A DNA stretch of 64,000 nt from the NCBI RefSeq assembly GCF_041435215.1, contig NZ_CP108394.1:9734001-9798000 (forward strand), written 5' to 3'. Under the pieces are notes generated by a model. The model was not told where the DNA came from, made no database searches, and worked only from the letters and a program-made list of their open reading frames with translations. Source of the stretch: Streptomyces sp. NBC_01314. GTDB taxonomy: Bacteria > Actinomycetota > Actinomycetes > Streptomycetales > Streptomycetaceae. Of the stretch, positions 1 through 64,000 are shown piece by piece; positions within the stretch are counted from its first letter, which is position 1, and every line of letters begins with the position of its first letter. Position numbers and translations under genes: made by a program.

Positions 1-2886
1 GAGGACCCGGAACTCGACGACCGGCTCTACGTCACCCTCGACCAGGCCGGCGACACCTCCCGCTACCGGTTCTCCCTCGTCGAGACCGACCCGTACGGGC
101 GGCCCGGGACCGAGCCGTACCGGGGCTTCGACCAGCGCTACCACAGCGCCGGCTTCGCCTTCCGGCCCGACTGCCCGACGACCTTCGACTGCAAGGACGA
201 CGAGCGGGAGCCCGAGGGCTTCCCGGCCGCGCCCGTCATCGACTACACGGCCCGCGACTACGACACCATCCGCAAGCTGCTCCTCGACCGGCTCGCGCTC
301 ACCACCCCCGACTGGGTCGAGCGCAACCCCGCCGACCTCGGTATGACCCTCGTCGAGCTGCTCGCGTACACCGGCGACCGGATCAGCTACCAGCAGGACG
401 CGGTCGCCACCGAGGCCTACCTCGACACCGCGCGCCGCCGGATCTCCGTACGCCGTCATGTCCGGCTCATCGACTACGCGATGCACGACGGCTGCACCGC
501 CCGGGTCTACGTCACCGTGCAGACCGCCGGCGACCAGACCTTCACCCCGGGCACCTTCCGCTTCGCCTCCGTCGACGTCCGCACCCTCGACCCGCACGAC
601 CGGCCCGAACCCGGCACGGTCGTCGACGAGAACGACCTCGCCGACCTCGACGAGCGCGGCTCGGTGGAGGTCTTCGAACCGGTCGTCTCCGCCGACCCGT
701 TGGAGCTGCGCGTCGCGCACAACGCGATCCGGCTGTGGACCTGGGGCGGCGACGTGCGCACCCTGCCGAAGGCCGCCACCTCCGCCACCCTGCGCGACCA
801 GTGGGTCGACCCGGAGACCTGCCGGGATCGCCGACTCGACCTGAAGCCGGGTGACGTACTCGTCCTGGAGGAGGTCAGAGGCCCGCGCACCGGCACGCCC
901 GGCGACGCCGACCCGAGCCACCGGCAGGCCGTCCGTCTCACCTCCGTCACCCCGGCCGTCGACCGCATCGAGGACCAGCCGGTCCTGGAGATCGCCTGGG
1001 CCACCGAGGACGCCCTGCGCTTCCCGCTCTGCCTCACCACCCGCGGCGGCCGCGACTGCCTGCCCGTCGAGGACGTGACGATCGCCCGCGGCAATGTCGT
1101 CCTCGTCGACCACGGCCGGACCCTCGGCGGACTCCCCGAGACGTTGACCGCGCCGCCCGTACCCGCGGAAGTCGCCCCCTGCGCCCCTCCCGACTTCGGC
1201 TGCCACGACCGCGACGAGGGCAACGCCCCCGCACGGCTCATCAACTCCCTCACGGACAAGACGGAATCGGGCAAGGCGCTCACCCCCGACGACGTCCGCG
1301 AGCTGTTCCAGGTGGCGGGGCAGGAAGCGACCACCAGAGCCGGACTCGGCCTGGAAAGCGCCGGCCAGCGGCACGAACGTGTCGTCCCCGGCACGGCCTA
1401 CGCCCAGGCCTCTGCTCTGCGGACCCTGCTCGCCCAGTCCGTCTACCCGGGCATCCGGCCCCGCTTCCGCCCTGTCCTCGGCCGTACGCCCGTCGTCCAG
1501 GCCGTGCCGTTCCCCGACCCGGGGACCGTCGCCGCCGGACAGGCCGAGCGGATCGCCGCCATCCCGGGCCGCGTCCGGCAGCGGCTCGTCGAACTGTGGC
1601 GCAGCGCCCGCGACCGGGACGGACTCGGCGAGGCGGAGATCGCCGAACTGGCCGTGATCTACGGCCTGAAGTTGCTCGAACGCATCGAGCTGCGCCGCCA
1701 CCCGGTCCGGGCCCTGCGCGAACTCCTGCACCGCAGCGACCAGTTGCTCGACGCCAAGCTGCGCCGCGTCGAGGTCCTCACGGCACGTGCCCGCGCGGGC
1801 ACCGTCCTCGACGGGCACATCGCCTGGGAGATCGCCCACAGCTGGGGCCCGGCCCACATGGCCGGACTGCACCCCGACGAGCCGGTTCTACGCGGCTCCG
1901 CGACCGACGCCCTCGGCCAGGACCCGCGCCGCGCCCTGCCCGCCGTACGCCTCCACGAAGGCGACGACGTGACCTGGGAGCCACGCCGCGACCTGCTCGA
2001 CAGCGCCGCCCGCGACCGCCACTTCGTCGGCGAACTGGACGACGACGGCCGCCTCACCCTGCGCTTCGGCGACGGACGGCACGGCGCCGAACCCACCCCG
2101 GGCTCCCGGCTCACGGCGAGCTACCGCCTCGGCGGCGGCACCGCAGGCAACGTCGGCGCCGAAGCCATCAACCACCTTGTCGTGCAAGGCGATTGCGAGG
2201 CACCGGTGGCCACCGTCCGCAACCCGCTGCCCGCCACCGGCGGCAGCGAACCCGAACCCGTCGAGCAGGTACGTCAGTTGGCCCCCCTCGACCTGCGCCG
2301 CACCCGCCTGCGCGCCGTCACCGCCGAGGACTACGCGGCCCTCGCCTCCGCCCTGCCCGGCGTGCAGCGGGCGGCGGCCACGATCCGCTGGACCGGCAGC
2401 GTCCAGGAGGCGCACCTCGCGATCGACGCGTACGGCACCGGCGCCCCGTCGGACGAGCTGCTCGCCTCGGTCGCCCAGTCCCTGGAGACGTACCGGCGCA
2501 TCGGCCACGACCTCGTCGTCGGCCCCGCCCGCATGGTCCCGCTGGACCTCGCGCTGACCGTGTGCGCCAAGCCCGGTCACCAGCACGGGCAGATCCTGGC
2601 CGAGCTGTACCGCGTCCTCGGCAGCGGCCGGCGGGGCTTCTTCCACCCGGACGCGCTGACCTTCGGCGAACCGGTACGGCTCAGTCGGCTGGTCGCCGTC
2701 GCGGCGGCCGTGCCCGGCGTGGAGAGCGTCCAAGTCACCCGGCTGCAGCGCCTGTTCGAGCCGAACCGAGGAGAGAAGGAGGACGGCGTGCTGCGGCTCG
2801 GCCCGTTGGAGATAGCCACCTGCGACAACGACCCCGACCGGCCGGAGAACGGCCGGCTGGCTATATCCCTGGGAGGTGCCCGATGA
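1..2886 (+). CDS. eCIS baseplate assembly protein, gpJ-like (5' end outside window)
   Basis: Open from the first base of the window, so the gene starts upstream; 961 codons are visible. It resembles the putative baseplate assembly family of contractile injection systems (gpJ / Afp11 type), which forms the wedge around the baseplate hub. Supporting features are the segment just before residue 115 (YTARDYDTIRKLLLDRL, then a GMTLVELLAYTGDRISY block), which is the usual entry to this family, a central GDGRHGAEPTPGS-type motif, and a C-terminal VPGVESVQVTRL motif. It is the first of five co-directional genes, and its TGA overlaps the ATG of the next gene (ATGA), so the two are translationally coupled. 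An ATG at 343 lies inside the conserved domain and is not the start. The family assignment is by recognition; contractile-tail rather than phage context is inferred from the neighbours. Confidence 0.85.
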   Translation, partial: EDPELDDRLYVTLDQAGDTSRYRFSLVETDPYGRPGTEPYRGFDQRYHSAGFAFRPDCPTTFDCKDDEREPEGFPAAPVIDYTARDYDTIRKLLLDRLALTTPDWVERNPADLGMTLVELLAYTGDRISYQQDAVATEAYLDTARRRISVRRHVRLIDYAMHDGCTARVYVTVQTAGDQTFTPGTFRFASVDVRTLDPHDRPEPGTVVDENDLADLDERGSVEVFEPVVSADPLELRVAHNAIRLWTWGGDVRTLPKAATSATLRDQWVDPETCRDRRLDLKPGDVLVLEEVRGPRTGTPGDADPSHRQAVRLTSVTPAVDRIEDQPVLEIAWATEDALRFPLCLTTRGGRDCLPVEDVTIARGNVVLVDHGRTLGGLPETLTAPPVPAEVAPCAPPDFGCHDRDEGNAPARLINSLTDKTESGKALTPDDVRELFQVAGQEATTRAGLGLESAGQRHERVVPGTAYAQASALRTLLAQSVYPGIRPRFRPVLGRTPVVQAVPFPDPGTVAAGQAERIAAIPGRVRQRLVELWRSARDRDGLGEAEIAELAVIYGLKLLERIELRRHPVRALRELLHRSDQLLDAKLRRVEVLTARARAGTVLDGHIAWEIAHSWGPAHMAGLHPDEPVLRGSATDALGQDPRRALPAVRLHEGDDVTWEPRRDLLDSAARDRHFVGELDDDGRLTLRFGDGRHGAEPTPGSRLTASYRLGGGTAGNVGAEAINHLVVQGDCEAPVATVRNPLPATGGSEPEPVEQVRQLAPLDLRRTRLRAVTAEDYAALASALPGVQRAAATIRWTGSVQEAHLAIDAYGTGAPSDELLASVAQSLETYRRIGHDLVVGPARMVPLDLALTVCAKPGHQHGQILAELYRVLGSGRRGFFHPDALTFGEPVRLSRLVAVAAAVPGVESVQVTRLQRLFEPNRGEKEDGVLRLGPLEIATCDNDPDRPENGRLAISLGGAR

Positions 2887-5800
2887 CCGCGACCGACTCC
2901 CTGACCGAAGAGTGCGCCTGCGGCGGCGGACACGACGAGCGTCTGGCCCCGGCCCCACTGCACAACCCGCCCGGCCGCACCGCCCTCGACTACCGCGTCG
3001 GCGAGTACGGCTCCTTCCTGGCCGCCCTGCTCGACCGGCTCGCCTCGCCGGCGTATCCCGCGCTGAGCGAAGCGAAGTGGGGGTCCCCCCGGCCGGGGGC
3101 TGGGGGAGGCCTGACCGTCCGCACCCCGGACGATCCGGCGATCGGCTTCCTCGACGCCACCGCCGTCCTGGGCGACCTGCTCACCTTCCACTCCGAGCGC
3201 ATCGCCGACGAGGCATACGTCCGCACCGCCAACGAGCACCGCTCCCTGGTGCTGCTCGGCCGCCTCGTCGGCCACCGGCCGCGCCCCGGCGTCGCCGCCA
3301 CCACCCAGCTGGCGTACACCCTGGAACGCGACCCGCGCGCCGAGGCCCTGCCGGTGCTGATCCCGCGCGGCGCCCGCAGCCACAGCGTCCCCGCCTCCGC
3401 CGACGAGCAGTCCCTCACCTTCGAGGCGAGCCGTGACCTGACGGCCCGCTGGGACTGGAACGAGCTGAAGGTACGGCGTCGCCGGCCCTCCCTCGTCACC
3501 CCCGCGGACCTGGAACGCCGCTCGGAACTCTTCGTCGAGGGCACCGCGAACTCCCTCCGGACCGGCGACCAGTTGCTCTTCGTCTTCGGCGAACAGGCGG
3601 GCGGCGCACGCAAGTTGCTGCCGGTCGCCAAAGCGCGCGTCGACCGGGACGACGAGATCACGGCCATCTCCCTGCCGAAGTCGGCGCCGCCGACCCTGAA
3701 GGAGCTCGTCGACGAGGTGCTCCGCTGGACCGCCGAACCCCAGGTCCCGGGCGAGCCGGGCGACGAGCCGCCCACGCCCGAGGTCCCCAACCCCCGCCCG
3801 GTCAGCCGGCTGATCGAGGACTTCGAGGACCAGGTCCTCGCTCCGCTGCGGGAGGACCTGGACACCGTCAAGACGCCCGAGCGGCTCGCGGCCCGGCTCG
3901 CGGAGCCCGTCGCCCGGCTCGGCGAGGCGCAGGTGCTGGCCGAGCCGTACGAGGACGTGGCGGCCTGGTTCGAGCAGCTGGAGGCCGTGCTCGCGGAACT
4001 CGCCGAGCGGGCCCTGGAGTTGGCGCCCGCGCAGGCCGCCGAAGTGGTGCCTCTCAAGGCCGCGGTGGCCGACCCCCGCGCGGCCGCCCTCCAGACCCTG
4101 GGCGCCGTTCTGCCCGCCCTGCGCGCGGCGACCCCGACGCCCCGCGGTGTCTTCGGCCCCCGGCGCCCGGGCACCGACACCGCCCGCCTGCTGGCCGCTC
4201 TCGCGCCCACCACCGGCAGCCTCTACCCGGCCTGGCGCACGGCCGCCGCCCCCGGCACCCCGCAGCCGCTGCGCGAGCTGCTGGCCATGCGGGTCACCGC
4301 GGCGCCCTTCGGCGCCACGGCCCCGCTCAAGCCGGTCCAGGACGACCGGGGTCGCGTGATCCGCACCGCCGACTGGCCGCTCACCGGCGCCGTGCTCGCC
4401 GCCATGCGCGTCGTGTACGACCCGGCGGGCAAGGTCCCGGTCCGGGCGGAGTTCCAGTACGTCGAGGGCAGCAGCTCCGACCAGCGCGCCGAGAACCTGC
4501 CGCCCGCCCAGCCCATCACCTTCCCGCTCGGCACGGGCCAGGTGGAGCTGTCTGTCCGCAACGGCCAGGACCGCGACCTGAACTGGCTGAACCGGCGCCC
4601 GACCGACTCCCAGGACCCGGGCGTCACCGCCCGCCTCCAGGCGGGTCTGCCCGAGCGCACCCTCTTCGTGTCGCGCCCGGACGACGAGGGCCTGGTCCAG
4701 GTCGGTGTCCACAACGGCACGTCGGAGCAGATCGTCCTGCGGCCGGGCGCGAGCGAGCAGTTCACACACGGCGAGTACGAGGTGAGCGTCAGGTACACGG
4801 TGGGCAGCACCGAGCCCAACGTCGAGATCGTCATCGCCAGCAAGCCCGAGCTCCTCAACCGCCGCGTGCTCCAACTGGACACCGTCCACGACGGCATCAC
4901 GGTCGGCAGCTGGGTCGCGATCCAGCGCCCCGCCAAGGGCGCCCAGGGCGGCATCCCCGGCGACGCCGAGCTCGCGTTCGTCACCACGCAGGTCGCCGCG
5001 GCGCGTACGGCGGCGTACAGCAACTACGGCATCACCGGGCGCGGTACCGAACTCACCCTGGCCGAACCGTGGTTGGACGAGTTCGATGTCCTGCTGTCGC
5101 ACATCCGCGACACCACCGTGCACGCGGCGGGCGAACCGCTCCGCCTCGCCGACGAACCCCTCGGCGAGGACGTCCACGGCAACGAGATCGAACTCGCCCA
5201 GCTGTACGACGGACTGCAGCCCGGCCGCACCCTCGTCGTCACCGGCGAACGCAGCGACATCCCGGGCACGGCAGGCGTCCAGGCCACCGAGGTCGTCACC
5301 ATCGCCGCCGCCGACCCGGCCGTCGACCCCCGGCTCCCCGGCGACCACGTCCACACCCGCCTCACCCTGACCGCCGACCTCGCCCACCGCTACCGGCGCG
5401 AGACCGTCCGCGTCCTCGGCAACGTCGTCGAGGCCACCCACGGCGAGAGCCGCGAGGAGGCCATCGGCAGCGGTGACTCGGACCGCACGAACCAGACGTT
5501 CGCGCTCTGGCAGTCCCCGCTCACCTGGCTCGCCGACGACAACCCCCTCGGTGCCACACCGGTGCTGGAGATCCGGGTGGACGGCGTGCTCTGGCACGAG
5601 GTCGACAGCCTCGCCGGACGCGGCCCGAGCGAGCGCGTCCATATCACCGGCTCCACCGCCGACGGCCGTACGACGGTGACCTTCGGCGACGGCGTCCACG
5701 GCGCCCGGCTGCCCAGCGGCCACGAGAACATCCGCGCCAGCTACCGCTTCGGCACCGGCAAGGCCGCCAACGTCGCCGCCGACCGCGTCACCCAGCCCCT

Positions 5801-6686
5801 CACCCGCCCCCTCGGTGTCACGCAGGTCACCAACCCGCGTCCGGCGAAGGGCGGTTCGGACGCGGACGGCCCCGGCCTGACCCGCCGTACGATCCCGCTC
5901 GCCGTCTCCGCGCTGGACCGGCTGGTCTCCGCCGCCGACTACGAGGACTTCGCCCGCTCCCGCGCCGGCATCGGCCGGGCCGCCGCACGCGAACTCTTTG
6001 ACGGACGGCGGCGCGTGCTGCATGTGACGGTCGCGGGCACCGACGACGTCCCGATCGGCGGAGACGGTGAGGAATCAGCCACCCTGCGGGCTCTGCGTGG
6101 CGCCCTGACCGAGTACGGGGACATCAACCTCCCGGTCCGCGTGGACGTGCGCGAGCTCGTCCTGCTCCTCGTCGCCGCCAAGGTGAAGGTCGCCCCCGAC
6201 CACGCCTGGGAGATCGTGGAGCCACGCCTGCGCCAGGCACTGCTCCGCCGACTCGGCTACGACGGACGGGAGTTGGGCCGCCCCGCCCGCCTCTCCGACA
6301 TCCTGGCCACGGCCCACACCGTGCCCGGCGTCGACTACCTGGACGTCGACGTCTTCACCGGCGTCCCCGCGTCCGTGACGCCCGAGGACCTCACCGGGAC
6401 CCTCACCCGCCCCGGCCCGCCGAGGGCATCGGTGCCGGCGCACCCGGCGACGTACGACGAAAAGGTCCACACGGTCCGCGCCGCGGACGGCGAGACGCTC
6501 TCCGAGATCTGCGCGCGGTACGCCATCCCGCTCGCCGAACTCCTGCGCCTCAACCCCGACATCACCGACACCCGGCGCCTGGCCAAGGGCCGTTCGGTGT
6601 TCGTCTTCCGCGGTATCCGCCCGGCCCAGCTCGCGCTGCTGTCGCCGAAGGCCGCGGACACCCTGATTCTGACGGAGGTCAAGTGA
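2883..6686 (+). CDS. eCIS baseplate protein with C-terminal LysM
   Basis: 1267 residues. It is a second, longer baseplate J-like protein, paralogous to the upstream gene: the N-terminal block TVRTPDDPAIGFLDATAVL plus a FHSERIADEAYVRTA segment, and a late VTFGDGVHGARLPSG motif equivalent to the one upstream. Residues about 700-800 are Ala/Glu/Leu-rich and probably helical. The last ~75 residues (HTVRAADGETLSEICARYAI ... LRLNPDITD) read as a LysM domain, which binds peptidoglycan; LysM proteins are normal eCIS parts but are usually separate. The start ATG overlaps the previous stop. The protein carries a repeat-derived in-frame insertion near residues 62-76 (AKWGSPRPGAGGG). The GTGATG junction at the end couples it to the next gene. 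Confidence 0.85.
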   Translation: MTATDSLTEECACGGGHDERLAPAPLHNPPGRTALDYRVGEYGSFLAALLDRLASPAYPALSEAKWGSPRPGAGGGLTVRTPDDPAIGFLDATAVLGDLLTFHSERIADEAYVRTANEHRSLVLLGRLVGHRPRPGVAATTQLAYTLERDPRAEALPVLIPRGARSHSVPASADEQSLTFEASRDLTARWDWNELKVRRRRPSLVTPADLERRSELFVEGTANSLRTGDQLLFVFGEQAGGARKLLPVAKARVDRDDEITAISLPKSAPPTLKELVDEVLRWTAEPQVPGEPGDEPPTPEVPNPRPVSRLIEDFEDQVLAPLREDLDTVKTPERLAARLAEPVARLGEAQVLAEPYEDVAAWFEQLEAVLAELAERALELAPAQAAEVVPLKAAVADPRAAALQTLGAVLPALRAATPTPRGVFGPRRPGTDTARLLAALAPTTGSLYPAWRTAAAPGTPQPLRELLAMRVTAAPFGATAPLKPVQDDRGRVIRTADWPLTGAVLAAMRVVYDPAGKVPVRAEFQYVEGSSSDQRAENLPPAQPITFPLGTGQVELSVRNGQDRDLNWLNRRPTDSQDPGVTARLQAGLPERTLFVSRPDDEGLVQVGVHNGTSEQIVLRPGASEQFTHGEYEVSVRYTVGSTEPNVEIVIASKPELLNRRVLQLDTVHDGITVGSWVAIQRPAKGAQGGIPGDAELAFVTTQVAAARTAAYSNYGITGRGTELTLAEPWLDEFDVLLSHIRDTTVHAAGEPLRLADEPLGEDVHGNEIELAQLYDGLQPGRTLVVTGERSDIPGTAGVQATEVVTIAAADPAVDPRLPGDHVHTRLTLTADLAHRYRRETVRVLGNVVEATHGESREEAIGSGDSDRTNQTFALWQSPLTWLADDNPLGATPVLEIRVDGVLWHEVDSLAGRGPSERVHITGSTADGRTTVTFGDGVHGARLPSGHENIRASYRFGTGKAANVAADRVTQPLTRPLGVTQVTNPRPAKGGSDADGPGLTRRTIPLAVSALDRLVSAADYEDFARSRAGIGRAAARELFDGRRRVLHVTVAGTDDVPIGGDGEESATLRALRGALTEYGDINLPVRVDVRELVLLLVAAKVKVAPDHAWEIVEPRLRQALLRRLGYDGRELGRPARLSDILATAHTVPGVDYLDVDVFTGVPASVTPEDLTGTLTRPGPPRASVPAHPATYDEKVHTVRAADGETLSEICARYAIPLAELLRLNPDITDTRRLAKGRSVFVFRGIRPAQLALLSPKAADTLILTEVK
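3065..3110 (+). repeat. Palindromic Streptomyces repeat, variant A, inside a coding region
   Basis: A G/C-block palindrome (AAGTGGGGGTCCCCCC ... GGGGGCTGGGGGAGG) sits in frame in the second baseplate gene. It shares its outer blocks (TGGGGGTCCCCCC and GGGGGAG) with the copies at 7486-7531 and 44974-45018 but has a different centre (GGCCGGGGGC). It adds a low-complexity Gly/Pro/Ser stretch between two conserved protein segments. Confidence 0.7.
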
Positions 6687-8896
6687 TGTCTGCGAACCCG
6701 GCGGATGTCCAGTTCGACACCGCGGCCCCGGCAACGACGTCCAGGGAACCCGACGGACTCGCCGCGCTGCTGCCCCGCTGGCATCTGCTGCGCGACGCCG
6801 AGGAGGGCGAGCCGCTGCGTGCGCTGCTCGCGGTGATCGCCGAGCAGCTCGACCGGGTACGCGACGGCGTTGAGCAGGGCTACCAGGACCTGTTCGTGGA
6901 GACGGCGGCCCCCTGGGTGCTGCCGTACCTCGGCGACCTGGTCGGCTACCGCACCCTGCCCGGCTACGAACGCGTCCTCACCACCGGCCTGCACGACGGC
7001 GGCCGAGCCGCCCTCGCCGAGGCGATCGCCCCGCGCGGCGACGTGGCCGCCACCGTCGCCAACCGGCGCCGCAAGGGCACCCTGCATCTGCTGGAGGAGA
7101 TCTCCGAGCAGGTCGCGGGCTGGCCCGCGCGCGCCGCCGAGCTGTCGCGGCAGGTGGCCCACACCCAGCCGGTGAAGCTCTATGGGAGCGGACAGCGCGG
7201 CGACCGGGGGCGCCGCGTCGACCTGCGCGACAACTCCGCCCTCGACCTGGCGGGCGGCCCCTTCGGTACAACGGCCCGTACGGTCGACGTCCGCCGCGCC
7301 GACTCCCGCCACCGGCAGGGCGGTTGGGCCCCGGCCGGGGTCGCGCTGTTCGTCTGGCGACTGAAGGCGTACTCGCTGACGTCTTCCCCGGCGTACTGCA
7401 TCGACCGCGCCCGCAACCTGTACACCTTCTCGATCCTGGGCAACGACACCCCGCTGGTCACCAAGCCGTTCCCGGAGCCGTCGCCCACACTCCCCCACTC
7501 TCGACCACGCTCGAGCGGGGGGACCCCCACCGCCACCAGCGACAACGTCCCGGCGTTCATCGGCCGCCGTCAACTCCACGACCGGCTCGCCGACTACTAC
7601 GGCCCCGGCAAGAGCCTCGTCATCCGGCGCGACGGCGAGGACCAGCCTGTGCCGCCGTCCGACATCGTGGTCGCCGACCTGTCCGACTGGCGCTACCGGC
7701 CCAGGCGAGGCCAGGTGGCCGTCGACCCCGAGCTGGGCCGGATCGCGTTCGGGTCGCGGTCGGCGCCGCGGCAGGGTGTATGGGTGGACTACCACTACGC
7801 GTCCGGCGCGGACCTGGGCGGCGGCGAGTACGAGCGCCCGGACCGCGAACCGCGTCCCGACGCCGACGTCTACCGGGTCGGTCCCAGACAGCCGTACCGC
7901 CAGATCATGGACGCCTACCGGGCCTGGCAGCACGACCGCAGGGCCGACCGCACCGGCCCCGCCGGCATCATCGAGATCACCCACAGCGGCGCCTACCAGG
8001 AGCAGTTGGACTTCGACCTAGACCCCGGCGACCGCCTCGAACTCAGGGCGGCCGAGGGGACCCGGCCGGTGATCCGGCTCCTCGACTGGTACAGCAACCG
8101 GCCCGACGCCCTCAACATCCGTGCGGTGTCCGAGGACTGCGCCCCGCACGAACGGCCGCGCATCGTCCTCGACGGGCTGCTGGTCGCCGGACGCGGCATC
8201 AACGTCACCGGGCCCATGGGCGCGGTGGTCGTACGGCACTCCACGCTCGTACCCGGCTGGTCCCTGAAGCCCGAGTGCGAGCCGCACTCGCCCGAGGAGC
8301 CCAGCATCGTCCTGGAACGCACCACCGCATGCCTCCAGATCGAGCACAGCATCCTCGGCACCATCGAGGTCATCGGCGACGAGGTGTCCGAGGAGCCCCT
8401 GGACATCCACCTCCGCGACAGCATCCTCGACGCCACCGGCAACGACTGCGAGGCCCTGTCCGCACCGGACTGCCGCCACGCCCACGCCGTACTGCACCTG
8501 CACCGCACGACCGTCATCGGCGAAGTCCACACCCATGCGGTGAAGACCGCCGAGAACTCCGTCTTCACTGGGAAGCTCCATGTCGCCCGGCGCGGCATCG
8601 GCTGCCTGCGGTACTCGTACGTGCCGGCCGGATCGCGTACGCCTCGCCGATACCGCTGCCAGCCCGAACAGTCCACCGGGATACGGCCGTTGTTCACCTC
8701 TGAGCGCTACGGGACGCCCTGGTACGGGCTGTTGGCCGACCGGTGCGCCGAGGAGATCCGGCGCGGTTCCGACGACGGTGCCGAGATGGGCGCCTTCCAC
8801 GACCTGTACCGGCCGCAGCGCGAGGACGGCCTGCGGGCCAGGCTCGCCGAGTACACGCCGGCGGGCACCGACGCCGGGATCTTCTTCGTGACGTGA
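6686..8896 (+). CDS. eCIS tail protein, gpI-like with beta-helix-like C-terminus
   Basis: 736 residues. The N-terminal ~170 residues (LAALLPRWHLLRDAEEGEPL, FVETAAPWVLPYLGDLVGY) match the phage tail protein I / Afp-type family that sits beside gpJ at the baseplate. The C-terminal ~250 residues are rich in short repeated strands (IVLDGLLVAGRGINVTG, VVRHSTLVPG, EHSILGTIEVIG, HLRDSILDA), suggesting a right-handed beta-helix, possibly a surface or fibre-attachment module. I chose ATG 6686 (7 nt after GGAGG) over GTG 6683; both overlap the previous stop. A palindromic repeat (7486-7531) is inserted in frame. The gene stops 71 nt before the DUF6519 gene of the same operon. Confidence 0.8.
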   Translation: MSANPADVQFDTAAPATTSREPDGLAALLPRWHLLRDAEEGEPLRALLAVIAEQLDRVRDGVEQGYQDLFVETAAPWVLPYLGDLVGYRTLPGYERVLTTGLHDGGRAALAEAIAPRGDVAATVANRRRKGTLHLLEEISEQVAGWPARAAELSRQVAHTQPVKLYGSGQRGDRGRRVDLRDNSALDLAGGPFGTTARTVDVRRADSRHRQGGWAPAGVALFVWRLKAYSLTSSPAYCIDRARNLYTFSILGNDTPLVTKPFPEPSPTLPHSRPRSSGGTPTATSDNVPAFIGRRQLHDRLADYYGPGKSLVIRRDGEDQPVPPSDIVVADLSDWRYRPRRGQVAVDPELGRIAFGSRSAPRQGVWVDYHYASGADLGGGEYERPDREPRPDADVYRVGPRQPYRQIMDAYRAWQHDRRADRTGPAGIIEITHSGAYQEQLDFDLDPGDRLELRAAEGTRPVIRLLDWYSNRPDALNIRAVSEDCAPHERPRIVLDGLLVAGRGINVTGPMGAVVVRHSTLVPGWSLKPECEPHSPEEPSIVLERTTACLQIEHSILGTIEVIGDEVSEEPLDIHLRDSILDATGNDCEALSAPDCRHAHAVLHLHRTTVIGEVHTHAVKTAENSVFTGKLHVARRGIGCLRYSYVPAGSRTPRRYRCQPEQSTGIRPLFTSERYGTPWYGLLADRCAEEIRRGSDDGAEMGAFHDLYRPQREDGLRARLAEYTPAGTDAGIFFVT
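7486..7531 (+). repeat. Palindromic Streptomyces repeat, variant B, inside a coding region
   Basis: The sequence ACTCCCCCACTCTCGA ... CTCGAGCGGGGGGACCCCCA is nearly identical to the reverse complement of 44974-45018 (differences in the loop and at one end). It encodes an in-frame SPTLPHSRPRSSGGTPT insertion in the gpI-like protein. It has the form of a hairpin-forming repeat common in Streptomyces intergenic DNA, here within a gene. Confidence 0.75.
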
Positions 8897-8967
8897 GCCG
8901 CAGTGGCGTGAGCCGTAACCACCGACTTTGCGAACCCGCACTTTCCTGAACCAGGGGGACCCCCTTC

Positions 8968-10527
8968 ATGCACGCTGATCTCTCCCGCCTCACGTTCCGG
9001 CCGGAACGGCACTACTCGGCGGTCATCGCCCAGCAGGGCCGCGTCCAGCTCGACGCCGACACCAACGAGCAGACCGCGATCCAGCTCCATCAGGCCCGCA
9101 CCTTCGCCGCCGACCTGATCGGCCGGCACGGCGGACCGAAGGACGCCGTCGGCTTCCGCATCGAGTACGTCGGCGGCATGCACGACCTGGACACCCTGTA
9201 CATCCACGGCGGCCGCTACTACGTCGACGGCATCCTGTGCGACGCGTACCGCCCGGCGCCGGGCACGCCGGTGCAGGCCGATCAGGCCGACGCCGAGGAG
9301 CAGGACGACACCGCGGAGCCGCTCACCCACTGGACCTACTGGGACCAGCCCGACGGGTACCGCAACCCGGAGAAGCCGGGCGACCGGCTGCCCTCGCCGG
9401 CCCAGTCGCCGTTCGTGGTCTACCTCCAGGTGTGGGAGCGGGCGGTCTTCGCCGCCGAGGAGCCGGCCCTGCGCGAGGTCGCGCTCGGCACGGCGATGCC
9501 GGACACCGCCGCCCGGGTGAAGGTCGTCTGGCAGGTGCTGCCGCTGTCCTTGGCCGCGCTGGACATCGAGGAGACCGACCCGTCCAAGGAGGTCGTACGC
9601 GCCGCCTTCGACCAATGGGCCAGGCGCCGGTCGGCCGCGTCGGCCCGGCTCGCCGCCCGCAGCGAGCGGCCCGACCACGCCGACGAGGACCCGTGCCTGG
9701 TCAAGCCGGACGCCCGCTACCGCGGCCCGGAGAACCAGCTGTACCGCGTCGAGGTCCACGAGGGCGGCGAGGCGAAGGACGCCACCTTCAAGTGGTCCCG
9801 CGAGAACGGTTCGGTGGTCTTCCCCGTCGACGAACTCGACGGCACCTGGGTGCAGTTGGCGTCCCTCGGCCACGACGACAAGCTGGACCTGGACGTCGGC
9901 GACTTCGTCGAGTTCACCGACACCGCGTACTCCTCCCGCCTCGAAGCCCTCCCGCTGCTGCGCGTCGAGGAACTGGACCTGCCGGGCCGCCGCGTCCGCC
10001 TGTCCGCCGAGCCGGAGCCGGGCGTCGGACGGCTGCCGCACCTCAATCCGTTCCTGCGCCGCTGGGACCACCACGAGGGCCCCAAGCGCAAGGGCCGCAC
10101 CTCCGTCCTGCGTGACGGGGCGGTCAAGGTCGAGGAGGGCGAGTGGCTGCCCCTCGAGGACGGCGTCGAGGTGTACCTCGCCAAGGGCGGTACCTACCGC
10201 ACCGGCGACCACTGGATCATCCCCGCCCGCACCGCCACCGGCAGCGTCGAATGGCCGACCGACCCAGCCCGCCGCCCGCTGCTCCAGGGAGCCGTCGGCA
10301 TCGCCCGCCACTTCGCACCGCTGGCGCTGGTCAAGGGCGAGTACGGCGCCGTGGACCTGCGCCTCGCCTTCGGCCCGCTGGCAAGCAGCATCCCGGCGGC
10401 CGACGAGGCGACGCTCGCGGCGGAGGAACAGGCACGGCGGGAAGAGGAGGCCGCGGAGGCCGACCCCTCCGGCGGGAGGTCGCAGACCACGGCCGTGGCG
10501 GAGGCCGCGGCGGAAGGAGACGAGTGA
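8968..10527 (+). CDS. DUF6519 domain protein of the eCIS operon
   Basis: 519 residues. The N-terminus (MHADLSRLTFRPERHYSAVIAQQGRVQLDAD, starting DLSRLTFRPERHYSAV) is the signature of the DUF6519 family found in actinomycete contractile-injection loci and in related phage-tail clusters. A central block (YRVEVHEGGEAKDATFKWSR, ENGSVVFPV) is also typical. The ~45-residue C-terminal tail is Ala/Glu-rich and disordered. A role in the spike, fibre or baseplate periphery is inferred from position only. RBS GGGGGA lies upstream. The stop overlaps the next ATG (TGATG), so the amidase is translationally coupled. Confidence 0.8.
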   Translation: MHADLSRLTFRPERHYSAVIAQQGRVQLDADTNEQTAIQLHQARTFAADLIGRHGGPKDAVGFRIEYVGGMHDLDTLYIHGGRYYVDGILCDAYRPAPGTPVQADQADAEEQDDTAEPLTHWTYWDQPDGYRNPEKPGDRLPSPAQSPFVVYLQVWERAVFAAEEPALREVALGTAMPDTAARVKVVWQVLPLSLAALDIEETDPSKEVVRAAFDQWARRRSAASARLAARSERPDHADEDPCLVKPDARYRGPENQLYRVEVHEGGEAKDATFKWSRENGSVVFPVDELDGTWVQLASLGHDDKLDLDVGDFVEFTDTAYSSRLEALPLLRVEELDLPGRRVRLSAEPEPGVGRLPHLNPFLRRWDHHEGPKRKGRTSVLRDGAVKVEEGEWLPLEDGVEVYLAKGGTYRTGDHWIIPARTATGSVEWPTDPARRPLLQGAVGIARHFAPLALVKGEYGAVDLRLAFGPLASSIPAADEATLAAEEQARREEEAAEADPSGGRSQTTAVAEAAAEGDE

Positions 10528-11426
10528 TGGCGAAGCCGCTGAGCGCGTCCAAGATGGTGGAGATCCTGCGCGCCGAGGGCCTGACGGTCCATGAGGTGCG
10601 CAAGTGGCGCACCCACAACCGCAACACCAAGGGCGCCTGGGGGCCGGTGAACGGCGTGATGATCCACCACACCGTCACCAGAGGCACCGAGGCCTCCGTG
10701 AACATCTGCTACAACGGCTACTCGGGCCTGCCGGGACCGCTGTGCCACGGCGTCATCGACAAGAAGGGCCACATCCACCTGGTCGGCAACGGCCGTGCCA
10801 ACCATGCGGGTTCCGGCGACAGTGACGTCCTGCGCGCCGTGATCAACGAGTCGAGGCTGCCGGCCGACAACGAGGCCGACACCGACGGCAACAGCCGCTT
10901 CTACGGCTTCGAGTGCATCAACATGGGCGACGGCAAGGACCCCTGGCCCGAGGCACAGAAGGAGGCCATCGAGAAGGTCTCCGCCGCGATCTGCCGCCAC
11001 CACGGCTGGAGCGAGCGCTCCGTCATCGGCCACAAGGAGTGGCAGCCGGGCAAGGTGGATCCGCGCGGCTTCACCATGGACGGCATGCGCAAGCGCATAG
11101 CGGAGCGGCTGAGCGGCAAGGCGCCGAAGCCCGACCCGAAGCCCGACCCGAAGCCCACGCCCAAGCCGGTGACGTACGAGCCCTTCCCGGGCGCCGGCTT
11201 CTTCCACGTCGGCCAGAAGTCCCCGGTCATCACCGCCATGGGCCGCCGACTGGTCGCCGAGGGCTGCGGTCGCTACGAGGAGAGCCCCGGCCCCGAGTGG
11301 ACCGAGGCCGACCGACGCTCCTACGCCGCCTGGCAACAGAAGCTCCACTTCAATGGCAAGGACGCGGACGGCATCCCCGGCAAGGTCAGCTGGGACAAGC
11401 TGAAGGTGCCTGACAGCGGCAAGTGA
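10527..11426 (+). CDS. N-acetylmuramoyl-L-alanine amidase, PGRP/Amidase_2 type, with peptidoglycan-binding-like tail
   Basis: 299 residues, no signal peptide. The zinc amidase (type 2 / PGRP) fold covers about residues 20-185: IHHTV (H47/H48), NHAGSG (H93), GHKEW (H169) and a DPRGF motif (D178) supply the usual zinc and catalytic positions. A Pro/Lys linker (PKPDPKPDPKPTPKP, 200-214) leads to a C-terminal domain (FFHVGQKSPVITAMGRRLVA ... YAAWQQKLHF) that resembles the peptidoglycan-binding domain of Streptomyces lysins. It should cleave the MurNAc-L-Ala bond. It is the last gene of the eCIS operon, coupled by overlap to the DUF6519 gene. Lacking a secretion signal, it could be an eCIS cargo, a spike-linked lysin, or act on the cell's own wall during lysis; the sequence does not decide. 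Confidence 0.85.
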   Translation: MAKPLSASKMVEILRAEGLTVHEVRKWRTHNRNTKGAWGPVNGVMIHHTVTRGTEASVNICYNGYSGLPGPLCHGVIDKKGHIHLVGNGRANHAGSGDSDVLRAVINESRLPADNEADTDGNSRFYGFECINMGDGKDPWPEAQKEAIEKVSAAICRHHGWSERSVIGHKEWQPGKVDPRGFTMDGMRKRIAERLSGKAPKPDPKPDPKPTPKPVTYEPFPGAGFFHVGQKSPVITAMGRRLVAEGCGRYEESPGPEWTEADRRSYAAWQQKLHFNGKDADGIPGKVSWDKLKVPDSGK

Positions 11427-11441
11427 ACGACTGGTCCAACC

Positions 11442-11476
11442 CCACCCATGATACCCCTAGGGGGTACCATGGGTGG
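11442..11476 (+). terminator. Near-perfect palindrome after the eCIS operon (terminator or CsoR-like operator)
   Basis: Arms CCACCCATG / CATGGGTGG flank a core ATACCCCTAGGGGGTAC, with one mismatch and one bulge. It lies 16 nt after the amidase stop. The long stem suits a Streptomyces terminator without a U-tract. The TACCCC-GGGGTA core also looks like operators of the CsoR/FrmR repressor family, but the only downstream gene is a pseudogene. Confidence 0.5.
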
Positions 11477-11505
11477 TTCCGGTGCGGACGAGGCGAGCGG
11501 ACGCG

Positions 11506-11925
11506 ATGCACGTCGAGGGAAACACTGCGGACGGGTACGAGACGGTCCGCGAGGTCTTCGAACGATTGGTGGCCGTCGGCCGAGACCCGGGCGGACGTCT
11601 CCGTCCGCAAGAACGGCCGGGAGGTCGTCCGGCTGACCGGCGGCTGGGCCGACGCCGGACGCACCCGCCCCTGGCGCGACGACACCCTGGTCGTGCCGTA
11701 CTCCCTCTCCAAGGACTTCGTCACGCTCGCCGCCTGGTGGTAGTCCGTGACGGCGCGCTGCCCCTGGACGAGTCGATCGCCGGCCGCTGGAAGGCGTACA
11801 GAGTCCACGGCAAGGGGCGCACCGTCCTCCGCAGGCTGCCCACCCATCGCGCGGTCCAGCCGCGCTTCGCCCCCGACGCCGACGGCCTCGAAACCTCATC
11901 AGAGACGCCGATATCACAACAGTGA
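11506..11925 (+). pseudogene. Broken beta-lactamase-family serine hydrolase
   Basis: Fragments of an esterase / class C beta-lactamase-like protein are spread over two frames. MHVEGNTADGYETVREVFER starts at 11506. It continues, in the frame +1 from there, as VRKNGREVVRLTGGWADAG ... DTLVVPYSLSKDFVTLAAW (about 11595-11740), which contains the SLSK (SxxK) nucleophile motif. It then returns to the first frame as VRDGALPLDESIAGRWKAY ... TVLRRLPTHRA (about 11748-11900). At least two frameshifts and loss of the C-terminal half make it non-functional. The order of motifs matches the family, so this is one decayed gene rather than three ORFs. Confidence 0.65.
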
Positions 11926-12640
11926 GCCGAATCACGCGAAGCAACACCTTGATTCTCTGCGAGCAGGCTGTTGCGGGCGGTGCGGGGGGCACCCGCGGAT
12001 GGGCCGGCCGTGGTGCCTGTGTCGCTGGTCGAGTGGGTGTTGCCAGTGGCTGTGTGCCACCGGCCCAACCTGGCCAGAACGTGCTCCAGTCGGACCTGGA
12101 GTAACTGCGCGGGTACGCACCCGACGGTATCGGAGGACACGGCCTGGATGCTGTGCGAGGCCAGCCGAGGGGTCAGCCATCGACAGGGCAACGCTCCCTG
12201 GCTCAGGGAAGCAGGCGAGGATCTCCGGCACCTTCAGGGCGACGCGCTGCTGGTGTGGGCCGCGCGTAATCTCGCACGGTTGGCTGACATGCCCGCACAA
12301 CTCGATTCTGCCGCGCTCTTCTACCAGCGCTTGCAGGATGCTGCGCTGGCAGTCCACTCCAACCCACGACGTTCTTGATGGACCGGGAGCGCCGCATCGC
12401 CGAGGCCGGTCGGCCAGCGTCGGGTTGCCCTAACGGTCCTACAGTCACGCTTCGTGAGCGGCGCCCAGAAATGAAAGACACGCTCGACATGGGCCTCTGA
12501 CGGACAGTCGGCACAAGGTGGCCACCGCCCGCGGGCCCCATGTGGTGCCTGTCGGGTGGCGTTGCTGGGAAGGCCGGTCGGTCCGCATGGCTACGACCAC
12601 GTTGTCTTGACGGAGTTTCGCGCGGACACGAACACCAAGA
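11926..12640. other. Intergenic stretch with no convincing gene
   Basis: Short open frames occur on both strands but none has a good start, codon pattern or recognisable motif. A + strand frame ending at 12378 (segment LARLADMPAQLDSAALFYQR) could be a scrap of a decayed gene. Base composition is less biased than in the flanking genes, consistent with decayed DNA. Confidence 0.4.
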
Positions 12641-12643
12641 ACA

Positions 12644-12745
12644 CGGACCGTCTGGTCCGGTCGGGCTTCCTCGGGGAAGTCCGGCAGGCTTCGAGCCTGT
12701 GGTCAGCCTGAGAGGGGCCTCAGGCGCCCAGTTCTTCAACTGGGC
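12644..12745 (+). other. Five consecutive stem-loops, candidate structured RNA or mobile-element end
   Basis: Hairpins lie almost end to end: 12644-12659 (CGGACC/GGTCCG, 4-nt loop), 12662-12683 (9 bp with one G-U pair, loop TCGG), 12685-12699 (CAGGCT/AGCCTG, 3-nt loop), 12707-12724 (CCTGAG/CTCAGG, 6-nt loop) and 12726-12745 (GCCCAGTT/AACTGGGC, 4-nt loop). They sit about 150 nt upstream of the GH97 gene and upstream of its predicted promoter, so they are probably not its leader. Function unknown. Confidence 0.5.
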
Positions 12746-12809
12746 CGATCTGCTCATCCCTACCGGGCCGCACCGCGCATCCCCCTCCTGGAAATCTCTG
12801 CCCCAAGCA

Positions 12810-12839
12810 TTGACCCCAACGATCAAGGTGGCGTAAAAC
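12810..12839 (+). promoter_or_regulatory. Predicted sigma70-type promoter for the GH97 gene
   Basis: TTGACC (12810-12815), 18-nt spacer, TAAAAC (12834-12839). This places the start of transcription near 12846, some 50 nt before the GH97 start codon. The -10 is weak. Confidence 0.4.
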
Positions 12840-12854
12840 AGCCCATGCTCGTCT

Positions 12855-12866
12855 GAAAGCGTTTAC
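12855..12866 (+). promoter_or_regulatory. LacI-family-like operator
   Basis: GAAAGCGTTTAC is an imperfect palindrome with the central CG and flanking A/T blocks typical of LacI-type sugar regulators. It lies just after the predicted transcription start, where repressor binding would block a glycosidase gene. No regulator gene is adjacent. Confidence 0.4.
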
Positions 12867-12898
12867 TCCTGATCACTTTTGTTCGGAAGATGCACCTT

Positions 12899-14875
12899 AT
12901 GGCAACCTCGGAGGGTCAGGACCTGCCCGACGGTCAGCAACCTGGGAATGCGGGGGGACTGTCACGCCGGGGGGTCCTCAAGGGTGCGGCGGTCACGGCC
13001 GGGAGCGTGGTCCTTGGCCTCGGCGCCGCGGGTGCGGCAGAGGCGGCGGACGCCGCGATCACCGCCACCTCACCTGATGGCAAGAACAAGATCACGATGT
13101 CTCTGGTCGGCGGAGTGCTCCAGTGGTCGGCCAGGCGCAACGGCACGGCCGTCGCCGACCCCTCGGTGCTGGGCCTGCAGCTGAGCGACGGCACCACGCT
13201 GGGCCAGGGCAACACGACAGTGACCAGATACCAGCACTGGACCAGGGACTCCACCTGGACCCCCGCCTTCGGCCGCAACGCGACCGTACGGGACCACCAT
13301 CAGGAGATGCGCTGGAACCTCCTGGACGGCACCAGCGGCATGAACTTCAGCGTCCAGCTCCGTGCCTACAACGCCGGTGTCGCGCTGCGCTACGTCCTGC
13401 TGGACACGGGCAGTGCCACCATCGCCGACGAGCTGACCACCTTCGTCTTCCCCGACAACACCCTGGTGTACAGCGCCCGCGACGAGGCCGCCTACAGTCC
13501 TGTCGCCCCGGACGCCATCCCGTCCACCGGCACCTCCGGCACCGACACGGGCCCCCTCACCGACCTGCCGCTGCTGGTCACCCTGGACGGCGGGCTCGTC
13601 GCCACCATCTGCGAGTCCTCCCGCGTGAACTACCCGCGCTCGATGCTCAGTTCGGTCTCCGGGCAGCCCAACACCCTGAAGACGTACCTGATGAAGAAGA
13701 CAGCACGTGGTTCGGGCACGGTGCAGAACACCTCGACGGTCACCACGCCGTTCACCACGCCCTGGCGGGTGATGCTGCTCGGTTCCGAGCACGGCGAGCT
13801 GATCGACAACGCCGAGCTGGTCCTCAACCTGGCGCCGGGCAACGCACTGACCGACACGTCGTGGATCAAGCCGGGCAAGGTGTTCCGCTGCGAACTGACC
13901 ACCGCCGCCGGAACCGAGGGCGTGGACTTCGCTGTCGCCCGCAACCTCCAGTACATCGAGTACGACGCGGGCTGGTACGGGCCGGAGTTCACGACGACCG
14001 ACGCCACCACCCCGATCGCCGCCATCGACCTGCCGACCGTCATCGCCTACGCCACCCAGAAGGGCGTCGGCGTCTTCCTCTACGTCAACCGCCTCGCCCT
14101 CTCGGACCCCGAGTCGTTGTTCGCCCTCCTCAAGAGCTGGGGTGTGGCCGGCATCAAACTCGGCTTCATCAACGACGGCACCCAGGCCATGACCAACCAG
14201 ATCATCACCTGGGCCAAGATCGCGGCCAAACACCGGCTGCTGATCGACATGCACGACGACGTGCGGCCCTGGGGCTACGAACGCACGTACCCCAACTGGA
14301 TCAGTCTGGAGGGCGTCCGGGGCAACGAGCAGTTCCCGACCGCCACCAACAACGTGAACCTCGCCTTCGCCCGCAATGTGGGCGGGCCGATGGACTACAC
14401 GATCTGCTACGGCCAGTCGCGCGACAAGACCACCAACAACCACCAGATGGCGATGGCCGCCGTCTACTACCAGCCCCTGAACTTCCTCTACTGGTACTCC
14501 AAGCCCTCCGCCTATGCCACCACTGCCAAGTGGCCCGGCCTGGCCTGGTTCGACTCCGTCCCCACCAGTTGGGACGAGAGCACGACCGTCGCGGCGTCCA
14601 TCAACGAGTACGTCGCGATCGCCCGCCGCAGCGGCGCCACCTGGTTCCTCGGGGTGATGAACAACGAGACCGCGCGCACCCTCTCCGTCCCGCTGTCCTT
14701 CCTCGACAGCGGCACCACCTACACGGCCACCATCTACGCCGACGGGGCGGCGGCGACCTCCCCGTACGGGACGCCCACCGTGGTCAGCACCCGGACGGTC
14801 ACCGCTGACACCGTGCTGAGCGTGGCCATGACCAGCGCGGGTGGTCAGGCGGTGATCCTCGGACCGGCCGGCTGA
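12899..14875 (+). CDS. Secreted glycoside hydrolase family 97 (SusB-like) enzyme
   Basis: 658 residues from ATG 12899, which has GGAAG 9-10 nt upstream; an ATG at 12890 abuts that RBS and is less likely. The Tat signal SRRGVLKGAAVTAGSVVLGL directs export of folded protein. The rest follows GH97 order: N-terminal beta-sandwich (SPDGKNKITMSLVGGVLQW), catalytic barrel (GVFLYVNRLALSD, GIKLGFINDGTQ, IDMHDDVRPWGYERTYPN, EGVRGNEQF), and a C-terminal sandwich. GH97 members are alpha-glucosidases or alpha-galactosidases. Gly occupies the position where I would expect the Asp nucleophile of retaining members (KLGF rather than KVDF), which would favour an inverting alpha-glucosidase, but this alignment is by eye. 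A LacI-like operator precedes it and a strong hairpin follows. Confidence 0.85.
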   Translation: MATSEGQDLPDGQQPGNAGGLSRRGVLKGAAVTAGSVVLGLGAAGAAEAADAAITATSPDGKNKITMSLVGGVLQWSARRNGTAVADPSVLGLQLSDGTTLGQGNTTVTRYQHWTRDSTWTPAFGRNATVRDHHQEMRWNLLDGTSGMNFSVQLRAYNAGVALRYVLLDTGSATIADELTTFVFPDNTLVYSARDEAAYSPVAPDAIPSTGTSGTDTGPLTDLPLLVTLDGGLVATICESSRVNYPRSMLSSVSGQPNTLKTYLMKKTARGSGTVQNTSTVTTPFTTPWRVMLLGSEHGELIDNAELVLNLAPGNALTDTSWIKPGKVFRCELTTAAGTEGVDFAVARNLQYIEYDAGWYGPEFTTTDATTPIAAIDLPTVIAYATQKGVGVFLYVNRLALSDPESLFALLKSWGVAGIKLGFINDGTQAMTNQIITWAKIAAKHRLLIDMHDDVRPWGYERTYPNWISLEGVRGNEQFPTATNNVNLAFARNVGGPMDYTICYGQSRDKTTNNHQMAMAAVYYQPLNFLYWYSKPSAYATTAKWPGLAWFDSVPTSWDESTTVAASINEYVAIARRSGATWFLGVMNNETARTLSVPLSFLDSGTTYTATIYADGAAATSPYGTPTVVSTRTVTADTVLSVAMTSAGGQAVILGPAG

Positions 14876-14912
14876 CTCCCGTTCGCGCAGTCGCTTCTCA
14901 CTGACCGGCAGG

Positions 14913-14940
14913 GGGCGCGGTCCACCTTCGGACCGCGCCC
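14913..14940 (+). terminator. Hairpin terminator after GH97
   Basis: A perfect 11-bp stem GGGCGCGGTCC / GGACCGCGCCC with a 6-nt loop, 37 nt after the stop codon. No U-tract, as is common in Streptomyces. Confidence 0.7.
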
Positions 14941-15200
14941 GCCACGGCGTTCGCACCCGACCGGGTACCGGCGTCCGAGCTGACGCGATCACCTCCTCGC
15001 ACCGCATTCAGTGGGCCTTCACCACCCTCAGGACCCGCCGTTTGGCCCGGCCGTGCCGTCAGCCCGAGGCGCTCGCCGAAGATCGTGCGCAAGCGGCAGA
15101 AGTGCCTGTCCACGGGCAGTGATCGTAGTGAAGTCACACCACCAGATGTCCCCTCGGTGCGACGAGCGGTGCCGCACCGGCGCATGGCAGGGTTCGGGGT

Positions 15201-15653
15201 GTGGCCACTCTGCTGATCGTTCATCACACACCGTCGCCCAACTGCCAGGCGATGTTCGAAGCCGTCGTCTCGGGCGCGACGGCGCCGGAGATCGAGAACG
15301 TCCGGATCGTGCGGCGGCCGGCGCTGTCCGCCACGGTGTCCGACGTGCTCGCCGCCGACGGGTACGTGCTCGGTACCCCCGCGAATCTCGGCTACATGTC
15401 CGGCGCTCTCAAGCACTTCTTCGACCAGGTCTACTACCCGTGTCTGGATGCCGCGCGCGGTCGGCCCTTCGGTTACTACGTGCACGGCGGCAGTGACGTC
15501 ACCGGGGCGGTGCGGGGAATCGAGTCGATCACCACAGGTCTCGGCTGGCGACGTCAGGCCCAGGCCGTCGTCGTGACAGGAGAACCGAGCAGGGCCGACG
15601 TCGAAGCGTGCTGGGAACTGGGAGCGACGGTCGCGGCCCAGCTGATGCGCTGA
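15201..15653 (+). CDS. Flavodoxin-like / NAD(P)H-dependent FMN reductase family protein
   Basis: 150 residues, GTG start. The N-terminal strand-loop LLIVHHTPSPNCQAM is the phosphate loop that binds FMN in flavodoxin-like folds. VLAADGYVLGTPANLGYMSG and ALKHFFDQVYYP form the typical second and third flavin-contact regions, and the C-terminal GYYVHGGSDVTGAVRGIESI is the expected late loop. It probably binds FMN and acts as a small oxidoreductase in the cytoplasm; partner and substrate cannot be told. It stands alone between the GH97 gene and the convergent MuiA pair. The RBS is weak. Confidence 0.75.
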   Translation: MATLLIVHHTPSPNCQAMFEAVVSGATAPEIENVRIVRRPALSATVSDVLAADGYVLGTPANLGYMSGALKHFFDQVYYPCLDAARGRPFGYYVHGGSDVTGAVRGIESITTGLGWRRQAQAVVVTGEPSRADVEACWELGATVAAQLMR

Positions 15654-15865
15654 CGCGGCTCATTCCTCGCCCGAACCCGGCGCCCCTCGACGGTGCCGGT
15701 ACGGCGCGACATGGTGGTCCGGGAGCGACCGTGCCGGGGCGCGTACCAACCCACCCGGCGTCCACGGGCCCGGCCGAGGCCGTTTCCCATGGCGCCCCGA
15801 CGGCCAAGTGGGCGCGCACATCACCGCGGTGACCGGCCTGGGCGGAGAAACGAGCCCCGCGCCGC

Positions 15866-17428
15866 TCAGAGCCCGGTGACCTTGGCGCTCGCCGACAGTT
15901 CGTAGACCAGGGTGAGTGTGCGGCGGCTGTCGGGCGGGAGAACGACGTCCCAGCGGGCGATGCCCTCGGCGTCGACCACGTCGGGCGCCGGGGAGCACGC
16001 GTCCTTGCGCAGGCGTACCTCGACCGCCGAGACCTCGGAGACCGGGATCCGCTCCCGAACGACGACGAGCCGCTCGCCGTGTTCTCCGGGGGCGGAGAAA
16101 CGGGACAGGTGCAGCCGGACCGTGCGGGTGACCACGGTCCGCTGGGTGAGGCCGGCGGATTCGCGGGACTCCTCGGCATGCCGGGCCACCCGGTAGTCGT
16201 CGCGGCTGCCGAAAGCCAGTTCCACGGGGGCGCCGAGGGCGGTGAAGTCCAGTGTGCCGCGGCCGCTGAATCCGCCGCCGCGGACGAGATCCACGGGCCC
16301 GGCGAGCAGCGCGTGGCCGGACAGGTTGTCGAACCGCACCACCTGGGTGACCAGCGGCGACACCTCGGGTGAGCAGGCGTACTCGCTGCTCGCGGCGGTG
16401 GTGAACACGGAGAGCGGCACCCGGTGGGCGCGACCGTCTCCCGGCACGGAGACCGGCGCGGGGGATCTCAGCACCCGCGCTTCGCCGCCGTCGTCCACCC
16501 CGGGCAGGCCGAGCACCGGGGCAGGGCCGAGGTCCCCGATCTCCTCCTCGCGCAGTTCGACGTCGACCGTGCGGCGCTCCGCCGCGGAGCGGTCCCTGAG
16601 TGTCAGCCGGTCCTCGCCCAGCTGTGGCGGATCGGTGGCCAGCGCCGAGCGGGCCGTCGACAGAGTCAGCCGTACGTCCGACCAGTCCTCACCGGTGCGC
16701 TGCCAGACCATCGCATCGGTCTCCAGCGTCAGGGAGTCCCCGTCGAGCACGGCACGGTAGGCGGGCCTCCACAGCGCGCACGGGGTGAGGTGGCTCAGGC
16801 GCAGCCCGACCGGCCCGGCGACCGCGGCCTCCACGGTCAACTCGACATGGCCGACCAGTTCGGCGGGCTCCTCCTCGGAGAGGCGCATGGCCCGCTGGGT
16901 TTCGTCGAGTTCGGCAGCGAGCGCGGCCAGCCGGGCCTCCACGGTACGGAGTCGCTCGCCGTGCGTGTCGCGCTCGTCGTCCACCCGGTCCAGTTCGCGG
17001 GCCCAGCGGGGCCGTTCGCTCTCCCCTGAGCCGGCGCCTTCACCGATCTCCCGCAGCAGATCGGCGGCGAGGCGGCCGAGCAGGTCGAGGCGGGCACACA
17101 GCCGGTCGCGTCGCTGTCCCAGTGCCAGCCGCTCCTCTTCGAGAGCGTGTACGCGGTGACGCAGGGCGGAGTCGTCGGCGGTGGACGGCAGCGGTCCGCG
17201 CGGCGTCCAGCTGCGGACGATCCGTGCGTCGAGCACGGTCGCGGGATGATCGGCGGTGAGCTCGGCATGGAGGGTCCGGTCGACGGCCAGTGCACTGACC
17301 GGCCCGAGACGCAGCCGCTGGACCCCGGCCTCCAGGTCGAGCACGGCGGCGCGCTCGATGTGGGCGCGGTCCTCGAGGCAGGTGACGGCGGTGACGGGGA
17401 GGGCGATCGGCTTCGGGGCCGTGGACAT
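15866..17428 (-). CDS. MuiA-family protein (DUF4140-DUF4139), shorter paralogue
   Basis: 520 residues. Members of the 'mucoidy inhibitor A' family have an N-terminal DUF4140 domain, a coiled-coil hairpin and a C-terminal DUF4139 beta-rich domain. Here residues ~8-60 (PVTAVTCLEDRAHIERAAVL) form DUF4140, ~85-180 is a charged coiled coil (ALEEERLALGQRRDRL, ELDETQRAMRLSEEE), and from ~190 comes DUF4139 (LTVEAAVAGPVGLRLSHLTP, ALWRPAYRAVLDGDSLTLET). No signal peptide or membrane segment. It lies 8 nt after the stop of a larger paralogue, so they form an operon. The molecular function of this family is not established. Confidence 0.8.
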   Translation of the reverse strand: MSTAPKPIALPVTAVTCLEDRAHIERAAVLDLEAGVQRLRLGPVSALAVDRTLHAELTADHPATVLDARIVRSWTPRGPLPSTADDSALRHRVHALEEERLALGQRRDRLCARLDLLGRLAADLLREIGEGAGSGESERPRWARELDRVDDERDTHGERLRTVEARLAALAAELDETQRAMRLSEEEPAELVGHVELTVEAAVAGPVGLRLSHLTPCALWRPAYRAVLDGDSLTLETDAMVWQRTGEDWSDVRLTLSTARSALATDPPQLGEDRLTLRDRSAAERRTVDVELREEEIGDLGPAPVLGLPGVDDGGEARVLRSPAPVSVPGDGRAHRVPLSVFTTAASSEYACSPEVSPLVTQVVRFDNLSGHALLAGPVDLVRGGGFSGRGTLDFTALGAPVELAFGSRDDYRVARHAEESRESAGLTQRTVVTRTVRLHLSRFSAPGEHGERLVVVRERIPVSEVSAVEVRLRKDACSPAPDVVDAEGIARWDVVLPPDSRRTLTLVYELSASAKVTGL

Positions 17429-17436
17429 GGGGTGTG

Positions 17437-19560
17437 TCAGCTCCTGCGGTTGCCGCCGGCCAGGGCCTTGCCGGTCGGGATGCGGATCTCGTAGCCGCCG
17501 TCGAGGGTGACCGTGGCGCCTGCGGACAGGTCCAGTCGCCAGACGCGGGTGCCCGGCACGTGGCGATCGGGCCCCGTGTCTTCCTCGGGTGTCGTCCAGT
17601 CGGCTCGTTCATCGATCCGGACGTCCGGATCGGAGGTGACCGGCACCCGCTCGCGGACTTCGACGGTGACGGGCCTCACGAGCCGGTTGGCCAGCTCCAC
17701 GTGGACGCGGTGGTCGAGCACGGTGGTGTTGTTGCGCAGACCGGAGGTCGACTCGTGCAGGTTCGTACGACGCGTGACCCGGATTCCCTCGGCCGGCCCG
17801 AGCCCCACCCGGCGGACACCCCCGGGGGCGAGCGTGGGCAGTGCGGCGGTCAGGAGGAAGTCGTCGTCGACGGTGACCTCCACCGGGCCGGCCAGCAGTG
17901 CCTGGTCGGTCGCGTTGGAAATCACCAACGTCGCGTACACGGTCTGCTCCACGGACGGCACGCAGAGGTACTCGGTGCGCAGGCCGACCGGGATCTCACC
18001 GACGGTGACGGTGTGCCAGGTGCCGTCCGACGGAATGTCGGCGCGGGCGGTGGCATCGAAGCGGTGGTCGAAGGAACCCGCCGACTCGCGGGGCCGCACG
18101 GCCTGGCCGGGCAGGGGCAGCGCGGCCACCGCTTCGGCGCGGCGGCGGTACTCGGCCGCCACCGGGTCGAAGGGGGAGTCGGGAAACAGCCGGCCTCTGC
18201 GACCGCTCTGCTCGTCGGGGCCGCACAGGACGAGGGCGGCGTAGTCGAGCTCGGCGTCACTCGGCTGCGGCGGCCCGGCTACCGGTGCCGGAACAGGTGG
18301 CGGTGCGGCCCGGCCGGGAGCCGCGGGCGCCGTGAGGGCCGGGGCACCCGGAACGGAACTGCCGCCGGTCCGCGGCCTGGCGGCCGGTCGCGAGGGGCCC
18401 GGCTGCGCGAAGGCGGCCATCTCGCCGCCGAACGACGCCGGGGAGGGGGCGTACGCGCCGCCGGACACCGCGACCGCGCCCTGCGGACCGCTGTAGCCCT
18501 GCGGACCGCCGTAGCCCTGCGACGCCGGCGGCGGGGGAGGCGGTGGTGGGGGAACGGGACCGGGCGCGGAGCCGCCCGCGGCACGCACGGATGTGGTGCC
18601 GACCATGGCAGCCCCGGGTGCGGCGATGGAGGCAGGGCGGGGGCCGGCTGCCTCGTACCCGGTGAACAGGCCGGCGAGCCCGGCCGGAGGCTCGCGCCAG
18701 CCAGAGGGCGCGGGGGCGGGCTGACGGCGTCCGACGCGGATCGAGCGGAGCCTCGGCAGGTCGGTGCGGCGCCGGAGATCGGCGGTGGCCAGGGCGATGC
18801 GCACGTCGGTCCAGTCCTCGCCGGTGCGCTGGGCGACCGAGGCACGCAGCACCAGACGGCCCGTGCCGTCGCCCTGACGGTGCGTGAGACGGTAGGCCGG
18901 TGCCCAGACGGCGCCCGGCACCCCGTACTCCAGTTCCAGCTCCACGTCCGCGTCGTCGGCGCCGTCGAGGGTCAGGACCGCACAGACCGTGGTCTCCACA
19001 TGCGCTGACGGTGCGTCGGTGGAGGCGCGGGCGAGTCGGTCCGCGGCGACGGTGAGTTCGTGCTCGACGCTGTGCAGCGCCTCCTCCAGCTCGACGAGGC
19101 GGATGTGCAGTCCCGTCAGCCGCTCGTCGACGAAGTCGGCGAGCTCCAGCCACGCGTCGACCGGAGTGGTGCGGTGCGGGTCATCGCGCCTGCGGGCAGG
19201 TGGGACCGGGCGGAGAGCACCGACCTCCTCGATCAGGCTCAGCTGCCGGCCCCGGCGTCCCCGCGCCGCCGCGTACTCGTCGCCCAGGCGATCGACCTCG
19301 CGCCGCAACTCGTTGGGCGTGCCCGTGCCGAGTGGCTCGGCCTCGACGTCCACCCGAGCCTCCGTGACACGCGCCCCGGAGGTGCCCAGGACCCGGGCCC
19401 GCAGCGAGCCCGGGTCCAGCGAGCGGGGCAGTCCCGTCACCCGTACCCGGCCGTCGGCCGGCACGATGCCACGGGCCAGGCGGCGGCAGACCGCGCCCTG
19501 GGCGTACACCACGACCGAATCGAGGGTCGAACCCCACCGCTGCGCCGACTCAGCCGTCAT
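17437..19560 (-). CDS. MuiA-family protein (DUF4140-DUF4139), longer paralogue with Pro/Gly insert
   Basis: 707 residues from ATG 19560 (GGAG just upstream); an ATG at 19584 lacks an RBS. The plan is the same as the downstream neighbour: DUF4140 (SVVVYAQGAVCRRLARGIV), a coiled coil, then DUF4139 (VELELEYGVPGAVWAPAYRL). Within DUF4139 lies a ~170-residue low-complexity insertion with a polyproline run (PPPPPPPPP), GYGGPQGYSGPQG repeats and Ala/Pro-rich sequence, likely disordered and surface-exposed. It is the first gene of a two-gene minus-strand operon, and tandem paralogues suggest a hetero-oligomer. Confidence 0.8.
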   Translation of the reverse strand: MTAESAQRWGSTLDSVVVYAQGAVCRRLARGIVPADGRVRVTGLPRSLDPGSLRARVLGTSGARVTEARVDVEAEPLGTGTPNELRREVDRLGDEYAAARGRRGRQLSLIEEVGALRPVPPARRRDDPHRTTPVDAWLELADFVDERLTGLHIRLVELEEALHSVEHELTVAADRLARASTDAPSAHVETTVCAVLTLDGADDADVELELEYGVPGAVWAPAYRLTHRQGDGTGRLVLRASVAQRTGEDWTDVRIALATADLRRRTDLPRLRSIRVGRRQPAPAPSGWREPPAGLAGLFTGYEAAGPRPASIAAPGAAMVGTTSVRAAGGSAPGPVPPPPPPPPPASQGYGGPQGYSGPQGAVAVSGGAYAPSPASFGGEMAAFAQPGPSRPAARPRTGGSSVPGAPALTAPAAPGRAAPPPVPAPVAGPPQPSDAELDYAALVLCGPDEQSGRRGRLFPDSPFDPVAAEYRRRAEAVAALPLPGQAVRPRESAGSFDHRFDATARADIPSDGTWHTVTVGEIPVGLRTEYLCVPSVEQTVYATLVISNATDQALLAGPVEVTVDDDFLLTAALPTLAPGGVRRVGLGPAEGIRVTRRTNLHESTSGLRNNTTVLDHRVHVELANRLVRPVTVEVRERVPVTSDPDVRIDERADWTTPEEDTGPDRHVPGTRVWRLDLSAGATVTLDGGYEIRIPTGKALAGGNRRS

Positions 19561-19684
19561 GTGCTCCGCCCCCACCGTGTCCATGCTGAGCGAAGCCTAC
19601 GCCCGCGCGGTCCGCGCGGGCGCGTCGGCTCAGGAGGACGACGCCCGGGTCGCGGCCTCGGCGGCCGTGTGGCTTCCCGGACGG

Positions 19685-22600
19685 TCAGGCCGGTGAGGAT
19701 CCTCCGGTGACGGCGATGGGGTGGACGGTGCCGTCGCGCAGGACTCTGACGCGGGCACGACGGCTCGCCTCGTAGGCATGGTGGTGGGCCTGCGGGAAAT
19801 GCGTGCTTCCGAGGTCGCCGCCGGGCAGGAAGCGGACGAGCCACGCGACCGACTCGGCGCCCTCGGCGGCGGCCGCGGCCACCGTCAGAAGCTTCTCGTA
19901 GTCCCTGCGGAGGGTGCCGAAGCCGGCGCTCGGGGTGCTCTGGAAGTACCGGAAGACAGCCTGGGCCCGCGACGAGGGTATGGCATTCGGGATCTCGTAG
20001 GGTTCGAGGTGCTCGCCGCCCCTCAGCCGGTACAGACAGCCATCCACCTCGTCCTCGGGGGAGAAGGCGTACAGCCAGTCCCGTGCCTTCACACCGTCGG
20101 GGCCCTGCAACCCCGCCCTGGCCCGCAAGTGCTCCACGATCCCCGAGACGCCGTACGGCACCAGTACGGAGACCAGGCGGTGCGGGGTGGAGACGGATTC
20201 GTCCATCTCCTCCTGGACGTTCCAGCGGTCCAGGAGGACCACTTCGCCGTTCACGATCGCCGTACGGATCACGTCCAGGACCACCGGCACCCCCCACGCG
20301 GCCAGCGTCGCCGAGGCGGCCACCCGCAGACTCGCGTCGGGGTGGCGGACGAACCTGTCGAGTTCCTCGGGGTCTCCGGGACTCTCGTCCAGGCATTCGA
20401 GCGCCAGACAGCGTGCCTGGATCGTCACCGTGTTGTCCCGGACGAGGACGAGCAGTTCGTCCCGCGGGACGCGGCCGTGGCCCTCGGCGATGTGGTCCCG
20501 GACGGCCGTGAGCAGCGCGGTGCCACTGCCCATGGACCGGAACCGGTCCAGCAGCGTCCTCACCCCGGCCTCACCCGCCGCGTCGAGATACGCGCCGGCC
20601 ACGTCCTCGTCGTCGAGGGCCTGTTGGAGCAGGCCGAGCAGCCGTTCGGCCGTGCCGGGCTCCCGATTGTTCTTCAGCGCGTCCCGTACAGCGGCCGCGA
20701 CGACCTCGAACCATTGGAGGCGCACACGCCTCTCCAGTGCCTCCAGGAAGACATCGGCGGGAGCACCCGCCTGGCCCAGAGCCCGTACGACCAGGGCGAT
20801 ACCCTTGGCCGCCGACCAGGTACCGCGTCTGGACCCGTCGCCCACGTGCTCCAGCCGCCGCTCCAGCTCCGCGCGCAGCGCCGGGACCGCGGCCTCCACG
20901 CGCAACGTGCCCAGCGCGGTGATCAGAGCCTCCCGCAGGTAGTAGACGGAGTCGACACCGCCCAGTGAGAACGCGCCCAGCAGCCGCTCACCCACCCGCC
21001 GTCCTCCGTGCGCCCCCAGAGCCTGGATCAGCGCGAGCCGGGCCTCGCCGTCGCGCTGGTCGTCGCAGATGTACGCGATGACCTCGTCCAACTGCTCGTC
21101 GGACCGTGCCACCCCGACGAGTGCCTCGGCCGCCCGGCGCTTCTCGTCCAGGTGCAGGGAACTGCCCAACAGATCCCAGACCGTGGCCACGATCTCTCGC
21201 CGCAGCGCCACGTCGGCCACCCTGGGGCTCCCCGTCAGACAGCGCGCCGCCAGCAACAGGTCGGTGTGGAAGAGGTCGTCGTCGGGCAGGACGAGGAGCC
21301 CGGAGCCGTCCGTGCGCGGCCGGTCCGGCTCCAGTTGCAGCAGCCCCGACAGCAGCGGAGACGTGTCGGGCAGCGCCCCCGCCAGCAGCAGGATGACCTC
21401 CTCCCACCACGGGTCGTACCGGGCCGTCACCGCCTGCCGGATCCCGTCGGCACCCCGCTCCAGCAGGGCGGCAGCGGTGAAGTGCTCCTGCAGGGTGAGG
21501 TGCAGGAAGCCGTACCAGCCGTGCGCCTGTGGTTTGAGCAGGCCGTACTGCGCGGCGATCTCGTCGAGAATGGCGCGGCTTTCCTCGGGGGCTATGTCGA
21601 TCGTCGGCAGGAAGCGGGCGATCTGGTCGAGGAGGTCGTCCTCGGGGAAGTAGCGCAGGCCCCGCTGGTGGTAGTGACGGGCGATCTCCTTCAACAGGTC
21701 CTGTTTGCGGTCGGTGGTGAAACGGCTGTAGCGCGAGATCTTGCGGTGGGCGTCCCACTCGCGGAGCAGGACCTCCACGCACCGTTGGTACAACGCCGCC
21801 CGCCGCTCCGGGAGTTCGAGGTCCCGCTCGTAGACGATCGCGATCAGGCTGAGCAGCAGCGGGTTGGCGGCCAGGGTCTGCAGTCGGCCGTTCGCCGAGA
21901 GGGCCCTGGTCAGGCCGCCGCGGCGACGATCGCCGGGGCCGAACCAGTTGGCGACGAACGTCTCGATCTGCGGCCATTCGAAATCCAGCGCCTCCAGCAC
22001 CTGAAACTGCGGCAGCCCGCCCCGCCAGCCCTGCCGACGGCAGGTCGTGGCGATCGGCGCCCTGGGGAACCGTGTCGCCAGCCGCGTCAGTTCGGTGGTG
22101 ACGCGGTGGTAGGCGCTCTCAGCCTCCCGGGCACTCTCCCCGCCCAGCACCTCGTCCAGGCCGTCCAGCAGCAACGCCGCACTACCGTCGGTGAGTTTCT
22201 CCACGATGTAGTCGCGGGCGTCCTCGAAGCCGTACTGGTCCGCCCAGTATTCGGCGAGGTGGTCGAGCAACGACGCGTGACCACTTTCGACGAACCGGAA
22301 CAGCTCGACGTACGCCGGGAGGACGGGCAGCGACTCGTGCTCCGACTGGGTCGCCATGCGGAGAGCCAAGTGCCGCAGCATCGTCGTCTTTCCGGCGCCC
22401 GGGTCGCCGACGACCACGATGCGCCGGTAGCGCTGGAGGGCGTCGACGGGCGCGTATGTATGAACGGCGGCCTGGGTGTCCGCCGCGGCCCTGGCCTCGG
22501 CGCGCTCCGCCTCCGTACGCCAGGTCCGGCGCTCGGAGTCCGTACGGCGGGCCTGCCGTTCCACCTCGTCGGCGGACAGGAACCGCAACGGCTGCTGCTC

Positions 22601-23011
22601 CTGCACCCCCACCTGCACATACAGCTGCTCCAACCGCAGCGGCCGCGACATGTCCAGGATCCGCATGGTCGACAACTCCTGCACCAGCCGCGCACAGTAC
22701 GCCGCCGCCTCCGCCTCCAGGGTGGAGCGCCGGGCGGCCACCCGCTGGGCGGCCCGCTCCCGCTCCTGCTCCTCCTCCCGGGCGGCACGCCGACGCTCAC
22801 GCTCCGTCTGCTGCCGCTCGTGCTCCCACTCCTGCTCCTTCAGCCGCATCTGTGCGGCGGCTTCGAGCTGGATCCGCTGCCGCTCCAGGCTCCGGACGCG
22901 CTGCGACTGCCACAGAGCCACCGCGGCCGCGATCATCGCGGCGAGAAGTCCACCGAGTGCCGTGACGACGGACGCGCTGTCCAGCGCGAGGTGTTCACCC
23001 GACAGCGACAC
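19685..23011 (-). CDS. Membrane-anchored NACHT NTPase with HEAT repeats (NLR-like)
   Basis: 1108 residues, GTG start with a G-rich RBS. Order: one N-terminal membrane helix (ALGGLLAAMIAAAVALW, residues ~18-34), a highly charged coiled coil (~36-110), then a NACHT STAND NTPase with Walker A GDPGAGKTT (202-210), Walker B AALLLDGLDEV (278-288) and a TCRRQGW sensor-like segment. The winged-helix part includes ANPLLLSLIAIVYERD and GFLHLTLQEHFTA. The C-terminal ~550 residues are alpha-alpha (HEAT-like) repeats. STAND NTPases act as ligand-triggered switches, and bacterial NACHT proteins include anti-phage sensors. No separate effector gene is adjacent, so the N-terminal membrane/coiled-coil region may be the output. 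A defence role is inference. Confidence 0.85.
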   Translation of the reverse strand: MSLSGEHLALDSASVVTALGGLLAAMIAAAVALWQSQRVRSLERQRIQLEAAAQMRLKEQEWEHERQQTERERRRAAREEEQERERAAQRVAARRSTLEAEAAAYCARLVQELSTMRILDMSRPLRLEQLYVQVGVQEQQPLRFLSADEVERQARRTDSERRTWRTEAERAEARAAADTQAAVHTYAPVDALQRYRRIVVVGDPGAGKTTMLRHLALRMATQSEHESLPVLPAYVELFRFVESGHASLLDHLAEYWADQYGFEDARDYIVEKLTDGSAALLLDGLDEVLGGESAREAESAYHRVTTELTRLATRFPRAPIATTCRRQGWRGGLPQFQVLEALDFEWPQIETFVANWFGPGDRRRGGLTRALSANGRLQTLAANPLLLSLIAIVYERDLELPERRAALYQRCVEVLLREWDAHRKISRYSRFTTDRKQDLLKEIARHYHQRGLRYFPEDDLLDQIARFLPTIDIAPEESRAILDEIAAQYGLLKPQAHGWYGFLHLTLQEHFTAAALLERGADGIRQAVTARYDPWWEEVILLLAGALPDTSPLLSGLLQLEPDRPRTDGSGLLVLPDDDLFHTDLLLAARCLTGSPRVADVALRREIVATVWDLLGSSLHLDEKRRAAEALVGVARSDEQLDEVIAYICDDQRDGEARLALIQALGAHGGRRVGERLLGAFSLGGVDSVYYLREALITALGTLRVEAAVPALRAELERRLEHVGDGSRRGTWSAAKGIALVVRALGQAGAPADVFLEALERRVRLQWFEVVAAAVRDALKNNREPGTAERLLGLLQQALDDEDVAGAYLDAAGEAGVRTLLDRFRSMGSGTALLTAVRDHIAEGHGRVPRDELLVLVRDNTVTIQARCLALECLDESPGDPEELDRFVRHPDASLRVAASATLAAWGVPVVLDVIRTAIVNGEVVLLDRWNVQEEMDESVSTPHRLVSVLVPYGVSGIVEHLRARAGLQGPDGVKARDWLYAFSPEDEVDGCLYRLRGGEHLEPYEIPNAIPSSRAQAVFRYFQSTPSAGFGTLRRDYEKLLTVAAAAAEGAESVAWLVRFLPGGDLGSTHFPQAHHHAYEASRRARVRVLRDGTVHPIAVTGGSSPA

Positions 23012-23088
23012 AGGCCCCCCGCCCCTCGGTACGACTCCTGTCGATTCTGACCAGCGGGGGCAGCCGGTGAAACCCCTTCGTCCTTACG

Positions 23089-23122
23089 TCACTTGTCACG
23101 TCCCTTGCGCACATCACTTGTC
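23089..23122 (-). promoter_or_regulatory. Direct repeat TCACTTGTC upstream of the NACHT gene
   Basis: Two identical 9-bp copies (23089-23097 and 23114-23122) 25 nt apart, in the 290-bp divergent region between the NACHT gene and the ferric-reductase-like gene. Spacing and identity suggest a regulator site; no clear -10/-35 pair was recognised. Confidence 0.35.
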
Positions 23123-23302
23123 GGTCCGTTCCGCCGCGGGTTCCGCTTCCGCCCGATTTCTCGTCGGAGCGTGAAACGACTCTTCTTCGGGTAGCACTTC
23201 CAGCGCGCGTGCCCGGTGACGTCGGCCGTTGGTGCGCGCGGTTTCGACGACCGGCGCGCGTACTCAGCCGCACGTTCCGGCCTCGATCCGTGAGGGGGAG
23301 CA

Positions 23303-24643
23303 ATGGGGGCTGCGCACTCATCAGCCGTGCGGCGGGGCGCCGTTCTTCCGGTGGTCGCGGCGCGCCGGGCGCTGTGGACGTTCGTCCTCGTCAACCTGGT
23401 GATCGTCGAGGTTCTCTTCGTCACCGCCGGGACCGGCAAGAACAGCGTGCTCACGGTCGCCAAGTTCTTCGGGCTGCACGCCGCCGTGCTGCTGCTGTCG
23501 CAACTGCTGTTGGTGGCCCGGCTGCCGTGGCTGGACCGCCGTATCGGCATGGACCGGCTGACGGTGTGGCACCGGTGGGTCGGTTTCACCCTGCTGTGGA
23601 CGATCCTCACCCACGCCGTGCTGGTGGTGCTCGGGTACGCGAACCTCGACGACACGTCGATGGTGAAGACATTTTTCGCGCTGGCGGGCGTGCCGGCCTC
23701 TCTGCTTGGCATGTGGGCCGCGGCGTTCGTCGTCGTGGTCGCCGCGGTCTCCGTCCGTCAGGTGCGGCGGCGGTTGCGGTACGAGACCTGGCACGGTCTG
23801 CACCTGCTGCTGTACCTGGCGTTGGGGCTGGCGTTCGTGCACCAGCTGTTGGAGACCACGACGTTCACCTCGTCCGCGGCGGCCAGGATCTACTGGTGGG
23901 CGCTGTGGCTGTTCGCGTTCGGTGCCCTGGTGACGGGGCGCGTCGTCGTGCCGGTGTGGCGGAACCTCTATCACCGGTTCCGGGTCGTGGCGGTGGTGCC
24001 GGAGTCGGACGATGTGGTGTCGGTCCACATCAGCGGCCGTCATCTCGACAGACTGCCGGCCCGGGCCGGCCAGTTCTGCATCTGGCGGTTCCCCGGTCAC
24101 AACCACTGGTGGCTGGCGAATCCGTTCTCGCTGTCGGCGGCACCCGACGGCCATGCGCTGCGCCTGACCGCCAAGGCGGTCGGCAGCACCAGCGCCGGCC
24201 TGCGGCATCTCCCGGTCGGGGCCCGCGTGTTCGTCGAGGGGCCGTACGGGGCGTTCACGTCGCTGCACCGCACCCGGCCCGGCGCCCTGCTGATCGCCGG
24301 CGGGGTGGGAATCACGCCCGTCCGAGCTCTGCTGGAGGAGGAACCGGCCGGCGACGTCGTCGTGCTCTACCGGGTGCGCAGCGAGAGGGACGCCGTGCTC
24401 GTCGACGAGGTACGCGCACTGGTCGCGGCGCGCGGCGGGCGGCTGTACCTGCTCACCGGCCGCAGAGGGGAGGGGAGGCCGCCGTTCGAGCCGGAGAGTC
24501 TGCGTGCCCTGGTCCCCGACATCACCGAACGCGACGTGTACGTCTGCGGCCCGCCCGCGATGACGGCGGCCGTGCTCAGTGGCCTGCGGGGCCTGAGGGT
24601 TCCCCACGGGCAAGTACACGCGGAGCGGTTCGGCCTGGCCTGA
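23303..24643 (+). CDS. Ferric-reductase-like transmembrane flavocytochrome
   Basis: 446 residues. The N-terminal half has six predicted membrane helices with paired histidines for b-type haem (LTVWHRWVGF, LLWTILTHAVLVVL, TWHGLHLLLYLALGLAFVHQ). The C-terminal half is a ferredoxin-NADP reductase module: FAD domain (RAGQFCIWRF, NPFSLSAAP) and NAD(P) domain (LLIAGGVGITPVRALLEEE, VYVCGPPAM). It should pass electrons from NAD(P)H through FAD and haem across the membrane, to ferric iron, oxygen or another acceptor. ATG with a GAGGGGGAGCA RBS. It is separated by 43 nt from a lipoprotein gene on the same strand, possibly co-transcribed. Confidence 0.85.
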   Translation: MGAAHSSAVRRGAVLPVVAARRALWTFVLVNLVIVEVLFVTAGTGKNSVLTVAKFFGLHAAVLLLSQLLLVARLPWLDRRIGMDRLTVWHRWVGFTLLWTILTHAVLVVLGYANLDDTSMVKTFFALAGVPASLLGMWAAAFVVVVAAVSVRQVRRRLRYETWHGLHLLLYLALGLAFVHQLLETTTFTSSAAARIYWWALWLFAFGALVTGRVVVPVWRNLYHRFRVVAVVPESDDVVSVHISGRHLDRLPARAGQFCIWRFPGHNHWWLANPFSLSAAPDGHALRLTAKAVGSTSAGLRHLPVGARVFVEGPYGAFTSLHRTRPGALLIAGGVGITPVRALLEEEPAGDVVVLYRVRSERDAVLVDEVRALVAARGGRLYLLTGRRGEGRPPFEPESLRALVPDITERDVYVCGPPAMTAAVLSGLRGLRVPHGQVHAERFGLA

Positions 24644-24686
24644 GAGGGGGAGCCGGTGCCGCCGTCAGGAGTTCTACGATGCCCCC

Positions 24687-26054
24687 ATGTTGATACGGGG
24701 ATTCGGGAGACGGACGGGGCGGCGCGCGTTACGGACAGGTCTGGCCCTGGGCTCAGGAATGGTGCTGGCGGTGGCTCTGACCGCTTGCCAACAGGGCGAG
24801 AAGGTCGCCGAGAAGGTCACGAAGGCCACGGGTGCGTATCCGGACCGGGTCGAGCGGCCTTCCCCGGGGTTCGAGGTCGCGCTGCCCGCGGTCCCGCTCG
24901 TCGCCGACGAACGACTTCGGGTGCTCGATGCCGCGCATCGCGTGTGGGCCGAGCCGTTGGAGGCGCCTCGCAAGACGTCCGCCTACTGGTCGTACGAGCG
25001 CGACGAGACCCTGCTGAAGGTGGTGCTGGCCGAACGCCCCGAACGCGCCCCGCTCGCTGTCTCCCTGTGGGCCGACGGTGCGCTGACCGCGGTGGACACG
25101 CGGACCGGCGCGGTGGCCTGGCGCGCGCAGAGTGGTTATCCCGCAGGCGGCCGGTGGTCGGCGCTCGGCCGGTATCTGCACGACGAGGGCGGCAGTGACG
25201 CGGACCCCAGACTGCGGGTGGCACCGGGGGACGGCCGCCCGGTGGTGCTGGTCGACGTTCAGGACGGCCTGATCGCCTTCGACGCCGCCGACGGCGGCGA
25301 ACTGTGGAAGAAGAGCTGGAAGTGCGACGAGCCCGGGGACACGACCAGCTCATGGGTGGCCACCCATGCCGTCGTCGTGCAGGGCAGCTGTGAGAAGCGT
25401 GTCCGCCTGCTCGATCCGCGGACCGGCAGGCAGACCGCGGACCTGAACCCGAAGATCCCCGCCGCATGGCCGCCGGTCGGTGAGGACGGCGTCGAGGCGC
25501 CTTCCCTCCGTGAGTACGCCTGCCTGCGGAACGTCTGCGACCAGCTGATCTTCCAGCTGTATGGCAGTTCGGGAGGGGTGGAGCCGCTGTACTGGTGGAT
25601 CGACGGCGACGGCAGGCCGGTTCCGCTGGAGGAGGGGAAGGCCGCCCCGGAGACAGGGAACCAGCCTTTCCAGGTGGCCCTCAACGATGGGGGATTCACC
25701 CTGTCCGCCACCGACGTGGCCGCCCGCACGGCTGCCTGGCAGGTGAAGACACCACTCAACGTGGCGGGACTACGTTCCTTCAACGACGTGGCCGTCACCT
25801 CCGACATGGTCTGGGCGGGATCGACGGACTGGAAGGACAACGGTCCCGCGCTGTTGGCGTACGACCTGAAGAGCGGCAAGGAGGTCGCCTGCAGGAAACC
25901 TCCGGGAACGGCGATCACCCACATGGCGACGGCCGGTGACTACATCGTGGTGAACGGCGTCGCCCTCGATCCGGGCATGACCGCGGAGCCCGAGACCGAC
26001 GTGGACGACCCCCCGTTCCTCATGATGAATCCCCAACGGAAGAGCACGTGCTGA
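24687..26054 (+). CDS. Lipoprotein with PQQ-type beta-propeller repeats
   Basis: 455 residues. A basic N-terminus, hydrophobic core and lipobox LTAC (cleavage before about Cys-34) mark an exported lipoprotein. The mature part has PQQ-like propeller blades: ALTAVDTRTGAVAWRAQSGY, GLIAFDAADGGELWKKSW, VRLLDPRTGRQTADLN, LLAYDLKSGKEVAC. Such proteins are usually scaffolds or substrate/ligand platforms outside the membrane, not PQQ enzymes. It follows the flavocytochrome closely, so it may serve the same extracytoplasmic redox or iron process; that link is only positional. A hairpin terminator follows. Confidence 0.8.
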   Translation: MLIRGFGRRTGRRALRTGLALGSGMVLAVALTACQQGEKVAEKVTKATGAYPDRVERPSPGFEVALPAVPLVADERLRVLDAAHRVWAEPLEAPRKTSAYWSYERDETLLKVVLAERPERAPLAVSLWADGALTAVDTRTGAVAWRAQSGYPAGGRWSALGRYLHDEGGSDADPRLRVAPGDGRPVVLVDVQDGLIAFDAADGGELWKKSWKCDEPGDTTSSWVATHAVVVQGSCEKRVRLLDPRTGRQTADLNPKIPAAWPPVGEDGVEAPSLREYACLRNVCDQLIFQLYGSSGGVEPLYWWIDGDGRPVPLEEGKAAPETGNQPFQVALNDGGFTLSATDVAARTAAWQVKTPLNVAGLRSFNDVAVTSDMVWAGSTDWKDNGPALLAYDLKSGKEVACRKPPGTAITHMATAGDYIVVNGVALDPGMTAEPETDVDDPPFLMMNPQRKSTC

Positions 26055-26065
26055 ACGCCGACGGC

Positions 26066-26085
26066 GACCACGGTGCGCCGTGGTC
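26066..26085 (+). terminator. Hairpin terminator after the lipoprotein gene
   Basis: Perfect 8-bp stem GACCACGG / CCGTGGTC with a 4-nt loop, 11 nt after the stop. Confidence 0.6.
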
Positions 26086-26460
26086 CCGCAGGAGCCCCCG
26101 GACGCCCGTCCGGCCCGCCGACCGGACACGGGTGCGCCCGGACAACGGGCCAGAAGCGCTCACCACGCTCACGGTCGGCGCCCTGGACGGGGCGAGCCTG
26201 ATGGCCCGCGCCGAGCAGGACGTACGCCCGCCGAGGACCGTGGTCCGTGGACTCGGCTCCCTCCTCGACGGGGCCGTGCGCCCGGGCCGACGGGGAAATA
26301 CCCGTGCTGGTCGGTCACTTCGGGGCGGCCGGGCAGCACGAGGTGCACGCGTCCCGGTGCGATGCGCTCCAGGCGCGCACCGAGACGGCTGCCTGGGCAC
26401 GAAGCAGGTCGTCAACGACCGCCCCCTGCCCGCCCGGTGACGACCGTCTCCTGCGCGCGC
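26086..26460. other. Intergenic stretch with no convincing gene
   Basis: Several overlapping open frames exist on both strands, none with a good RBS, membrane segment or known motif. The region ends at a good promoter for the EamA leader. Confidence 0.4.
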
Positions 26461-26461
26461 G

Positions 26462-26490
26462 GTGACAACCGCCTCCTGCCCGCGTAGTAC
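26462..26490 (+). promoter_or_regulatory. Promoter for leader peptide and EamA transporter
   Basis: GTGACA (26462-26467), 17-nt spacer, TAGTAC (26485-26490), close to the Streptomyces vegetative consensus. The predicted start, about 26497-26500, falls at or next to the GTG of the leader ORF, so the transcript may be leaderless. Confidence 0.6.
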
Positions 26491-26499
26491 TGTCGCGGC

Positions 26500-26544
26500 G
26501 TGAACACCTACTGGCACGTCGTTCTTCCGCCGCTCGGCGCCTGA
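26500..26544 (+). CDS. Short leader peptide upstream of EamA (attenuation candidate)
   Basis: A 14-codon ORF, GTG start, reading MNTYWHVVLPPLGA. It begins at the predicted transcription start, contains a Tyr-Trp-His run, and its 3' end overlaps the 5' arm of a long stem that can form ahead of EamA. Leader peptides with runs of rare amino acids control transcription attenuation of amino-acid genes, and EamA/DMT proteins include amino-acid and metabolite exporters. The Tyr-Trp pair suggests aromatic amino-acid sensing, but one codon of each is a modest control signal. Translation has not been shown. Confidence 0.5.
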   Translation: MNTYWHVVLPPLGA

Positions 26545-26610
26545 CCGGGCGCAGACACTGACGGTGTGATTCCCGGCCCCATCCGACCCACAGGGCGGTC
26601 AGGGGCTTTT
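26537..26610 (+). promoter_or_regulatory. Alternative RNA stems and terminator ahead of EamA (attenuator)
   Basis: Two exclusive structures can form. GCGCCTGACCG (26537-26547, end of the leader ORF) pairs with CGGTCAGGGGC (26596-26606) with one mismatch. Alternatively a local hairpin GCCCC...GACC / GGTC...GGGGC (26576-26606) forms directly before TTTT (26607-26610), like an intrinsic terminator. CCGGG (26545-26549) can also pair with CCCGG (26572-26576). Ribosome position on the leader would decide between them. Confidence 0.5.
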
Positions 26611-26668
26611 GTCGTGCGCTCGTTTCGGATCGGTCCCCAGACGCATTCGACGACGGAAGTTCACGACT

Positions 26669-27631
26669 GTGCCGAACCGCACGACCTCTCTGACTCCCGC
26701 GCGCCCGGCCGCCACAGGCCCGCGCCCCTCTCGCACCGCTCTCCTCGGCGGCCCTGCCCCCATCCTCGTCGCCACCGCGCTGTGGGGCACGACCGGGGCT
26801 GTGAGCTCTCTGGCACCCGCGGGTGCCCCGGCGGCGGCCATCGGCTGCGCCGGGCTCACCCTCGGCGGCATCCTGCTGTTCCTCACCTCCCGGGGCGCCC
26901 GCTCGCTGCCCGCCGCCTGCACGCGCTCCGAGCGGTGGCTGCTGCTCCTCGGCGCTCTGGCCGTGGCCGGCTATCCGGTCACCTTCTACCCGGCGGTGGC
27001 CCGGACCGGTGTGGCCGTCGCCACCGTGATCGCGCTGGGCAGCGCGCCGGTCTTCGCCGGACTGTTGTCCTGGATCACCGGGCAGGCCCGACCCACCGCA
27101 CGCCGGACCGCCGCCACCGCGGTCGCCGTGCTGGGCTGTTCACTGCTGGTGCTGGGCCCCGAGTTCACCGGCCACGTCGGGACGATTGACCTGGTAGGCG
27201 TCGCACTCGCCGCGTGCGGTGGGCTGTCGTACGCCGTCTACTCGCTGATCGGCGGCAGGCTCATCACGCGCGGGCACCCGTCCGACGCGGTGATGGGAGT
27301 GCTGTTCGGCGCGGCCGGGCTGCTCGTCCTGCCGCTCGTGGCGTTCGTCGACACGCACTGGCTCGCCACCACGCGCGGGGCGGCGGTGGCGGCGTACCTA
27401 GCTCTGTTCACCGTCCACCTCGCCTATCGGCTCTTCGGGCATGGACTGCGCCGCACTCCGGCATCGACGGCCACCTTGCTGACTCTCGGAGAGCCCGCGG
27501 TGGCGGCGGTCCTGGGCGTGACCGTCCTCGGCGAACGACTGCCGGCCGCATCCTGGTGCGGGCTGGCCGTCCTCGCGCTCGGTCTGGTCCTCCTGGCCGT
27601 GCCGGTCGGCGCGGCCCGCCGGGCCCGCTAG
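26669..27631 (+). CDS. EamA/DMT-family transporter
   Basis: 320 residues from GTG 26669, with GGAAG 9 nt upstream; a possible earlier TTG (26609) lies within the attenuator and gives a non-membrane Arg-rich N-terminus. Ten predicted membrane helices form two EamA repeats: first ILVATALWGTTGAVSSLAP ... LGSAPVFAGLLSWITG, second IDLVGVALAACGGLSYAVYS ... LGEPAVAAVLGVTVLGERLP (the conserved LxEPxxAxxxGxxxxGE signature). Family members export amino acids or other small metabolites with ion coupling; the substrate is unknown. It is transcribed alone behind a predicted attenuator and ends at a strong hairpin. Confidence 0.85.
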   Translation: MPNRTTSLTPARPAATGPRPSRTALLGGPAPILVATALWGTTGAVSSLAPAGAPAAAIGCAGLTLGGILLFLTSRGARSLPAACTRSERWLLLLGALAVAGYPVTFYPAVARTGVAVATVIALGSAPVFAGLLSWITGQARPTARRTAATAVAVLGCSLLVLGPEFTGHVGTIDLVGVALAACGGLSYAVYSLIGGRLITRGHPSDAVMGVLFGAAGLLVLPLVAFVDTHWLATTRGAAVAAYLALFTVHLAYRLFGHGLRRTPASTATLLTLGEPAVAAVLGVTVLGERLPAASWCGLAVLALGLVLLAVPVGAARRAR

Positions 27632-27646
27632 CCGCCGGGCGCGCTT

Positions 27647-27693
27647 CAGGTCCGGTCCCCGGATGATCGAGGGACCGGACCGGACCGGACCTG
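27647..27693 (+). terminator. Terminator after EamA with alternative registers
   Basis: GGTCCGGTCCC (27649-27659) pairs perfectly with GGGACCGGACC (27671-27681). Because GGACC is repeated, CAGGTCCGGTCC can also pair with GGACCGGACCTG (27682-27693). Strong, 15 nt after the stop codon. Confidence 0.7.
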
Positions 27694-28122
27694 ACCCCTG
27701 ACCACGGGATCGCCGTCGGCGTGGTCCCGCATCAACCCGGGGTCCTGGTGGTGGACGTCCTGCTCAGCGCCACGGCCGTGACCTCGGCCGACGACAGCAT
27801 CGGCTGTGTGGGCTGCGTGGGCGCCGCACGCGGCGCGCGCTGTCGCCGGCCGACGGCATGTACGGGTTTGTCCCGGTCGCCTCCTCCTCGGCGCCTGTCC
27901 CGTCCGCACGGCTGGCTTCCTCGGCCGCACAGTGATCGCCGCCGCCCAGCGGGGCGCGCGGCCTGATGGCGGCGGCGATCGGTACTCCGTAGTTCCCTTC
28001 CTCCATCTGCTGGTGCGGCGTCGGCGGCAGCCCGCGCGGCTGCCGTCGGCCCCGTCGGCGCGGTCCGTCCCGCCCGCCTTTAATCGATCGCATGAGCGGA
28101 TCTTGCCGGGCACAATCGGCGC
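27694..28122. other. Intergenic stretch with no convincing gene
   Basis: A + strand frame from 27721 contains a Cys-bearing segment (DDSIGCVGCVGAA) but has no RBS and runs into Arg/Pro-rich sequence. Nothing else stands out. Confidence 0.4.
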
Positions 28123-31100
28123 ATGCCGACCGCCGCGGAGCATCTGATCTCCGCCCTCGAACCGCTGTCGTTCCCCGCACGCCTGACCCTGACGGCGCGG
28201 ACCGCCCGCGGGCTCGCGGACGAGGGGACGCTCGCCCCGTTCCTGACCGAGCTGGACGGGCGAGGGCCGTACGAGCGGCGGCTCGCGGCGTTGGCGGCCC
28301 TCGTCGGACGGGACGCGGGGTTCCTCGCGGAGCGGCTGGCCGACCCTGACCCGGTCGTCGCCGGGTATGCGCGACGCGCCGCACGTGACCTGCCCGTACC
28401 GGACCGGGCGGTGGAGGCGGCGTACGACGACGCACCGGCCGTGCTGCGGCAGCGGCTGGCCCGGCTGCTCGCCGCGGGAGGCCGGACGGCACTCGCCGAG
28501 CGGCTGGTGGTGCGACTGCGCGCGGAGTGGGGCGACGCCGAGGCCGCGCGGCTGCTGCCGGCCTGCTCCACGCCTTTCGTGTCACGGGAGTTGCCCGGGC
28601 TTGCGCACGCCGTCGACGGCTGGACGCGGCTCGCGCGCCGACACCCCGACCCGGTGCTGGACCACGCCGAGAGGACGCTGGCCGACCGGGCCGGGGGACA
28701 GCAGCGGGACCACTGGTGGCGCCTGCACGCCACCACGGTCGCGGCGCTCGCGCCCCTGCGCCCCGAGCGGGTGCTCACGCTGCTGGAGCGGCAAGGCCCC
28801 GGCAGTCTGCCGCCCGCGCTGAACGACGGGCTCGGCCCCCTGGTCACCGCCGACGCCGAACGCGTGATCCGCTGGATCACCGCCCCCGTCCGCCGGCAAC
28901 AACGCCACGAGTCCGTACCGCCGCCCGGAGTGCTGCACCGGCTCGTGCGGGCCGAACCCGCGTCGCTGACCGCGCTGGGCCGACACTGGCTGAACCACAG
29001 CGACCACTTCGGCGCCCTGGTGAAGGCCATGGCACCCGGCCGACGCCCCGCGTTCGTGGACGCGGTCGCCGACGGAGCGACACACCGGAACCCGGCGCTG
29101 AGCGTTCTCGGTCTGCTGCCCCGAGAGCGCCGCTGGGCGGAAGTCCGGCGCGCGGCGGCCGAGTTCGACGGCACCGACTACTGGTGGGAGGAGCTGGACA
29201 CCCTCGCCCACGGCCCCATCGACGAGGCACGCCCCCAACTGCTCGCCGCGATCGGACGGTCCGACGCGGACGACCGGGAGACCGCCTGGCCGCTGTTCGT
29301 GGCCTGCGCCGCCCGCGACGGCGGCCGGGAAGCGATCACCGAGCTGCTGACCACGGCAGGGCGCCGCCTGCGCAACGATCGGGACCCGGTACGCGCCGCC
29401 GCGCTCGGCGCACTGGCCGAAGCGCACCCTGGGCTCTTCGGCTCCGACCACGCACCGCTGCTGGACACGATCGCCGCCGACGCCTTGGAGGCCCGGGACA
29501 GTTCGGCCGGCACGATGACGGCACTGCGCACACTCGCCGTACGGCTGCTCGTCGAGCACGCCGCGGACGACGAGCCGGCTCTGCGGCACTGGGCGCTGCG
29601 CACCCTGGAGCGCCTCACGAGCCGCGTCGGCGTACCCGACCTCGGCCCGCTCCACCGCGTCCTGCGGCGGGGCCAGGAACACCAGGTGTTCGAGGCCCTG
29701 CGCCCCTGGCTCGACGCCGGGGCCGGGCGGGCCGACTTCCGGCTGCTGCTGGGCCTGGCCGCCGCACTGGGACCGCGCGCCCGGCGACTGCCCGAACTCC
29801 AGGACCGGCTGGCCACGGCCCTGGAACGCGGCGACGACGACACGTTCCGGGAGGCGGCCGAGCTGTGGCTGGCCGCACCGGCGACCCGAGACGAACGGGT
29901 CGCCGCGATCGTCGCGCTCGAACCGTCGTCGGTCGTCCTCCCGCCCGTACGGCGGGTGCTGACCCGGCGGCGCACGGATCTGCTGGACACCCTGCTCGAC
30001 GAGACCCCGCCGTACGGCCGCTTCCTGGTGGACGGGGCCCGGCGCCCGCTGCCGGACCTCGGTGACAGCGACCGCTGGCTGTTCCGACAGCAGCGGGCGG
30101 CGGTCCGGCTGGCCGGTCGGGCGGTCGCGGACGAGTCGCTTCCGCTCGACGAACGGGCCGCCCTGATCCGCGCCGCGGCTCCGGTGCCCGCGTTCGGGCG
30201 GGCCCTGGCGCTCGCGCACAAGGACGATACGAACGTGGTCGTCGCCGAGGCGGCGCTCGGCGCGCTGCCCTGGACCGACCGGCCCCACGACACCCTGCCG
30301 GCGCTGCTGGAACAGGCGGGCGGCGACCGGGCCAGGGTCGCCGTGTACGCGGCGGCACGCGCCGCACGCTTCACCGCACCGTCCGAACTCGCCCTCGGAC
30401 TGGGCGCGTTGCTCACCGGGGAGCGGCCCGCGAAGGTGACCTCCCGCAAGGAGGCCGTACGGCTCGCCGCGCGCTTCCTTCCGCCCTGGCAGGCGGTGTC
30501 CCTGCTGGCGAGCACCTTCCACGCCCCCGACCGGCACCCGGACGTGCGGGCGGCCGTCGTCCGTGCGCTGCCACCGCTCCTCGGCGAGGCGGAGGCCTGG
30601 CCCCTGCTGGAGGACGTCGCACGCGACGACAGCCAGGCCGTACACGAAGCGCTCCGGGCCGTCACTCCCTGGGAGCTGGCCGAGACACACCGCCGCGCGT
30701 ACGCCGCCGTGGTCGTCGCGGCCTACGACACGTCCCTCGCGCTCACCGAGGGATTCGGGGGCGGCTATGGCCTGTTGCGCGCCATGGAGGTGTGGTGCCG
30801 CTACTCACCCGAACTGGCCGTCCGAATCTCCCGGACCGTCCGCGACCTCGGCGACCGTACGCACTGGCGGAGCGCGGAGGGTGTGCTGCGCGATCTGGCC
30901 GCCTCCGAGCTGCCGCATCCCGTGGGCGGTGCCGCGCCGGGCAGCGTGTTCCACGGCACGGTGGCCGAGTTGCTGGCCGCGACGCGCACGACGGAGGGCG
31001 GCTGTGACGCGCTGGAGGGCCGGGACCTGCCGGCGCTGCAGCGACTGCGGAGTCTGACGTCGTTCGGCTACGTCGAAGGAGTGCGCCCCGAGTTGCTCGA

Positions 31101-31518
31101 AGCGGTCGCGCGACAGCTGGCGTCGGAACCCCTGCTGGTTGCCGAACGTGCTTACCTGCTGGGCCAGTTGGTCGACCACACCGTGGAGCCGGCCGCGCTG
31201 CTCGAACGGCTGCGGGACCTGGCGGACGCGCTGGAAGACACCGGCGTGACCGTCGCGGTCCACGCGTCCGGCCGGTTGCGGACGTCCTCGGCCTCTCGCG
31301 CTCATCCGGAGCGCGCCGACGCGCTGCTGACCGCGGCCGACCGGTTCGCCCGCGACGGCGGCACCTCCGCGGGCCTGCTGGCGGTCGGCCTGGTGAAGGG
31401 AACGGGCAGCGCGCTCGGCTGGCCCGAGGAGTGGCGGTCGCTGTTGCGCCTGCTGCGCCGGCACGCGAACGCCGACGTACGTCACGAGGCGCACACGACC
31501 CTGACGGAGAGCGAATGA
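28123..31518 (+). CDS. Large HEAT-repeat-like protein of unknown function
   Basis: 1131 residues, no signal peptide or membrane segment. The whole length is built of Ala/Leu/Arg-rich helical pairs resembling HEAT/ARM repeats (RRLAALAALVGRDAGFLAER, RAAALGALAEAHPGLF, VRAAVVRALPPLLGEAEAWP, VRHEAHTTLTESE). Such solenoids serve as scaffolds for protein or nucleic-acid binding. No enzymatic motif was seen. Start ATG 28123 has only a weak RBS; the reading frame has strong GC3 from the first codons. It is followed 53 nt later by a frameshifted GNAT gene on the same strand. It differs from the NACHT protein in lacking an NTPase domain. Confidence 0.7.
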   Translation: MPTAAEHLISALEPLSFPARLTLTARTARGLADEGTLAPFLTELDGRGPYERRLAALAALVGRDAGFLAERLADPDPVVAGYARRAARDLPVPDRAVEAAYDDAPAVLRQRLARLLAAGGRTALAERLVVRLRAEWGDAEAARLLPACSTPFVSRELPGLAHAVDGWTRLARRHPDPVLDHAERTLADRAGGQQRDHWWRLHATTVAALAPLRPERVLTLLERQGPGSLPPALNDGLGPLVTADAERVIRWITAPVRRQQRHESVPPPGVLHRLVRAEPASLTALGRHWLNHSDHFGALVKAMAPGRRPAFVDAVADGATHRNPALSVLGLLPRERRWAEVRRAAAEFDGTDYWWEELDTLAHGPIDEARPQLLAAIGRSDADDRETAWPLFVACAARDGGREAITELLTTAGRRLRNDRDPVRAAALGALAEAHPGLFGSDHAPLLDTIAADALEARDSSAGTMTALRTLAVRLLVEHAADDEPALRHWALRTLERLTSRVGVPDLGPLHRVLRRGQEHQVFEALRPWLDAGAGRADFRLLLGLAAALGPRARRLPELQDRLATALERGDDDTFREAAELWLAAPATRDERVAAIVALEPSSVVLPPVRRVLTRRRTDLLDTLLDETPPYGRFLVDGARRPLPDLGDSDRWLFRQQRAAVRLAGRAVADESLPLDERAALIRAAAPVPAFGRALALAHKDDTNVVVAEAALGALPWTDRPHDTLPALLEQAGGDRARVAVYAAARAARFTAPSELALGLGALLTGERPAKVTSRKEAVRLAARFLPPWQAVSLLASTFHAPDRHPDVRAAVVRALPPLLGEAEAWPLLEDVARDDSQAVHEALRAVTPWELAETHRRAYAAVVVAAYDTSLALTEGFGGGYGLLRAMEVWCRYSPELAVRISRTVRDLGDRTHWRSAEGVLRDLAASELPHPVGGAAPGSVFHGTVAELLAATRTTEGGCDALEGRDLPALQRLRSLTSFGYVEGVRPELLEAVARQLASEPLLVAERAYLLGQLVDHTVEPAALLERLRDLADALEDTGVTVAVHASGRLRTSSASRAHPERADALLTAADRFARDGGTSAGLLAVGLVKGTGSALGWPEEWRSLLRLLRRHANADVRHEAHTTLTESE

Positions 31519-31571
31519 CCGCCCGGCGCCGGGGAGGAGAGCGCACCTGAGGGACGGGGAATTCATCAGGC

Positions 31572-32433
31572 ATGAACCCGGGCAACTGGCACCTCACCGA
31601 CGACGTCGACGACTTCCTCGCCCGAGCCGGAGACTTCCTGCGCTCGCGCCCCGTCCCGCACACCGTGCAGTTGACGGTCACCGAGACGCCGCAGACCGAC
31701 GGGGCGGACGCGTACGGCGCCGAAGCCCCCGTCCTCGGCCGGCTGGAGCGGGCGGGCAAGGTCCGCGCCACCTTCTTCCGCACCCCGCCCCACCGTGTGA
31801 ACCTCACCTCGCTCACGCCCGAGGAGGCCGACGCCCTCGCCGCCCGTCTGGCCGGCCTCGGCCACCCCCTCCCCGGCGTCGGCGCGGACCACGCCACCGC
31901 CACCGCCTTCGCGCGGGCCTGGCAGCGGCACACCGGCGCGACCCCGGCCCTCCGCGAACGGCAACGCCTGTACCGCCTCGGCACACTCACCCCGCCACGG
32001 CCGCTCCCGGCGGGCCGGGGCCGCATCGCGGGCGGGCAGGACCGCGAGCAACTGGTCCGCTGGCACCACGAGTTCGCCGCCGCCATCGGAGGCACACCCT
32101 CCGCCGGCCGACCCGCGGGCCGCCGCCCGCTTCGCCGACCGGCGCGTCGCCCTCTGGGAGACCCCGGACGGCACTCCCGTCTCCATGGCGGGCATGATCC
32201 CGATGACCGCCGGCCAGATCCGGGTGGCCCCCGTCTACACCCCGGCCCACCTACGAGGCCGCGGCTACGCGAGCGCCGCCACGGCCGAGGCGAGCCGTGC
32301 CGCGCTCGACGCGGGCGCGACGGAGGTCCTGCTCTTCGCGGACCTGGCCAATCCCACCAGCAACGCCCTCTACCAGCGCATCGGCTACGTCCCGGTCGCC
32401 GACTTCACCGTGTACGACTTCTCGGGTCGGTGA
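31572..32433 (+). pseudogene. GNAT acetyltransferase split by a single-base frameshift
   Basis: The N-terminal half (MNPGNWHLTDDVDDFLARAG ... WHHEFAAAIGG) is in one frame to about 32095. The C-terminal acetyl-CoA-binding half is in the next frame: FADRRVALWETPDGTPVSMA, then IRVAPVYTPAHLRGRGYASA (the V/I-x-x-V-x-T-P-x-x-R-G-x-G-x-A signature) and NPTSNALYQRIGY. Removing one C from the ACACCCTCC tract at 32094-32102 would restore a ~286-residue protein of normal length. Apart from that base the gene looks intact, so it is either a very recent pseudogene or a sequencing error. Substrate unknown. Confidence 0.75.
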
Positions 32434-32523
32434 GAGCGAGTCCCCGTACTTCAGGCCGCGCCGCGCCGACGGGCCGGGACCAGCCAGGCGGGTACCGCCC
32501 ACCAGTACCACGACGACCGGCGG

Positions 32524-33681
32524 CTATCCGACCACGGCTGTCTCGGGAGCGGTCGGTTTGCGGAGCAGGAGCAGGGCGGCGTCGTCGTGGAGCCGGCCTC
32601 CCACATGGGTGAGCAGTTCGTTGTGGAGGGCGGTGAGGGTGTGGGCCGGCTCGTCGGACAGGTGGTGTGCCAGCCTCTCGGCGAGCGGGTAGAACTCGCG
32701 GTCACGGTCGCGGGCCTCCGTGACGCCGTCGGTGTAGAGCAGCAGCTGATCCTCGTCGGCGAAGGGCAGCGTCTGCAGACCGGGGGTCTCGCCCGTGAGC
32801 GCGCGCAGCCCCAGCGGCGGGGCCGGACAGGCGGGCTCCACCGGGACGACCCCGGAGCCGCGCACCAGCAGCGGAGGCGCGTGACCGCAGTTGACCAGTT
32901 CCAGAAGGCCCGGCCGAGGGTGTCCCGCGACCACGGCGGTGACGAAGTCGTCGCTGCGGAGGTTGCGCGCCAGACTCCGCTCGATCCGGTCGACGACCGC
33001 GAGGAGATCGGGCTCCTCGTACGCCGCCTCGCGGAAGACCCCGACCACCAGAGCGGCTATCCCGACCGCGGGCAGCCCCTTGCCGCGCACATCGCCGACG
33101 ATCAGCCGAACCCCGTACGGGGTGGGCACGAGGGCGTAGAGATCCCCGCCGATACGGGCCTCGGCTGCGGCGGCGCTGTAGCGGACGGCCACCTGGAACG
33201 GGCCGACGGTCGCCGGAACCGGCTGGAGCAGTGCGTGCTGGGCGGCCTCGGCGACCGAACGGACGGCCGCGAGTACCCGCTCGCGCCGCCCGCGCAACGC
33301 GCTGGCCAGGCCGCTCGCCAGGGTGACGGCCACCAGCGCGGACAGTACGGAGGCCAGCTCGCGGCCCGGCGCACCGTCCCGGACGCCGAGCATCGTGCCC
33401 AGCACCCCGGCGAGAAGGCCGACACAGAGAACCCCGCGCGGCCCGCTGGTGGTGGCGGCCAGCGCGGGCCCGGCGGCGAGCAGCGGCAGCCAGGTCAGCC
33501 CGGCTCCGCCGAGGAGGTCGACGACCACGATCGCGGAAACGATCAGCACAGGCAGTACGGGCGTGCCCGAGGCCAACTGCGCGGCCACACGGTTGGGGGC
33601 CGGCCTCTCCGGGGCGGACGCTCGCTTCCTGGACGGCCGGATCGGCCCGTGGTCGCCACCAAGCTCTCGGGTCTGACTCAT
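32524..33681 (-). CDS. Membrane-bound SpoIIE-type PP2C serine/threonine phosphatase
   Basis: 385 residues from ATG 33681; an ATG at 33777 gives a longer N-terminus that lacks conserved character. Residues ~35-130 hold four membrane helices (VLPVLIVSAIVVVDLLGG, LLAAGPALAATTSG, VGLLAGVLGTMLGV, LVAVTLASGLASAL). The C-terminal SpoIIE/PP2C domain has the metal motifs ARIGGDLYALVPT, VGDVRGKGLPAVG, FVTAVVAG, LVNCGHAPPLLV and LLLYTDGVTEARD. It should dephosphorylate anti-anti-sigma (SpoIIAA/RsbV-like) proteins and so feed a stress or developmental sigma pathway; no partner is adjacent. The downstream end converges with the GNAT pseudogene. Confidence 0.9.
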   Translation of the reverse strand: MSQTRELGGDHGPIRPSRKRASAPERPAPNRVAAQLASGTPVLPVLIVSAIVVVDLLGGAGLTWLPLLAAGPALAATTSGPRGVLCVGLLAGVLGTMLGVRDGAPGRELASVLSALVAVTLASGLASALRGRRERVLAAVRSVAEAAQHALLQPVPATVGPFQVAVRYSAAAAEARIGGDLYALVPTPYGVRLIVGDVRGKGLPAVGIAALVVGVFREAAYEEPDLLAVVDRIERSLARNLRSDDFVTAVVAGHPRPGLLELVNCGHAPPLLVRGSGVVPVEPACPAPPLGLRALTGETPGLQTLPFADEDQLLLYTDGVTEARDRDREFYPLAERLAHHLSDEPAHTLTALHNELLTHVGGRLHDDAALLLLRKPTAPETAVVG

Positions 33682-33782
33682 GTATCGCCCGCGATCCTCA
33701 CGTGTGCGCGGAGCTCGCGCTCCGGAATTGTCCGTTTGGTCCAGGAAAGAGGATTGGCTCCGGCGCCACAAGGACACGGTTT

Positions 33783-34547
33783 TCAGATAGTGAGTGACAG
33801 GCCCCTGGTCACGCGGTTCGCGACCGGGAGCAGCCGCGCCCGGACCTCCTCCAGCCGGGAGAGCCGGTCCGACCGCAGCGAGACGCCGAGCGAGCCGAGC
33901 GTGTCCCCGCTGTACACGGGCACCGCGATGCAGACCGTCCCGAGGGCGTACTCCTCCAGGTCCGTGACGGCCGGCGCCTCGGGGGAGGAGTCCAGCCGCC
34001 GGAGCAGCTCCGGCGCGTCGGTGATGGTTTTCGGGGTGAGATCGGCCAGCTGGTGCCGGGAGAGATAGTCCCTGCGGGACTCCTCGTCCAGCTCGCGCAG
34101 CACCGACTTGCCCAGCGCGGTGGCGTGCCCGGCGTCCTCGAACCCCACCCAGAGATCGACCCGGGGTGCCCGGGGGCTGTCCACGATCTCGGCGACGCGG
34201 ATCTCACCGTCCTCGTAGAAGGTGAGGTAGGCGGCGCTGGTCAGCTCGTCCCGCAGTGCGGCGAGCGTCGGACGGACCCGGCTGAGCAGCGCCTGGCCCC
34301 GCCCGGTGGTGTGCAGCGCCTGCACCTTGTCGCCCAGGACGAACCCGCCGTCGCCCAGCTTCCGCAGGTATCCGTCGTGGACCAGGGTCCGCAGCAGGTG
34401 GTAGGCGGTGGCCAGGGGCAGCCCCGTCTCGCGTGCCAGCTGCTTCGCCGGCGCGCCGTTCTCGTGCGCGCTCACCGCCTCCAGCAGGCGGAAGGCCCGC
34501 TGCACGGACGTGATGAGTGTGGGGCCGGGATCGTCGTGCGCAGCCAT
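33783..34547 (-). CDS. IclR-family transcriptional regulator
   Basis: 254 residues. The N-terminal winged helix-turn-helix is residues ~12-70 (ITSVQRAFRLLEAVSAHENG, PLATAYHLLRTLVHDGYLRK). The C-terminal GAF-like effector domain is ~75-250 (GHATALGKSVLREL, LEEYALGTVCIAVPVYSG, GSLGVSL). IclR proteins bind small metabolites and repress or activate nearby catabolic genes. Neither neighbour (phosphatase downstream, DUF5709 gene divergent) is an obvious catabolic target, so the regulon cannot be named. Confidence 0.9.
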   Translation of the reverse strand: MAAHDDPGPTLITSVQRAFRLLEAVSAHENGAPAKQLARETGLPLATAYHLLRTLVHDGYLRKLGDGGFVLGDKVQALHTTGRGQALLSRVRPTLAALRDELTSAAYLTFYEDGEIRVAEIVDSPRAPRVDLWVGFEDAGHATALGKSVLRELDEESRRDYLSRHQLADLTPKTITDAPELLRRLDSSPEAPAVTDLEEYALGTVCIAVPVYSGDTLGSLGVSLRSDRLSRLEEVRARLLPVANRVTRGLSLTI

Positions 34548-34652
34548 ACGACCAGCGTGCGCCGGGCGCCCGGCGCGGGCAAGCTCCGCCGGGCCGGGCG
34601 GAGCTTGCCACCCCCGTCACGGGCGGGACGATCAGGGCTCTGATTCATGGTC

Positions 34653-34684
34653 GCCCGAGTGCCCGAGTGCCCGAGTGCCCGAGT
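34653..34684. repeat. Four tandem copies of GCCCGAGT
   Basis: A perfect 8-bp microsatellite, followed by a partial fifth unit, in the divergent region between the IclR gene and the DUF5709 gene. Copy number could vary by slippage and alter promoter spacing. Confidence 0.85.
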
Positions 34685-34776
34685 GCCTGGGCGGTCGCGG
34701 CGGCAGAAGTGTCACACCCGGGGAACTCGGTACTCCGCACGGGAACAGGAACCAGCCGACCGTCCCGGAGGCGATC

Positions 34777-35265
34777 ATGAGTGACCAGAGCATGGCGGAC
34801 GACGCCCACCAGCCCACGGGTGGCAACGAGGAGCAGGAGGACGCCTCCCCGCTGGATCTCCAGGACGCCCTCGACGAGCGTACGTACGACGAGATCCTGG
34901 ACGAGGGCTACTCGCCCCCGGAGAAGCCCCTGGGCGTCACCAGGAGCGGCACCACAGTGGCCGAGCAGCACGAGGGGGAGTCGCTGGACGACAGGCTGCG
35001 GCAGGAGGTGCCCGACGTGGAGGTGCCGGCCGGGGACGGTATCGGCGACCTGCCGGGTGGCGAGGGCGAACCCCTCGACCCGGAGGCCGGTTCGGCCCGA
35101 GCCGGCCGTCTGGTCGCCCCGGACGAGGGCGCGCGAACGGACACGACCAAGGAACTCGTCGCCGAGGACGAGGGCATCGACGGCGGAGCGGCGGGCGCGG
35201 AGGAGGCGGCGATGCACGTCGTCCCCGACGACCGACTGCCCCGGCCGGACGAACGGGAGGACTGA
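34777..35265 (+). CDS. DUF5709 family acidic protein
   Basis: 162 residues, strongly acidic and probably largely disordered. The block PLDLQDALDERTYDEILDEG then YSPPEKPLGVTRSGTT is the core of the DUF5709 family, common in actinomycetes; a late VAEDEGIDGGAAGAEEAAMH segment is also typical. Function unknown. The start ATG 34777 has GGAGG 5-9 nt upstream. It is monocistronic or possibly co-transcribed with the reductase gene 95 nt downstream. Confidence 0.8.
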   Translation: MSDQSMADDAHQPTGGNEEQEDASPLDLQDALDERTYDEILDEGYSPPEKPLGVTRSGTTVAEQHEGESLDDRLRQEVPDVEVPAGDGIGDLPGGEGEPLDPEAGSARAGRLVAPDEGARTDTTKELVAEDEGIDGGAAGAEEAAMHVVPDDRLPRPDERED

Positions 35266-35360
35266 CAAGTCCCGGCGGCGCACCCCGGTCATGTCGAATG
35301 CGGCGGTTCCCGATCGACGTGAGGGTGTAGGCAGTACGTCCCAGGACTTCAGGAGCACCC

Positions 35361-35978
35361 ATGGTGACCGTGACCGCGGATATGGCCATCTCCCTCGACG
35401 GATACGTCGCCGGCACCGACGTCGCCCTCGACAACCCGGGAGGCGACGGCGCCGAGCCGCTCTTCGAGTGGATCCACGGGCTGGCGAGCTGGCGGGAGCG
35501 CCAGGGCATGACCGGCGGGGAGGAGAACCGTGACTCCGAGCTGATGCGCGAGTGGTTCGACGCCACCGGCGCCGTGGTCATGGGCCGGATGATGTACGAC
35601 ACCGGCGAGGAGTTCTGGGGCGCCGACCCGCCGTTCCGGACCCCGGTCTTCGTGCTCACCCACCGGCCCCGGCCGACCCTGGTCAAGGAGGGCGGCACCA
35701 CCTTCACCTTCGTCACCGACGGCATCCACAGCGCTCTCGACCGGGCGAGGGCCGCGGCGGGGGAGCGGAACGTCGACATCGCCGGCGGGGCGAGCACGGT
35801 GCGGCAGTACCTCCGGGAGGGGCTCATCGACGAGCTGCACCTGCACGTCGTGCCCGTGCTCCTCGGAGCGGGGCTGCGGCTCTTCGACGACCTGGGCACG
35901 GGGCGCCGCGACCTCGAACCGGTCCAGGTGGTCGACACCCCTCTCGCCACCCACCTGAAGTACCGCTTCAGGAGGTGA
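35361..35978 (+). CDS. RibD C-terminal / dihydrofolate-reductase-like protein
   Basis: 205 residues. MAISLDGYVAG is the usual first strand of this fold. VVMGRMMYDTGEEFWG and FVLTHRPRPTLVKEGG follow, and the NADPH-binding glycine motif is VDIAGGASTVRQYLREGLID. ELHLHVVPVLLGAGLRLFDD is the conserved last part. Cytoplasmic NADPH-dependent reductase of unknown substrate; such stand-alone proteins in Streptomyces are rarely true DHFRs or riboflavin enzymes. ATG with AGGAGCACCC upstream. Confidence 0.85.
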   Translation: MVTVTADMAISLDGYVAGTDVALDNPGGDGAEPLFEWIHGLASWRERQGMTGGEENRDSELMREWFDATGAVVMGRMMYDTGEEFWGADPPFRTPVFVLTHRPRPTLVKEGGTTFTFVTDGIHSALDRARAAAGERNVDIAGGASTVRQYLREGLIDELHLHVVPVLLGAGLRLFDDLGTGRRDLEPVQVVDTPLATHLKYRFRR

Positions 35979-36032
35979 ACACCCCGCCCGTCACCGGTGC
36001 GCGACAGCGACGTGACGGGGATCACGTCTGAT

Positions 36033-36062
36033 GGAAAACCCGTCGGCCGGGCGCCGCGTCTA
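36033..36062 (+). promoter_or_regulatory. Predicted ECF-type promoter, leaderless, for the sigma operon
   Basis: GGAAAAC (36033-36039), 17-nt spacer, CGTCTA (36057-36062), the GGAAC / CGTC pattern used by many ECF sigma factors. A start 7 nt downstream falls on the GTG at 36069, predicting a leaderless mRNA that starts at the sigma gene's own start codon. It is therefore probably autoregulated. Confidence 0.55.
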
Positions 36063-36068
36063 GCCGGT

Positions 36069-36629
36069 GTGAGATCAGTCAGGAAAGCACCGGCAGAGCC
36101 GGACGAGGAGCGCCTCGTCCGGCTCGTGGCCAGAGGCGACCGCGCGGCGTTCGAGGAGCTGTACCGGCGCACCGCGCCGTGGCTGGCGGTGCGGTTGCGG
36201 CGCCGCTGCGCCGACGAGCAGATCGTGGCCGAGGTCATGCAGGAGACGTATCTGGCGGTGTGGCGCGCGGCGGGCGCGTTCGCCGGGGCCGCGGTCGGCG
36301 GCACCGCCGTCGGCTGGCTGTGGACCATCGCGGCCCGCCGTCTCGTCGACGCGTTCCGCCGCAGGGCCCACCACGCCGAGCCGCCGCCCGCGGCCGCCGG
36401 GCAGCCGATGGTGCCCGCCGCCGAGGACGAGGCGCTCGCGGCCACCGTCGGTGGTGACGTCGGCGACGCGCTGCGGCGCCTCGCGCCCGAACTCAGACAG
36501 GTACTGCAGGCCATGGTGCTCGACGGACTGTCCGTCCGGGAGACCTCGGTCCTGCTCGGCGTGCCCGAGGGCACGGTCAAGACCCGCGCCCGCCGGGCCC
36601 GGACCGAGATGCGGAGGGCCCTGGCATGA
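36069..36629 (+). CDS. ECF RNA polymerase sigma factor
   Basis: 186 residues from GTG 36069. Region 2 has ERLVRLVARGDRAAFEELYR and VAEVMQETYLAVWRAAGAF; region 4 has LAPELRQVLQAMVLDGLSVR and ETSVLLGVPEGTVKTRARRA with a clear helix-turn-helix. Region 1 is absent and region 3 is a short linker, as in ECF (group 4) sigmas. It should direct RNA polymerase to its own promoter and to other targets. Its ATGA overlap with the zf-HC2 gene is the usual sigma/anti-sigma coupling. An ATG at 35997 would give a longer product but lies upstream of the predicted promoter. Confidence 0.9.
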   Translation: MRSVRKAPAEPDEERLVRLVARGDRAAFEELYRRTAPWLAVRLRRRCADEQIVAEVMQETYLAVWRAAGAFAGAAVGGTAVGWLWTIAARRLVDAFRRRAHHAEPPPAAAGQPMVPAAEDEALAATVGGDVGDALRRLAPELRQVLQAMVLDGLSVRETSVLLGVPEGTVKTRARRARTEMRRALA

Positions 36630-37462
36630 GCGTGGAACACGCGTCGACGCGGATCATCGACGGTTACGTGCGCGGCGACACGGACATCGGCGCCGACGAG
36701 GTGTGGGCCCTGGAGGCCCATCTGGAGGCGTGCCGGATCTGCCGGGACCGGCTGTCGGCCGCCTCCACGGCGCACGCGCCCGCCGTGGCAACACTGGTCG
36801 GCACCGTCTGGTCCGACCTCGAACCCCGGCTGGCCGCCACCCCCACGATGCCCCGCCGCCGGCGCTGGTCGGCGCAGGTGTCGAGGTGGCTGACGCCCAC
36901 CATGGTGCCGTGGCTGGCCATGGTCATGAGCGTGACGCTGCTCGCGCTGTTGCTCGACGTCGCCGACACCGGCACGGGGCACGGCTCCGGCCCCGGCCAG
37001 GTGCCACTGGTGCTGCTGCTCGCCCCCGTCCTGCCCGTGCTCGGCGTCGCGGCGTCCTGGTCACGCGGCCTGGACCCGGCGTACGAGCTGACGGCCTCCG
37101 TGCCCAGGGCCGGGCTTCCCCTGGTGCTGCGGCGCACCACGGCCGTGCTCGCCGTCGTGATCCCCGCGCTGATGGCCGGCGGTTGGGTGACGGGGGTGAC
37201 GGCCGCGCAGTGGCTGCTGCCCTGTCTGGCGTTCACCTCGACGACCCTGGCGCTCGGCGGAGTCGTCGGCGTGACCCGCGCCGCTGTCGCGCTGGTCGCG
37301 GTGTGGGCCGCCGTGGTCGTGGCGCCGACCCTGGCCACCAGCCGCCCGCCCTTCGCCCTGCAGACGGACGGTCTGCCCGTCTGGGGGCTGATCCTCACTC
37401 TCGGCATCGGTGTCGTGATCGCCCGCAGGGGCGCGTACGCCGTGCTGGGAGCCCATCGATGA
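36626..37462 (+). CDS. Membrane anti-sigma factor (zf-HC2) with six helices
   Basis: 278 residues. The N-terminal cytoplasmic zinc-binding anti-sigma domain has the HxxxCxxC motif HLEACRIC. After a basic segment come about six membrane helices (VPWLAMVMSVTLLALLLDV, VPLVLLLAPVLPVLGVAA, AVLAVVIPALMAGGWVTG, LLPCLAFTSTTLALGGVVG, AVALVAVWAAVVVA, VWGLILTLGIGVVIA). It should hold the ECF sigma at the membrane until a signal arrives; the large membrane part is unusual since most have a single helix, and may sense a membrane-active compound or couple to the ABC transporter encoded next. Overlaps both neighbours by 4 nt. Confidence 0.8.
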   Translation: MSVEHASTRIIDGYVRGDTDIGADEVWALEAHLEACRICRDRLSAASTAHAPAVATLVGTVWSDLEPRLAATPTMPRRRRWSAQVSRWLTPTMVPWLAMVMSVTLLALLLDVADTGTGHGSGPGQVPLVLLLAPVLPVLGVAASWSRGLDPAYELTASVPRAGLPLVLRRTTAVLAVVIPALMAGGWVTGVTAAQWLLPCLAFTSTTLALGGVVGVTRAAVALVAVWAAVVVAPTLATSRPPFALQTDGLPVWGLILTLGIGVVIARRGAYAVLGAHR

Positions 37463-38292
37463 CCGACCGGAAGGAACACCACTTGATGTCCGCGGTGAGC
37501 GCGGCCGACCTCGCGCCGACGCCCTACGCCTGGGAGATCCGGGCCACGGGGCTGAAGGTGAGAGTCGGCAGGAAACGGATGGCCGTCGACGGCCTCGACC
37601 TGTCCATGGGCACCGGCGTGCACGGCCTGCTCGGACCCAACGGGGCCGGCAAGACCACCCTCATCCGGGCGCTGGCCACTGTGCTGCGGCCCGCCGAGGG
37701 CACCCTGGAACTGCTCGGCGAGCCTGCGGGAGGCCTGGGGGAACACCGGGCGTTGCGCCGCCGGATCGGCTATCTGCCGCAGGAGTTCGGCTACTACAAG
37801 CGTTTCACGGTACGCGAGTTCGTCGAGTACATGGCCTGGCTGAAGGAGGTTCCCAAGGCGGACATCCCCGCGGCGGTGCAGCGGGCGGTCGAACGGGTCG
37901 GCCTCGCGGACCGTGCCGACGAGCGGATGAAGGCCCTGTCGGGCGGCATGGTGCGGCGCGTCGGGATCGCCCAGGCCATCGTCAACGACCCGGCGATCCT
38001 GCTCCTCGACGAGCCGACGGTCGGCCTGGACCCGGCCCAACGGCTGCGCTTCCGCGAGCTGTTGCTGGAGCTGGGCACGGACACCTGCGTGGTCGTCTCG
38101 ACACATCTGGTGGAGGACGTCGCCGCCGCCTGCACCGACGTGGTGCTCTTCGCCGAGGGCCGGCTGGTCTTCCAGGGCACCCCGGACGAGCTGGCCGCGG
38201 CGGGCGGACCCGAGCACGTGGGCGACAGCCCGCTGGAGCGCGGCTACTCGGCGCTGCTCCTCAACCCTGAGCAGGAGAGGGGCACCTGGTGA
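37459..38292 (+). CDS. ABC transporter ATP-binding protein
   Basis: 277 residues. It carries all ATPase motifs: Walker A GPNGAGKTT, Q-loop YLPQEFGYY, signature LSGGMVRRVGIA, Walker B ILLLDEPTVGLDP and switch His VVVSTHLVEDVA. The family is that of drug- or peptide-export/immunity ATPases that work with a separate permease. I give ATG 37459 (overlapping the anti-sigma stop); ATG 37486, with GGAAGGAAC upstream, is a credible alternative giving 268 residues. Next to an ECF/anti-sigma pair, it probably forms a signal-inducible exporter. Confidence 0.9.
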   Translation: MTDRKEHHLMSAVSAADLAPTPYAWEIRATGLKVRVGRKRMAVDGLDLSMGTGVHGLLGPNGAGKTTLIRALATVLRPAEGTLELLGEPAGGLGEHRALRRRIGYLPQEFGYYKRFTVREFVEYMAWLKEVPKADIPAAVQRAVERVGLADRADERMKALSGGMVRRVGIAQAIVNDPAILLLDEPTVGLDPAQRLRFRELLLELGTDTCVVVSTHLVEDVAAACTDVVLFAEGRLVFQGTPDELAAAGGPEHVGDSPLERGYSALLLNPEQERGTW

Positions 38293-39668
38293 ACGTACGT
38301 GTCCTGTGCATCGAGTTGCGACGTTCCGTCGCGCCATGGGCCGGTGTCGTGGTCCTGACGACCGCCCCGGCGTTCCTGTACCTGCTGAGCGGGCCGTGGT
38401 GGAAGGGCACCGCGCTGTGGACGACCCAGTGGACGTCCATGGCCCTGTGGACCCGGTTCCTGCTGGTCTTCCTGTGGCCGCTCGGCATGGCGCTCGGGGC
38501 CCTCCAGGGGCTGCGTGACCACCGTTCGAGGATGGCCGAGCTGCTGACGAGCACACCGCGACCGGCCCGGCACCGCGCGGCCACGACCGCGGGCGCGACG
38601 GCGATCACGCTGGCCTCGGCCTTCGCGCTCGTCGTCGTGCTGGGCGCGGTCCAGGTGCTCGGCGACACCCGGTACACGCACCTCGGCTGGCTGCCGATCT
38701 CGCTCGTCGGCGGGCTGGCCCTTGTCGCGGGAGCCGTCCTCGGCATGGGGATCGGGCGAATCCTCCCCTCCCCGCTGATCCCGCCCACGCTGGCCGTGGC
38801 CGCCTTCGTGTTCGTCAACCTGCTGCGGGTGTCGACGGAATCGGGGGTGGCGACGGCCACGGTACCGACCCGGGTCGCGCTGCTGTCACCGGTGGTGGAC
38901 GAGGTACGCGACGTGTTCCTCACGCTCTCCGCCCCCGTGCACCTGGGGCAGACGGTCTGGCTGCTCGGCATGGCCGCCACCGGCTTCGCGCTGCTGGCCG
39001 CCGCGACCCCGCGCGCCCGCCTGCTCGCCCTGGCACCCGTCCTGGCGGGCGCGGCGATCGCCCTGCTCCTCCTTCCCACCGACCCGCGCCGGACGTACGT
39101 CGTCGACGAGGCCACCGCGGCCCAGGTGTGCGACGGCCCGGTGTGCGTGGCGAAGGTGCATCAGGACCGCCTCGCCGACCTCGCGGGCCCCGGGAAGAAG
39201 GCGCTCGGCCTCCTGCGGGGCGTCCTCGGCGGCGAGGCACCGACGTCCGTCCGGGAGAGCACCGCCCCACGGGGGATCTTCGACCCGCCGGAGCGGTCCC
39301 GTTCGGCCGTGCTCTTCGACTTCGACGACAGCGTGATCGCCGACGCGAACGGCGAGGAGCTGACCCGGGCCCTGCTCGCCCAGGGCATGGCGCCGATCTG
39401 CTCCGGCCGCAGCGCGAACGAGAGCGGCATGCTCAGCGAGATCGCCGGGCAGAGCGTCGCGGCGGGCTGGGTCCTCGGGGACCTCAAGCCGTTCAGCGGC
39501 GCCATGCACACGTCGAGCGACCAGCTCAAGACGGCCCGCCCGGTGTGGAAGGAACTCAAGGCGCTGCCGTGGTCCGAACAGGTCGCACGCGTCAAGGCGG
39601 CGCACACCGCCGCCGTTCCCTGCGCGGGCGACCCGCTCGCCATACTGGACGGCGGTTCGGGCCGATGA
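38289..39668 (+). CDS. ABC transporter permease with extracytoplasmic region
   Basis: 459 residues, GTG start overlapping the ATPase stop. About six to eight membrane helices occupy residues 15-260 (VAPWAGVVVLTTAPAFLYLL, FLLVFLWPLGMALGALQGL, AITLASAFALVVVLGAVQVL, LVGGLALVAGAVLGMGIG, LALAPVLAGAAIALLLLP). A ~190-residue soluble C-terminal region follows, with two Cys (VCDGPVCVAKVHQ) that could form a disulphide outside the cell, and an acidic SAVLFDFDDSVIADANG segment. It pairs with the ATPase; the soluble tail may bind the ligand that triggers the system. The substrate is unknown. Confidence 0.8.
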   Translation: MNVRVLCIELRRSVAPWAGVVVLTTAPAFLYLLSGPWWKGTALWTTQWTSMALWTRFLLVFLWPLGMALGALQGLRDHRSRMAELLTSTPRPARHRAATTAGATAITLASAFALVVVLGAVQVLGDTRYTHLGWLPISLVGGLALVAGAVLGMGIGRILPSPLIPPTLAVAAFVFVNLLRVSTESGVATATVPTRVALLSPVVDEVRDVFLTLSAPVHLGQTVWLLGMAATGFALLAAATPRARLLALAPVLAGAAIALLLLPTDPRRTYVVDEATAAQVCDGPVCVAKVHQDRLADLAGPGKKALGLLRGVLGGEAPTSVRESTAPRGIFDPPERSRSAVLFDFDDSVIADANGEELTRALLAQGMAPICSGRSANESGMLSEIAGQSVAAGWVLGDLKPFSGAMHTSSDQLKTARPVWKELKALPWSEQVARVKAAHTAAVPCAGDPLAILDGGSGR

Positions 39669-40297
39669 GACGGCTGACGCTGCACGCGCCGGTGAGATGG
39701 CTGACGCTGTACCCGCCGGTGAGATGGCTGACGCTGTACGCGCGCTCCCGGCAGGTGCCCGCGTCGCTAGCCACGGTGGTGATCAGCACGGTGGCGGTGT
39801 GGGCACTCGCCCGGGACGGCGGCGGGGGACCGGGCGATTTGAAGGTGCCCGTGTTCGTCCTCGTCGCGGGGGTGACGGCGGCATCGATCGGGCTCGGCGG
39901 GCAGGACCTCGCGCTGGACCGCACCGCCGCGATCAGCTGGCGGCCCCGCAGGGCGGCACACGTACTGCTCATCGGCACCGTCGTCTGCGCCGCGCTCCTC
40001 GCGGTGCAGACGACGGGGGGCGAGGACCTGGCCGCGACCGCGTTCGTCGTCCGGGACAGCGCGGGGCTGACGGGACTCGTCGCGCTCGGGGCGGTGGTGT
40101 GCGGGGCGCAGTACGCGTGGACCCTGCCGATCGCCTGGCTGTCCTTCTCGGTCTTTGCCCCGCCCCCGACGAGTGTGCCCATGCAGACGGCCACCTGGAT
40201 GCTGCTGCCGTCCGGCACCCCGACGGCCACCTGGACGGCCCTGACCCTCGCGGTCACCGGCACGACGGCCTACGCCCTCGCGGGCCCGCGACGGTAG
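39665..40297 (+). CDS. Small multi-pass membrane protein of the sigma/ABC operon
   Basis: 210 residues with five or six membrane helices (LATVVISTVAVWALARDG, VPVFVLVAGVTAASIGLG, AAHVLLIGTVVCAALLAV, AGLTGLVALGAVVCGAQYA, LPIAWLSFSVFAPP, LTLAVTGTTAYALAGPRR). The first 30 residues are three near-identical nonapeptides (RRLTLHAPV, RWLTLYPPV, RWLTLYARS) encoded by a 27-bp tandem repeat. It is coupled by ATGA overlap to the permease gene, so it is probably a second or accessory permease subunit. Not recognised as a named family. Confidence 0.75.
   Translation: MRRLTLHAPVRWLTLYPPVRWLTLYARSRQVPASLATVVISTVAVWALARDGGGGPGDLKVPVFVLVAGVTAASIGLGGQDLALDRTAAISWRPRRAAHVLLIGTVVCAALLAVQTTGGEDLAATAFVVRDSAGLTGLVALGAVVCGAQYAWTLPIAWLSFSVFAPPPTSVPMQTATWMLLPSGTPTATWTALTLAVTGTTAYALAGPRR
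39668..39748 (+). repeat. Three tandem 27-bp units encoding an N-terminal nonapeptide repeat
   Basis: Units 39668-39694, 39695-39721 and 39722-39748 share AGA(C/T)GGCTGACGCTG. They start directly after the ATG, and each keeps the reading frame. Confidence 0.85.
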
Positions 40298-40326
40298 CGC
40301 AACATCCGTGGTGGCCTGGTGGCGGT

Positions 40327-42021
40327 CTAGATCCAGGTGTCGAGCCACATGCGGGTCTGCCAGTCGGGATACGGGATCGTGCTCCCCGTGTAGACCGGGA
40401 AGAAGTAGATGAAGTTCCAGGCGATGAGCAGGACGAGCGTGCCCGCCGCCACCGCTCCCCGAGTGCGGCGTTCGGCGCTCACGCCCGGCGGGCCCAGCAG
40501 CGCCCCCAGCGTCATCGCCACGGCCAGACACAGGTACGGCACGAAGACGACGGCGTAGAACGAGAAGATCGTGCGGTCCTGGTACAGGAACCACGGCAGA
40601 TAACCCGCGCCCACGGCGCACAGGACGGCGCCCGCGCGCCAGTCGCGGCGCAGGGCCCACCGGAAGAGCAGATACACCAGGGCGCAGCACGCCGACCACC
40701 ACAGCATCGGTGTACCCAGGGCGAGGAGCGCCTGCGAGCAGCCGGTGAGCGCGTGGCAGCCGGCCTCCCCGGGTTCGGGTGACTGGTAGGAGAACAGCAC
40801 GGGACGGCCGAGAACCAGCCAACTCCACGGATTGGACTCGTACTTGTGGAACGTGTCCAGTCCCACGTTGAACTGGTAGACGCCGTACTCGTAGTGCCAC
40901 AGGCTGCGGAGCGGTGCCGGTATCCACGACCAGGCGCCGCCACGGCCGTCCGCCCAGTGCCGCCCGTAGCCGTCGTCGGACAGGAACCAGCCGGTCCACG
41001 TCGCCACATAGGTCACCACGGCGACCGGGACGACGGACAGCACCGACCGGCCGAGGTCCTTGCGGAGCACCGCCCGGTACGGGTGGCGTGCCCCCGCGAC
41101 GCGGCGGGCGCCGACGTCCCACAACACGGTCAGGACCATGAAGAAGGCCAGGAAGTACAGGCCGTTCCACTTGGTCGAGGCGGCCAGACCCAGGCAGAGG
41201 CCGGCCGCGAGCCGCCATGGCCGCCATCCCGTCCCGGCCCGGTCGCCGGTGTCTCCGTCCGGGCCGACGTGCCCGTCGCCGCCCACCGGCAACGCCGCCG
41301 CGAGCCGGGCCCGCGCGTGGTCCCGGTCGATCAGCAGGCACCCGAAGGCCGCCAGTACGAAGAACATGACGACGAGGTCGAGCAGAGCGGTGCGGCTCAT
41401 CACGTAGTGCAGGCCGTCCACGGCCATCAGCGCGCCGGCCAGACAGCCCAGGAACGTCGAACGGAACAGACGCCGTCCGATGCGGCACAGCATCAGCACC
41501 GACAGCGTGCCCAGCACGGCCGTCATGAAGCGCCAGCCGAACGGGTCGAGGCCGAACATCCACTCACCGACGGCGATCACCCATTTGCCCGTCGGCGGAT
41601 GCGCGACGAAGTTCCCGGTGTCGGAGAGCGGGATCACCTGGGGGTCGCCCAGGACCTGCGGGTCGGCGACCTTACGGTCCGGCCAGGTGCCCTCGTAGCC
41701 GAGCCGCAGCAGCGACCAGGCGTCCTTGGCGTAGTAGGTCTCGTCGAAGGCGAGTTCGTGCGGCCGGTCGAGACGCCAGAAGCGAATCGTTCCGGCCAAC
41801 ACCGCGACGAGCAGCGGCCCCAGCCACTCCATCGCCTTCACGACGCGGTACGCCGCCACCGGGCCGAGCCCCGCGCGCTCCCAGAGCCCGGTTTCCGGCT
41901 CCGGGAAGGGCGGGACCAGACGTTCACGGATGTCGCTCCGGGGGCGTCCGGCGTACCCGAACAGGCGCAGACGGTCGTTCCAGCCGATGGGCGCCGTCGT
42001 CGAACGGGTGCCGTGGAGCAT
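40327..42021 (-). CDS. Protein O-mannosyltransferase (PMT/GT39)
   Basis: 564 residues from ATG 42021; the frame stays open further upstream but that sequence has no membrane or family character. The N-terminal cytosolic LRLFGYAGRPRSDIRERLVP is followed by 10-11 membrane helices. The first periplasmic loop carries the catalytic Asp-Glu motif in ELAFDETYYAKDAWSLLR. VAHPPTGKWVIAVGEWMFG and the MSRTALLDLVVMFF segment are typical of PMTs. The enzyme transfers mannose from polyprenyl-phosphate mannose to Ser/Thr of exported proteins, as in the actinomycete O-mannosylation pathway. The stop converges with the sigma/ABC operon. Confidence 0.9.
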   Translation of the reverse strand: MLHGTRSTTAPIGWNDRLRLFGYAGRPRSDIRERLVPPFPEPETGLWERAGLGPVAAYRVVKAMEWLGPLLVAVLAGTIRFWRLDRPHELAFDETYYAKDAWSLLRLGYEGTWPDRKVADPQVLGDPQVIPLSDTGNFVAHPPTGKWVIAVGEWMFGLDPFGWRFMTAVLGTLSVLMLCRIGRRLFRSTFLGCLAGALMAVDGLHYVMSRTALLDLVVMFFVLAAFGCLLIDRDHARARLAAALPVGGDGHVGPDGDTGDRAGTGWRPWRLAAGLCLGLAASTKWNGLYFLAFFMVLTVLWDVGARRVAGARHPYRAVLRKDLGRSVLSVVPVAVVTYVATWTGWFLSDDGYGRHWADGRGGAWSWIPAPLRSLWHYEYGVYQFNVGLDTFHKYESNPWSWLVLGRPVLFSYQSPEPGEAGCHALTGCSQALLALGTPMLWWSACCALVYLLFRWALRRDWRAGAVLCAVGAGYLPWFLYQDRTIFSFYAVVFVPYLCLAVAMTLGALLGPPGVSAERRTRGAVAAGTLVLLIAWNFIYFFPVYTGSTIPYPDWQTRMWLDTWI

Positions 42022-42292
42022 CGCGGTGAAGAAGTCCTTTGAGATCGCGGGCGGTGCGGTGCCGGTGATCGTCCGGCCGAGTCCGGGGTGCGCCCGGAGG
42101 CTAGCAGGGCCACCCCGAAGACGATCGGCTGCCTGACGCCCACCCGGAGCACGACACGTGAACCCGGAGGTCACCCATGTCGGAGAACTGCGTGGCTGGG
42201 CCGTTCGCGGGTACTCGGCGTCGCGCCGAAAGGCCGACAGGGCCGACGGGTACAGATGCGGAAGCGTTGTACTCAGGAGAGGAGCGAAGGAC

Positions 42293-42856
42293 ATGGGACA
42301 CGGTGGAGACGTCATCGCCGAACTGACCACGGACCACGGGGAGGTGGAGGAGATGTTCGGCGAGATCGAGGCGCTGCCCTCCGGGGACCCCCGGCGCAAG
42401 GACTGCGTGGACAAGGTCACCATCGAACTGGTGCGTCACTCGGTGGCCGAGGAGGCGTACCTCTACCCGGCGGTCCGAAAGCACATTCCGGACGGTGACG
42501 TGATCGCCGACCGGGAACTGGAGGACCACGCCGAGGCCGAGCGCACCATGAAGGCCCTGGAGGGGTGCGAGCCCGACCACCCGGACTTCGACCTGCTGAT
42601 CGCCCAGCTGATGACCGAGATCAGGTCCCATATCCAGGACGAGGAGAACAACCTCTTCCCCCGGCTGCGCGCGTCCTGTTCGGCCGACACCCTGAACAGC
42701 CTCGGCGAGAAGGTCCGCAGGGCCAAGCAGACGGCCCCGACCCGGCCCCACCCGTCGGCCCCGGACACCCCTCCGGCCAACAAGCTGCTCGCCCCCGGCA
42801 TGGGCCTCGTCGACCGCATGCGCGACGCGCTGACCGGCCGGGGAAAGGACGACTGA
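42293..42856 (+). CDS. Hemerythrin-like HHE-domain protein
   Basis: 187 residues. The HHE cation-binding pattern is visible: ELTTDHGEVEEMFGEIEAL (His, Glu), VRHSVAEEAYLYPAVRKH (His, Glu), DREL...EDHAEAERTMKAL (His) and EIRSHIQDEENNLFPRLR (His, Glu). This supports a di-iron site. Members sense or scavenge O2 or NO, or act in iron and stress metabolism. The C-terminal ~50 residues are a basic, Pro-rich tail. ATG with a GGAGAGGAGCGAAGG RBS. Monocistronic, ended by a very strong hairpin. Confidence 0.9.
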   Translation: MGHGGDVIAELTTDHGEVEEMFGEIEALPSGDPRRKDCVDKVTIELVRHSVAEEAYLYPAVRKHIPDGDVIADRELEDHAEAERTMKALEGCEPDHPDFDLLIAQLMTEIRSHIQDEENNLFPRLRASCSADTLNSLGEKVRRAKQTAPTRPHPSAPDTPPANKLLAPGMGLVDRMRDALTGRGKDD

Positions 42857-42890
42857 CACCTCGTACCGGACAGGGCCCGATCGGACCGGA

Positions 42891-42944
42891 CGGGCGAAGG
42901 GCCGGCAGGGAGAGCTTCGCTCGTCTCTGCCGGCCCTTCGCCCG
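42891..42944 (+). terminator. Strong terminator, 18-bp stem
   Basis: CGGGCGAAGGGCCGGCAG pairs perfectly with CTGCCGGCCCTTCGCCCG, with a short inner extension and a ~10-nt loop. It lies between the hemerythrin gene and the convergent 54-codon gene and probably works in both directions. Confidence 0.85.
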
Positions 42945-42965
42945 TGGCCGCCCGCGGATCGAGGG

Positions 42966-43130
42966 TCAGTCGTCACCCCTGACGATGTTCGAATCCGTCT
43001 CCGCCGTGCGGGAGCCGCTGTCGCACGTGAGGGCGGGAAGGCACATGCGCACACCCTTCCCGCGCCGGTGCCGGGCCTTGGCCCAGCCGCTCTCGCGGAC
43101 GACGAGTTTCTCGACGGTGTGCGTGCTCAC
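42966..43130 (-). CDS. Small 54-residue basic protein, unknown
   Basis: A GTG-started ORF of 54 codons, beginning MSTHTVEKLVVRESGWAKAR and ending SNIVRGDD, too short for routine ORF lists. Its codons are strongly GC3-biased from start to stop, and it ends directly before the bidirectional terminator at 42891-42944. It has two Cys (MCLPALTC), a basic centre (ARHRRGKGVRM) and an acidic end. No family recognised. The RBS is a weak purine run (AAGAAGATGAGA). Confidence 0.5.
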   Translation of the reverse strand: MSTHTVEKLVVRESGWAKARHRRGKGVRMCLPALTCDSGSRTAETDSNIVRGDD

Positions 43131-43304
43131 GACATCTCATCTTCTTTCCGGACCCGAACCGCTTCTTCCACGGCTTCTGCGACAGCTTCTTCAGCTTCTT
43201 CGTGTGCGCCCAACCGGGTTCCCGGCGACCGAGGGCTCAAACGGCGGTCACAGACGGTTACCCTCACAGCCGGCCAGGGCCCCGGTGTGGAGGGCTCGGA
43301 GGGC

Positions 43305-43340
43305 TTATTCGAGCGTGCAGTCGATGACCAGGGCTTTCAT
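43305..43340 (-). pseudogene. Start of a decayed NAD(P)H-dependent oxidoreductase
   Basis: With a good RBS (GGAGACGCC ATG at 43340) the frame reads MKALVIDCTLE and then meets TAA. This opening is very like flavodoxin-fold NAD(P)H oxidoreductases (MKALVINCTLK...). A shifted frame continues SPPSPP, as expected after a frameshift. Only the start is left. Confidence 0.35.
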
Positions 43341-43599
43341 GGCGTCTCCGGGTGTGGGACAGCGATCTGTGCGCTCTGCGGGTACCTCTTCGGCACGGAC
43401 GAACCGGCGGAATGAGCGGGCCGACGGAATGAGCGGGCCGACGGCCGACGTGTCACGGCCCGGTCGTCGGGCTTGTGAGGTGTGGACAGCCAAGGCGGGG
43501 GGACTTGGTGTGCAGGTCGAGTTCGACGGCGTTCCCCTGGGGGTCGGCCCGGCCAGGCTTCTCTGGTTCTGACCACGTGCCGGAGGAGCCGTCTTCTGC

Positions 43600-43810
43600 C
43601 ACTCCGTGCCTCGCCATCGTCAGAGACAGCCCCGCTCGCGCCGAACGCCTCCTCCTCGCAGAGGTGGAGGATGCCCATGGCCACACCGATCCCATGACGG
43701 GTGGCGACGGACTGCTCCAGCGGGCGTGCGGGCGTGCGGGCGCTGGAGAAAGCGACCGCCGCGTGCGAGTCCGGCAGCCAGCCGACCAGCTCGCTGACCT
43801 CGGTGAACGC
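43600..43810 (-). pseudogene. ANTAR-domain regulator remnant
   Basis: On the minus strand one frame reads PLEQSVATRHGIGVAMGILH then CEEEAFGASGAVSDDGEA, matching the end of a GAF region followed by an ANTAR RNA-binding domain (IGxAMGIL...eeAFxxLraVS). Upstream and downstream the homology breaks into other frames. ANTAR proteins act as antiterminators; this copy is non-functional. Confidence 0.4.
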
Positions 43811-44164
43811 GATTCTTCTCCAGGTCGGCGATCGGCTGGAGCCGGGAGAGTATGCGCGTCACCCCCCGGGGCCGCTGCAGGCCCATCTCGCCGAAGCGGG
43901 TCACCTGGGCACGGCGACGGGAGCACCGGAAGCACGTGCCCATCTCGTCCTCGTACGCCGCTATGAGGACGCGCAGGCGGTCGGTCGGGACGTGCCGGGG
44001 AGGGTCTTCGACTGTTGGTGGTTTTGTTGGCGGTTTCCTGTGTGAATCGGGTGGTGGCACAGGGGTGCGTGTCTTTGTGTGATGGTCGGTCGTTAGGTCG
44101 ATCGGATACGGGGTGTGCCCGGTGCGGAGCCGTGTGGGAGGGGGTGGTGGGTGTGGGCCGGTTG

Positions 44165-44770
44165 ATGGCGACAGCTCCATGTACCGCCTTCCGTGGCATG
44201 GTCGAGGGCAGTGATGAGCAGGTCGGGGCACGTCTGCTGCATCAGCGGGTGTCGTTCCTGACCGGGCTGTGCGGGGATCTCACTCGGCAGCTGGTGGCTG
44301 CCCGGTGGGACGTGGACTGTCTGGATGTGCTGGCCGCCGGGGTTGACGGGCAGGGCGAGCGGTTGCCGTCCAAGGGGTGGATGGCGCTGCGGCGTCTGGG
44401 CTGGGCGCAGAGCGCCGCGGCGGCTGGAGGCGTGTATGTGTCGGACCGGGTGCGGCGGGCGGCGCAGGAGTACGCGGCCCGCATGCTGCGGCTGGCCCTG
44501 CACCGGCGCACCCTGATCGCGGCGATCCTGGCCGCCTGGCCCGCCGATCCGCGCCGGCGCACCGCGGCGGAGTGGACGGCGCTGCGGGCCGCGCTGCCCG
44601 CAGGTGTCGGCAACGCCGAGATCCGTAACCGTACCCGGCAGGTGAGCGGCTATGTGCGCGAGCACGGGCGGCTTGGCGGCGGTTCTTCGAACCCGGGGGC
44701 CGATCTGGTCCGGGCCGGGACGGTTTCGGTGCACCGGCTGGTGACCCGGTCTTCGCGTGAAGGTTTCTGA
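44165..44770 (+). pseudogene. Truncated TnpB-like gene (N-terminal domain only)
   Basis: About 200 codons. Residues ~15-165 are clearly homologous to the N-terminal region of the full TnpB-like protein encoded at 44925-46781: CLDVLAAGVDGQGERLPSKG versus CVDVLAAGEDATGRPLPSNA, then WMALRRLGW in both, AAWPADPRRRTAAEW versus ATWPADPVRRTPKEW, and RTRQVSGYVREHGR versus RTRQITAFVKQHGR. Homology stops at HGRLGG, then ~35 unrelated codons lead to a stop. The RuvC core and zinc ribbon are absent. It could be a relic or an expressed N-terminal domain; ATG 44165 and GTG 44153 are both possible starts. Confidence 0.65.
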
Positions 44771-44924
44771 AGCGTCTCTGATCAGCTTAGTGATCCCATG
44801 TCGGACGTGGTGTCCGGTATGGGGTCTGCCCACTGTGGAGGGGTGGCGTGGGCGTGCAGGTGGAAGCCCGCGCCCAGTGCTGTCCCTCGTGGCCGATGCC
44901 GGTTGGTGGGTGTGCTGATCGTCG

Positions 44925-46781
44925 TCACGCCCTGGTGCCGGTCGGCTGCGCGGGGCAGCCGTCTGCGGTCCGTGATGGGGGTCCCCCCGCTCGAGCGAAG
45001 TCGAGAGTGGGGGAGTGTCCCTCCGGACGCTGGCCCGCCGGACCCGAAGGGCCGGTGGGGGAGGGTGTCCGGCGTCGCCTGGGCGTCGGACGTGTGGTGC
45101 GGTGCCGGGTGGGTCCGGTCTTGGACCGGTCCGTCCGGCTGGTCTTCGGCGCGGGTGTGATGACCGCGCCCGCTTCGAGTTTGTCGGTCACGGTGCGGAT
45201 GGCCATGGCACCGGTGGTGCGGTCGGTGACGGTCTTGGTCTGGTGAGTCAGGCCGCGGGCGGCGATGCGCTTCCAGGCGCCCGCATCGCGGTCGCCCTGC
45301 CAGCCGCAGGAGCCGCACAGGGCCCACTTCCAGCCCGCAATGGTGGGCCGGTCGGGGGCCTTGCGGTGCCGCAACACCTCCAGGCACTGCGGGCAGTGCC
45401 TGGAGGTGTTGCGGGCCGGGACGGTGACCACAGCGATACCGGTCTCGGCGGCCAGGTGCCGCATCCGGTCCACGATCTGCCCGCGCACGGCCTGGGAGAG
45501 CCGGGTGTTCATCGTGCGGCCCATGCCCCGGGCCTCCATCGAGCGCAGGTCCTCCACGTAGATCAGGCTCGCGCCGGCGGCGAGAGCCTGATCGACAGCC
45601 CACCGTGCACCAGCCCGGGCCAGGGCGTCGTTGAGGTTCGACCGGCGCCCGGACACGTGCCGGATCTCCTCGGCCAGGACCTGGTGCCTGGCCGTCAGGG
45701 CGTGCTGTTCGTCTTCGGCGATGAGCCGCTGGTAGTGACCGGCCTTGGTGTGCAGCTGCTCGCCCTGGCGGCGCAGCCGGTGCTGTTTCGCCAAGACCCC
45801 GGCGGCCCGGAACATGCCGCCGCCGAGGGCGGTGATGGTTCCGTCGGCGTGCAGCCGGGCGGCCCCAGCGGACAGCAGGGTATTGAGTCCCCAGTCCACG
45901 CCGAGCGCGACCGTATGCCCGGTCCGCTGTGTCCTGGGGACGGCGTGGGTGTAGGCGAGGTCGGCCCGCACGGTGCCCCGGTGGATGCGCAGGGTGGGCA
46001 GGTGCAGCACCGCGCATCCGGGGACCGTCGGCGGCAGCTTGACGGGGCAGGCCACCCACGTCCAGTCCGCATAGGACCGCGGGTCCGGGCGGGTGGGCAG
46101 TTGCAGCCGCAGCAGCGCCCGGCCCGGCTCGTCGGCGCGTTCGAGGGTGGCCTGCTGCTGGTCGCAGGCGGACAGCAGCAGCATCCGTGCGATGCGGGGC
46201 GCGGCCTCCACCTCGAACACGTTCACCGGCATCCGGCCGTGCTGCTTGACGAACGCGGTGATCTGCCGGGTCCGGCCCTTGATGACGCTGGACGGCAGGT
46301 ACTCCCCGCCGGGCACCGCCGCACGCACCCGGTCCCACTCCTTGGGGGTGCGCCTGACGGGGTCGGCGGGCCAGGTCGCGAGGACCGCGGTGGTGAGGTC
46401 GGCGCGCCACTTCGCCGCACGCAGCGTGCGCCCGGCCGCCTCCTGGGCGATGCGCACGATGCGGTCATTGACCCGGATGCCCCCGGCCGGGCCGACCGTC
46501 CAGCCCAGGCGGCGCAGGGCCATCCAGGCGTTCGACGGCAGCGGGCGGCCTGTGGCGTCCTCACCGGCGGCCAGCACGTCCACACAGGCGGCGTTCCAGT
46601 GCCCGGCCAGCAGCGCGGCGACCATGCCCGACACCAGATCGGCAGCCCAGCCCACCCTCTCGGCCAGCACGGCAGCGGGCAGGAGTTCGCCGCTCTTCTC
46701 CTCCACGCCGGTACGCAGCAGACCGCGGGCACAGGCGGTACGGGGGGTCTCGCCCCCGGCGAGCGGCAGTTTCCGGCTCAC
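44925..46781 (-). CDS. tnpB: TnpB-like RuvC nuclease with N-terminal extension
   Basis: 618 residues, GTG start with an AAGGGGG RBS. The C-terminal core is that of IS605/IS607 TnpB: RuvC-I VALGVDWGLN (D296), RuvC-II IYVEDLRSMEARG (E410), zinc ribbon CPQC...CGSC (463/466, 489/492) and RuvC-III GDRDAGAW (D499; the usual Asn two residues after this Asp is Gly). All three catalytic acids are present, so RNA-guided nuclease activity is plausible. The first ~240 residues are an extension not found in ~400-residue TnpB. After the zinc ribbon comes a ~110-residue basic tail that reads through the palindromic repeat at 44974-45018. No TnpA lies next to it. A guide (omega) RNA would be expected at or beyond the 3' end, around 44780-45000. 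Confidence 0.8.
   Translation of the reverse strand: MSRKLPLAGGETPRTACARGLLRTGVEEKSGELLPAAVLAERVGWAADLVSGMVAALLAGHWNAACVDVLAAGEDATGRPLPSNAWMALRRLGWTVGPAGGIRVNDRIVRIAQEAAGRTLRAAKWRADLTTAVLATWPADPVRRTPKEWDRVRAAVPGGEYLPSSVIKGRTRQITAFVKQHGRMPVNVFEVEAAPRIARMLLLSACDQQQATLERADEPGRALLRLQLPTRPDPRSYADWTWVACPVKLPPTVPGCAVLHLPTLRIHRGTVRADLAYTHAVPRTQRTGHTVALGVDWGLNTLLSAGAARLHADGTITALGGGMFRAAGVLAKQHRLRRQGEQLHTKAGHYQRLIAEDEQHALTARHQVLAEEIRHVSGRRSNLNDALARAGARWAVDQALAAGASLIYVEDLRSMEARGMGRTMNTRLSQAVRGQIVDRMRHLAAETGIAVVTVPARNTSRHCPQCLEVLRHRKAPDRPTIAGWKWALCGSCGWQGDRDAGAWKRIAARGLTHQTKTVTDRTTGAMAIRTVTDKLEAGAVITPAPKTSRTDRSKTGPTRHRTTRPTPRRRRTPSPTGPSGPAGQRPEGHSPTLDFARAGGPPSRTADGCPAQPTGTRA
44974..45018 (-). repeat. Palindromic Streptomyces repeat, variant B, in the tnpB tail
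   Basis: Nearly identical, inverted, to 7486-7531 (ACTCCCCCACTCTCGA ... TCGAGCGGGGGGACCCCCA). It provides about 15 codons of the TnpB-like C-terminal tail (HSPTLDFARAGGPPS), so the present stop codon may be a result of its insertion. Confidence 0.75.
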
Positions 46782-46924
46782 CGATACCCCCTTCCCGTCC
46801 GCGATGCTGTCATCCGGTCAACGACACCCCCCGCGGAAGGTCACGCATTCGATCCACGCACTCACATACGACACCGACACCGAGCACACGGCATGACGCA
46901 GGCGGATGACGAATCGCTACGGAT

Positions 46925-47660
46925 ACCTAAGGAAATACGCGAGCCTCTGCGGACGCGGGCGGGTGTCATCTGTTCGGTTCGGCCGGCCTTTCGCAAGGCC
47001 GCCGCAGGTCGGTGGCCAGTGGGCGGGCGAGTCGGAGCTGGGCATAGGCGGCGATCACCAACCATGTTCACCAGTCGGCCGCTTCCGAGTCGCGGCGCCG
47101 AGGTTTGGTCCAGCCGAGTGTCTGCTTGAACAGGCGAAAGGTGTGCTCGATGTCGAAGCGTCGGAGGAAGGACTGCCAGCAGCGGTCGACATCCGCTTCG
47201 CTCGCACCGGTGCCCGATCACCTCAGCCATACCGGCTTGTTGACCCCGCCGCTGGGCAGCTTCTCCACGGCCAGCCGGATGACGGTGCCCTCGATGATGG
47301 GCAGCGGGCCGTCGTGGTCAAGCCGTGCGGCCCGGCGGGTCAGGCGCGGGTGCAGCCGGTCTCACGCCTGCGCGGTCGCCTTCCCATAGAGCGGGGTGCC
47401 CGTGGCCGTCACGGCCTGTTCGGTGCCCCGGGTCGCCGGGTCGCCGGGTCGCCGAAGACGAGCTCGCCGCCGTACTTGGGCGGCCGGCCGCCCTTGGGGT
47501 CGTAGACCCGCAGCGGTGTCGGCCGCCGCATCACGCGGTCCGAACGGAGCCTCCCGACGATCTCGACGGGCAGCCCCGCCAGCAGGTGGGCAATGCGTGG
47601 AGCGTCGTATGCCGCATCCAGCACGACCAGAACCTCCGGGTCACCCAGGCCCCGGTCTCC
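46925..47660 (-). pseudogene. Dead IS transposase (DDE, IS4/IS701-like group)
   Basis: The minus strand encodes a recognisable but broken transposase. GDPEVLVVLDAAYDAPRIAH, LLAGLPVEIVGRLRSDRVMR, then PKGGRPPKYGGELVFGDPAT (to about 47450) is followed after a frameshift by LPIIEGTVIRLAVEKLPSGG and VDRCWQSFLRRFDIEHTFRL. In-frame TGA codons occur at 47218-47220 and 47068-47070, and the C-terminus degrades after WLVIAAYAQLRLARPLATDL. No inverted repeats were found at the edges. Confidence 0.75.
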
Positions 47661-47755
47661 GGAGGAGTCGGGGCCTGCATGCGGACACAGTGGTCCTGTT
47701 GATCGCGATCATGCGGTCAAGATGATTCAGATTGCCAGCACTTGGCTGACGGACG

Positions 47756-48307
47756 TCATGACGGGGGTCGGTCATTTGCGCCCATGTAGTCCCAGTAGGC
47801 GTCGATGTTGCTCCAGGCGCTCCTGAAGGCGTCCGTCTCGTCTGGGATCTGACGCGCGCCCCTGCGGACCGCCCCCAGGCAGTCGATGGCGTGCTGGAGG
47901 ACCTGGCGGATCCTCGGGGAAGAGTCCTCGTACTCATCGAGGTTGGGGCCGTCGAAGACCACAAAGTGCCAGTTCGCCACGATATCGACGGTCGCGTTCA
48001 GACGCTTCCTCAGCTCCTCGCTGTGGAAGAGGGGCGTCGTGAGCTTCAGGACGTCCAACTGGTCCGTCATCTCGTCTTCCCATCCGGCCCTTGTGCCGCT
48101 CTGCCGGAAGAGGCGCAGGAGCTTCAGCAGTGCCTGTCCTGCCTCCTTGGTGGCATGGTCGAGCTGTTGCTCCTTCTCCTGGCGTCCCACCTGATACCGC
48201 ATCGTCAGAAAGGCCACCAGTGAGCCGATGAGCGCCCCCGACAAGCCCACGAGCGCAACGGTGTATTCCTTGTTCAGCCCCCACAGGGCCAGCGTCACGT
48301 GATCCAC
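47756..48307 (-). CDS. Small membrane-anchored protein, unknown
   Basis: 183 residues, GTG start at 48307. One N-terminal membrane helix (YTVALVGLSGALIGSLVAFL) is followed by a charged cytoplasmic helix (MRYQVGRQEKEQQLDHATKE) and a helical domain ending in AWSNIDAYWDYMG. The frame is open upstream to an ATG at 48559 (MSSDEQNQWVKTAHTMADDA), but the intervening ~80 codons look non-coding; I prefer the GTG. Topology resembles the protein at 54205-54792. Function unknown. Confidence 0.55.
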   Translation of the reverse strand: MDHVTLALWGLNKEYTVALVGLSGALIGSLVAFLTMRYQVGRQEKEQQLDHATKEAGQALLKLLRLFRQSGTRAGWEDEMTDQLDVLKLTTPLFHSEELRKRLNATVDIVANWHFVVFDGPNLDEYEDSSPRIRQVLQHAIDCLGAVRRGARQIPDETDAFRSAWSNIDAYWDYMGANDRPPS

Positions 48308-49020
48308 GGCGCCATCATGCCGACGGGACCAACCCCGTGGGGCTGATCCCGTCAACTGCTGTGCAGCGTCTACAGATCCTGCCGGGCTTCCGTTCTGCGC
48401 TCTCACGTCGTTCGCGAAGCGTGGGTGTGGGCAGCGTTCCATCGCCACGCATGTACGCCGAGAGGAGTGAGATGGAGTGATCAGCGCGGTGTTCAACTCG
48501 GCGTCATCGGCCATGGTGTGCGCGGTCTTCACCCACTGATTTTGCTCGTCCGAAGACATGCCCGTCGTGCTCACGCCCGGCCTTTCATCCGCACGTCGGG
48601 GACGGGGATCCCGACCCGGGAGAGGACATCCCGCACGTGCGCGGTGTCTGTCCCCAACGTCTTGGCCCCCGGACGACCAGGTCGCCGCTGCCCGGTCAGG
48701 CCGGGTCCGTCCAGCGGGTCTTCTCGCCCACCGAGCACGGCTACCGGCCCTCCTCTCCCACGGTGGGCACCGGCATCCCGGTGCACTGGCGCGGGCGATC
48801 GGGTGGCCGAGGTCCGCTTCGGGAGCACGGCCGCCGCGCTCGCCATGCCGTGCCGTGCCGCACGCGCGGGGGTCCACCTCGACGAGCAGAACCTCTTCGC
48901 CCTGTCCTCGGCCAGGGCTCGTCGCCGACCAGCACGAGGCCCTCACCGCCGTCCGCGGGCACACCGTGGAACGCGGTGTGCCCGTCGTACGCGGATAGCC
49001 GTGCCCCTGCCGGGGCGGTG
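48308..49020. other. Intergenic stretch, probably decayed DNA
   Basis: Contains short protein-like scraps on the minus strand (MSSDEQNQWVKTAHTMADD from 48559; a frame ending TAHVRDVLSRVGIPVPDVRM at about 48580) but no complete gene on either strand. Codon bias is inconsistent along each frame. Confidence 0.4.
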
Positions 49021-49028
49021 CCCGGTTG

Positions 49029-49077
49029 TTATCCGGTACTTATCCGGGTAGTAAACGGTCATTGTCGATAGATATCG
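49029..49077 (+). promoter_or_regulatory. Operator-like repeats upstream of the AAA+ gene set
   Basis: In an A/T-richer stretch before the first gene: TTATCCGG occurs twice, 11 bp apart (49029-49036, 49040-49047), and CGATAGATATCG (49066-49077) is a perfect inverted repeat around GA. Helical-turn spacing and position suggest regulator binding. TAGATA (49069-49074) could serve as a -10. Confidence 0.4.
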
Positions 49078-49173
49078 CTCAACTTCGGCGCTGCTGAGGG
49101 GGCGTCAATAACCTTCGGATACCGCGCGTCACCGACGAGACGCATGGCGGTCCATGTTCGGCAGGGGGCATTC

Positions 49174-49641
49174 ATGGGATCCGTTGAGCGGCCTCGCCGC
49201 ATCGTCGTGCCTCCGGGCACGTCCGTCGCACCCGACGGCATGCGCATCGCCGTGCCACAGCCGCCCGGGCCCGTCAGCACCCGGCAGCAGTTCGCCACCC
49301 GGACGCAGGAACTCCTGGGGCGGCTCCGCCGGTTGGACGCCGCGGTGGACGACGCGGCCGTCCAGGACATCGCCTGCTGGCTGCACGAGCAGTACGCCGG
49401 CCGGGGAGCGCCGGTCCCCGTGGGCTTCGTCGCGCAGTGCCTGCTCGGCTCCCCCTACGTGGACCATCGGCTCGGCCTCGACGGGCGCATCCTGGAGCAC
49501 TGCGCGGCACACGACGTGATGCCGCCGCCGTTCGACGCCGCCCGCATGCTGGCCCGTTCGGGCGCGTACGCCTTCGTCGAGGTGTACGCGGACGGACTGG
49601 TCCTGCCCGTGCTGCCCGACGGCAGTGTCGTCAGGCCCTGA
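49174..49641 (+). CDS. Small soluble protein, first gene of the AAA+ set, unknown
   Basis: 155 residues from ATG 49174 (GGGGG 5-9 nt upstream); an ATG at 49144 lacks an RBS. Starts MGSVERPRRIVVPPGTSVAP. The centre is helical (RTQELLGRLRRLDAAVDDAA, VQDIACWLHEQYAGRG), and the end contains a predicted beta pair (YAFVEVYADGLVLPVLPDGS). No membrane segment or known domain. It precedes the 594-residue membrane protein by 150 nt of repeat-rich DNA; co-transcription is likely. Confidence 0.6.
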   Translation: MGSVERPRRIVVPPGTSVAPDGMRIAVPQPPGPVSTRQQFATRTQELLGRLRRLDAAVDDAAVQDIACWLHEQYAGRGAPVPVGFVAQCLLGSPYVDHRLGLDGRILEHCAAHDVMPPPFDAARMLARSGAYAFVEVYADGLVLPVLPDGSVVRP

Positions 49642-49738
49642 GGCGGCGAACCGCGGCCACACGAACACCACGGCACGGGCGGCACCCACGGCATCCACCA
49701 CGGCATGGCGCCGCACGGTTCGGCACGGAACGGCATGG

Positions 49739-49778
49739 CACGGCCCCGCACGGCACGGCACGGCCCCGCACGGCACGG
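49739..49778 (+). repeat. Two perfect 20-bp tandem copies in a GGCAC-rich spacer
   Basis: The unit CACGGCCCCGCACGGCACGG occurs twice head to tail, inside a wider spacer (about 49668-49784) built of CGGCA/CGGAA/CGGCAT words. It fills the gap directly before the RBS of the 594-residue protein. Confidence 0.75.
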
Positions 49779-49791
49779 AACGGAGACCCGC

Positions 49792-51576
49792 GTGACCGAG
49801 ATCAACATCGGCCCGATCCTCAGCAGCCTCAACAACCTGGAGCGGCAACTGGACCGCTCCGTCCGCTCGCTCGGCGGCCAGATCGAGCAGGTGGACAGTG
49901 AGGTCCGGGACGTCAGAGCCGTGCAGGCGCAGACGAAGGACCGCCTGGAACTGCTCTTCGAGAAATTCCTGGACCACGTCGGGAGAACCGAACGCATCGC
50001 CGCCGCCCAGCGCGCGGAGACCCGTATCGTCCGGATCAACGACGAGGTCGAGCACAAGTACGGCCACCACAAGGTGGTCCGCCGTACCGCGACCGGCATC
50101 CTCCAGGCGTTCGACACCGGGCTCGTCCAGGAGGAGACGGTGCGGCAGGTCAGCGAAGAGCTGATGATCCAGACGCCGCGCTACTGGCTGGCCCCCGCCC
50201 TCGTCGGGCTGGCGGCCTGGGCAGGTGACGACGAGGCCCTGTGCACGCGGGCGGTGGAAGAAGCCTTCCGGCGCTCGACGGCCAAGACGTCCCTCTTCTT
50301 CGCGCTGATCCTCCGCAGGCAGGGGCGTCAGGAGGCCTCCGTCCGCTGGCTGCGGCACTATCTGGAGGGTCAGGACCCCCGCGTGCTCGGCCGCGAGTTC
50401 CAGGTCATCCTGGAGTGCGTCTCCCAGGGCGCCTTCGGACCCCAGGGACGTCAACTGCTCAGCCGGACCCTGGAGGACTGGCGGCAGCGCCTGCTGGACG
50501 ACGACGCCGTACGCGCGGCCCAGGCGGGGCGCTGGCGTCAGGAGATCGACTCCATGCGTGCCCCGTCGGCCGCCGACGACTTCCCGCGCCTGGCCGAAGT
50601 GAGCCCCCAGTGGCCGTTGCTGGACGACGTCCTCGCCCGCGCCCGCGCCCACGAGGCACTCCTGGCCCGGTTCCGCACGCTCATGGAGAGCGAGATCCTC
50701 CCGGCCCACAACCTGGAGGACACGGTCGACGACATCCTCGACAACCTGGTCCGCAACTCGGACGAGGAGGAGCTCCCCCTGCAGCGCGAACTGCTTCTCA
50801 ACCAGGCCATCGTGCGTCACGAGGGGGACGAGGAGGCCGCGCGGAAGGAAGCGGACATGCGGGCCGAGGCGCTCGACGAGACACGCAACTACCTGAGCGT
50901 GCAGTCGGTCGCGGCCCTCGACCCCGCGGCTGTGGGCGCCTCGCCCGCGGCACAGCGGCTGGCCGTGGCGTCGTGCCAGGAGTGGTTCGCGCAGGCGCAC
51001 GCCGGGTTCAGCCGCGACTACCGGGCCGCCATGCCCCCCAAGATCGAGATCTCCCTCCCCAACACCTACGGCGTCAGCCACGGGACCAAGCGCTTCAAGC
51101 TCACGACCTGGACCAAGCCGCTCACCGACGACCTGCCGGACCTGGAGGCGTCGCTGACCCGGCACTGGAACAGTTACGTCGAGATGTACGTCAAGCCCCT
51201 CGCCTACGACTACAGATCCCCGCTCGCCCTCCTCGGCGCCACGGTCACCGCGATCCTCATGATCTTCCTCGGGGTCAACGTCGGGTTCGCGTTCCTCGCG
51301 GCGATCGCCGTCGGAGGGATCTGGGGCGTCGTCCTCTACAACCGCGCCGAAGCCGGCCGCACCGCGCAGGAGCAGGCTCGCCAACTGCTCGGGCGCCACA
51401 TGGAGGAGGCTGTCAACCAACTCCGGGGCGCCCACGCCGAACTCACCGACTGGCAACAGCATTACTGGGCGGCCGACTTCGTGGAGGCCGAGGCCCGCTA
51501 CTTCATCGCCTCCCTGAACACCGCCACCAACGCACCGTCCCCCTTCGAGGGCCGCGTCGTCGGCGCCGACGACTGA
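49792..51576 (+). CDS. Membrane-embedded scaffold-like protein of the AAA+ set, unknown
   Basis: 594 residues, GTG start with GGAG 7 nt upstream. The N-terminal ~60 residues are a coiled coil (ILSSLNNLERQLDRSVRSLG, VRDVRAVQAQTKDRLELLFE). A long helical region follows (~65-400), in part TPR-like (YWLAPALVGLAAWAGDDEAL, TSLFFALILRRQGRQEASVR). Near residues 475-515 two membrane helices form a hairpin (LALLGATVTAILMIFLGV, VGFAFLAAIAVGGIWGVVLY), and the C-terminal helical part returns to the cytoplasm. No catalytic motif seen. Probably a membrane scaffold working with the AAA+ ATPase encoded downstream. Confidence 0.65.
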   Translation: MTEINIGPILSSLNNLERQLDRSVRSLGGQIEQVDSEVRDVRAVQAQTKDRLELLFEKFLDHVGRTERIAAAQRAETRIVRINDEVEHKYGHHKVVRRTATGILQAFDTGLVQEETVRQVSEELMIQTPRYWLAPALVGLAAWAGDDEALCTRAVEEAFRRSTAKTSLFFALILRRQGRQEASVRWLRHYLEGQDPRVLGREFQVILECVSQGAFGPQGRQLLSRTLEDWRQRLLDDDAVRAAQAGRWRQEIDSMRAPSAADDFPRLAEVSPQWPLLDDVLARARAHEALLARFRTLMESEILPAHNLEDTVDDILDNLVRNSDEEELPLQRELLLNQAIVRHEGDEEAARKEADMRAEALDETRNYLSVQSVAALDPAAVGASPAAQRLAVASCQEWFAQAHAGFSRDYRAAMPPKIEISLPNTYGVSHGTKRFKLTTWTKPLTDDLPDLEASLTRHWNSYVEMYVKPLAYDYRSPLALLGATVTAILMIFLGVNVGFAFLAAIAVGGIWGVVLYNRAEAGRTAQEQARQLLGRHMEEAVNQLRGAHAELTDWQQHYWAADFVEAEARYFIASLNTATNAPSPFEGRVVGADD

Positions 51577-51639
51577 GACGACCGAGACGACTGAGACGGC
51601 AGAGACAACCGAGAAGACCGAGATGACTGAGACGACCGA
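51568..51639 (+). repeat. Eight tandem 9-bp units linking two genes
   Basis: Units of GACGAC(C/T)GA, with small variations, run from the last codons of the 594-residue gene through its TGA to 12 nt before the next ATG. Nine is a multiple of three, so copy changes keep the frame; several units themselves contain TGA in frame. Confidence 0.85.
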
Positions 51640-51651
51640 GAGGAAACGACC

Positions 51652-52002
51652 ATGAGCGACGATCTCGCCTCCTTCTCGCCCGATTCGACGCCCCCCTGGC
51701 TCAGGCCCGAGATCCCGGAGCACCTGCGGTCGTTCGCGGCGCCCCCCAGGCCGGAACAGCCTCCCGCCCTACCCGGCCAGCGGGACGCCGACACCGCCCC
51801 GGCACCCGTATCTCCGGCGGTGCCGGCGGCACCGATGGTCACGCCCGCCCCCTGGGCCTCGGCCACGTCGCAGCCGCCGGGGCGGCCCGCCCCTGATCCC
51901 GCCGTCACCAGACGGCTGCGGCAGACCGTGTCCGACCTCCCGGCCTGGGACCCCCTGCCGCCCGGTGAACAACGCGTGCGTCGCCCGCCGAGGGACCTGT
52001 GA
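51652..52002 (+). CDS. Proline-rich disordered protein of the AAA+ set
   Basis: 116 residues, ATG with an AGAGGAAACG RBS. Starts MSDDLASFSPDSTPPWLRPE. Composition is dominated by Pro, Ala and Ser, without predicted helices except near the C-terminus (VTRRLRQTVSDLPAWDPLP). Likely a flexible adaptor. Its TGA overlaps the GTG of the next gene, so the two are translationally coupled and probably made in equal amounts. Confidence 0.6.
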   Translation: MSDDLASFSPDSTPPWLRPEIPEHLRSFAAPPRPEQPPALPGQRDADTAPAPVSPAVPAAPMVTPAPWASATSQPPGRPAPDPAVTRRLRQTVSDLPAWDPLPPGEQRVRRPPRDL

Positions 52003-52553
52003 ACCGCGCCCGGTGGGGAGGCGACAGCGACTACCAGGTCTGGGCCCGGACCCTGGACCGGTGGGCCGAGGGCGAACAGGCCGGCCCCGTCCACCTGCCG
52101 CCGCTGTCCGCCGACGACCTGCCCGCCGACATCTGGCAGCGGCTGCTGGCACGCATCGCCGCCGCCGTCGACCGGCGGCTGCAGAGCGGACTCGACGTGA
52201 TGGTCCGTGAGGTGAACGACGCCTCCGACGAGTTCTCCGTCGGACGGGCCCTCACCCGCGGCCGCGACGTACTGCGCTCCGTTCGCTCCGTCATCACCCA
52301 CACGAGCCTGCCCGCCGACTTCCGCCGACGCATGGCGAGCCTCATGGACGACCACACCCACCGGCTCCAGGAGGAACTCGAACGGGGCGTGCGGTCCCTG
52401 CTCGCGGACGGCGCGGACCCCCACGCCGTCGAGACCCGGCGCCGGACCCTGCGCGACAACCCCCTCACCGCCGTGCTGTCCGAGCCATCCGCCCCGCCCC
52501 CCGTCGGCTGGTACGAGCCGACCGGCGGACGTCGCATCGTCACCCCCGACTGA
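51999..52553 (+). CDS. Helical protein of the AAA+ set, unknown
   Basis: 184 residues, GTG start inside the previous stop. It begins with DYQVWARTLDRWAEGEQAGP and has an amphipathic helical body (DIWQRLLARIAAAVDRRLQS, RRRMASLMDDHTHRLQEELE), suggesting oligomerisation. No membrane segment or catalytic motif. Ends 22 nt before the AAA+ gene. The tight packing with the Pro-rich protein and the ATPase argues for one complex. Confidence 0.6.
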   Translation: MNRARWGGDSDYQVWARTLDRWAEGEQAGPVHLPPLSADDLPADIWQRLLARIAAAVDRRLQSGLDVMVREVNDASDEFSVGRALTRGRDVLRSVRSVITHTSLPADFRRRMASLMDDHTHRLQEELERGVRSLLADGADPHAVETRRRTLRDNPLTAVLSEPSAPPPVGWYEPTGGRRIVTPD

Positions 52554-52575
52554 CGGCATCACGAAAGAGCCCACC

Positions 52576-54141
52576 ATGTCGAACTACTCCGACAGCAAGC
52601 GTGACCTGGACAACTACCTCACCGCGCGGGTGCCCGTCGTCGGACTGCGCACCATCGAACAGGCCCGCGCCCTGCGCATGCTCAAAGAGGTCGCGACCCA
52701 ACCGAGGCGCGCCGGTCAGCAGTTCTGGATCCACACCAGAGCCACCGGTCTGCGCGACCTGCGGTCGGGATCGGCCGTGCTCGACGACCGTTCGCTGACC
52801 GGTGCCATGGACTTCGCCGCCGCCCAGTTCAGCGCCCGCCCGCACGCCACCCTCGTCCTGGTCGACCCCGGGGAGCTGGAGTCCGACACACCCTTCACCC
52901 GTAACGTCGCCGAACTCGCCAGGATCGCCGACACCCACGCCGGATGCGTCGTCCTCATCACGGACAACCCGATCTGGAGCGGCCTGCAACGACTCGGCAT
53001 GAGCCTGCAGTTGGACCTGCCGAACGCCGACGAGATGTACGAGACCATCAGCGGCTTCCTCGGCGACCACCGGGGCATGGTCGCCATCGCCTGGACCGAG
53101 CACGACGCCCGCCGGGCCGCCGAGTTCCTCCAGGGGGTGACCGAGGGCGAAGCGGTGAACCTCCTGGCCACGCTCATCGCCAAGGGATCGGTGGAAGCCG
53201 CCGACGTGCTGGCCCTCGCCAGTTCCAAGGACCGCATCTTCAACAACCTCGCCGGCCTCGAACGCGTCGCCCGCAAGGACGTCGACTACTCCGTCGGCGG
53301 ACTCAGCAACCTGCGCGGGTGGCTGGAGCGCAAACACCGGCTCATCCACACCGACCTGCGGGGCACCCAACTGCGCCCGCCCCGAGGTGTCCTGCTTGTC
53401 GGTGTCCCCGGCTGCGGCAAGTCCCTGTCGGCGAAGGCCATCGCCCAACAGTGGCAACTGCCCCTCTATCGGCTGGACATGGCCAGCATCCACGGCCGCT
53501 ACCTGGGTGAGTCCGAGGGACGGATGCGGGAGGCGCTCGACGCCGCCGACCGGGTCGCCCCGTGCATCCTGTGGATCGACGAGATCGAGAAGGGACTGGC
53601 CGGCGCGCACGACAGCTCCGGCGTCCAGCAGCGCATCATCGGGCAGTTCCTGTTCTGGCTGCAGGAGTCGGACTCCCGGGTCTTCGTGGTCGCGACAGCC
53701 AACGACGTGCGCAGTCTGCCGCCCGAACTGCTGCGCAAGGGGCGGTTCGACGAACTGTTCTTCGTGGACCTGCCGGACGACCAGGACCGCAGGGAGATCA
53801 TCGCCCTCTACTACCGGCGTTATGTGAAAACCGAACCCCATCCGGACCAGGTCGACCGCCTCGTGGATCTCTCCGAGGGCTTCGCGGGCTCCGACATCGA
53901 GTCCGCCCTCCACGACGTCGGCGCCGAGGTCCTGCTGGGCGGCGGGGCGGAGCGCCTCGATCCCTCGTTCGTCGAGGACACGTTCGCCAACACGGCACCC
54001 CTCAGCCGCAGCAACCCCGAACAGATCGAGGAGATCCGCGCCTGGGGCCGGGAACGCGCGGTACCCGCAGGACGGTCCGCCGCCTCCCCCACCACGGCCG
54101 GCGCGGGCACGCCCCGAAGGGTGGTCGTCCTCGGGGACTGA
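52576..54141 (+). CDS. AAA+ ATPase, Ycf46-like
   Basis: 521 residues. A non-conserved N-terminal ~235 residues (a degenerate P-loop-like fold: YLTARVPVVGLRTIEQARAL, ATLVLVDPGELES, CVVLITDNPIWSGL) precedes a classic AAA domain: Walker A GVPGCGKS (276-283), Walker B ILWIDEIEKG (331-340), sensor-1 VFVVATANDV and the second region of homology with arginine finger (LLRKGRFDELFFVDLP). The plan is that of Ycf46/FtsH-clade ATPases from chloroplasts and cyanobacteria, whose roles are poorly known. It should form a hexamer that remodels a protein or membrane complex. It is the only clear enzyme of this six-gene set. Confidence 0.85.
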   Translation: MSNYSDSKRDLDNYLTARVPVVGLRTIEQARALRMLKEVATQPRRAGQQFWIHTRATGLRDLRSGSAVLDDRSLTGAMDFAAAQFSARPHATLVLVDPGELESDTPFTRNVAELARIADTHAGCVVLITDNPIWSGLQRLGMSLQLDLPNADEMYETISGFLGDHRGMVAIAWTEHDARRAAEFLQGVTEGEAVNLLATLIAKGSVEAADVLALASSKDRIFNNLAGLERVARKDVDYSVGGLSNLRGWLERKHRLIHTDLRGTQLRPPRGVLLVGVPGCGKSLSAKAIAQQWQLPLYRLDMASIHGRYLGESEGRMREALDAADRVAPCILWIDEIEKGLAGAHDSSGVQQRIIGQFLFWLQESDSRVFVVATANDVRSLPPELLRKGRFDELFFVDLPDDQDRREIIALYYRRYVKTEPHPDQVDRLVDLSEGFAGSDIESALHDVGAEVLLGGGAERLDPSFVEDTFANTAPLSRSNPEQIEEIRAWGRERAVPAGRSAASPTTAGAGTPRRVVVLGD

Positions 54142-54204
54142 GAGTCGATGACGCGTCCGGCAGGGCGGGGCAGAGCGGGGCAGAGTAGGGCGGAGGTGCG
54201 GGGT

Positions 54205-54792
54205 GTGGGGGACGCGTGGGTGGCTCTGATGGTCGCCTCGGTCGGAGTCGTGGGCACGCTGGGTGCCGCGCTGCTGACGCAGAGCCGGGCCGACCGCACC
54301 AAGCGCCTGGAACTTGAGGCGCTGGCCCGGCAGCAGCGCGAGGAGCGTGAGCACGCCGAACGGGTGCGCCAGGCCGAGCTGTCGGCCGCCCGCGGACGCG
54401 AACTGCTGGATCTCCGCCGTGCCTGCTGTATCGCGCTCAACACCGCCGCCCGGCAGTACCAGACCGCCCAGGTCAACCTGTGGCACGCGCTGAAGGAGGG
54501 CACCGGGGTCGATGCGTGTCTGCAACAGCTGGACGAGCGCCGCTCCGCCCACCGGGAGAGCTACGCCGAGGCCCAGATGATCGTGCCGACGGCCGTGCTC
54601 GCTTCCGCCGGCGCCGTCAGCCGACGGCTCAACACGGGATACGGCACCCTCAAGAAGGCCCTCGCCGGGCCGTCCGTGGACAGCCCGGCGCTGGACGCGT
54701 TCGAGCCGGAACTGCGCACGGCGTGGACGCTGCTCTCGGACATGCGCCACACCATGCGCCGCGACCTGGGAGTCGACGACCTCGGTTCATGA
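54205..54792 (+). CDS. Membrane-anchored coiled-coil protein, last gene of the AAA+ set
   Basis: 195 residues from GTG 54205 (GGAGG 9 nt upstream); ATG 54148 is an alternative that adds a Gly/Arg-rich repeat. One N-terminal membrane helix (AWVALMVASVGVVGTLGAAL) is followed by a long charged coiled coil (RLELEALARQQREEREHAER) and a helical domain (RAYC-type helices; LRRACCIALNTAARQYQTAQ). The arrangement is like the protein at 47756-48307 and the N-terminus of the NACHT protein. Converges with the CHAT gene. Confidence 0.6.
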   Translation: MGDAWVALMVASVGVVGTLGAALLTQSRADRTKRLELEALARQQREEREHAERVRQAELSAARGRELLDLRRACCIALNTAARQYQTAQVNLWHALKEGTGVDACLQQLDERRSAHRESYAEAQMIVPTAVLASAGAVSRRLNTGYGTLKKALAGPSVDSPALDAFEPELRTAWTLLSDMRHTMRRDLGVDDLGS

Positions 54793-54829
54793 CGAGCCCC
54801 GGACTGATGACGGGCCTCGGCGAGCGGGA

Positions 54830-54844
54830 GGCCCGGCCGGGGCC
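54830..54844. terminator. Short hairpin between convergent genes
   Basis: GGCCC / GGGCC with a 5-nt loop, between the stops of the coiled-coil gene and the CHAT gene. Weak; other pairings are possible in this GC-rich spacer. Confidence 0.3.
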
Positions 54845-54855
54845 CGGCAGTGGGC

Positions 54856-57800
54856 TCACTGGCCGTGATGAGTGAAAGAGGCCCAGACCTCCAGCTCGTC
54901 CAGCGGGCCGTGCGCGGTGTCCCCGACCAGCGCTTCGAACTCGGCCAGCTCGGGAGGCAGGACCCGGTCGGGGGCCAGCATCCACAACTGGGCCGCGCGC
55001 AGCGCGTCCCGCGGCAACACGCCCCGCTTCATGTGGTGGTGGACGAGAAGCACCAGCAGCGTGGTCCGGGGGTCGTCGGCGACGGCCCAGCGGGAACCGA
55101 CGACCGCCGTGGCCCCCGCGCCCAGGAAGGCCGTCGCCAGGGTCAGCGCCTCGTCATGATCGCTCAGGGTCAGATCGCTCGTGCAGTTGGCGAGCAGGAC
55201 CGTGCCGCCGGGCATCCCGGGATCGCGACCGGCGGCGCCGGTCAGCAGGTCCTGCACCGACACCGTGTGCGTGGCGTCCAGCTTGAGGACGGAGTCGTTC
55301 GAGGTCGGGCCGGTGTCCGCGTGACAGTTGACGTGCAGGAGCGCCGTCGGTGCGGGCCCCCGGCCCGGCAGGAAGGGTTCCAGTGACCGGGGTTCGGGCG
55401 GCAGGGGCGCCGGCCTCGCCCCGTGGGGGTTCCCCGACAAGTTGTCCTCCCGTCCCATGCCGCCGATCACGGTGACCTCAGGGTGGAGGGACGCGACGAG
55501 CGCTGCCTCACGGTGCATCGTGGGGGATCCGCCGGGGTCCACGACGACGGCCACGGCCCCCCGGCCCAGGACGGCCGTGGGGCGGGCGGCCACCTCGATG
55601 AGCTGACGGGCGCTGGCACAGTACGAGATGACGGCCCGCTCGCACGCGTAATCGCCCTTCCCCGTGACCCGCTCACCGAGCGTCGTGAGCCGCTCACCGA
55701 CTGTCGAGGGAGCGGACGCGGGGCAGCGCGCCGCGTGCCAGGGGACGATGCCGAGAGGACCCACGGGCGCGAGGACGATCCGGGGGGCCCGGCCCGGCCA
55801 CCAGGCCTCGGCGGCAGCGAGGAGCGGTGTCATCGCGGCCTCACCGGCCCACGAGCACAGCTGCTGGAGCGCTTGCCGCCACAGTTTCTCCAGGCGCAGC
55901 AGACGCTTCCGGTGGAGTTCGTGCATGACCAGCGGGTGGTGCGGGGCGGGCCGCTCCAGACGGCCCGCCCTCTGGAACGCCTCCAGGGCGGCGGCGTACA
56001 CGCCGACCGGGCCGGCGGACACCGAGGTCAGCTTCGGCAGCCGCAGGGAGCGGACCGCCCCGGTCGCAGTGACGATCACCGCGTGGCCGGGTGCCCCGTC
56101 CTCACCGGGGACGAGGTAGGCCAACGCGTCGGTCCCCAGCCGGCGCAGGGTGCGTCCGAGCGGGGCCGGGCCGGGCGCGGAGAGGAGCCGTTTCTCGGCG
56201 GCGCTGCCCGCCAGCGCCTCCAGTACGCGGCGCCGCAGGTCGTCCGGTACCTCACTCGGTCTGCTTCCGTCGACGGCGGCCCGTACCCATGCGTCGGCGA
56301 GATCGCGCCGGTCGGCGTCCCGGAGCAGATCGGGGACGGTGACGTTCATCGTCGCGGCGTTCAGCACCAGTCCACGGCCGAGTTCGAGCGCCTCGAAAGC
56401 CGACTCGGGCAGGCCGTCGGCGAGGCTCCAGCGGACCAGCCGCAGCATGTCGGGCGCGACGGCCCGCGCGGCTTCCAGCCCGTGGTCCGCGCCCGCCTGC
56501 AGGAGGACGGAGCGGCCGTAGGCGGTCAGCGCCGATCGGGCCGTCTCCCGTGACTGCCGCCGGTGTTCGCCGTCCCGCGGCCCGAAGGCGCGATGGGCGA
56601 GGGCGATGGTCCGGATCAGCGCGATGGCGAAGGGGTCGCCGGGGCTCGCGTTGAGCACCACCCACGCCTCCCGCAGCACGGCGACCGACTCCTCCAGGTC
56701 CTCGCGCCGCCCCGAATCCAGGTGCCGGGCCAGGAGCAGGCTCCCCAGCCCGTACAGGCACCGCCCGCGCGACCCGTGGAACTCGTGCGGGCCCTCCTCC
56801 GCCGCGTCCCTCAGCAGCGCGATGCCCTGGCCGAGAGCGTCATGCCGACCGGGCACGGCCGCCGGCTCGTGTGCTCCGTGAGCTCCGTGTCCGCCGCCGG
56901 ACGGGCCGGGCGCGTCGGCGTCGGCCGGTGCACTATCGACGAGCCTCGGCTGCGCCAGGGCCGCCGCCGCGCGCAGGCACAGCGCGGGGCGGTGCGGACT
57001 CCCGGCAGGGCAGGTGGTCGCCGCCTCGACGAGCGCGGCGACCGACGCCCGGACGGCTGCGTCGTCGCCCGCCTCGCGTGCCTCCCGCAGGGTCCGCGCG
57101 GCCAGTTCGGCCCGGACGGCCGGAACCCTCGGATGGTCCGGCGGCAGCGTGCCCCCGGCCTCCTCCCAGGCCCGCACGGCGTCACCGGCGAGCGCCGCGG
57201 AGTGGCGTCGCCGGGACCGCGAGAGCAGCAGCCACGCCGAGCCGGCAGCCGCCGACAGCTCGGCGCGGAAGGGAACGTGCTCCGTCCGCTCCACGGCGCG
57301 GAAGAGGTGCGGCGGAACCCGTGGATCGCCCGCCTGTGCCAGCACGGTGTGCAGCGGCGGCCGGGTGAGGTGGCTCGGCGTGCGGTCGAGCAGCAGGTCG
57401 TACTCGTGGACGGCGGCGTCGAGATCGGCGTGGTCGCCGAGCAGGACATGCCGGTCCAGGAGGAGATGGGCCAGGAACTCGGCGCACCGGTCGGCGAGGG
57501 CCGAGGAGGCGGGCCCCGCTCGCCGTACGTCGTCCGGCGACGTGGAGCCGAGGACGGTCAGAGCGTGCCGTACGAGGGCGATGGCCCGGGTCAGGTCCTG
57601 CCCGTCCCGCTCCCGCAGCCAGCGGCGGTAGTGCATCAGGGAGCGTGCGGCGGCCTCGGCCGGGCTCGCCGACTCCGGGTCGCCGGACAGGATCTCGGCG
57701 ACCCTGCCCAGGGGAACGGCGAACGGGTCAGGCGAGCCGTCCCCGAGCAGGATGGTCGCGGCGGGGTCGATCGTGGGCGCGGTGAGCGTGCCCTCGTCGT

Positions 57801-60099
57801 CCCGCGGGTCCACGGGGGCGGCGCCCTCCGGCCGGGACGTCGGCGGCTCGGCCGGCCGACGGCGGCTCGCGGCGGCCGGGAACAGGGTTCCCAGCAACGT
57901 CTGGAAGTCGGTCACCGCGCCCTGTCGCAGTGCCTCGTCGATGTGCCGGCGCATCTCGGAGCCGGGCGGGAGCAGGGCTTGTGCCTCGCGCAGCGCTGCC
58001 GTGGCGGCGGCCCGCTCCGCGAAGGTGGCCTCGCCCTCTCTGCCGATGAGGAGTCCCAGTGTGCCCGCGACCGCCAGCATCGAGGCCCTGAGCGCCCACG
58101 CCTCGGGTTCGAGCCGCGGGGCGGCCCGCAGTAACTGGGCCGACCATGTACGGCAGTCGGCCGCCGAGGGCTTGCCGTCCGGTGACCGCAGGAAGTTCAC
58201 CATGACGGATACGAAGACGAAGTGCGGCTCCCGCTCCAGGGTGGCCGGGTCCAGCAGACCGGCGAGCAGGTGCAGATCGTCCTCGACGATGGGGAATCCG
58301 GTGACGTCCGGAAGCGGTGGCCCGCCGGGGCCCTGGGGGACGGCGAACGGGTCGGTGTACCAGACGCGGTACAGCATCGCGGTGAGGAACGACCCGTGGA
58401 GGTTCTCGTCGCGGAACTCGCTGCCGGCCGGAGCGCGTTCCAGGACCACGCGCAGAATCCGCAGGGCGTCACGGAGGGAGTCGTGCCTGACCTGGGGCAG
58501 CGCGCAGGCGAAGTCCAGCAGCAGCGCGATGCCCAGCAGGCACTGGGCGCCCAGCTGGAGCTCGTCCTGGTGGTGGTAGAGGCCGGTGCCCGTGCGCAGG
58601 AGGTCGATGGCCTCCCGGAGGTCCGACACCATGCGCGGCAGCGCTCGGTCCAGGGCCAGGTCCGGATCGGCGGCGCCGGTCACGAGGGCGTGGTTGGCGA
58701 GGTCGTACGCGTACGGCGTACCGCGGCCGATCACTCGCTGGGTCAGAGCGATCGAGGTCTTCAGCACCAGTTCGGCCCGGTCGGTGTCGTCGGGCCCGAT
58801 GAGGGAGGCGAGTTCACGTGCCCGGGCGGTGAGACGGCCGATGCCGTCCTCGTCCAGCAACCCGTCCGACATCTCGATCCAGTACAGGTCGAGGATCCCC
58901 GCCAGACACGCCACCCTGTCCTCATGGACCTCGGCGGCGGCACCACCCGGGCCCGTCCCGGAACCGCCCGCGTCCGCGGCGGCGGAGAGCCGGGTCAGCG
59001 CCTCCTCCCACAGGGCGGCGGCCTCGGCGCGGTCGACGGCGGGTGCGGGATCGTCGGGATGCCGAGCCTTCCGATTGCGCTCGGAGCGTTCCGCCAGGGC
59101 GAGCCCCAGATTCGTCGCGATCCGGTGGGCGGCCTCCTCGGGCAGCGCGGGATGGGCGAGGGCTGTCCGGTACCAGTCCACGGCGGTCGACTGGGCCCGC
59201 TGACCGGCGCCGTACTGCGTGAGCGCGTCGCACACGTCCGCGCCCAGCTCGGCCGCGTCGGCGCCGCCCGGACCACGGTCGGCCAGGAGGGGCCGCAGCA
59301 CGGCCAGCACCGCGCCGAACTCCGAGGAGGCGTCCGGTGATCCGGCCGGACGGTCGGGCTTCTGGTAGCGGTCGCCCAGGGCGAGGTAGGACAGTAACGC
59401 GAGGTCGAAGGCCACGGCGGGGCGCAGGTCCGGGTCGAGGTCGTCGGAGTCGTGTGCCGTCCGCAGGTGTCCGATGGCCGCGTGGCGGTCCGCGAGCCGT
59501 TCGGGGGTGTCGTGTTCGGGGCACCGGCAGCGGTCCGAGAGGACCAGGCCCAGTACCGCCCGGCACTGGGCGGCGTCCGGCAGGTACCGCACGTCCGGTC
59601 CGTCGAGGATCGGGCCGAGCAGGTCGGCGACCCGGTCGGCGTCGGCCGACCGACGGGAGCCGGCCTCGCCCGTACGCCAGCGTTCCGCGAGGTCGAGGGC
59701 GAGTTCGCGGCGGACCAGGACCAGGTCTTCGAGGTCGGGCGGGCCTTCCGGCCCGGTGGACGTGAACGCCTCGACGGTCAGGGAGTGGACGGTGTCCAGC
59801 CGTGCGATCGTGTCGTCCAGGTCCCGGGGTTCCTGCCCGTGCGCGTAGCGGAGCCGGGCCGCGTCGGCCGACAGCCCGAGCAGCAGACGCCGTTCGCCCG
59901 CGCCGGTGGGGGAGTCGGACAGCTCCGCCAGGATCCGCTCCACCTCGTCGACGAGGTCCACGACATGTCCCTGGTCCTCCTGCCCCAGGGCGTCCTCGGC
60001 GGCTTCGAGGAGTTGCAGGACGACATCGATCCGATCAAAACGATCCGTCGCCCCGGATTCACCGGAGTGATCATCCAAACCCTGATTCTCGGTGTACAC
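54856..60099 (-). CDS. CHAT-domain (caspase-like) protease with long TPR-like sensor region
   Basis: 1747 residues from GTG 60099 (AGGGGG RBS); an upstream ATG at 60153 lacks an RBS. The first ~1300 residues are helical, TPR-like (TVHSLTVEAFTSTG, AVDWYRTALAHPALPEEAAH, VAVLREAWVVLNASPGDPFA), and would act as sensor/scaffold. The C-terminal ~430 residues form a CHAT domain: LGTDALAYLVPGEDG at its start, then the catalytic His in LLHVNCHADTGP (H1593) and the catalytic Cys in TVLLANCTSD (C1639), ending with AFLGAGATAVVGSRWAV. CHAT proteases are caspase relatives, known as effectors in prokaryotic conflict and cell-death systems. It faces the AAA+ gene set and is divergent from the RES toxin-antitoxin pair across about 115 bp. 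Confidence 0.85.
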   Translation of the reverse strand: MYTENQGLDDHSGESGATDRFDRIDVVLQLLEAAEDALGQEDQGHVVDLVDEVERILAELSDSPTGAGERRLLLGLSADAARLRYAHGQEPRDLDDTIARLDTVHSLTVEAFTSTGPEGPPDLEDLVLVRRELALDLAERWRTGEAGSRRSADADRVADLLGPILDGPDVRYLPDAAQCRAVLGLVLSDRCRCPEHDTPERLADRHAAIGHLRTAHDSDDLDPDLRPAVAFDLALLSYLALGDRYQKPDRPAGSPDASSEFGAVLAVLRPLLADRGPGGADAAELGADVCDALTQYGAGQRAQSTAVDWYRTALAHPALPEEAAHRIATNLGLALAERSERNRKARHPDDPAPAVDRAEAAALWEEALTRLSAAADAGGSGTGPGGAAAEVHEDRVACLAGILDLYWIEMSDGLLDEDGIGRLTARARELASLIGPDDTDRAELVLKTSIALTQRVIGRGTPYAYDLANHALVTGAADPDLALDRALPRMVSDLREAIDLLRTGTGLYHHQDELQLGAQCLLGIALLLDFACALPQVRHDSLRDALRILRVVLERAPAGSEFRDENLHGSFLTAMLYRVWYTDPFAVPQGPGGPPLPDVTGFPIVEDDLHLLAGLLDPATLEREPHFVFVSVMVNFLRSPDGKPSAADCRTWSAQLLRAAPRLEPEAWALRASMLAVAGTLGLLIGREGEATFAERAAATAALREAQALLPPGSEMRRHIDEALRQGAVTDFQTLLGTLFPAAASRRRPAEPPTSRPEGAAPVDPRDDEGTLTAPTIDPAATILLGDGSPDPFAVPLGRVAEILSGDPESASPAEAAARSLMHYRRWLRERDGQDLTRAIALVRHALTVLGSTSPDDVRRAGPASSALADRCAEFLAHLLLDRHVLLGDHADLDAAVHEYDLLLDRTPSHLTRPPLHTVLAQAGDPRVPPHLFRAVERTEHVPFRAELSAAAGSAWLLLSRSRRRHSAALAGDAVRAWEEAGGTLPPDHPRVPAVRAELAARTLREAREAGDDAAVRASVAALVEAATTCPAGSPHRPALCLRAAAALAQPRLVDSAPADADAPGPSGGGHGAHGAHEPAAVPGRHDALGQGIALLRDAAEEGPHEFHGSRGRCLYGLGSLLLARHLDSGRREDLEESVAVLREAWVVLNASPGDPFAIALIRTIALAHRAFGPRDGEHRRQSRETARSALTAYGRSVLLQAGADHGLEAARAVAPDMLRLVRWSLADGLPESAFEALELGRGLVLNAATMNVTVPDLLRDADRRDLADAWVRAAVDGSRPSEVPDDLRRRVLEALAGSAAEKRLLSAPGPAPLGRTLRRLGTDALAYLVPGEDGAPGHAVIVTATGAVRSLRLPKLTSVSAGPVGVYAAALEAFQRAGRLERPAPHHPLVMHELHRKRLLRLEKLWRQALQQLCSWAGEAAMTPLLAAAEAWWPGRAPRIVLAPVGPLGIVPWHAARCPASAPSTVGERLTTLGERVTGKGDYACERAVISYCASARQLIEVAARPTAVLGRGAVAVVVDPGGSPTMHREAALVASLHPEVTVIGGMGREDNLSGNPHGARPAPLPPEPRSLEPFLPGRGPAPTALLHVNCHADTGPTSNDSVLKLDATHTVSVQDLLTGAAGRDPGMPGGTVLLANCTSDLTLSDHDEALTLATAFLGAGATAVVGSRWAVADDPRTTLLVLLVHHHMKRGVLPRDALRAAQLWMLAPDRVLPPELAEFEALVGDTAHGPLDELEVWASFTHHGQ

Positions 60100-60183
60100 G
60101 AAAGCCCCCTGCCCGCTTCGGGAAATGTCCCGTCCCGGCTCTTGAATTGCCAATCGGATCGTAGCTCACTAGCGTACGGCCGC

Positions 60184-60198
60184 ATCCGGATTCCGGAT
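60184..60198 (+). promoter_or_regulatory. Palindromic operator of the RES toxin-antitoxin operon
   Basis: ATCCGGA-T-TCCGGAT, a perfect 7-bp inverted repeat, directly before the RBS of the antitoxin gene and inside the divergent region shared with the CHAT gene. The position fits autoregulation by the antitoxin and could also affect the CHAT promoter. Confidence 0.55.
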
Positions 60199-60214
60199 TC
60201 GAGGAGGGGAACGA

Positions 60215-60949
60215 ATGGACGAGTACGAGCAGCAACTAATCGTCGCGCTCGTGTCGGAACCGCAGTCGATCCGGGAAAGACTTTCCCAGGAGGACCGGGA
60301 ACAGCTCGATGTTCTGCTGGACCTCGTCGCCGAGGGCGGGAGCGAGCAGCGGTCGCGGGGGATCGCGCGCGCCGTCGCCGCCCATCTGCGCGAGGCCCTG
60401 CCGGACGACGAAGGGAGCGCGGTGGGTCGGCGGTACACCTCCTCGTCGCTGACCCGGCGGCCACCGCACGACGTACTGCTGGAACGCTTCGCGCCGGGCG
60501 GTACGGGCGGCACGCCCGAGGGGTCCCGCACCGCGGGCCCACCCGCCGGACCCGCGGCGACCTCGGGCGGCGGCGGACCGGGCGGCACACCGCCGCCCGA
60601 GGTGCGGTGGGCCTCGGCCCGCGACCGGCTGCTGGCCGAGCCCGCCCTGACGGACGCGGAACTGGCGGAGATCTTCGGCATCGCGGTCGACCAGCCCGAG
60701 CTGATCCGACTACGCGTACCCCAGGGACCTGAACTGCTGCCCGCGTTCCAGTTCGACGGGGAGGGCCGTCCCCGGCCCCTGGTGCTCGCGGTCAACGCGA
60801 TGCTGGGCGCGGCGGCCGACCCCTGGGGTGTGGCCGACTGGTGGCTGGGGCCCAATCTGTGGCTGGACGCCGTGCCGGCGACCCTGCTCGGCGCGGGGCT
60901 GGACGATCAACTGCTCGCCGCCGCGAGCGTGGTGGGGGAGGACGACTGA
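60215..60949 (+). CDS. MbcA/ParS-like antitoxin with N-terminal extension
   Basis: 244 residues, strong GGAGGGG RBS. The C-terminal ~75 residues (LLPAFQFDGEGRPRPLVLAV, AADPWGVADWWLGPNLWLD, AVPATLLGAGLDDQLLAAAS) match the toxin-binding domain of Xre/MbcA/ParS antitoxins, which blocks the NAD site of RES toxins. Before it, PALTDAELAEIFGIA (residues ~145-160) may be the reduced helix-turn-helix. The N-terminal ~95 residues and a Gly/Pro/Thr linker (APGGTGGTPEGSRTAGPPAG) are extra, making the protein well over the usual ~110-150 residues. One nucleotide separates its stop from the toxin ATG. Probably represses its own promoter at 60184-60198. Confidence 0.75.
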   Translation: MDEYEQQLIVALVSEPQSIRERLSQEDREQLDVLLDLVAEGGSEQRSRGIARAVAAHLREALPDDEGSAVGRRYTSSSLTRRPPHDVLLERFAPGGTGGTPEGSRTAGPPAGPAATSGGGGPGGTPPPEVRWASARDRLLAEPALTDAELAEIFGIAVDQPELIRLRVPQGPELLPAFQFDGEGRPRPLVLAVNAMLGAAADPWGVADWWLGPNLWLDAVPATLLGAGLDDQLLAAASVVGEDD

Positions 60950-60950
60950 C

Positions 60951-61634
60951 ATGGCCCGTGGAGCGAAACTCCCCGACAAGGGCACGGCGAACGCGCGGAA
61001 GGTCGTCCGCAGGGCGGGCGAGCTCTTCTACCGGGTGCACTCGCGGCACCGCGCGGCGGACGGCTTCAACCCCGAACCGCAGGACCACCACTTCGGCGGC
61101 GGTCGCTTCGACAGCACTCCGAACGATTCCTACGCGTACCTGTACGCGGCGCCCAAGCCCGAGACCGCGATCATCGAGAGGTTCGTCCGTACCCTGCGCT
61201 TCGACGGCCTGGGCAACTCCCGCGTCCTGCCGCAGAAGGAACTGGAGGGCAGGCTGCTGTCGCAGGTGCGGCTCACCCGGGACGTCGAACTGGTCTCCCT
61301 GTGCAGCATCCTCCACCTCAACGCCGTGCAGCAGAGCGACTGGTGGCTCGTGGAGTCCGAGCCCACGGAGTACGCGTTCACCCGGCGCTGGGGGCACTGG
61401 CTGCGGGCCGAGGCGGACTGGGCGGACGGCTTCGTCTGGCGCTCGCGTCTGGACGGTCCCAACGAGTCCCTGGTCCTGTTCGGCTCCGCCGCCGAGAGCG
61501 ACCTGCTGACCGTGACCGACGAGCCGCCGAGGATCCTCGACGACGAGGACGGTCTGCGCTGGCTGGCCGCGACCCTGGAGGAGTACCGCGTCGAGATCGG
61601 GTCGGTGGACCCCGTACCGGGGATCGGGTCCTGA
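60951..61634 (+). CDS. RES-domain toxin (NAD+-degrading)
   Basis: 227 residues. It carries the residues that name the family: Arg (FYRVHS, R28), Glu (ETAIIERFVR, E76) and Ser (GFVWRSRLDGPN, S165), plus GGGRFDST (R52), YLYAAPKP and the final NESLVLFG. Characterised RES toxins such as MbcT of Mycobacterium tuberculosis destroy NAD+, starving the cell. It is paired with, and follows by 1 nt, an MbcA-like antitoxin, so it is very likely a type II toxin-antitoxin module. It is followed by a strong bidirectional terminator. Confidence 0.85.
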   Translation: MARGAKLPDKGTANARKVVRRAGELFYRVHSRHRAADGFNPEPQDHHFGGGRFDSTPNDSYAYLYAAPKPETAIIERFVRTLRFDGLGNSRVLPQKELEGRLLSQVRLTRDVELVSLCSILHLNAVQQSDWWLVESEPTEYAFTRRWGHWLRAEADWADGFVWRSRLDGPNESLVLFGSAAESDLLTVTDEPPRILDDEDGLRWLAATLEEYRVEIGSVDPVPGIGS

Positions 61635-61809
61635 CGCCGTCCACCCGCACCGTCGCACGACCCCGCCCGGGGCGTTTTCCGGGCGGGAACCGGTAGTTTT
61701 CCGGGTTGTTCCGGAGGATCGGTGGAACGGGTTCCGATGCCCGCCACCGCTCGTGCATACTTCTGATCGAAAGGCCGCGGGGAAAGACGGGGGAATGCGG
61801 CAGAAATGA

Positions 61810-61857
61810 AGCACGGTATTCGAGTCCCACGGGGCGAGGGAATTCGAATACCGTGCT
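61810..61857. terminator. Bidirectional terminator, 14-bp perfect stem
   Basis: AGCACGGTATTCGA pairs perfectly with TCGAATACCGTGCT, plus an inner TCCC/GGGA pairing, then CTTTC. It separates the RES operon from the convergent macro-domain gene. Confidence 0.85.
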
Positions 61858-61888
61858 CTTTCGCGTCGGCCGGCGCATGGGCCGGTTT

Positions 61889-63034
61889 TCAGGGACGCCG
61901 GTCGCTCAGCACGTCGATCACCGCACGGGCGCTGAGCGGATTGCGCGTCACCAGGTGCACCGACCAGTCGGGGTCGGCCCCGAGCACCTGTTCCAGCGTC
62001 CCGACGACGGTCTCGGCGCTGGTCCGCGCGTCGAGGCCGCCCCGGCCGGCCCCGAGCAGGGGCAGCGCGATGGACCGCAGGGGGACCCGCCCGGCACGGC
62101 GTTCGGCCGCCGCCAGCTGGAAGACGCGCCGTACGGCCGCCGCGACGGCCGCGGGCGCCGTCTCGTAGCCGTCGCCCGTCGCCGAGGGCGTGGCGACCGC
62201 CGCGTGGAGGATCCGCCGCACCCCCTGCGCCGACAGAGCGCCCGGTGAGGTGACGGCGACCGTGCCCGCCGCCACCGGGAGACCGGGCACCCCGAACATC
62301 CTTACCCAGTCCGCGAGTTGCCGTGCTATCACGTCGTCCGTGATACGGCCGACGGCGTCCTTCGTGGCCCCGGCCCGCCGCAGGCTGCCGGAGACCGTGC
62401 GCCGGAACGTCTTCGACATCTCGAAGTAGATGTTCTCCGAGGAGACCAGGACGTCCACGCCCGTGACCAGCTCGATGGGTGCCACATGCAGAGTGAGCAG
62501 GACGTCCCCGTGGGAGAAGGCGGCCCGTAACACATGCCGTCCCGCGCGGACGGGTGCGACGGTGCTCTCCGGAGAGCCGGGCCGGGAGTCCGGGAGAGGC
62601 GCCGGCTCGTGACTCCCGAAGCTCATGATCGCGCGGGCCACCTGCTGGAGCATCAGCTTCTCCTGGTGCTTGCGGAACCGCTCCGCCCCGACGCGGTAGA
62701 CATGGGCCGCCCGCTCCCGGCGCTCCTTGCCCGACAGATCACGGGTACCGGAGGCGAAACCGAACGAGTGGAGGGCCGCGTCGCGCAACAGCTCCCCGTC
62801 GAGGCCCAGCACCACGGTGTGCAGCAGGTGTTCGACAGCCTCCGGCCCCCCGCCGTCGCCCGGTGCGGCTGCCTCCGCACCGGGCGAGCGGCCCGCGACA
62901 CACGCGTACAGCGTCTCCAGCTCCGCCTCGTGCAGCCGCAGCAGCCCGAGTGCCCGGACCCGGCCCAGTTCGTCGACCAGCCTGCGCAGCGTCGTCGGGA
63001 GGTCGGGTCCGGCGTGCGGCTGCTCATCGGTCAC
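61889..63034 (-). CDS. Macro-domain-like protein with N-terminal helical domain
   Basis: 381 residues. The N-terminal ~150 residues are helical (LRRLVDELGRVRALGLLRLH, EKLMLQQVARAIMSFGSHEP), perhaps a protein-interaction (effector-associated) module. Residues ~175-375 resemble a macro (ADP-ribose-binding) domain: VDVLVSSENIYFEM in place of the VDaIVNaaN start, VTSPGALSAQGVRRILHAAV, then RSIALPLLGAGRGGLDARTS for the loop that contacts ADP-ribose. The early Asn of active macro hydrolases is replaced, so it may bind rather than hydrolyse. Placed next to an NAD-degrading RES module and a CHAT protease, a nucleotide-sensing role is attractive but unproven. Confidence 0.7.
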   Translation of the reverse strand: MTDEQPHAGPDLPTTLRRLVDELGRVRALGLLRLHEAELETLYACVAGRSPGAEAAAPGDGGGPEAVEHLLHTVVLGLDGELLRDAALHSFGFASGTRDLSGKERRERAAHVYRVGAERFRKHQEKLMLQQVARAIMSFGSHEPAPLPDSRPGSPESTVAPVRAGRHVLRAAFSHGDVLLTLHVAPIELVTGVDVLVSSENIYFEMSKTFRRTVSGSLRRAGATKDAVGRITDDVIARQLADWVRMFGVPGLPVAAGTVAVTSPGALSAQGVRRILHAAVATPSATGDGYETAPAAVAAAVRRVFQLAAAERRAGRVPLRSIALPLLGAGRGGLDARTSAETVVGTLEQVLGADPDWSVHLVTRNPLSARAVIDVLSDRRP

Positions 63035-63102
63035 CGCTCAAGGATGGGCAGGGGTCCCGCGCCGGGCAAGCGGTTTGGGGCGATCAGGAGGAATCGGTAC
63101 GA

Positions 63103-64000
63103 TTATTCGCCCGATGGTGCGGTCAAGGTGACGCCGAGGGAGACAGGGGTGCCGAAGTTCGGGGTGCCGTCGGCGTTCCAGGTGAACTTCTGCGCCCTGG
63201 TCGATCGGTTCATGTCGCAGCCTCCGGAGGCGGAGTTGTTGGCGTGGTAGACCATCCAGTCCTCGGTCCCGTCGGGCGACTTGAAGAACCCGTTGTGGCC
63301 GGGGCCGTAGACGCCGTTGGCGTTGGACCGCTGGAAGACCGGGTTCGGCGACTTGACCCACGAGGAGGAGCTGAGCGGGTCCCCGCCGTTGTAGGTGAGC
63401 ATGCCGAGCTTGTAGTCGGGGGTGGAGCAGTGGCTGGCCGAGTAGACGATGAAGGTCCTGCCGCCGCGCTGCAGGACCTCGGCGCCCTCGTTGACCGCGC
63501 CGCCCACCGTCTCCCAGCTGTAGGTCGGCGTGGAGAGCACACGGCGGGTGCCGCTCGCGGTCCACGGGTTCGACAGCGGGCGGATGAACATGGGCTGCGA
63601 GCCGTTGTAGAACGTGCCCAGGAGGTACAGCTTGCCGTCGAGTTGCAGGATGCCGGGGTCCAGCTCCCAGGTGTTGTCCTGGGTCGGGTCGAGCAGGTCG
63701 GCCTTGAAGCTGTACGGGCCCATGGGGTCCAGGCCGGCGCTCTCCAGGACGTGGATCCGCTGGGTGCCCAGGTCGTACGGCTCCCGGCCGGCCGTGTAGT
63801 AGAAGTACCAGCGCTTGCCGTTGGGGCCGTCGAGGAGATGGAACTCCGGGGCCCACATCGTGCCTGCCCCGTTGGGCCGGGTCAGATTGAAGATCACCTG
63901 TTCGTTGGCCGTGGCGAGCCCGGCGAGCGTGCTCGCCTTGCGCATGGTGACCGTCGAGTTCCAGGTCGTGGTGGCGAGGTAGTAGAAGCCGTCGTGGTAC
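63103..64000 (-). CDS. Glycoside hydrolase family 43 enzyme (5' end outside window)
   Basis: 299 visible codons; the frame runs off the right edge (YHDGFYYLATTTWNSTVTM). GH43 five-bladed propeller features: GTMWAPEFHLLDGPNGKRWY, the pKa-modulating Asp in TWELDPGILQLDGKLYLLG, and the catalytic acid Glu in VNEGAEVLQRGGRTFIVYSA. The end, WMVYHANNSASGGCDMNRST then RAQKFTWNADGTPNFGTP, is common in Streptomyces arabinosidase-type GH43 proteins. It cleaves arabinan/arabinoxylan side chains or related polymers; probably secreted, with the signal peptide beyond the window. Confidence 0.85.
   Translation of the reverse strand, partial: YHDGFYYLATTTWNSTVTMRKASTLAGLATANEQVIFNLTRPNGAGTMWAPEFHLLDGPNGKRWYFYYTAGREPYDLGTQRIHVLESAGLDPMGPYSFKADLLDPTQDNTWELDPGILQLDGKLYLLGTFYNGSQPMFIRPLSNPWTASGTRRVLSTPTYSWETVGGAVNEGAEVLQRGGRTFIVYSASHCSTPDYKLGMLTYNGGDPLSSSSWVKSPNPVFQRSNANGVYGPGHNGFFKSPDGTEDWMVYHANNSASGGCDMNRSTRAQKFTWNADGTPNFGTPVSLGVTLTAPSGE

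Follow-up and report, generated by a model that had tools for sequence, protein, structure and literature searches.

A recurring five-gene set around a Ycf46-like AAA+ ATPase in Streptomyces and other bacteria

The six genes of the locus

We analyzed a stretch of 64,000 nucleotides (hereafter the window) of the genome of Streptomyces sp. NBC_01314, in which six co-directional open reading frames follow each other on the + strand. Gene 1 (49174-49641, +) encodes a 155-residue protein predicted to be of the alpha/beta type, and gene 2 (49792-51576, +) a putative scaffold of 594 residues with a GTG start, an alternative longer reading from an ATG at 49705 being possible. Gene 3 (51652-52002, +) encodes a Pro-rich protein of 116 residues with a conserved C-terminal motif, LPxWxPLPPGExxVRR, and overlaps gene 4 (51999-52553, +; 184 residues) by 4 nt (51999/52002). 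Gene 5 (52576-54141, +) encodes a Ycf46-like AAA+ ATPase of 521 residues with intact Walker motifs; both this protein and that of gene 4 end in an RR-hydrophobic tail. Gene 6 (54148-54792, +) encodes a protein of 214 residues. The original prediction had described a six-gene set with two membrane proteins. All six frames are open, on the same strand, and at the positions given there, but the conserved unit comprises only five genes (49174-54141). Gene 6 does have one N-terminal hydrophobic stretch, as expected of the membrane-anchored protein that had been proposed, yet it is a lineage-specific neighbour and not a member of the set, which thus loses the second of its supposed membrane proteins. 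Scans of the loci with gene 6 detected it at L009, L010, and L034 alone. The S. scabiei clade has four loci with a complete flank, and these are three of them, the fourth (L025) being negative; gene 6 would have gone unseen at the short loci L002-L004 and at several contig ends. Gene 2 is 93% identical to its relative in S. europaeiscabiei and 88% to that in S. scabiei, and we therefore place the genome near the S. scabiei clade.

Elsewhere in the window, positions 1-11426 hold phage-tail-like genes (Baseplate J, LysM matches, DUF6519), perhaps of a contractile injection system, and positions 19685-22936 (-) encode a NACHT/STAND-type NTPase of 1083 residues. A TnpB/Cas12f-like transposon protein is encoded upstream of the set (44925-46706, -), where the S. 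scabiei relatives have other genes.

The ATPase had been thought the only protein of known fold, and among genes 1-6 gene 5 alone indeed passes a Pfam curated cut-off (C-terminal AAA domain, Pfam AAA, E 2e-31). It is also the only one of the six with significant hits in NCBIfam and PADLOC, which are partial, and the sole match to PHROGs among window genes 1-5. Genes 1-4 have no family match in Pfam, NCBIfam, PADLOC, or PHROGs, and gene 6 has no Pfam match above the curated cut-off; the Streptococcus gene 2 gives a marginal PHROG match to a 62-residue profile (E 5e-4). In an alignment of 12 rows, gene 5 has six invariant residues (K282, S283, D335, E336, R387, and R390), which we take to be those of Walker A, Walker B, and the Arg finger. 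The N-terminal half of this alignment contains no P-loop. In a phylogenetic tree, a branch at 100/100 separates 12 ATPases of the set from 19 other Ycf46-like ATPases. This separation bears on one alternative, namely that the set is a divergent Ycf46-DUF1257-DUF2997 cluster whose small proteins would be represented, in remote form, by genes 1 and 3. The ATPase of the set shares 33-34% identity with its counterparts in L058 and L059, and DUF2997 occurs near both of these and DUF1257 near that of L059, all of which would fit such a descent. Given that the clades are separate and that gene 1 has no profile match to the DUF1257 protein of L059 or the post-ATPase protein of L058 (single-sequence templates, hence a weak test), we regard it as very unlikely.

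In its predicted structure (pLDDT 87.6), the protein of gene 1 is a small domain of the alpha/beta type with no significant fold match. D55, C89, H98, H109, Y132, and E136 are invariant in 24 rows, and the invariance of Cys89, His98, His109, Tyr132, and Glu136 makes this domain a candidate for a possible active or metal site.

An Arg-Arg/Lys-(x)-hydrophobic pattern, picked after the tails had been looked at, occurs within the last 20 residues of 38 of the 43 gene 4 proteins (4.9 expected from shuffles) and 34 of the 35 gene 5 proteins (3.2 expected), against 14 of 79 other Ycf46-like/AAA ATPases used as a control. Genes 1, 2, and 3 showed no C-terminal enrichment of the pattern. A motif search for the LPxWxPLPPGExxVRR of gene 3 was positive in 39 of 42 ORFs, the three misses being a variant (L010), the spurious hit in L060, and an ORF of greater length in L061 in which the motif is nonetheless present. 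Judging from these sequence patterns, the tails of genes 4 and 5 and the gene 3 motif may be docking peptides for common sites on a complex. In many Ycf46-like ATPases of phage contigs (L065-L142), a disordered stretch leads to a terminal R-x-(L/I)-D-hydrophobic tail, which resembles the tail of the set without being identical to it.

Gene 2 had been described as a coiled-coil membrane-hairpin protein. Its strong hydrophobic stretch is directly visible, and a membrane-like stretch is present in 49/49 gene 2 proteins, while the coiled coil and the hairpin come from a predicted model (mean pLDDT 85.5). In this model, a 103-residue N-terminal helix would be followed by a helical solenoid and a small beta part, after which two hydrophobic helices would form the hairpin and a helix of 80 residues would make up the C-terminus, with the N-terminal part forming the coiled coil; the solenoid is TPR-like wherever fold comparison gives any match. 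A protein search gave at least 2354 relatives of the scaffold at E<=1e-10, and a search with the Streptococcus protein as query at least 3019 at E<=1e-20, each search being limited to 7999 candidates. None of the 120 matches listed in either search has a Pfam domain, and those that bear a name are called "hypothetical protein" or "uncharacterized protein", with a single "Small basic protein" among them. Blautia and Ruminococcus have proteins with 75% identity to the Streptococcus scaffold, and in Blautia the scaffold protein (searched with gene 2 only) is present in at least 1000 contigs. The 75% identity between Streptococcus and Blautia suggests horizontal transfer. Relatives of gene 2 of around 600 residues also adjoin a Ser/Thr kinase, which is another module (L044, L181-L183, L185-L187), and the window's genome carries one relative of this type.

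Recurrence of the set

A scan with gene 2 in one genome per species resulted in 36 loci. Together with those from whole-genome searches, annotated records, and viral contigs, the dataset comprises 49 loci, among which are some near-duplicates (L013 is from the same genome as G559, and L032 and L033 are close). The idea that the genes form a co-inherited set around the ATPase was borne out. By tblastn, 38 of the 49 loci contain each of genes 1, 2, 4, and 5, in the order 1-2-4-5 (35 loci) or 2-4-5-1 (3 loci), rather than scattered over the genomes; all five genes were detected in 35. Among the 11 incomplete loci, six end at a contig end (L008, L012, L014, L017, L019, L039). L023 has no detectable gene 1, and L035, L037, and L040 have no tblastn match to gene 4, which blastp clustering does assign in L035 and L040. 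L050 is a real exception, having a gene 2 relative alone (L192). Of the 48 loci in which at least two families were hit, 47 have all hits on the same strand. Only L060 deviates, with a gene 3 hit that falls inside gene 5 on the opposite strand and was rejected as spurious; the true gene 3 can be read there at about 11410-11586.

The order 1-2-3-4-5 is found in actinobacteria and on plasmids of Komagataeibacter nataicola and Comamonas antarctica. The order 2-3-4-5-1 is found in Fusobacterium vincentii, in a record named Streptococcus satellite phage Javan368, and in a Bacillota-like contig (GC 39%) that carries serine recombinases, an ATPase 81% identical to that of Streptococcus, and only a weak match for gene 3. 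Since gene order and co-occurrence recur across phyla, the set is more than a chance association, and we consider it highly probable that its five genes are one functional unit. Their products may form one complex with gene 3 as an adaptor, as was initially proposed.

Few actinobacterial species carry the set. We searched 396 actinobacterial genomes separately for the ATPase and for the scaffold, apparently in the same draw of genomes. The ATPase (E<=1e-120) was found in four, which are exactly those with a scaffold match below E 1e-200, and in these the ATPase and a near-full-length scaffold orthologue lie beside each other. Another four genomes have only scaffold relatives of weaker similarity, with no ATPase at E<=1e-120. 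In Streptomyces, the distribution of the scaffold orthologue is patchy (7 of 199 genomes).

Neighbouring genes in Streptomyces and elsewhere

The CHAT, RES, and macro proteins that had been noted next to the set were all confirmed by Pfam. They comprise a TPR-CHAT protease (54856-60153, -), a RES-domain protein (60951-61634, +) preceded by a partner gene that recurs with RES in this module (60215-60949, +), and a macro-domain protein (61889-63034, -). The CHAT protein is present, in two arrangements, in the fetched 8-kb flank of 17/17 loci (16 from Streptomyces and one from Micromonospora, leaving out L008, L014, L019, and the short loci). A caspase gene is also found in all 12 Streptomyces loci outside the S. 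scabiei clade and in Micromonospora; none was seen at the four S. scabiei-clade loci, nor in the window's genome at E<=1e-40. A related caspase is encoded by 6 of 7 set-bearing Streptomyces genomes versus 13 of 192 others (Fisher p 2e-6, uncorrected for relatedness). We fetched seven of these 13 genomes, which lack the set, and found in the caspase neighbourhoods CHAT in 7/7, RES and its partner in 6/7, and a relative of the window-type macro gene in 5/7. The CHAT-caspase-RES module is thus present without the set in 7/7 fetched cases, and macro-RESp-RES-CHAT-caspase is best viewed as a separable unit, which the set has joined in two arrangements. Conversely, outside Streptomyces and Micromonospora the set occurs without the CHAT-caspase-RES module. 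A stand-alone module of RES, partner, CHAT, and caspase is present in Streptomyces at L174-L179, with macro in 5/6; we found no name for it in the literature searched.

Because the set adjoins protease and toxin-like genes in Streptomyces, these surroundings hint at defence, and we give a role of the set in biological conflict a little less than an even chance. The scaffold is found in 4 of 72,556 plasmid records (one being a 2.1-Mb Fusobacterium record), in 1 of 50,697 phage records, and at two viral-contig loci; four further viral scans found no scaffold. The Streptococcus satellite record stops at the stop codon of gene 1 and has no end-to-end direct repeat. The rarity on plasmids and phages argues against a typical mobile defence system. 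It is consistent with another explanation, in which the five genes would encode a general complex for membrane-protein remodelling or quality control, with no part in conflict, and CHAT and RES would merely share a genomic hot spot with it. AAA+ ATPases of the gene 5 class remodel proteins, and in Fusobacterium and others the set is chromosomal and surrounded by ordinary neighbours. However, a housekeeping task sits poorly with the few actinobacterial species that carry the set (4/396) and with the presence of CHAT beside it in 17/17 Streptomyces and Micromonospora loci, in two arrangements. Hence, we see this explanation as possible but rather doubtful.

The surroundings differ in other hosts. 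In 10 of 14 non-Streptomyces loci (those from the gene 2 species scan whose upstream sequence spans 3.7 kb or more), gene 1 is preceded by an FtsK/EccC-like ATPase, whose best PDB matches are EccC, and by a short gene. We scanned 101 of the 144 neighbours of the non-Streptomyces loci. Many are ordinary metabolic genes. PADLOC matched SspH in 10, mad8 in 11, and TIR, MkoA, caspase, PD-T4-6, and mads in one each, and Pfam FtsK matches 10, which are likely the same proteins as those with SspH and mad8 matches. The set could thus belong to an FtsK/EccC-driven translocation or secretion apparatus, for which genes 1-5 would supply a membrane platform and a recycling ATPase. The upstream pair would suit such an apparatus, as would the HerA-type ATPase upstream of the set in L061 and the small helical 86-residue proteins near it in five loci. 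Yet the FtsK/EccC-like ATPase is absent from L055, L056, L057, L060, and L062, as well as from L023, L027, L032, and L040, and the one small protein scanned has no WXG100 Pfam match, so that we consider this account unlikely. At L041, the surroundings of the set (3929-7482, 13297-14436) include an FtsK/EccC-like ATPase, small helical proteins, and a short protein that is hydrophobic at its C-terminal end. Downstream of the set, L061 carries DnaJ, prokaryotic E2, and E1-JAB genes of a ubiquitin-like pathway (16462-19558).

A possible role and comparison with known systems

Our own proposal is that genes 1-5 encode a single membrane-anchored AAA+ machine. Gene 2 would be the membrane scaffold on which the gene 5 ATPase acts together with genes 4, 3, and 1, the short terminal peptides holding the parts in place. 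Hydrolysis of ATP would remodel a client and thereby silence an effector until a signal is received. The most probable client in Streptomyces would belong to the neighbouring module (TPR-CHAT, caspase, RES and its partner, macro), and the FtsK/EccC-like ATPase may take this part in other actinobacteria. The set would then be an ATP-driven regulator of conflict effectors, acting in an anti-phage or anti-plasmid response that ends in growth arrest. In its full form, this proposal is a tentative one that we think may well be wrong: a widespread, hitherto undescribed membrane-tethered AAA+ complex of five dedicated families with a terminal peptide code (RR-hydrophobic in genes 4 and 5, xVRR in gene 3), serving as an exchangeable regulator that controls CHAT-caspase-RES-macro cell death in Streptomyces.

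The recurring five-gene system is real, and a conflict role for it is plausible. The original prediction knew of no named counterpart, and there is none in Pfam, NCBIfam, PADLOC, PHROGs, or the open-licence literature searched, in which we found no paper on such a five-gene set (PMC8195603, PMC9122126, and PMC6813308 served as background). Four families without a database match and an AAA+ ATPase make up a recurring operon in actinobacteria, fusobacteria, streptococci, and proteobacteria. Should the neighbouring proteases and RES protein be under its control, the set would be a novel type of regulator of programmed death in bacteria; otherwise, it would still be an unassigned AAA+ machine in human-associated bacteria.

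Several known systems share parts with the set. According to Kaur et al. 2020 (PMC7159879), FtsH-containing MoxR-vWA ternary systems have a double AAA ATPase (one inactive and one active domain), helical partners, and caspase-like effectors, and require MoxR and vWA. The set may be alike in the first three of these traits. No MoxR or vWA was found beside it among the ten window proteins scanned, and among the neighbours scanned they occur only in L062 (MoxR and a DUF2201 vWA-like protein) and L018 (vWA). The anti-phage system IetAS has an AAA domain related to that of gene 5, as indicated by IetA hits in NCBIfam and PADLOC. These hits, however, span the AAA domain only, with a score of 71.6 bits versus an IetA cut-off of 510; genes 1-4 and 6 have no protease match that would correspond to the subtilisin-like partner IetS, and the CHAT neighbour belongs to another clan. 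Among TPR-CHAT/caspase modules, Csx29 of Craspase is matched weakly by the neighbouring CHAT protein (29.8 bits versus a cut-off of 300), a likeness of the neighbouring module rather than of the set; the proteins scanned included no products of Cas genes. The EccC-like FtsK ATPase that adjoins the set in many actinobacteria recalls type VII (ESX) secretion, whereas many host groups have the set without it. Finally, Ycf46-DUF1257/Ycf35-DUF2997 clusters resemble the set in combining an ATPase of the broad AAA+ family with small dedicated neighbours. Genes 1-4 and 6 have no Pfam match to DUF1257 or DUF2997, and the set differs from these clusters in having an ATPase in a clade of its own and genes 1-4 as its partners.
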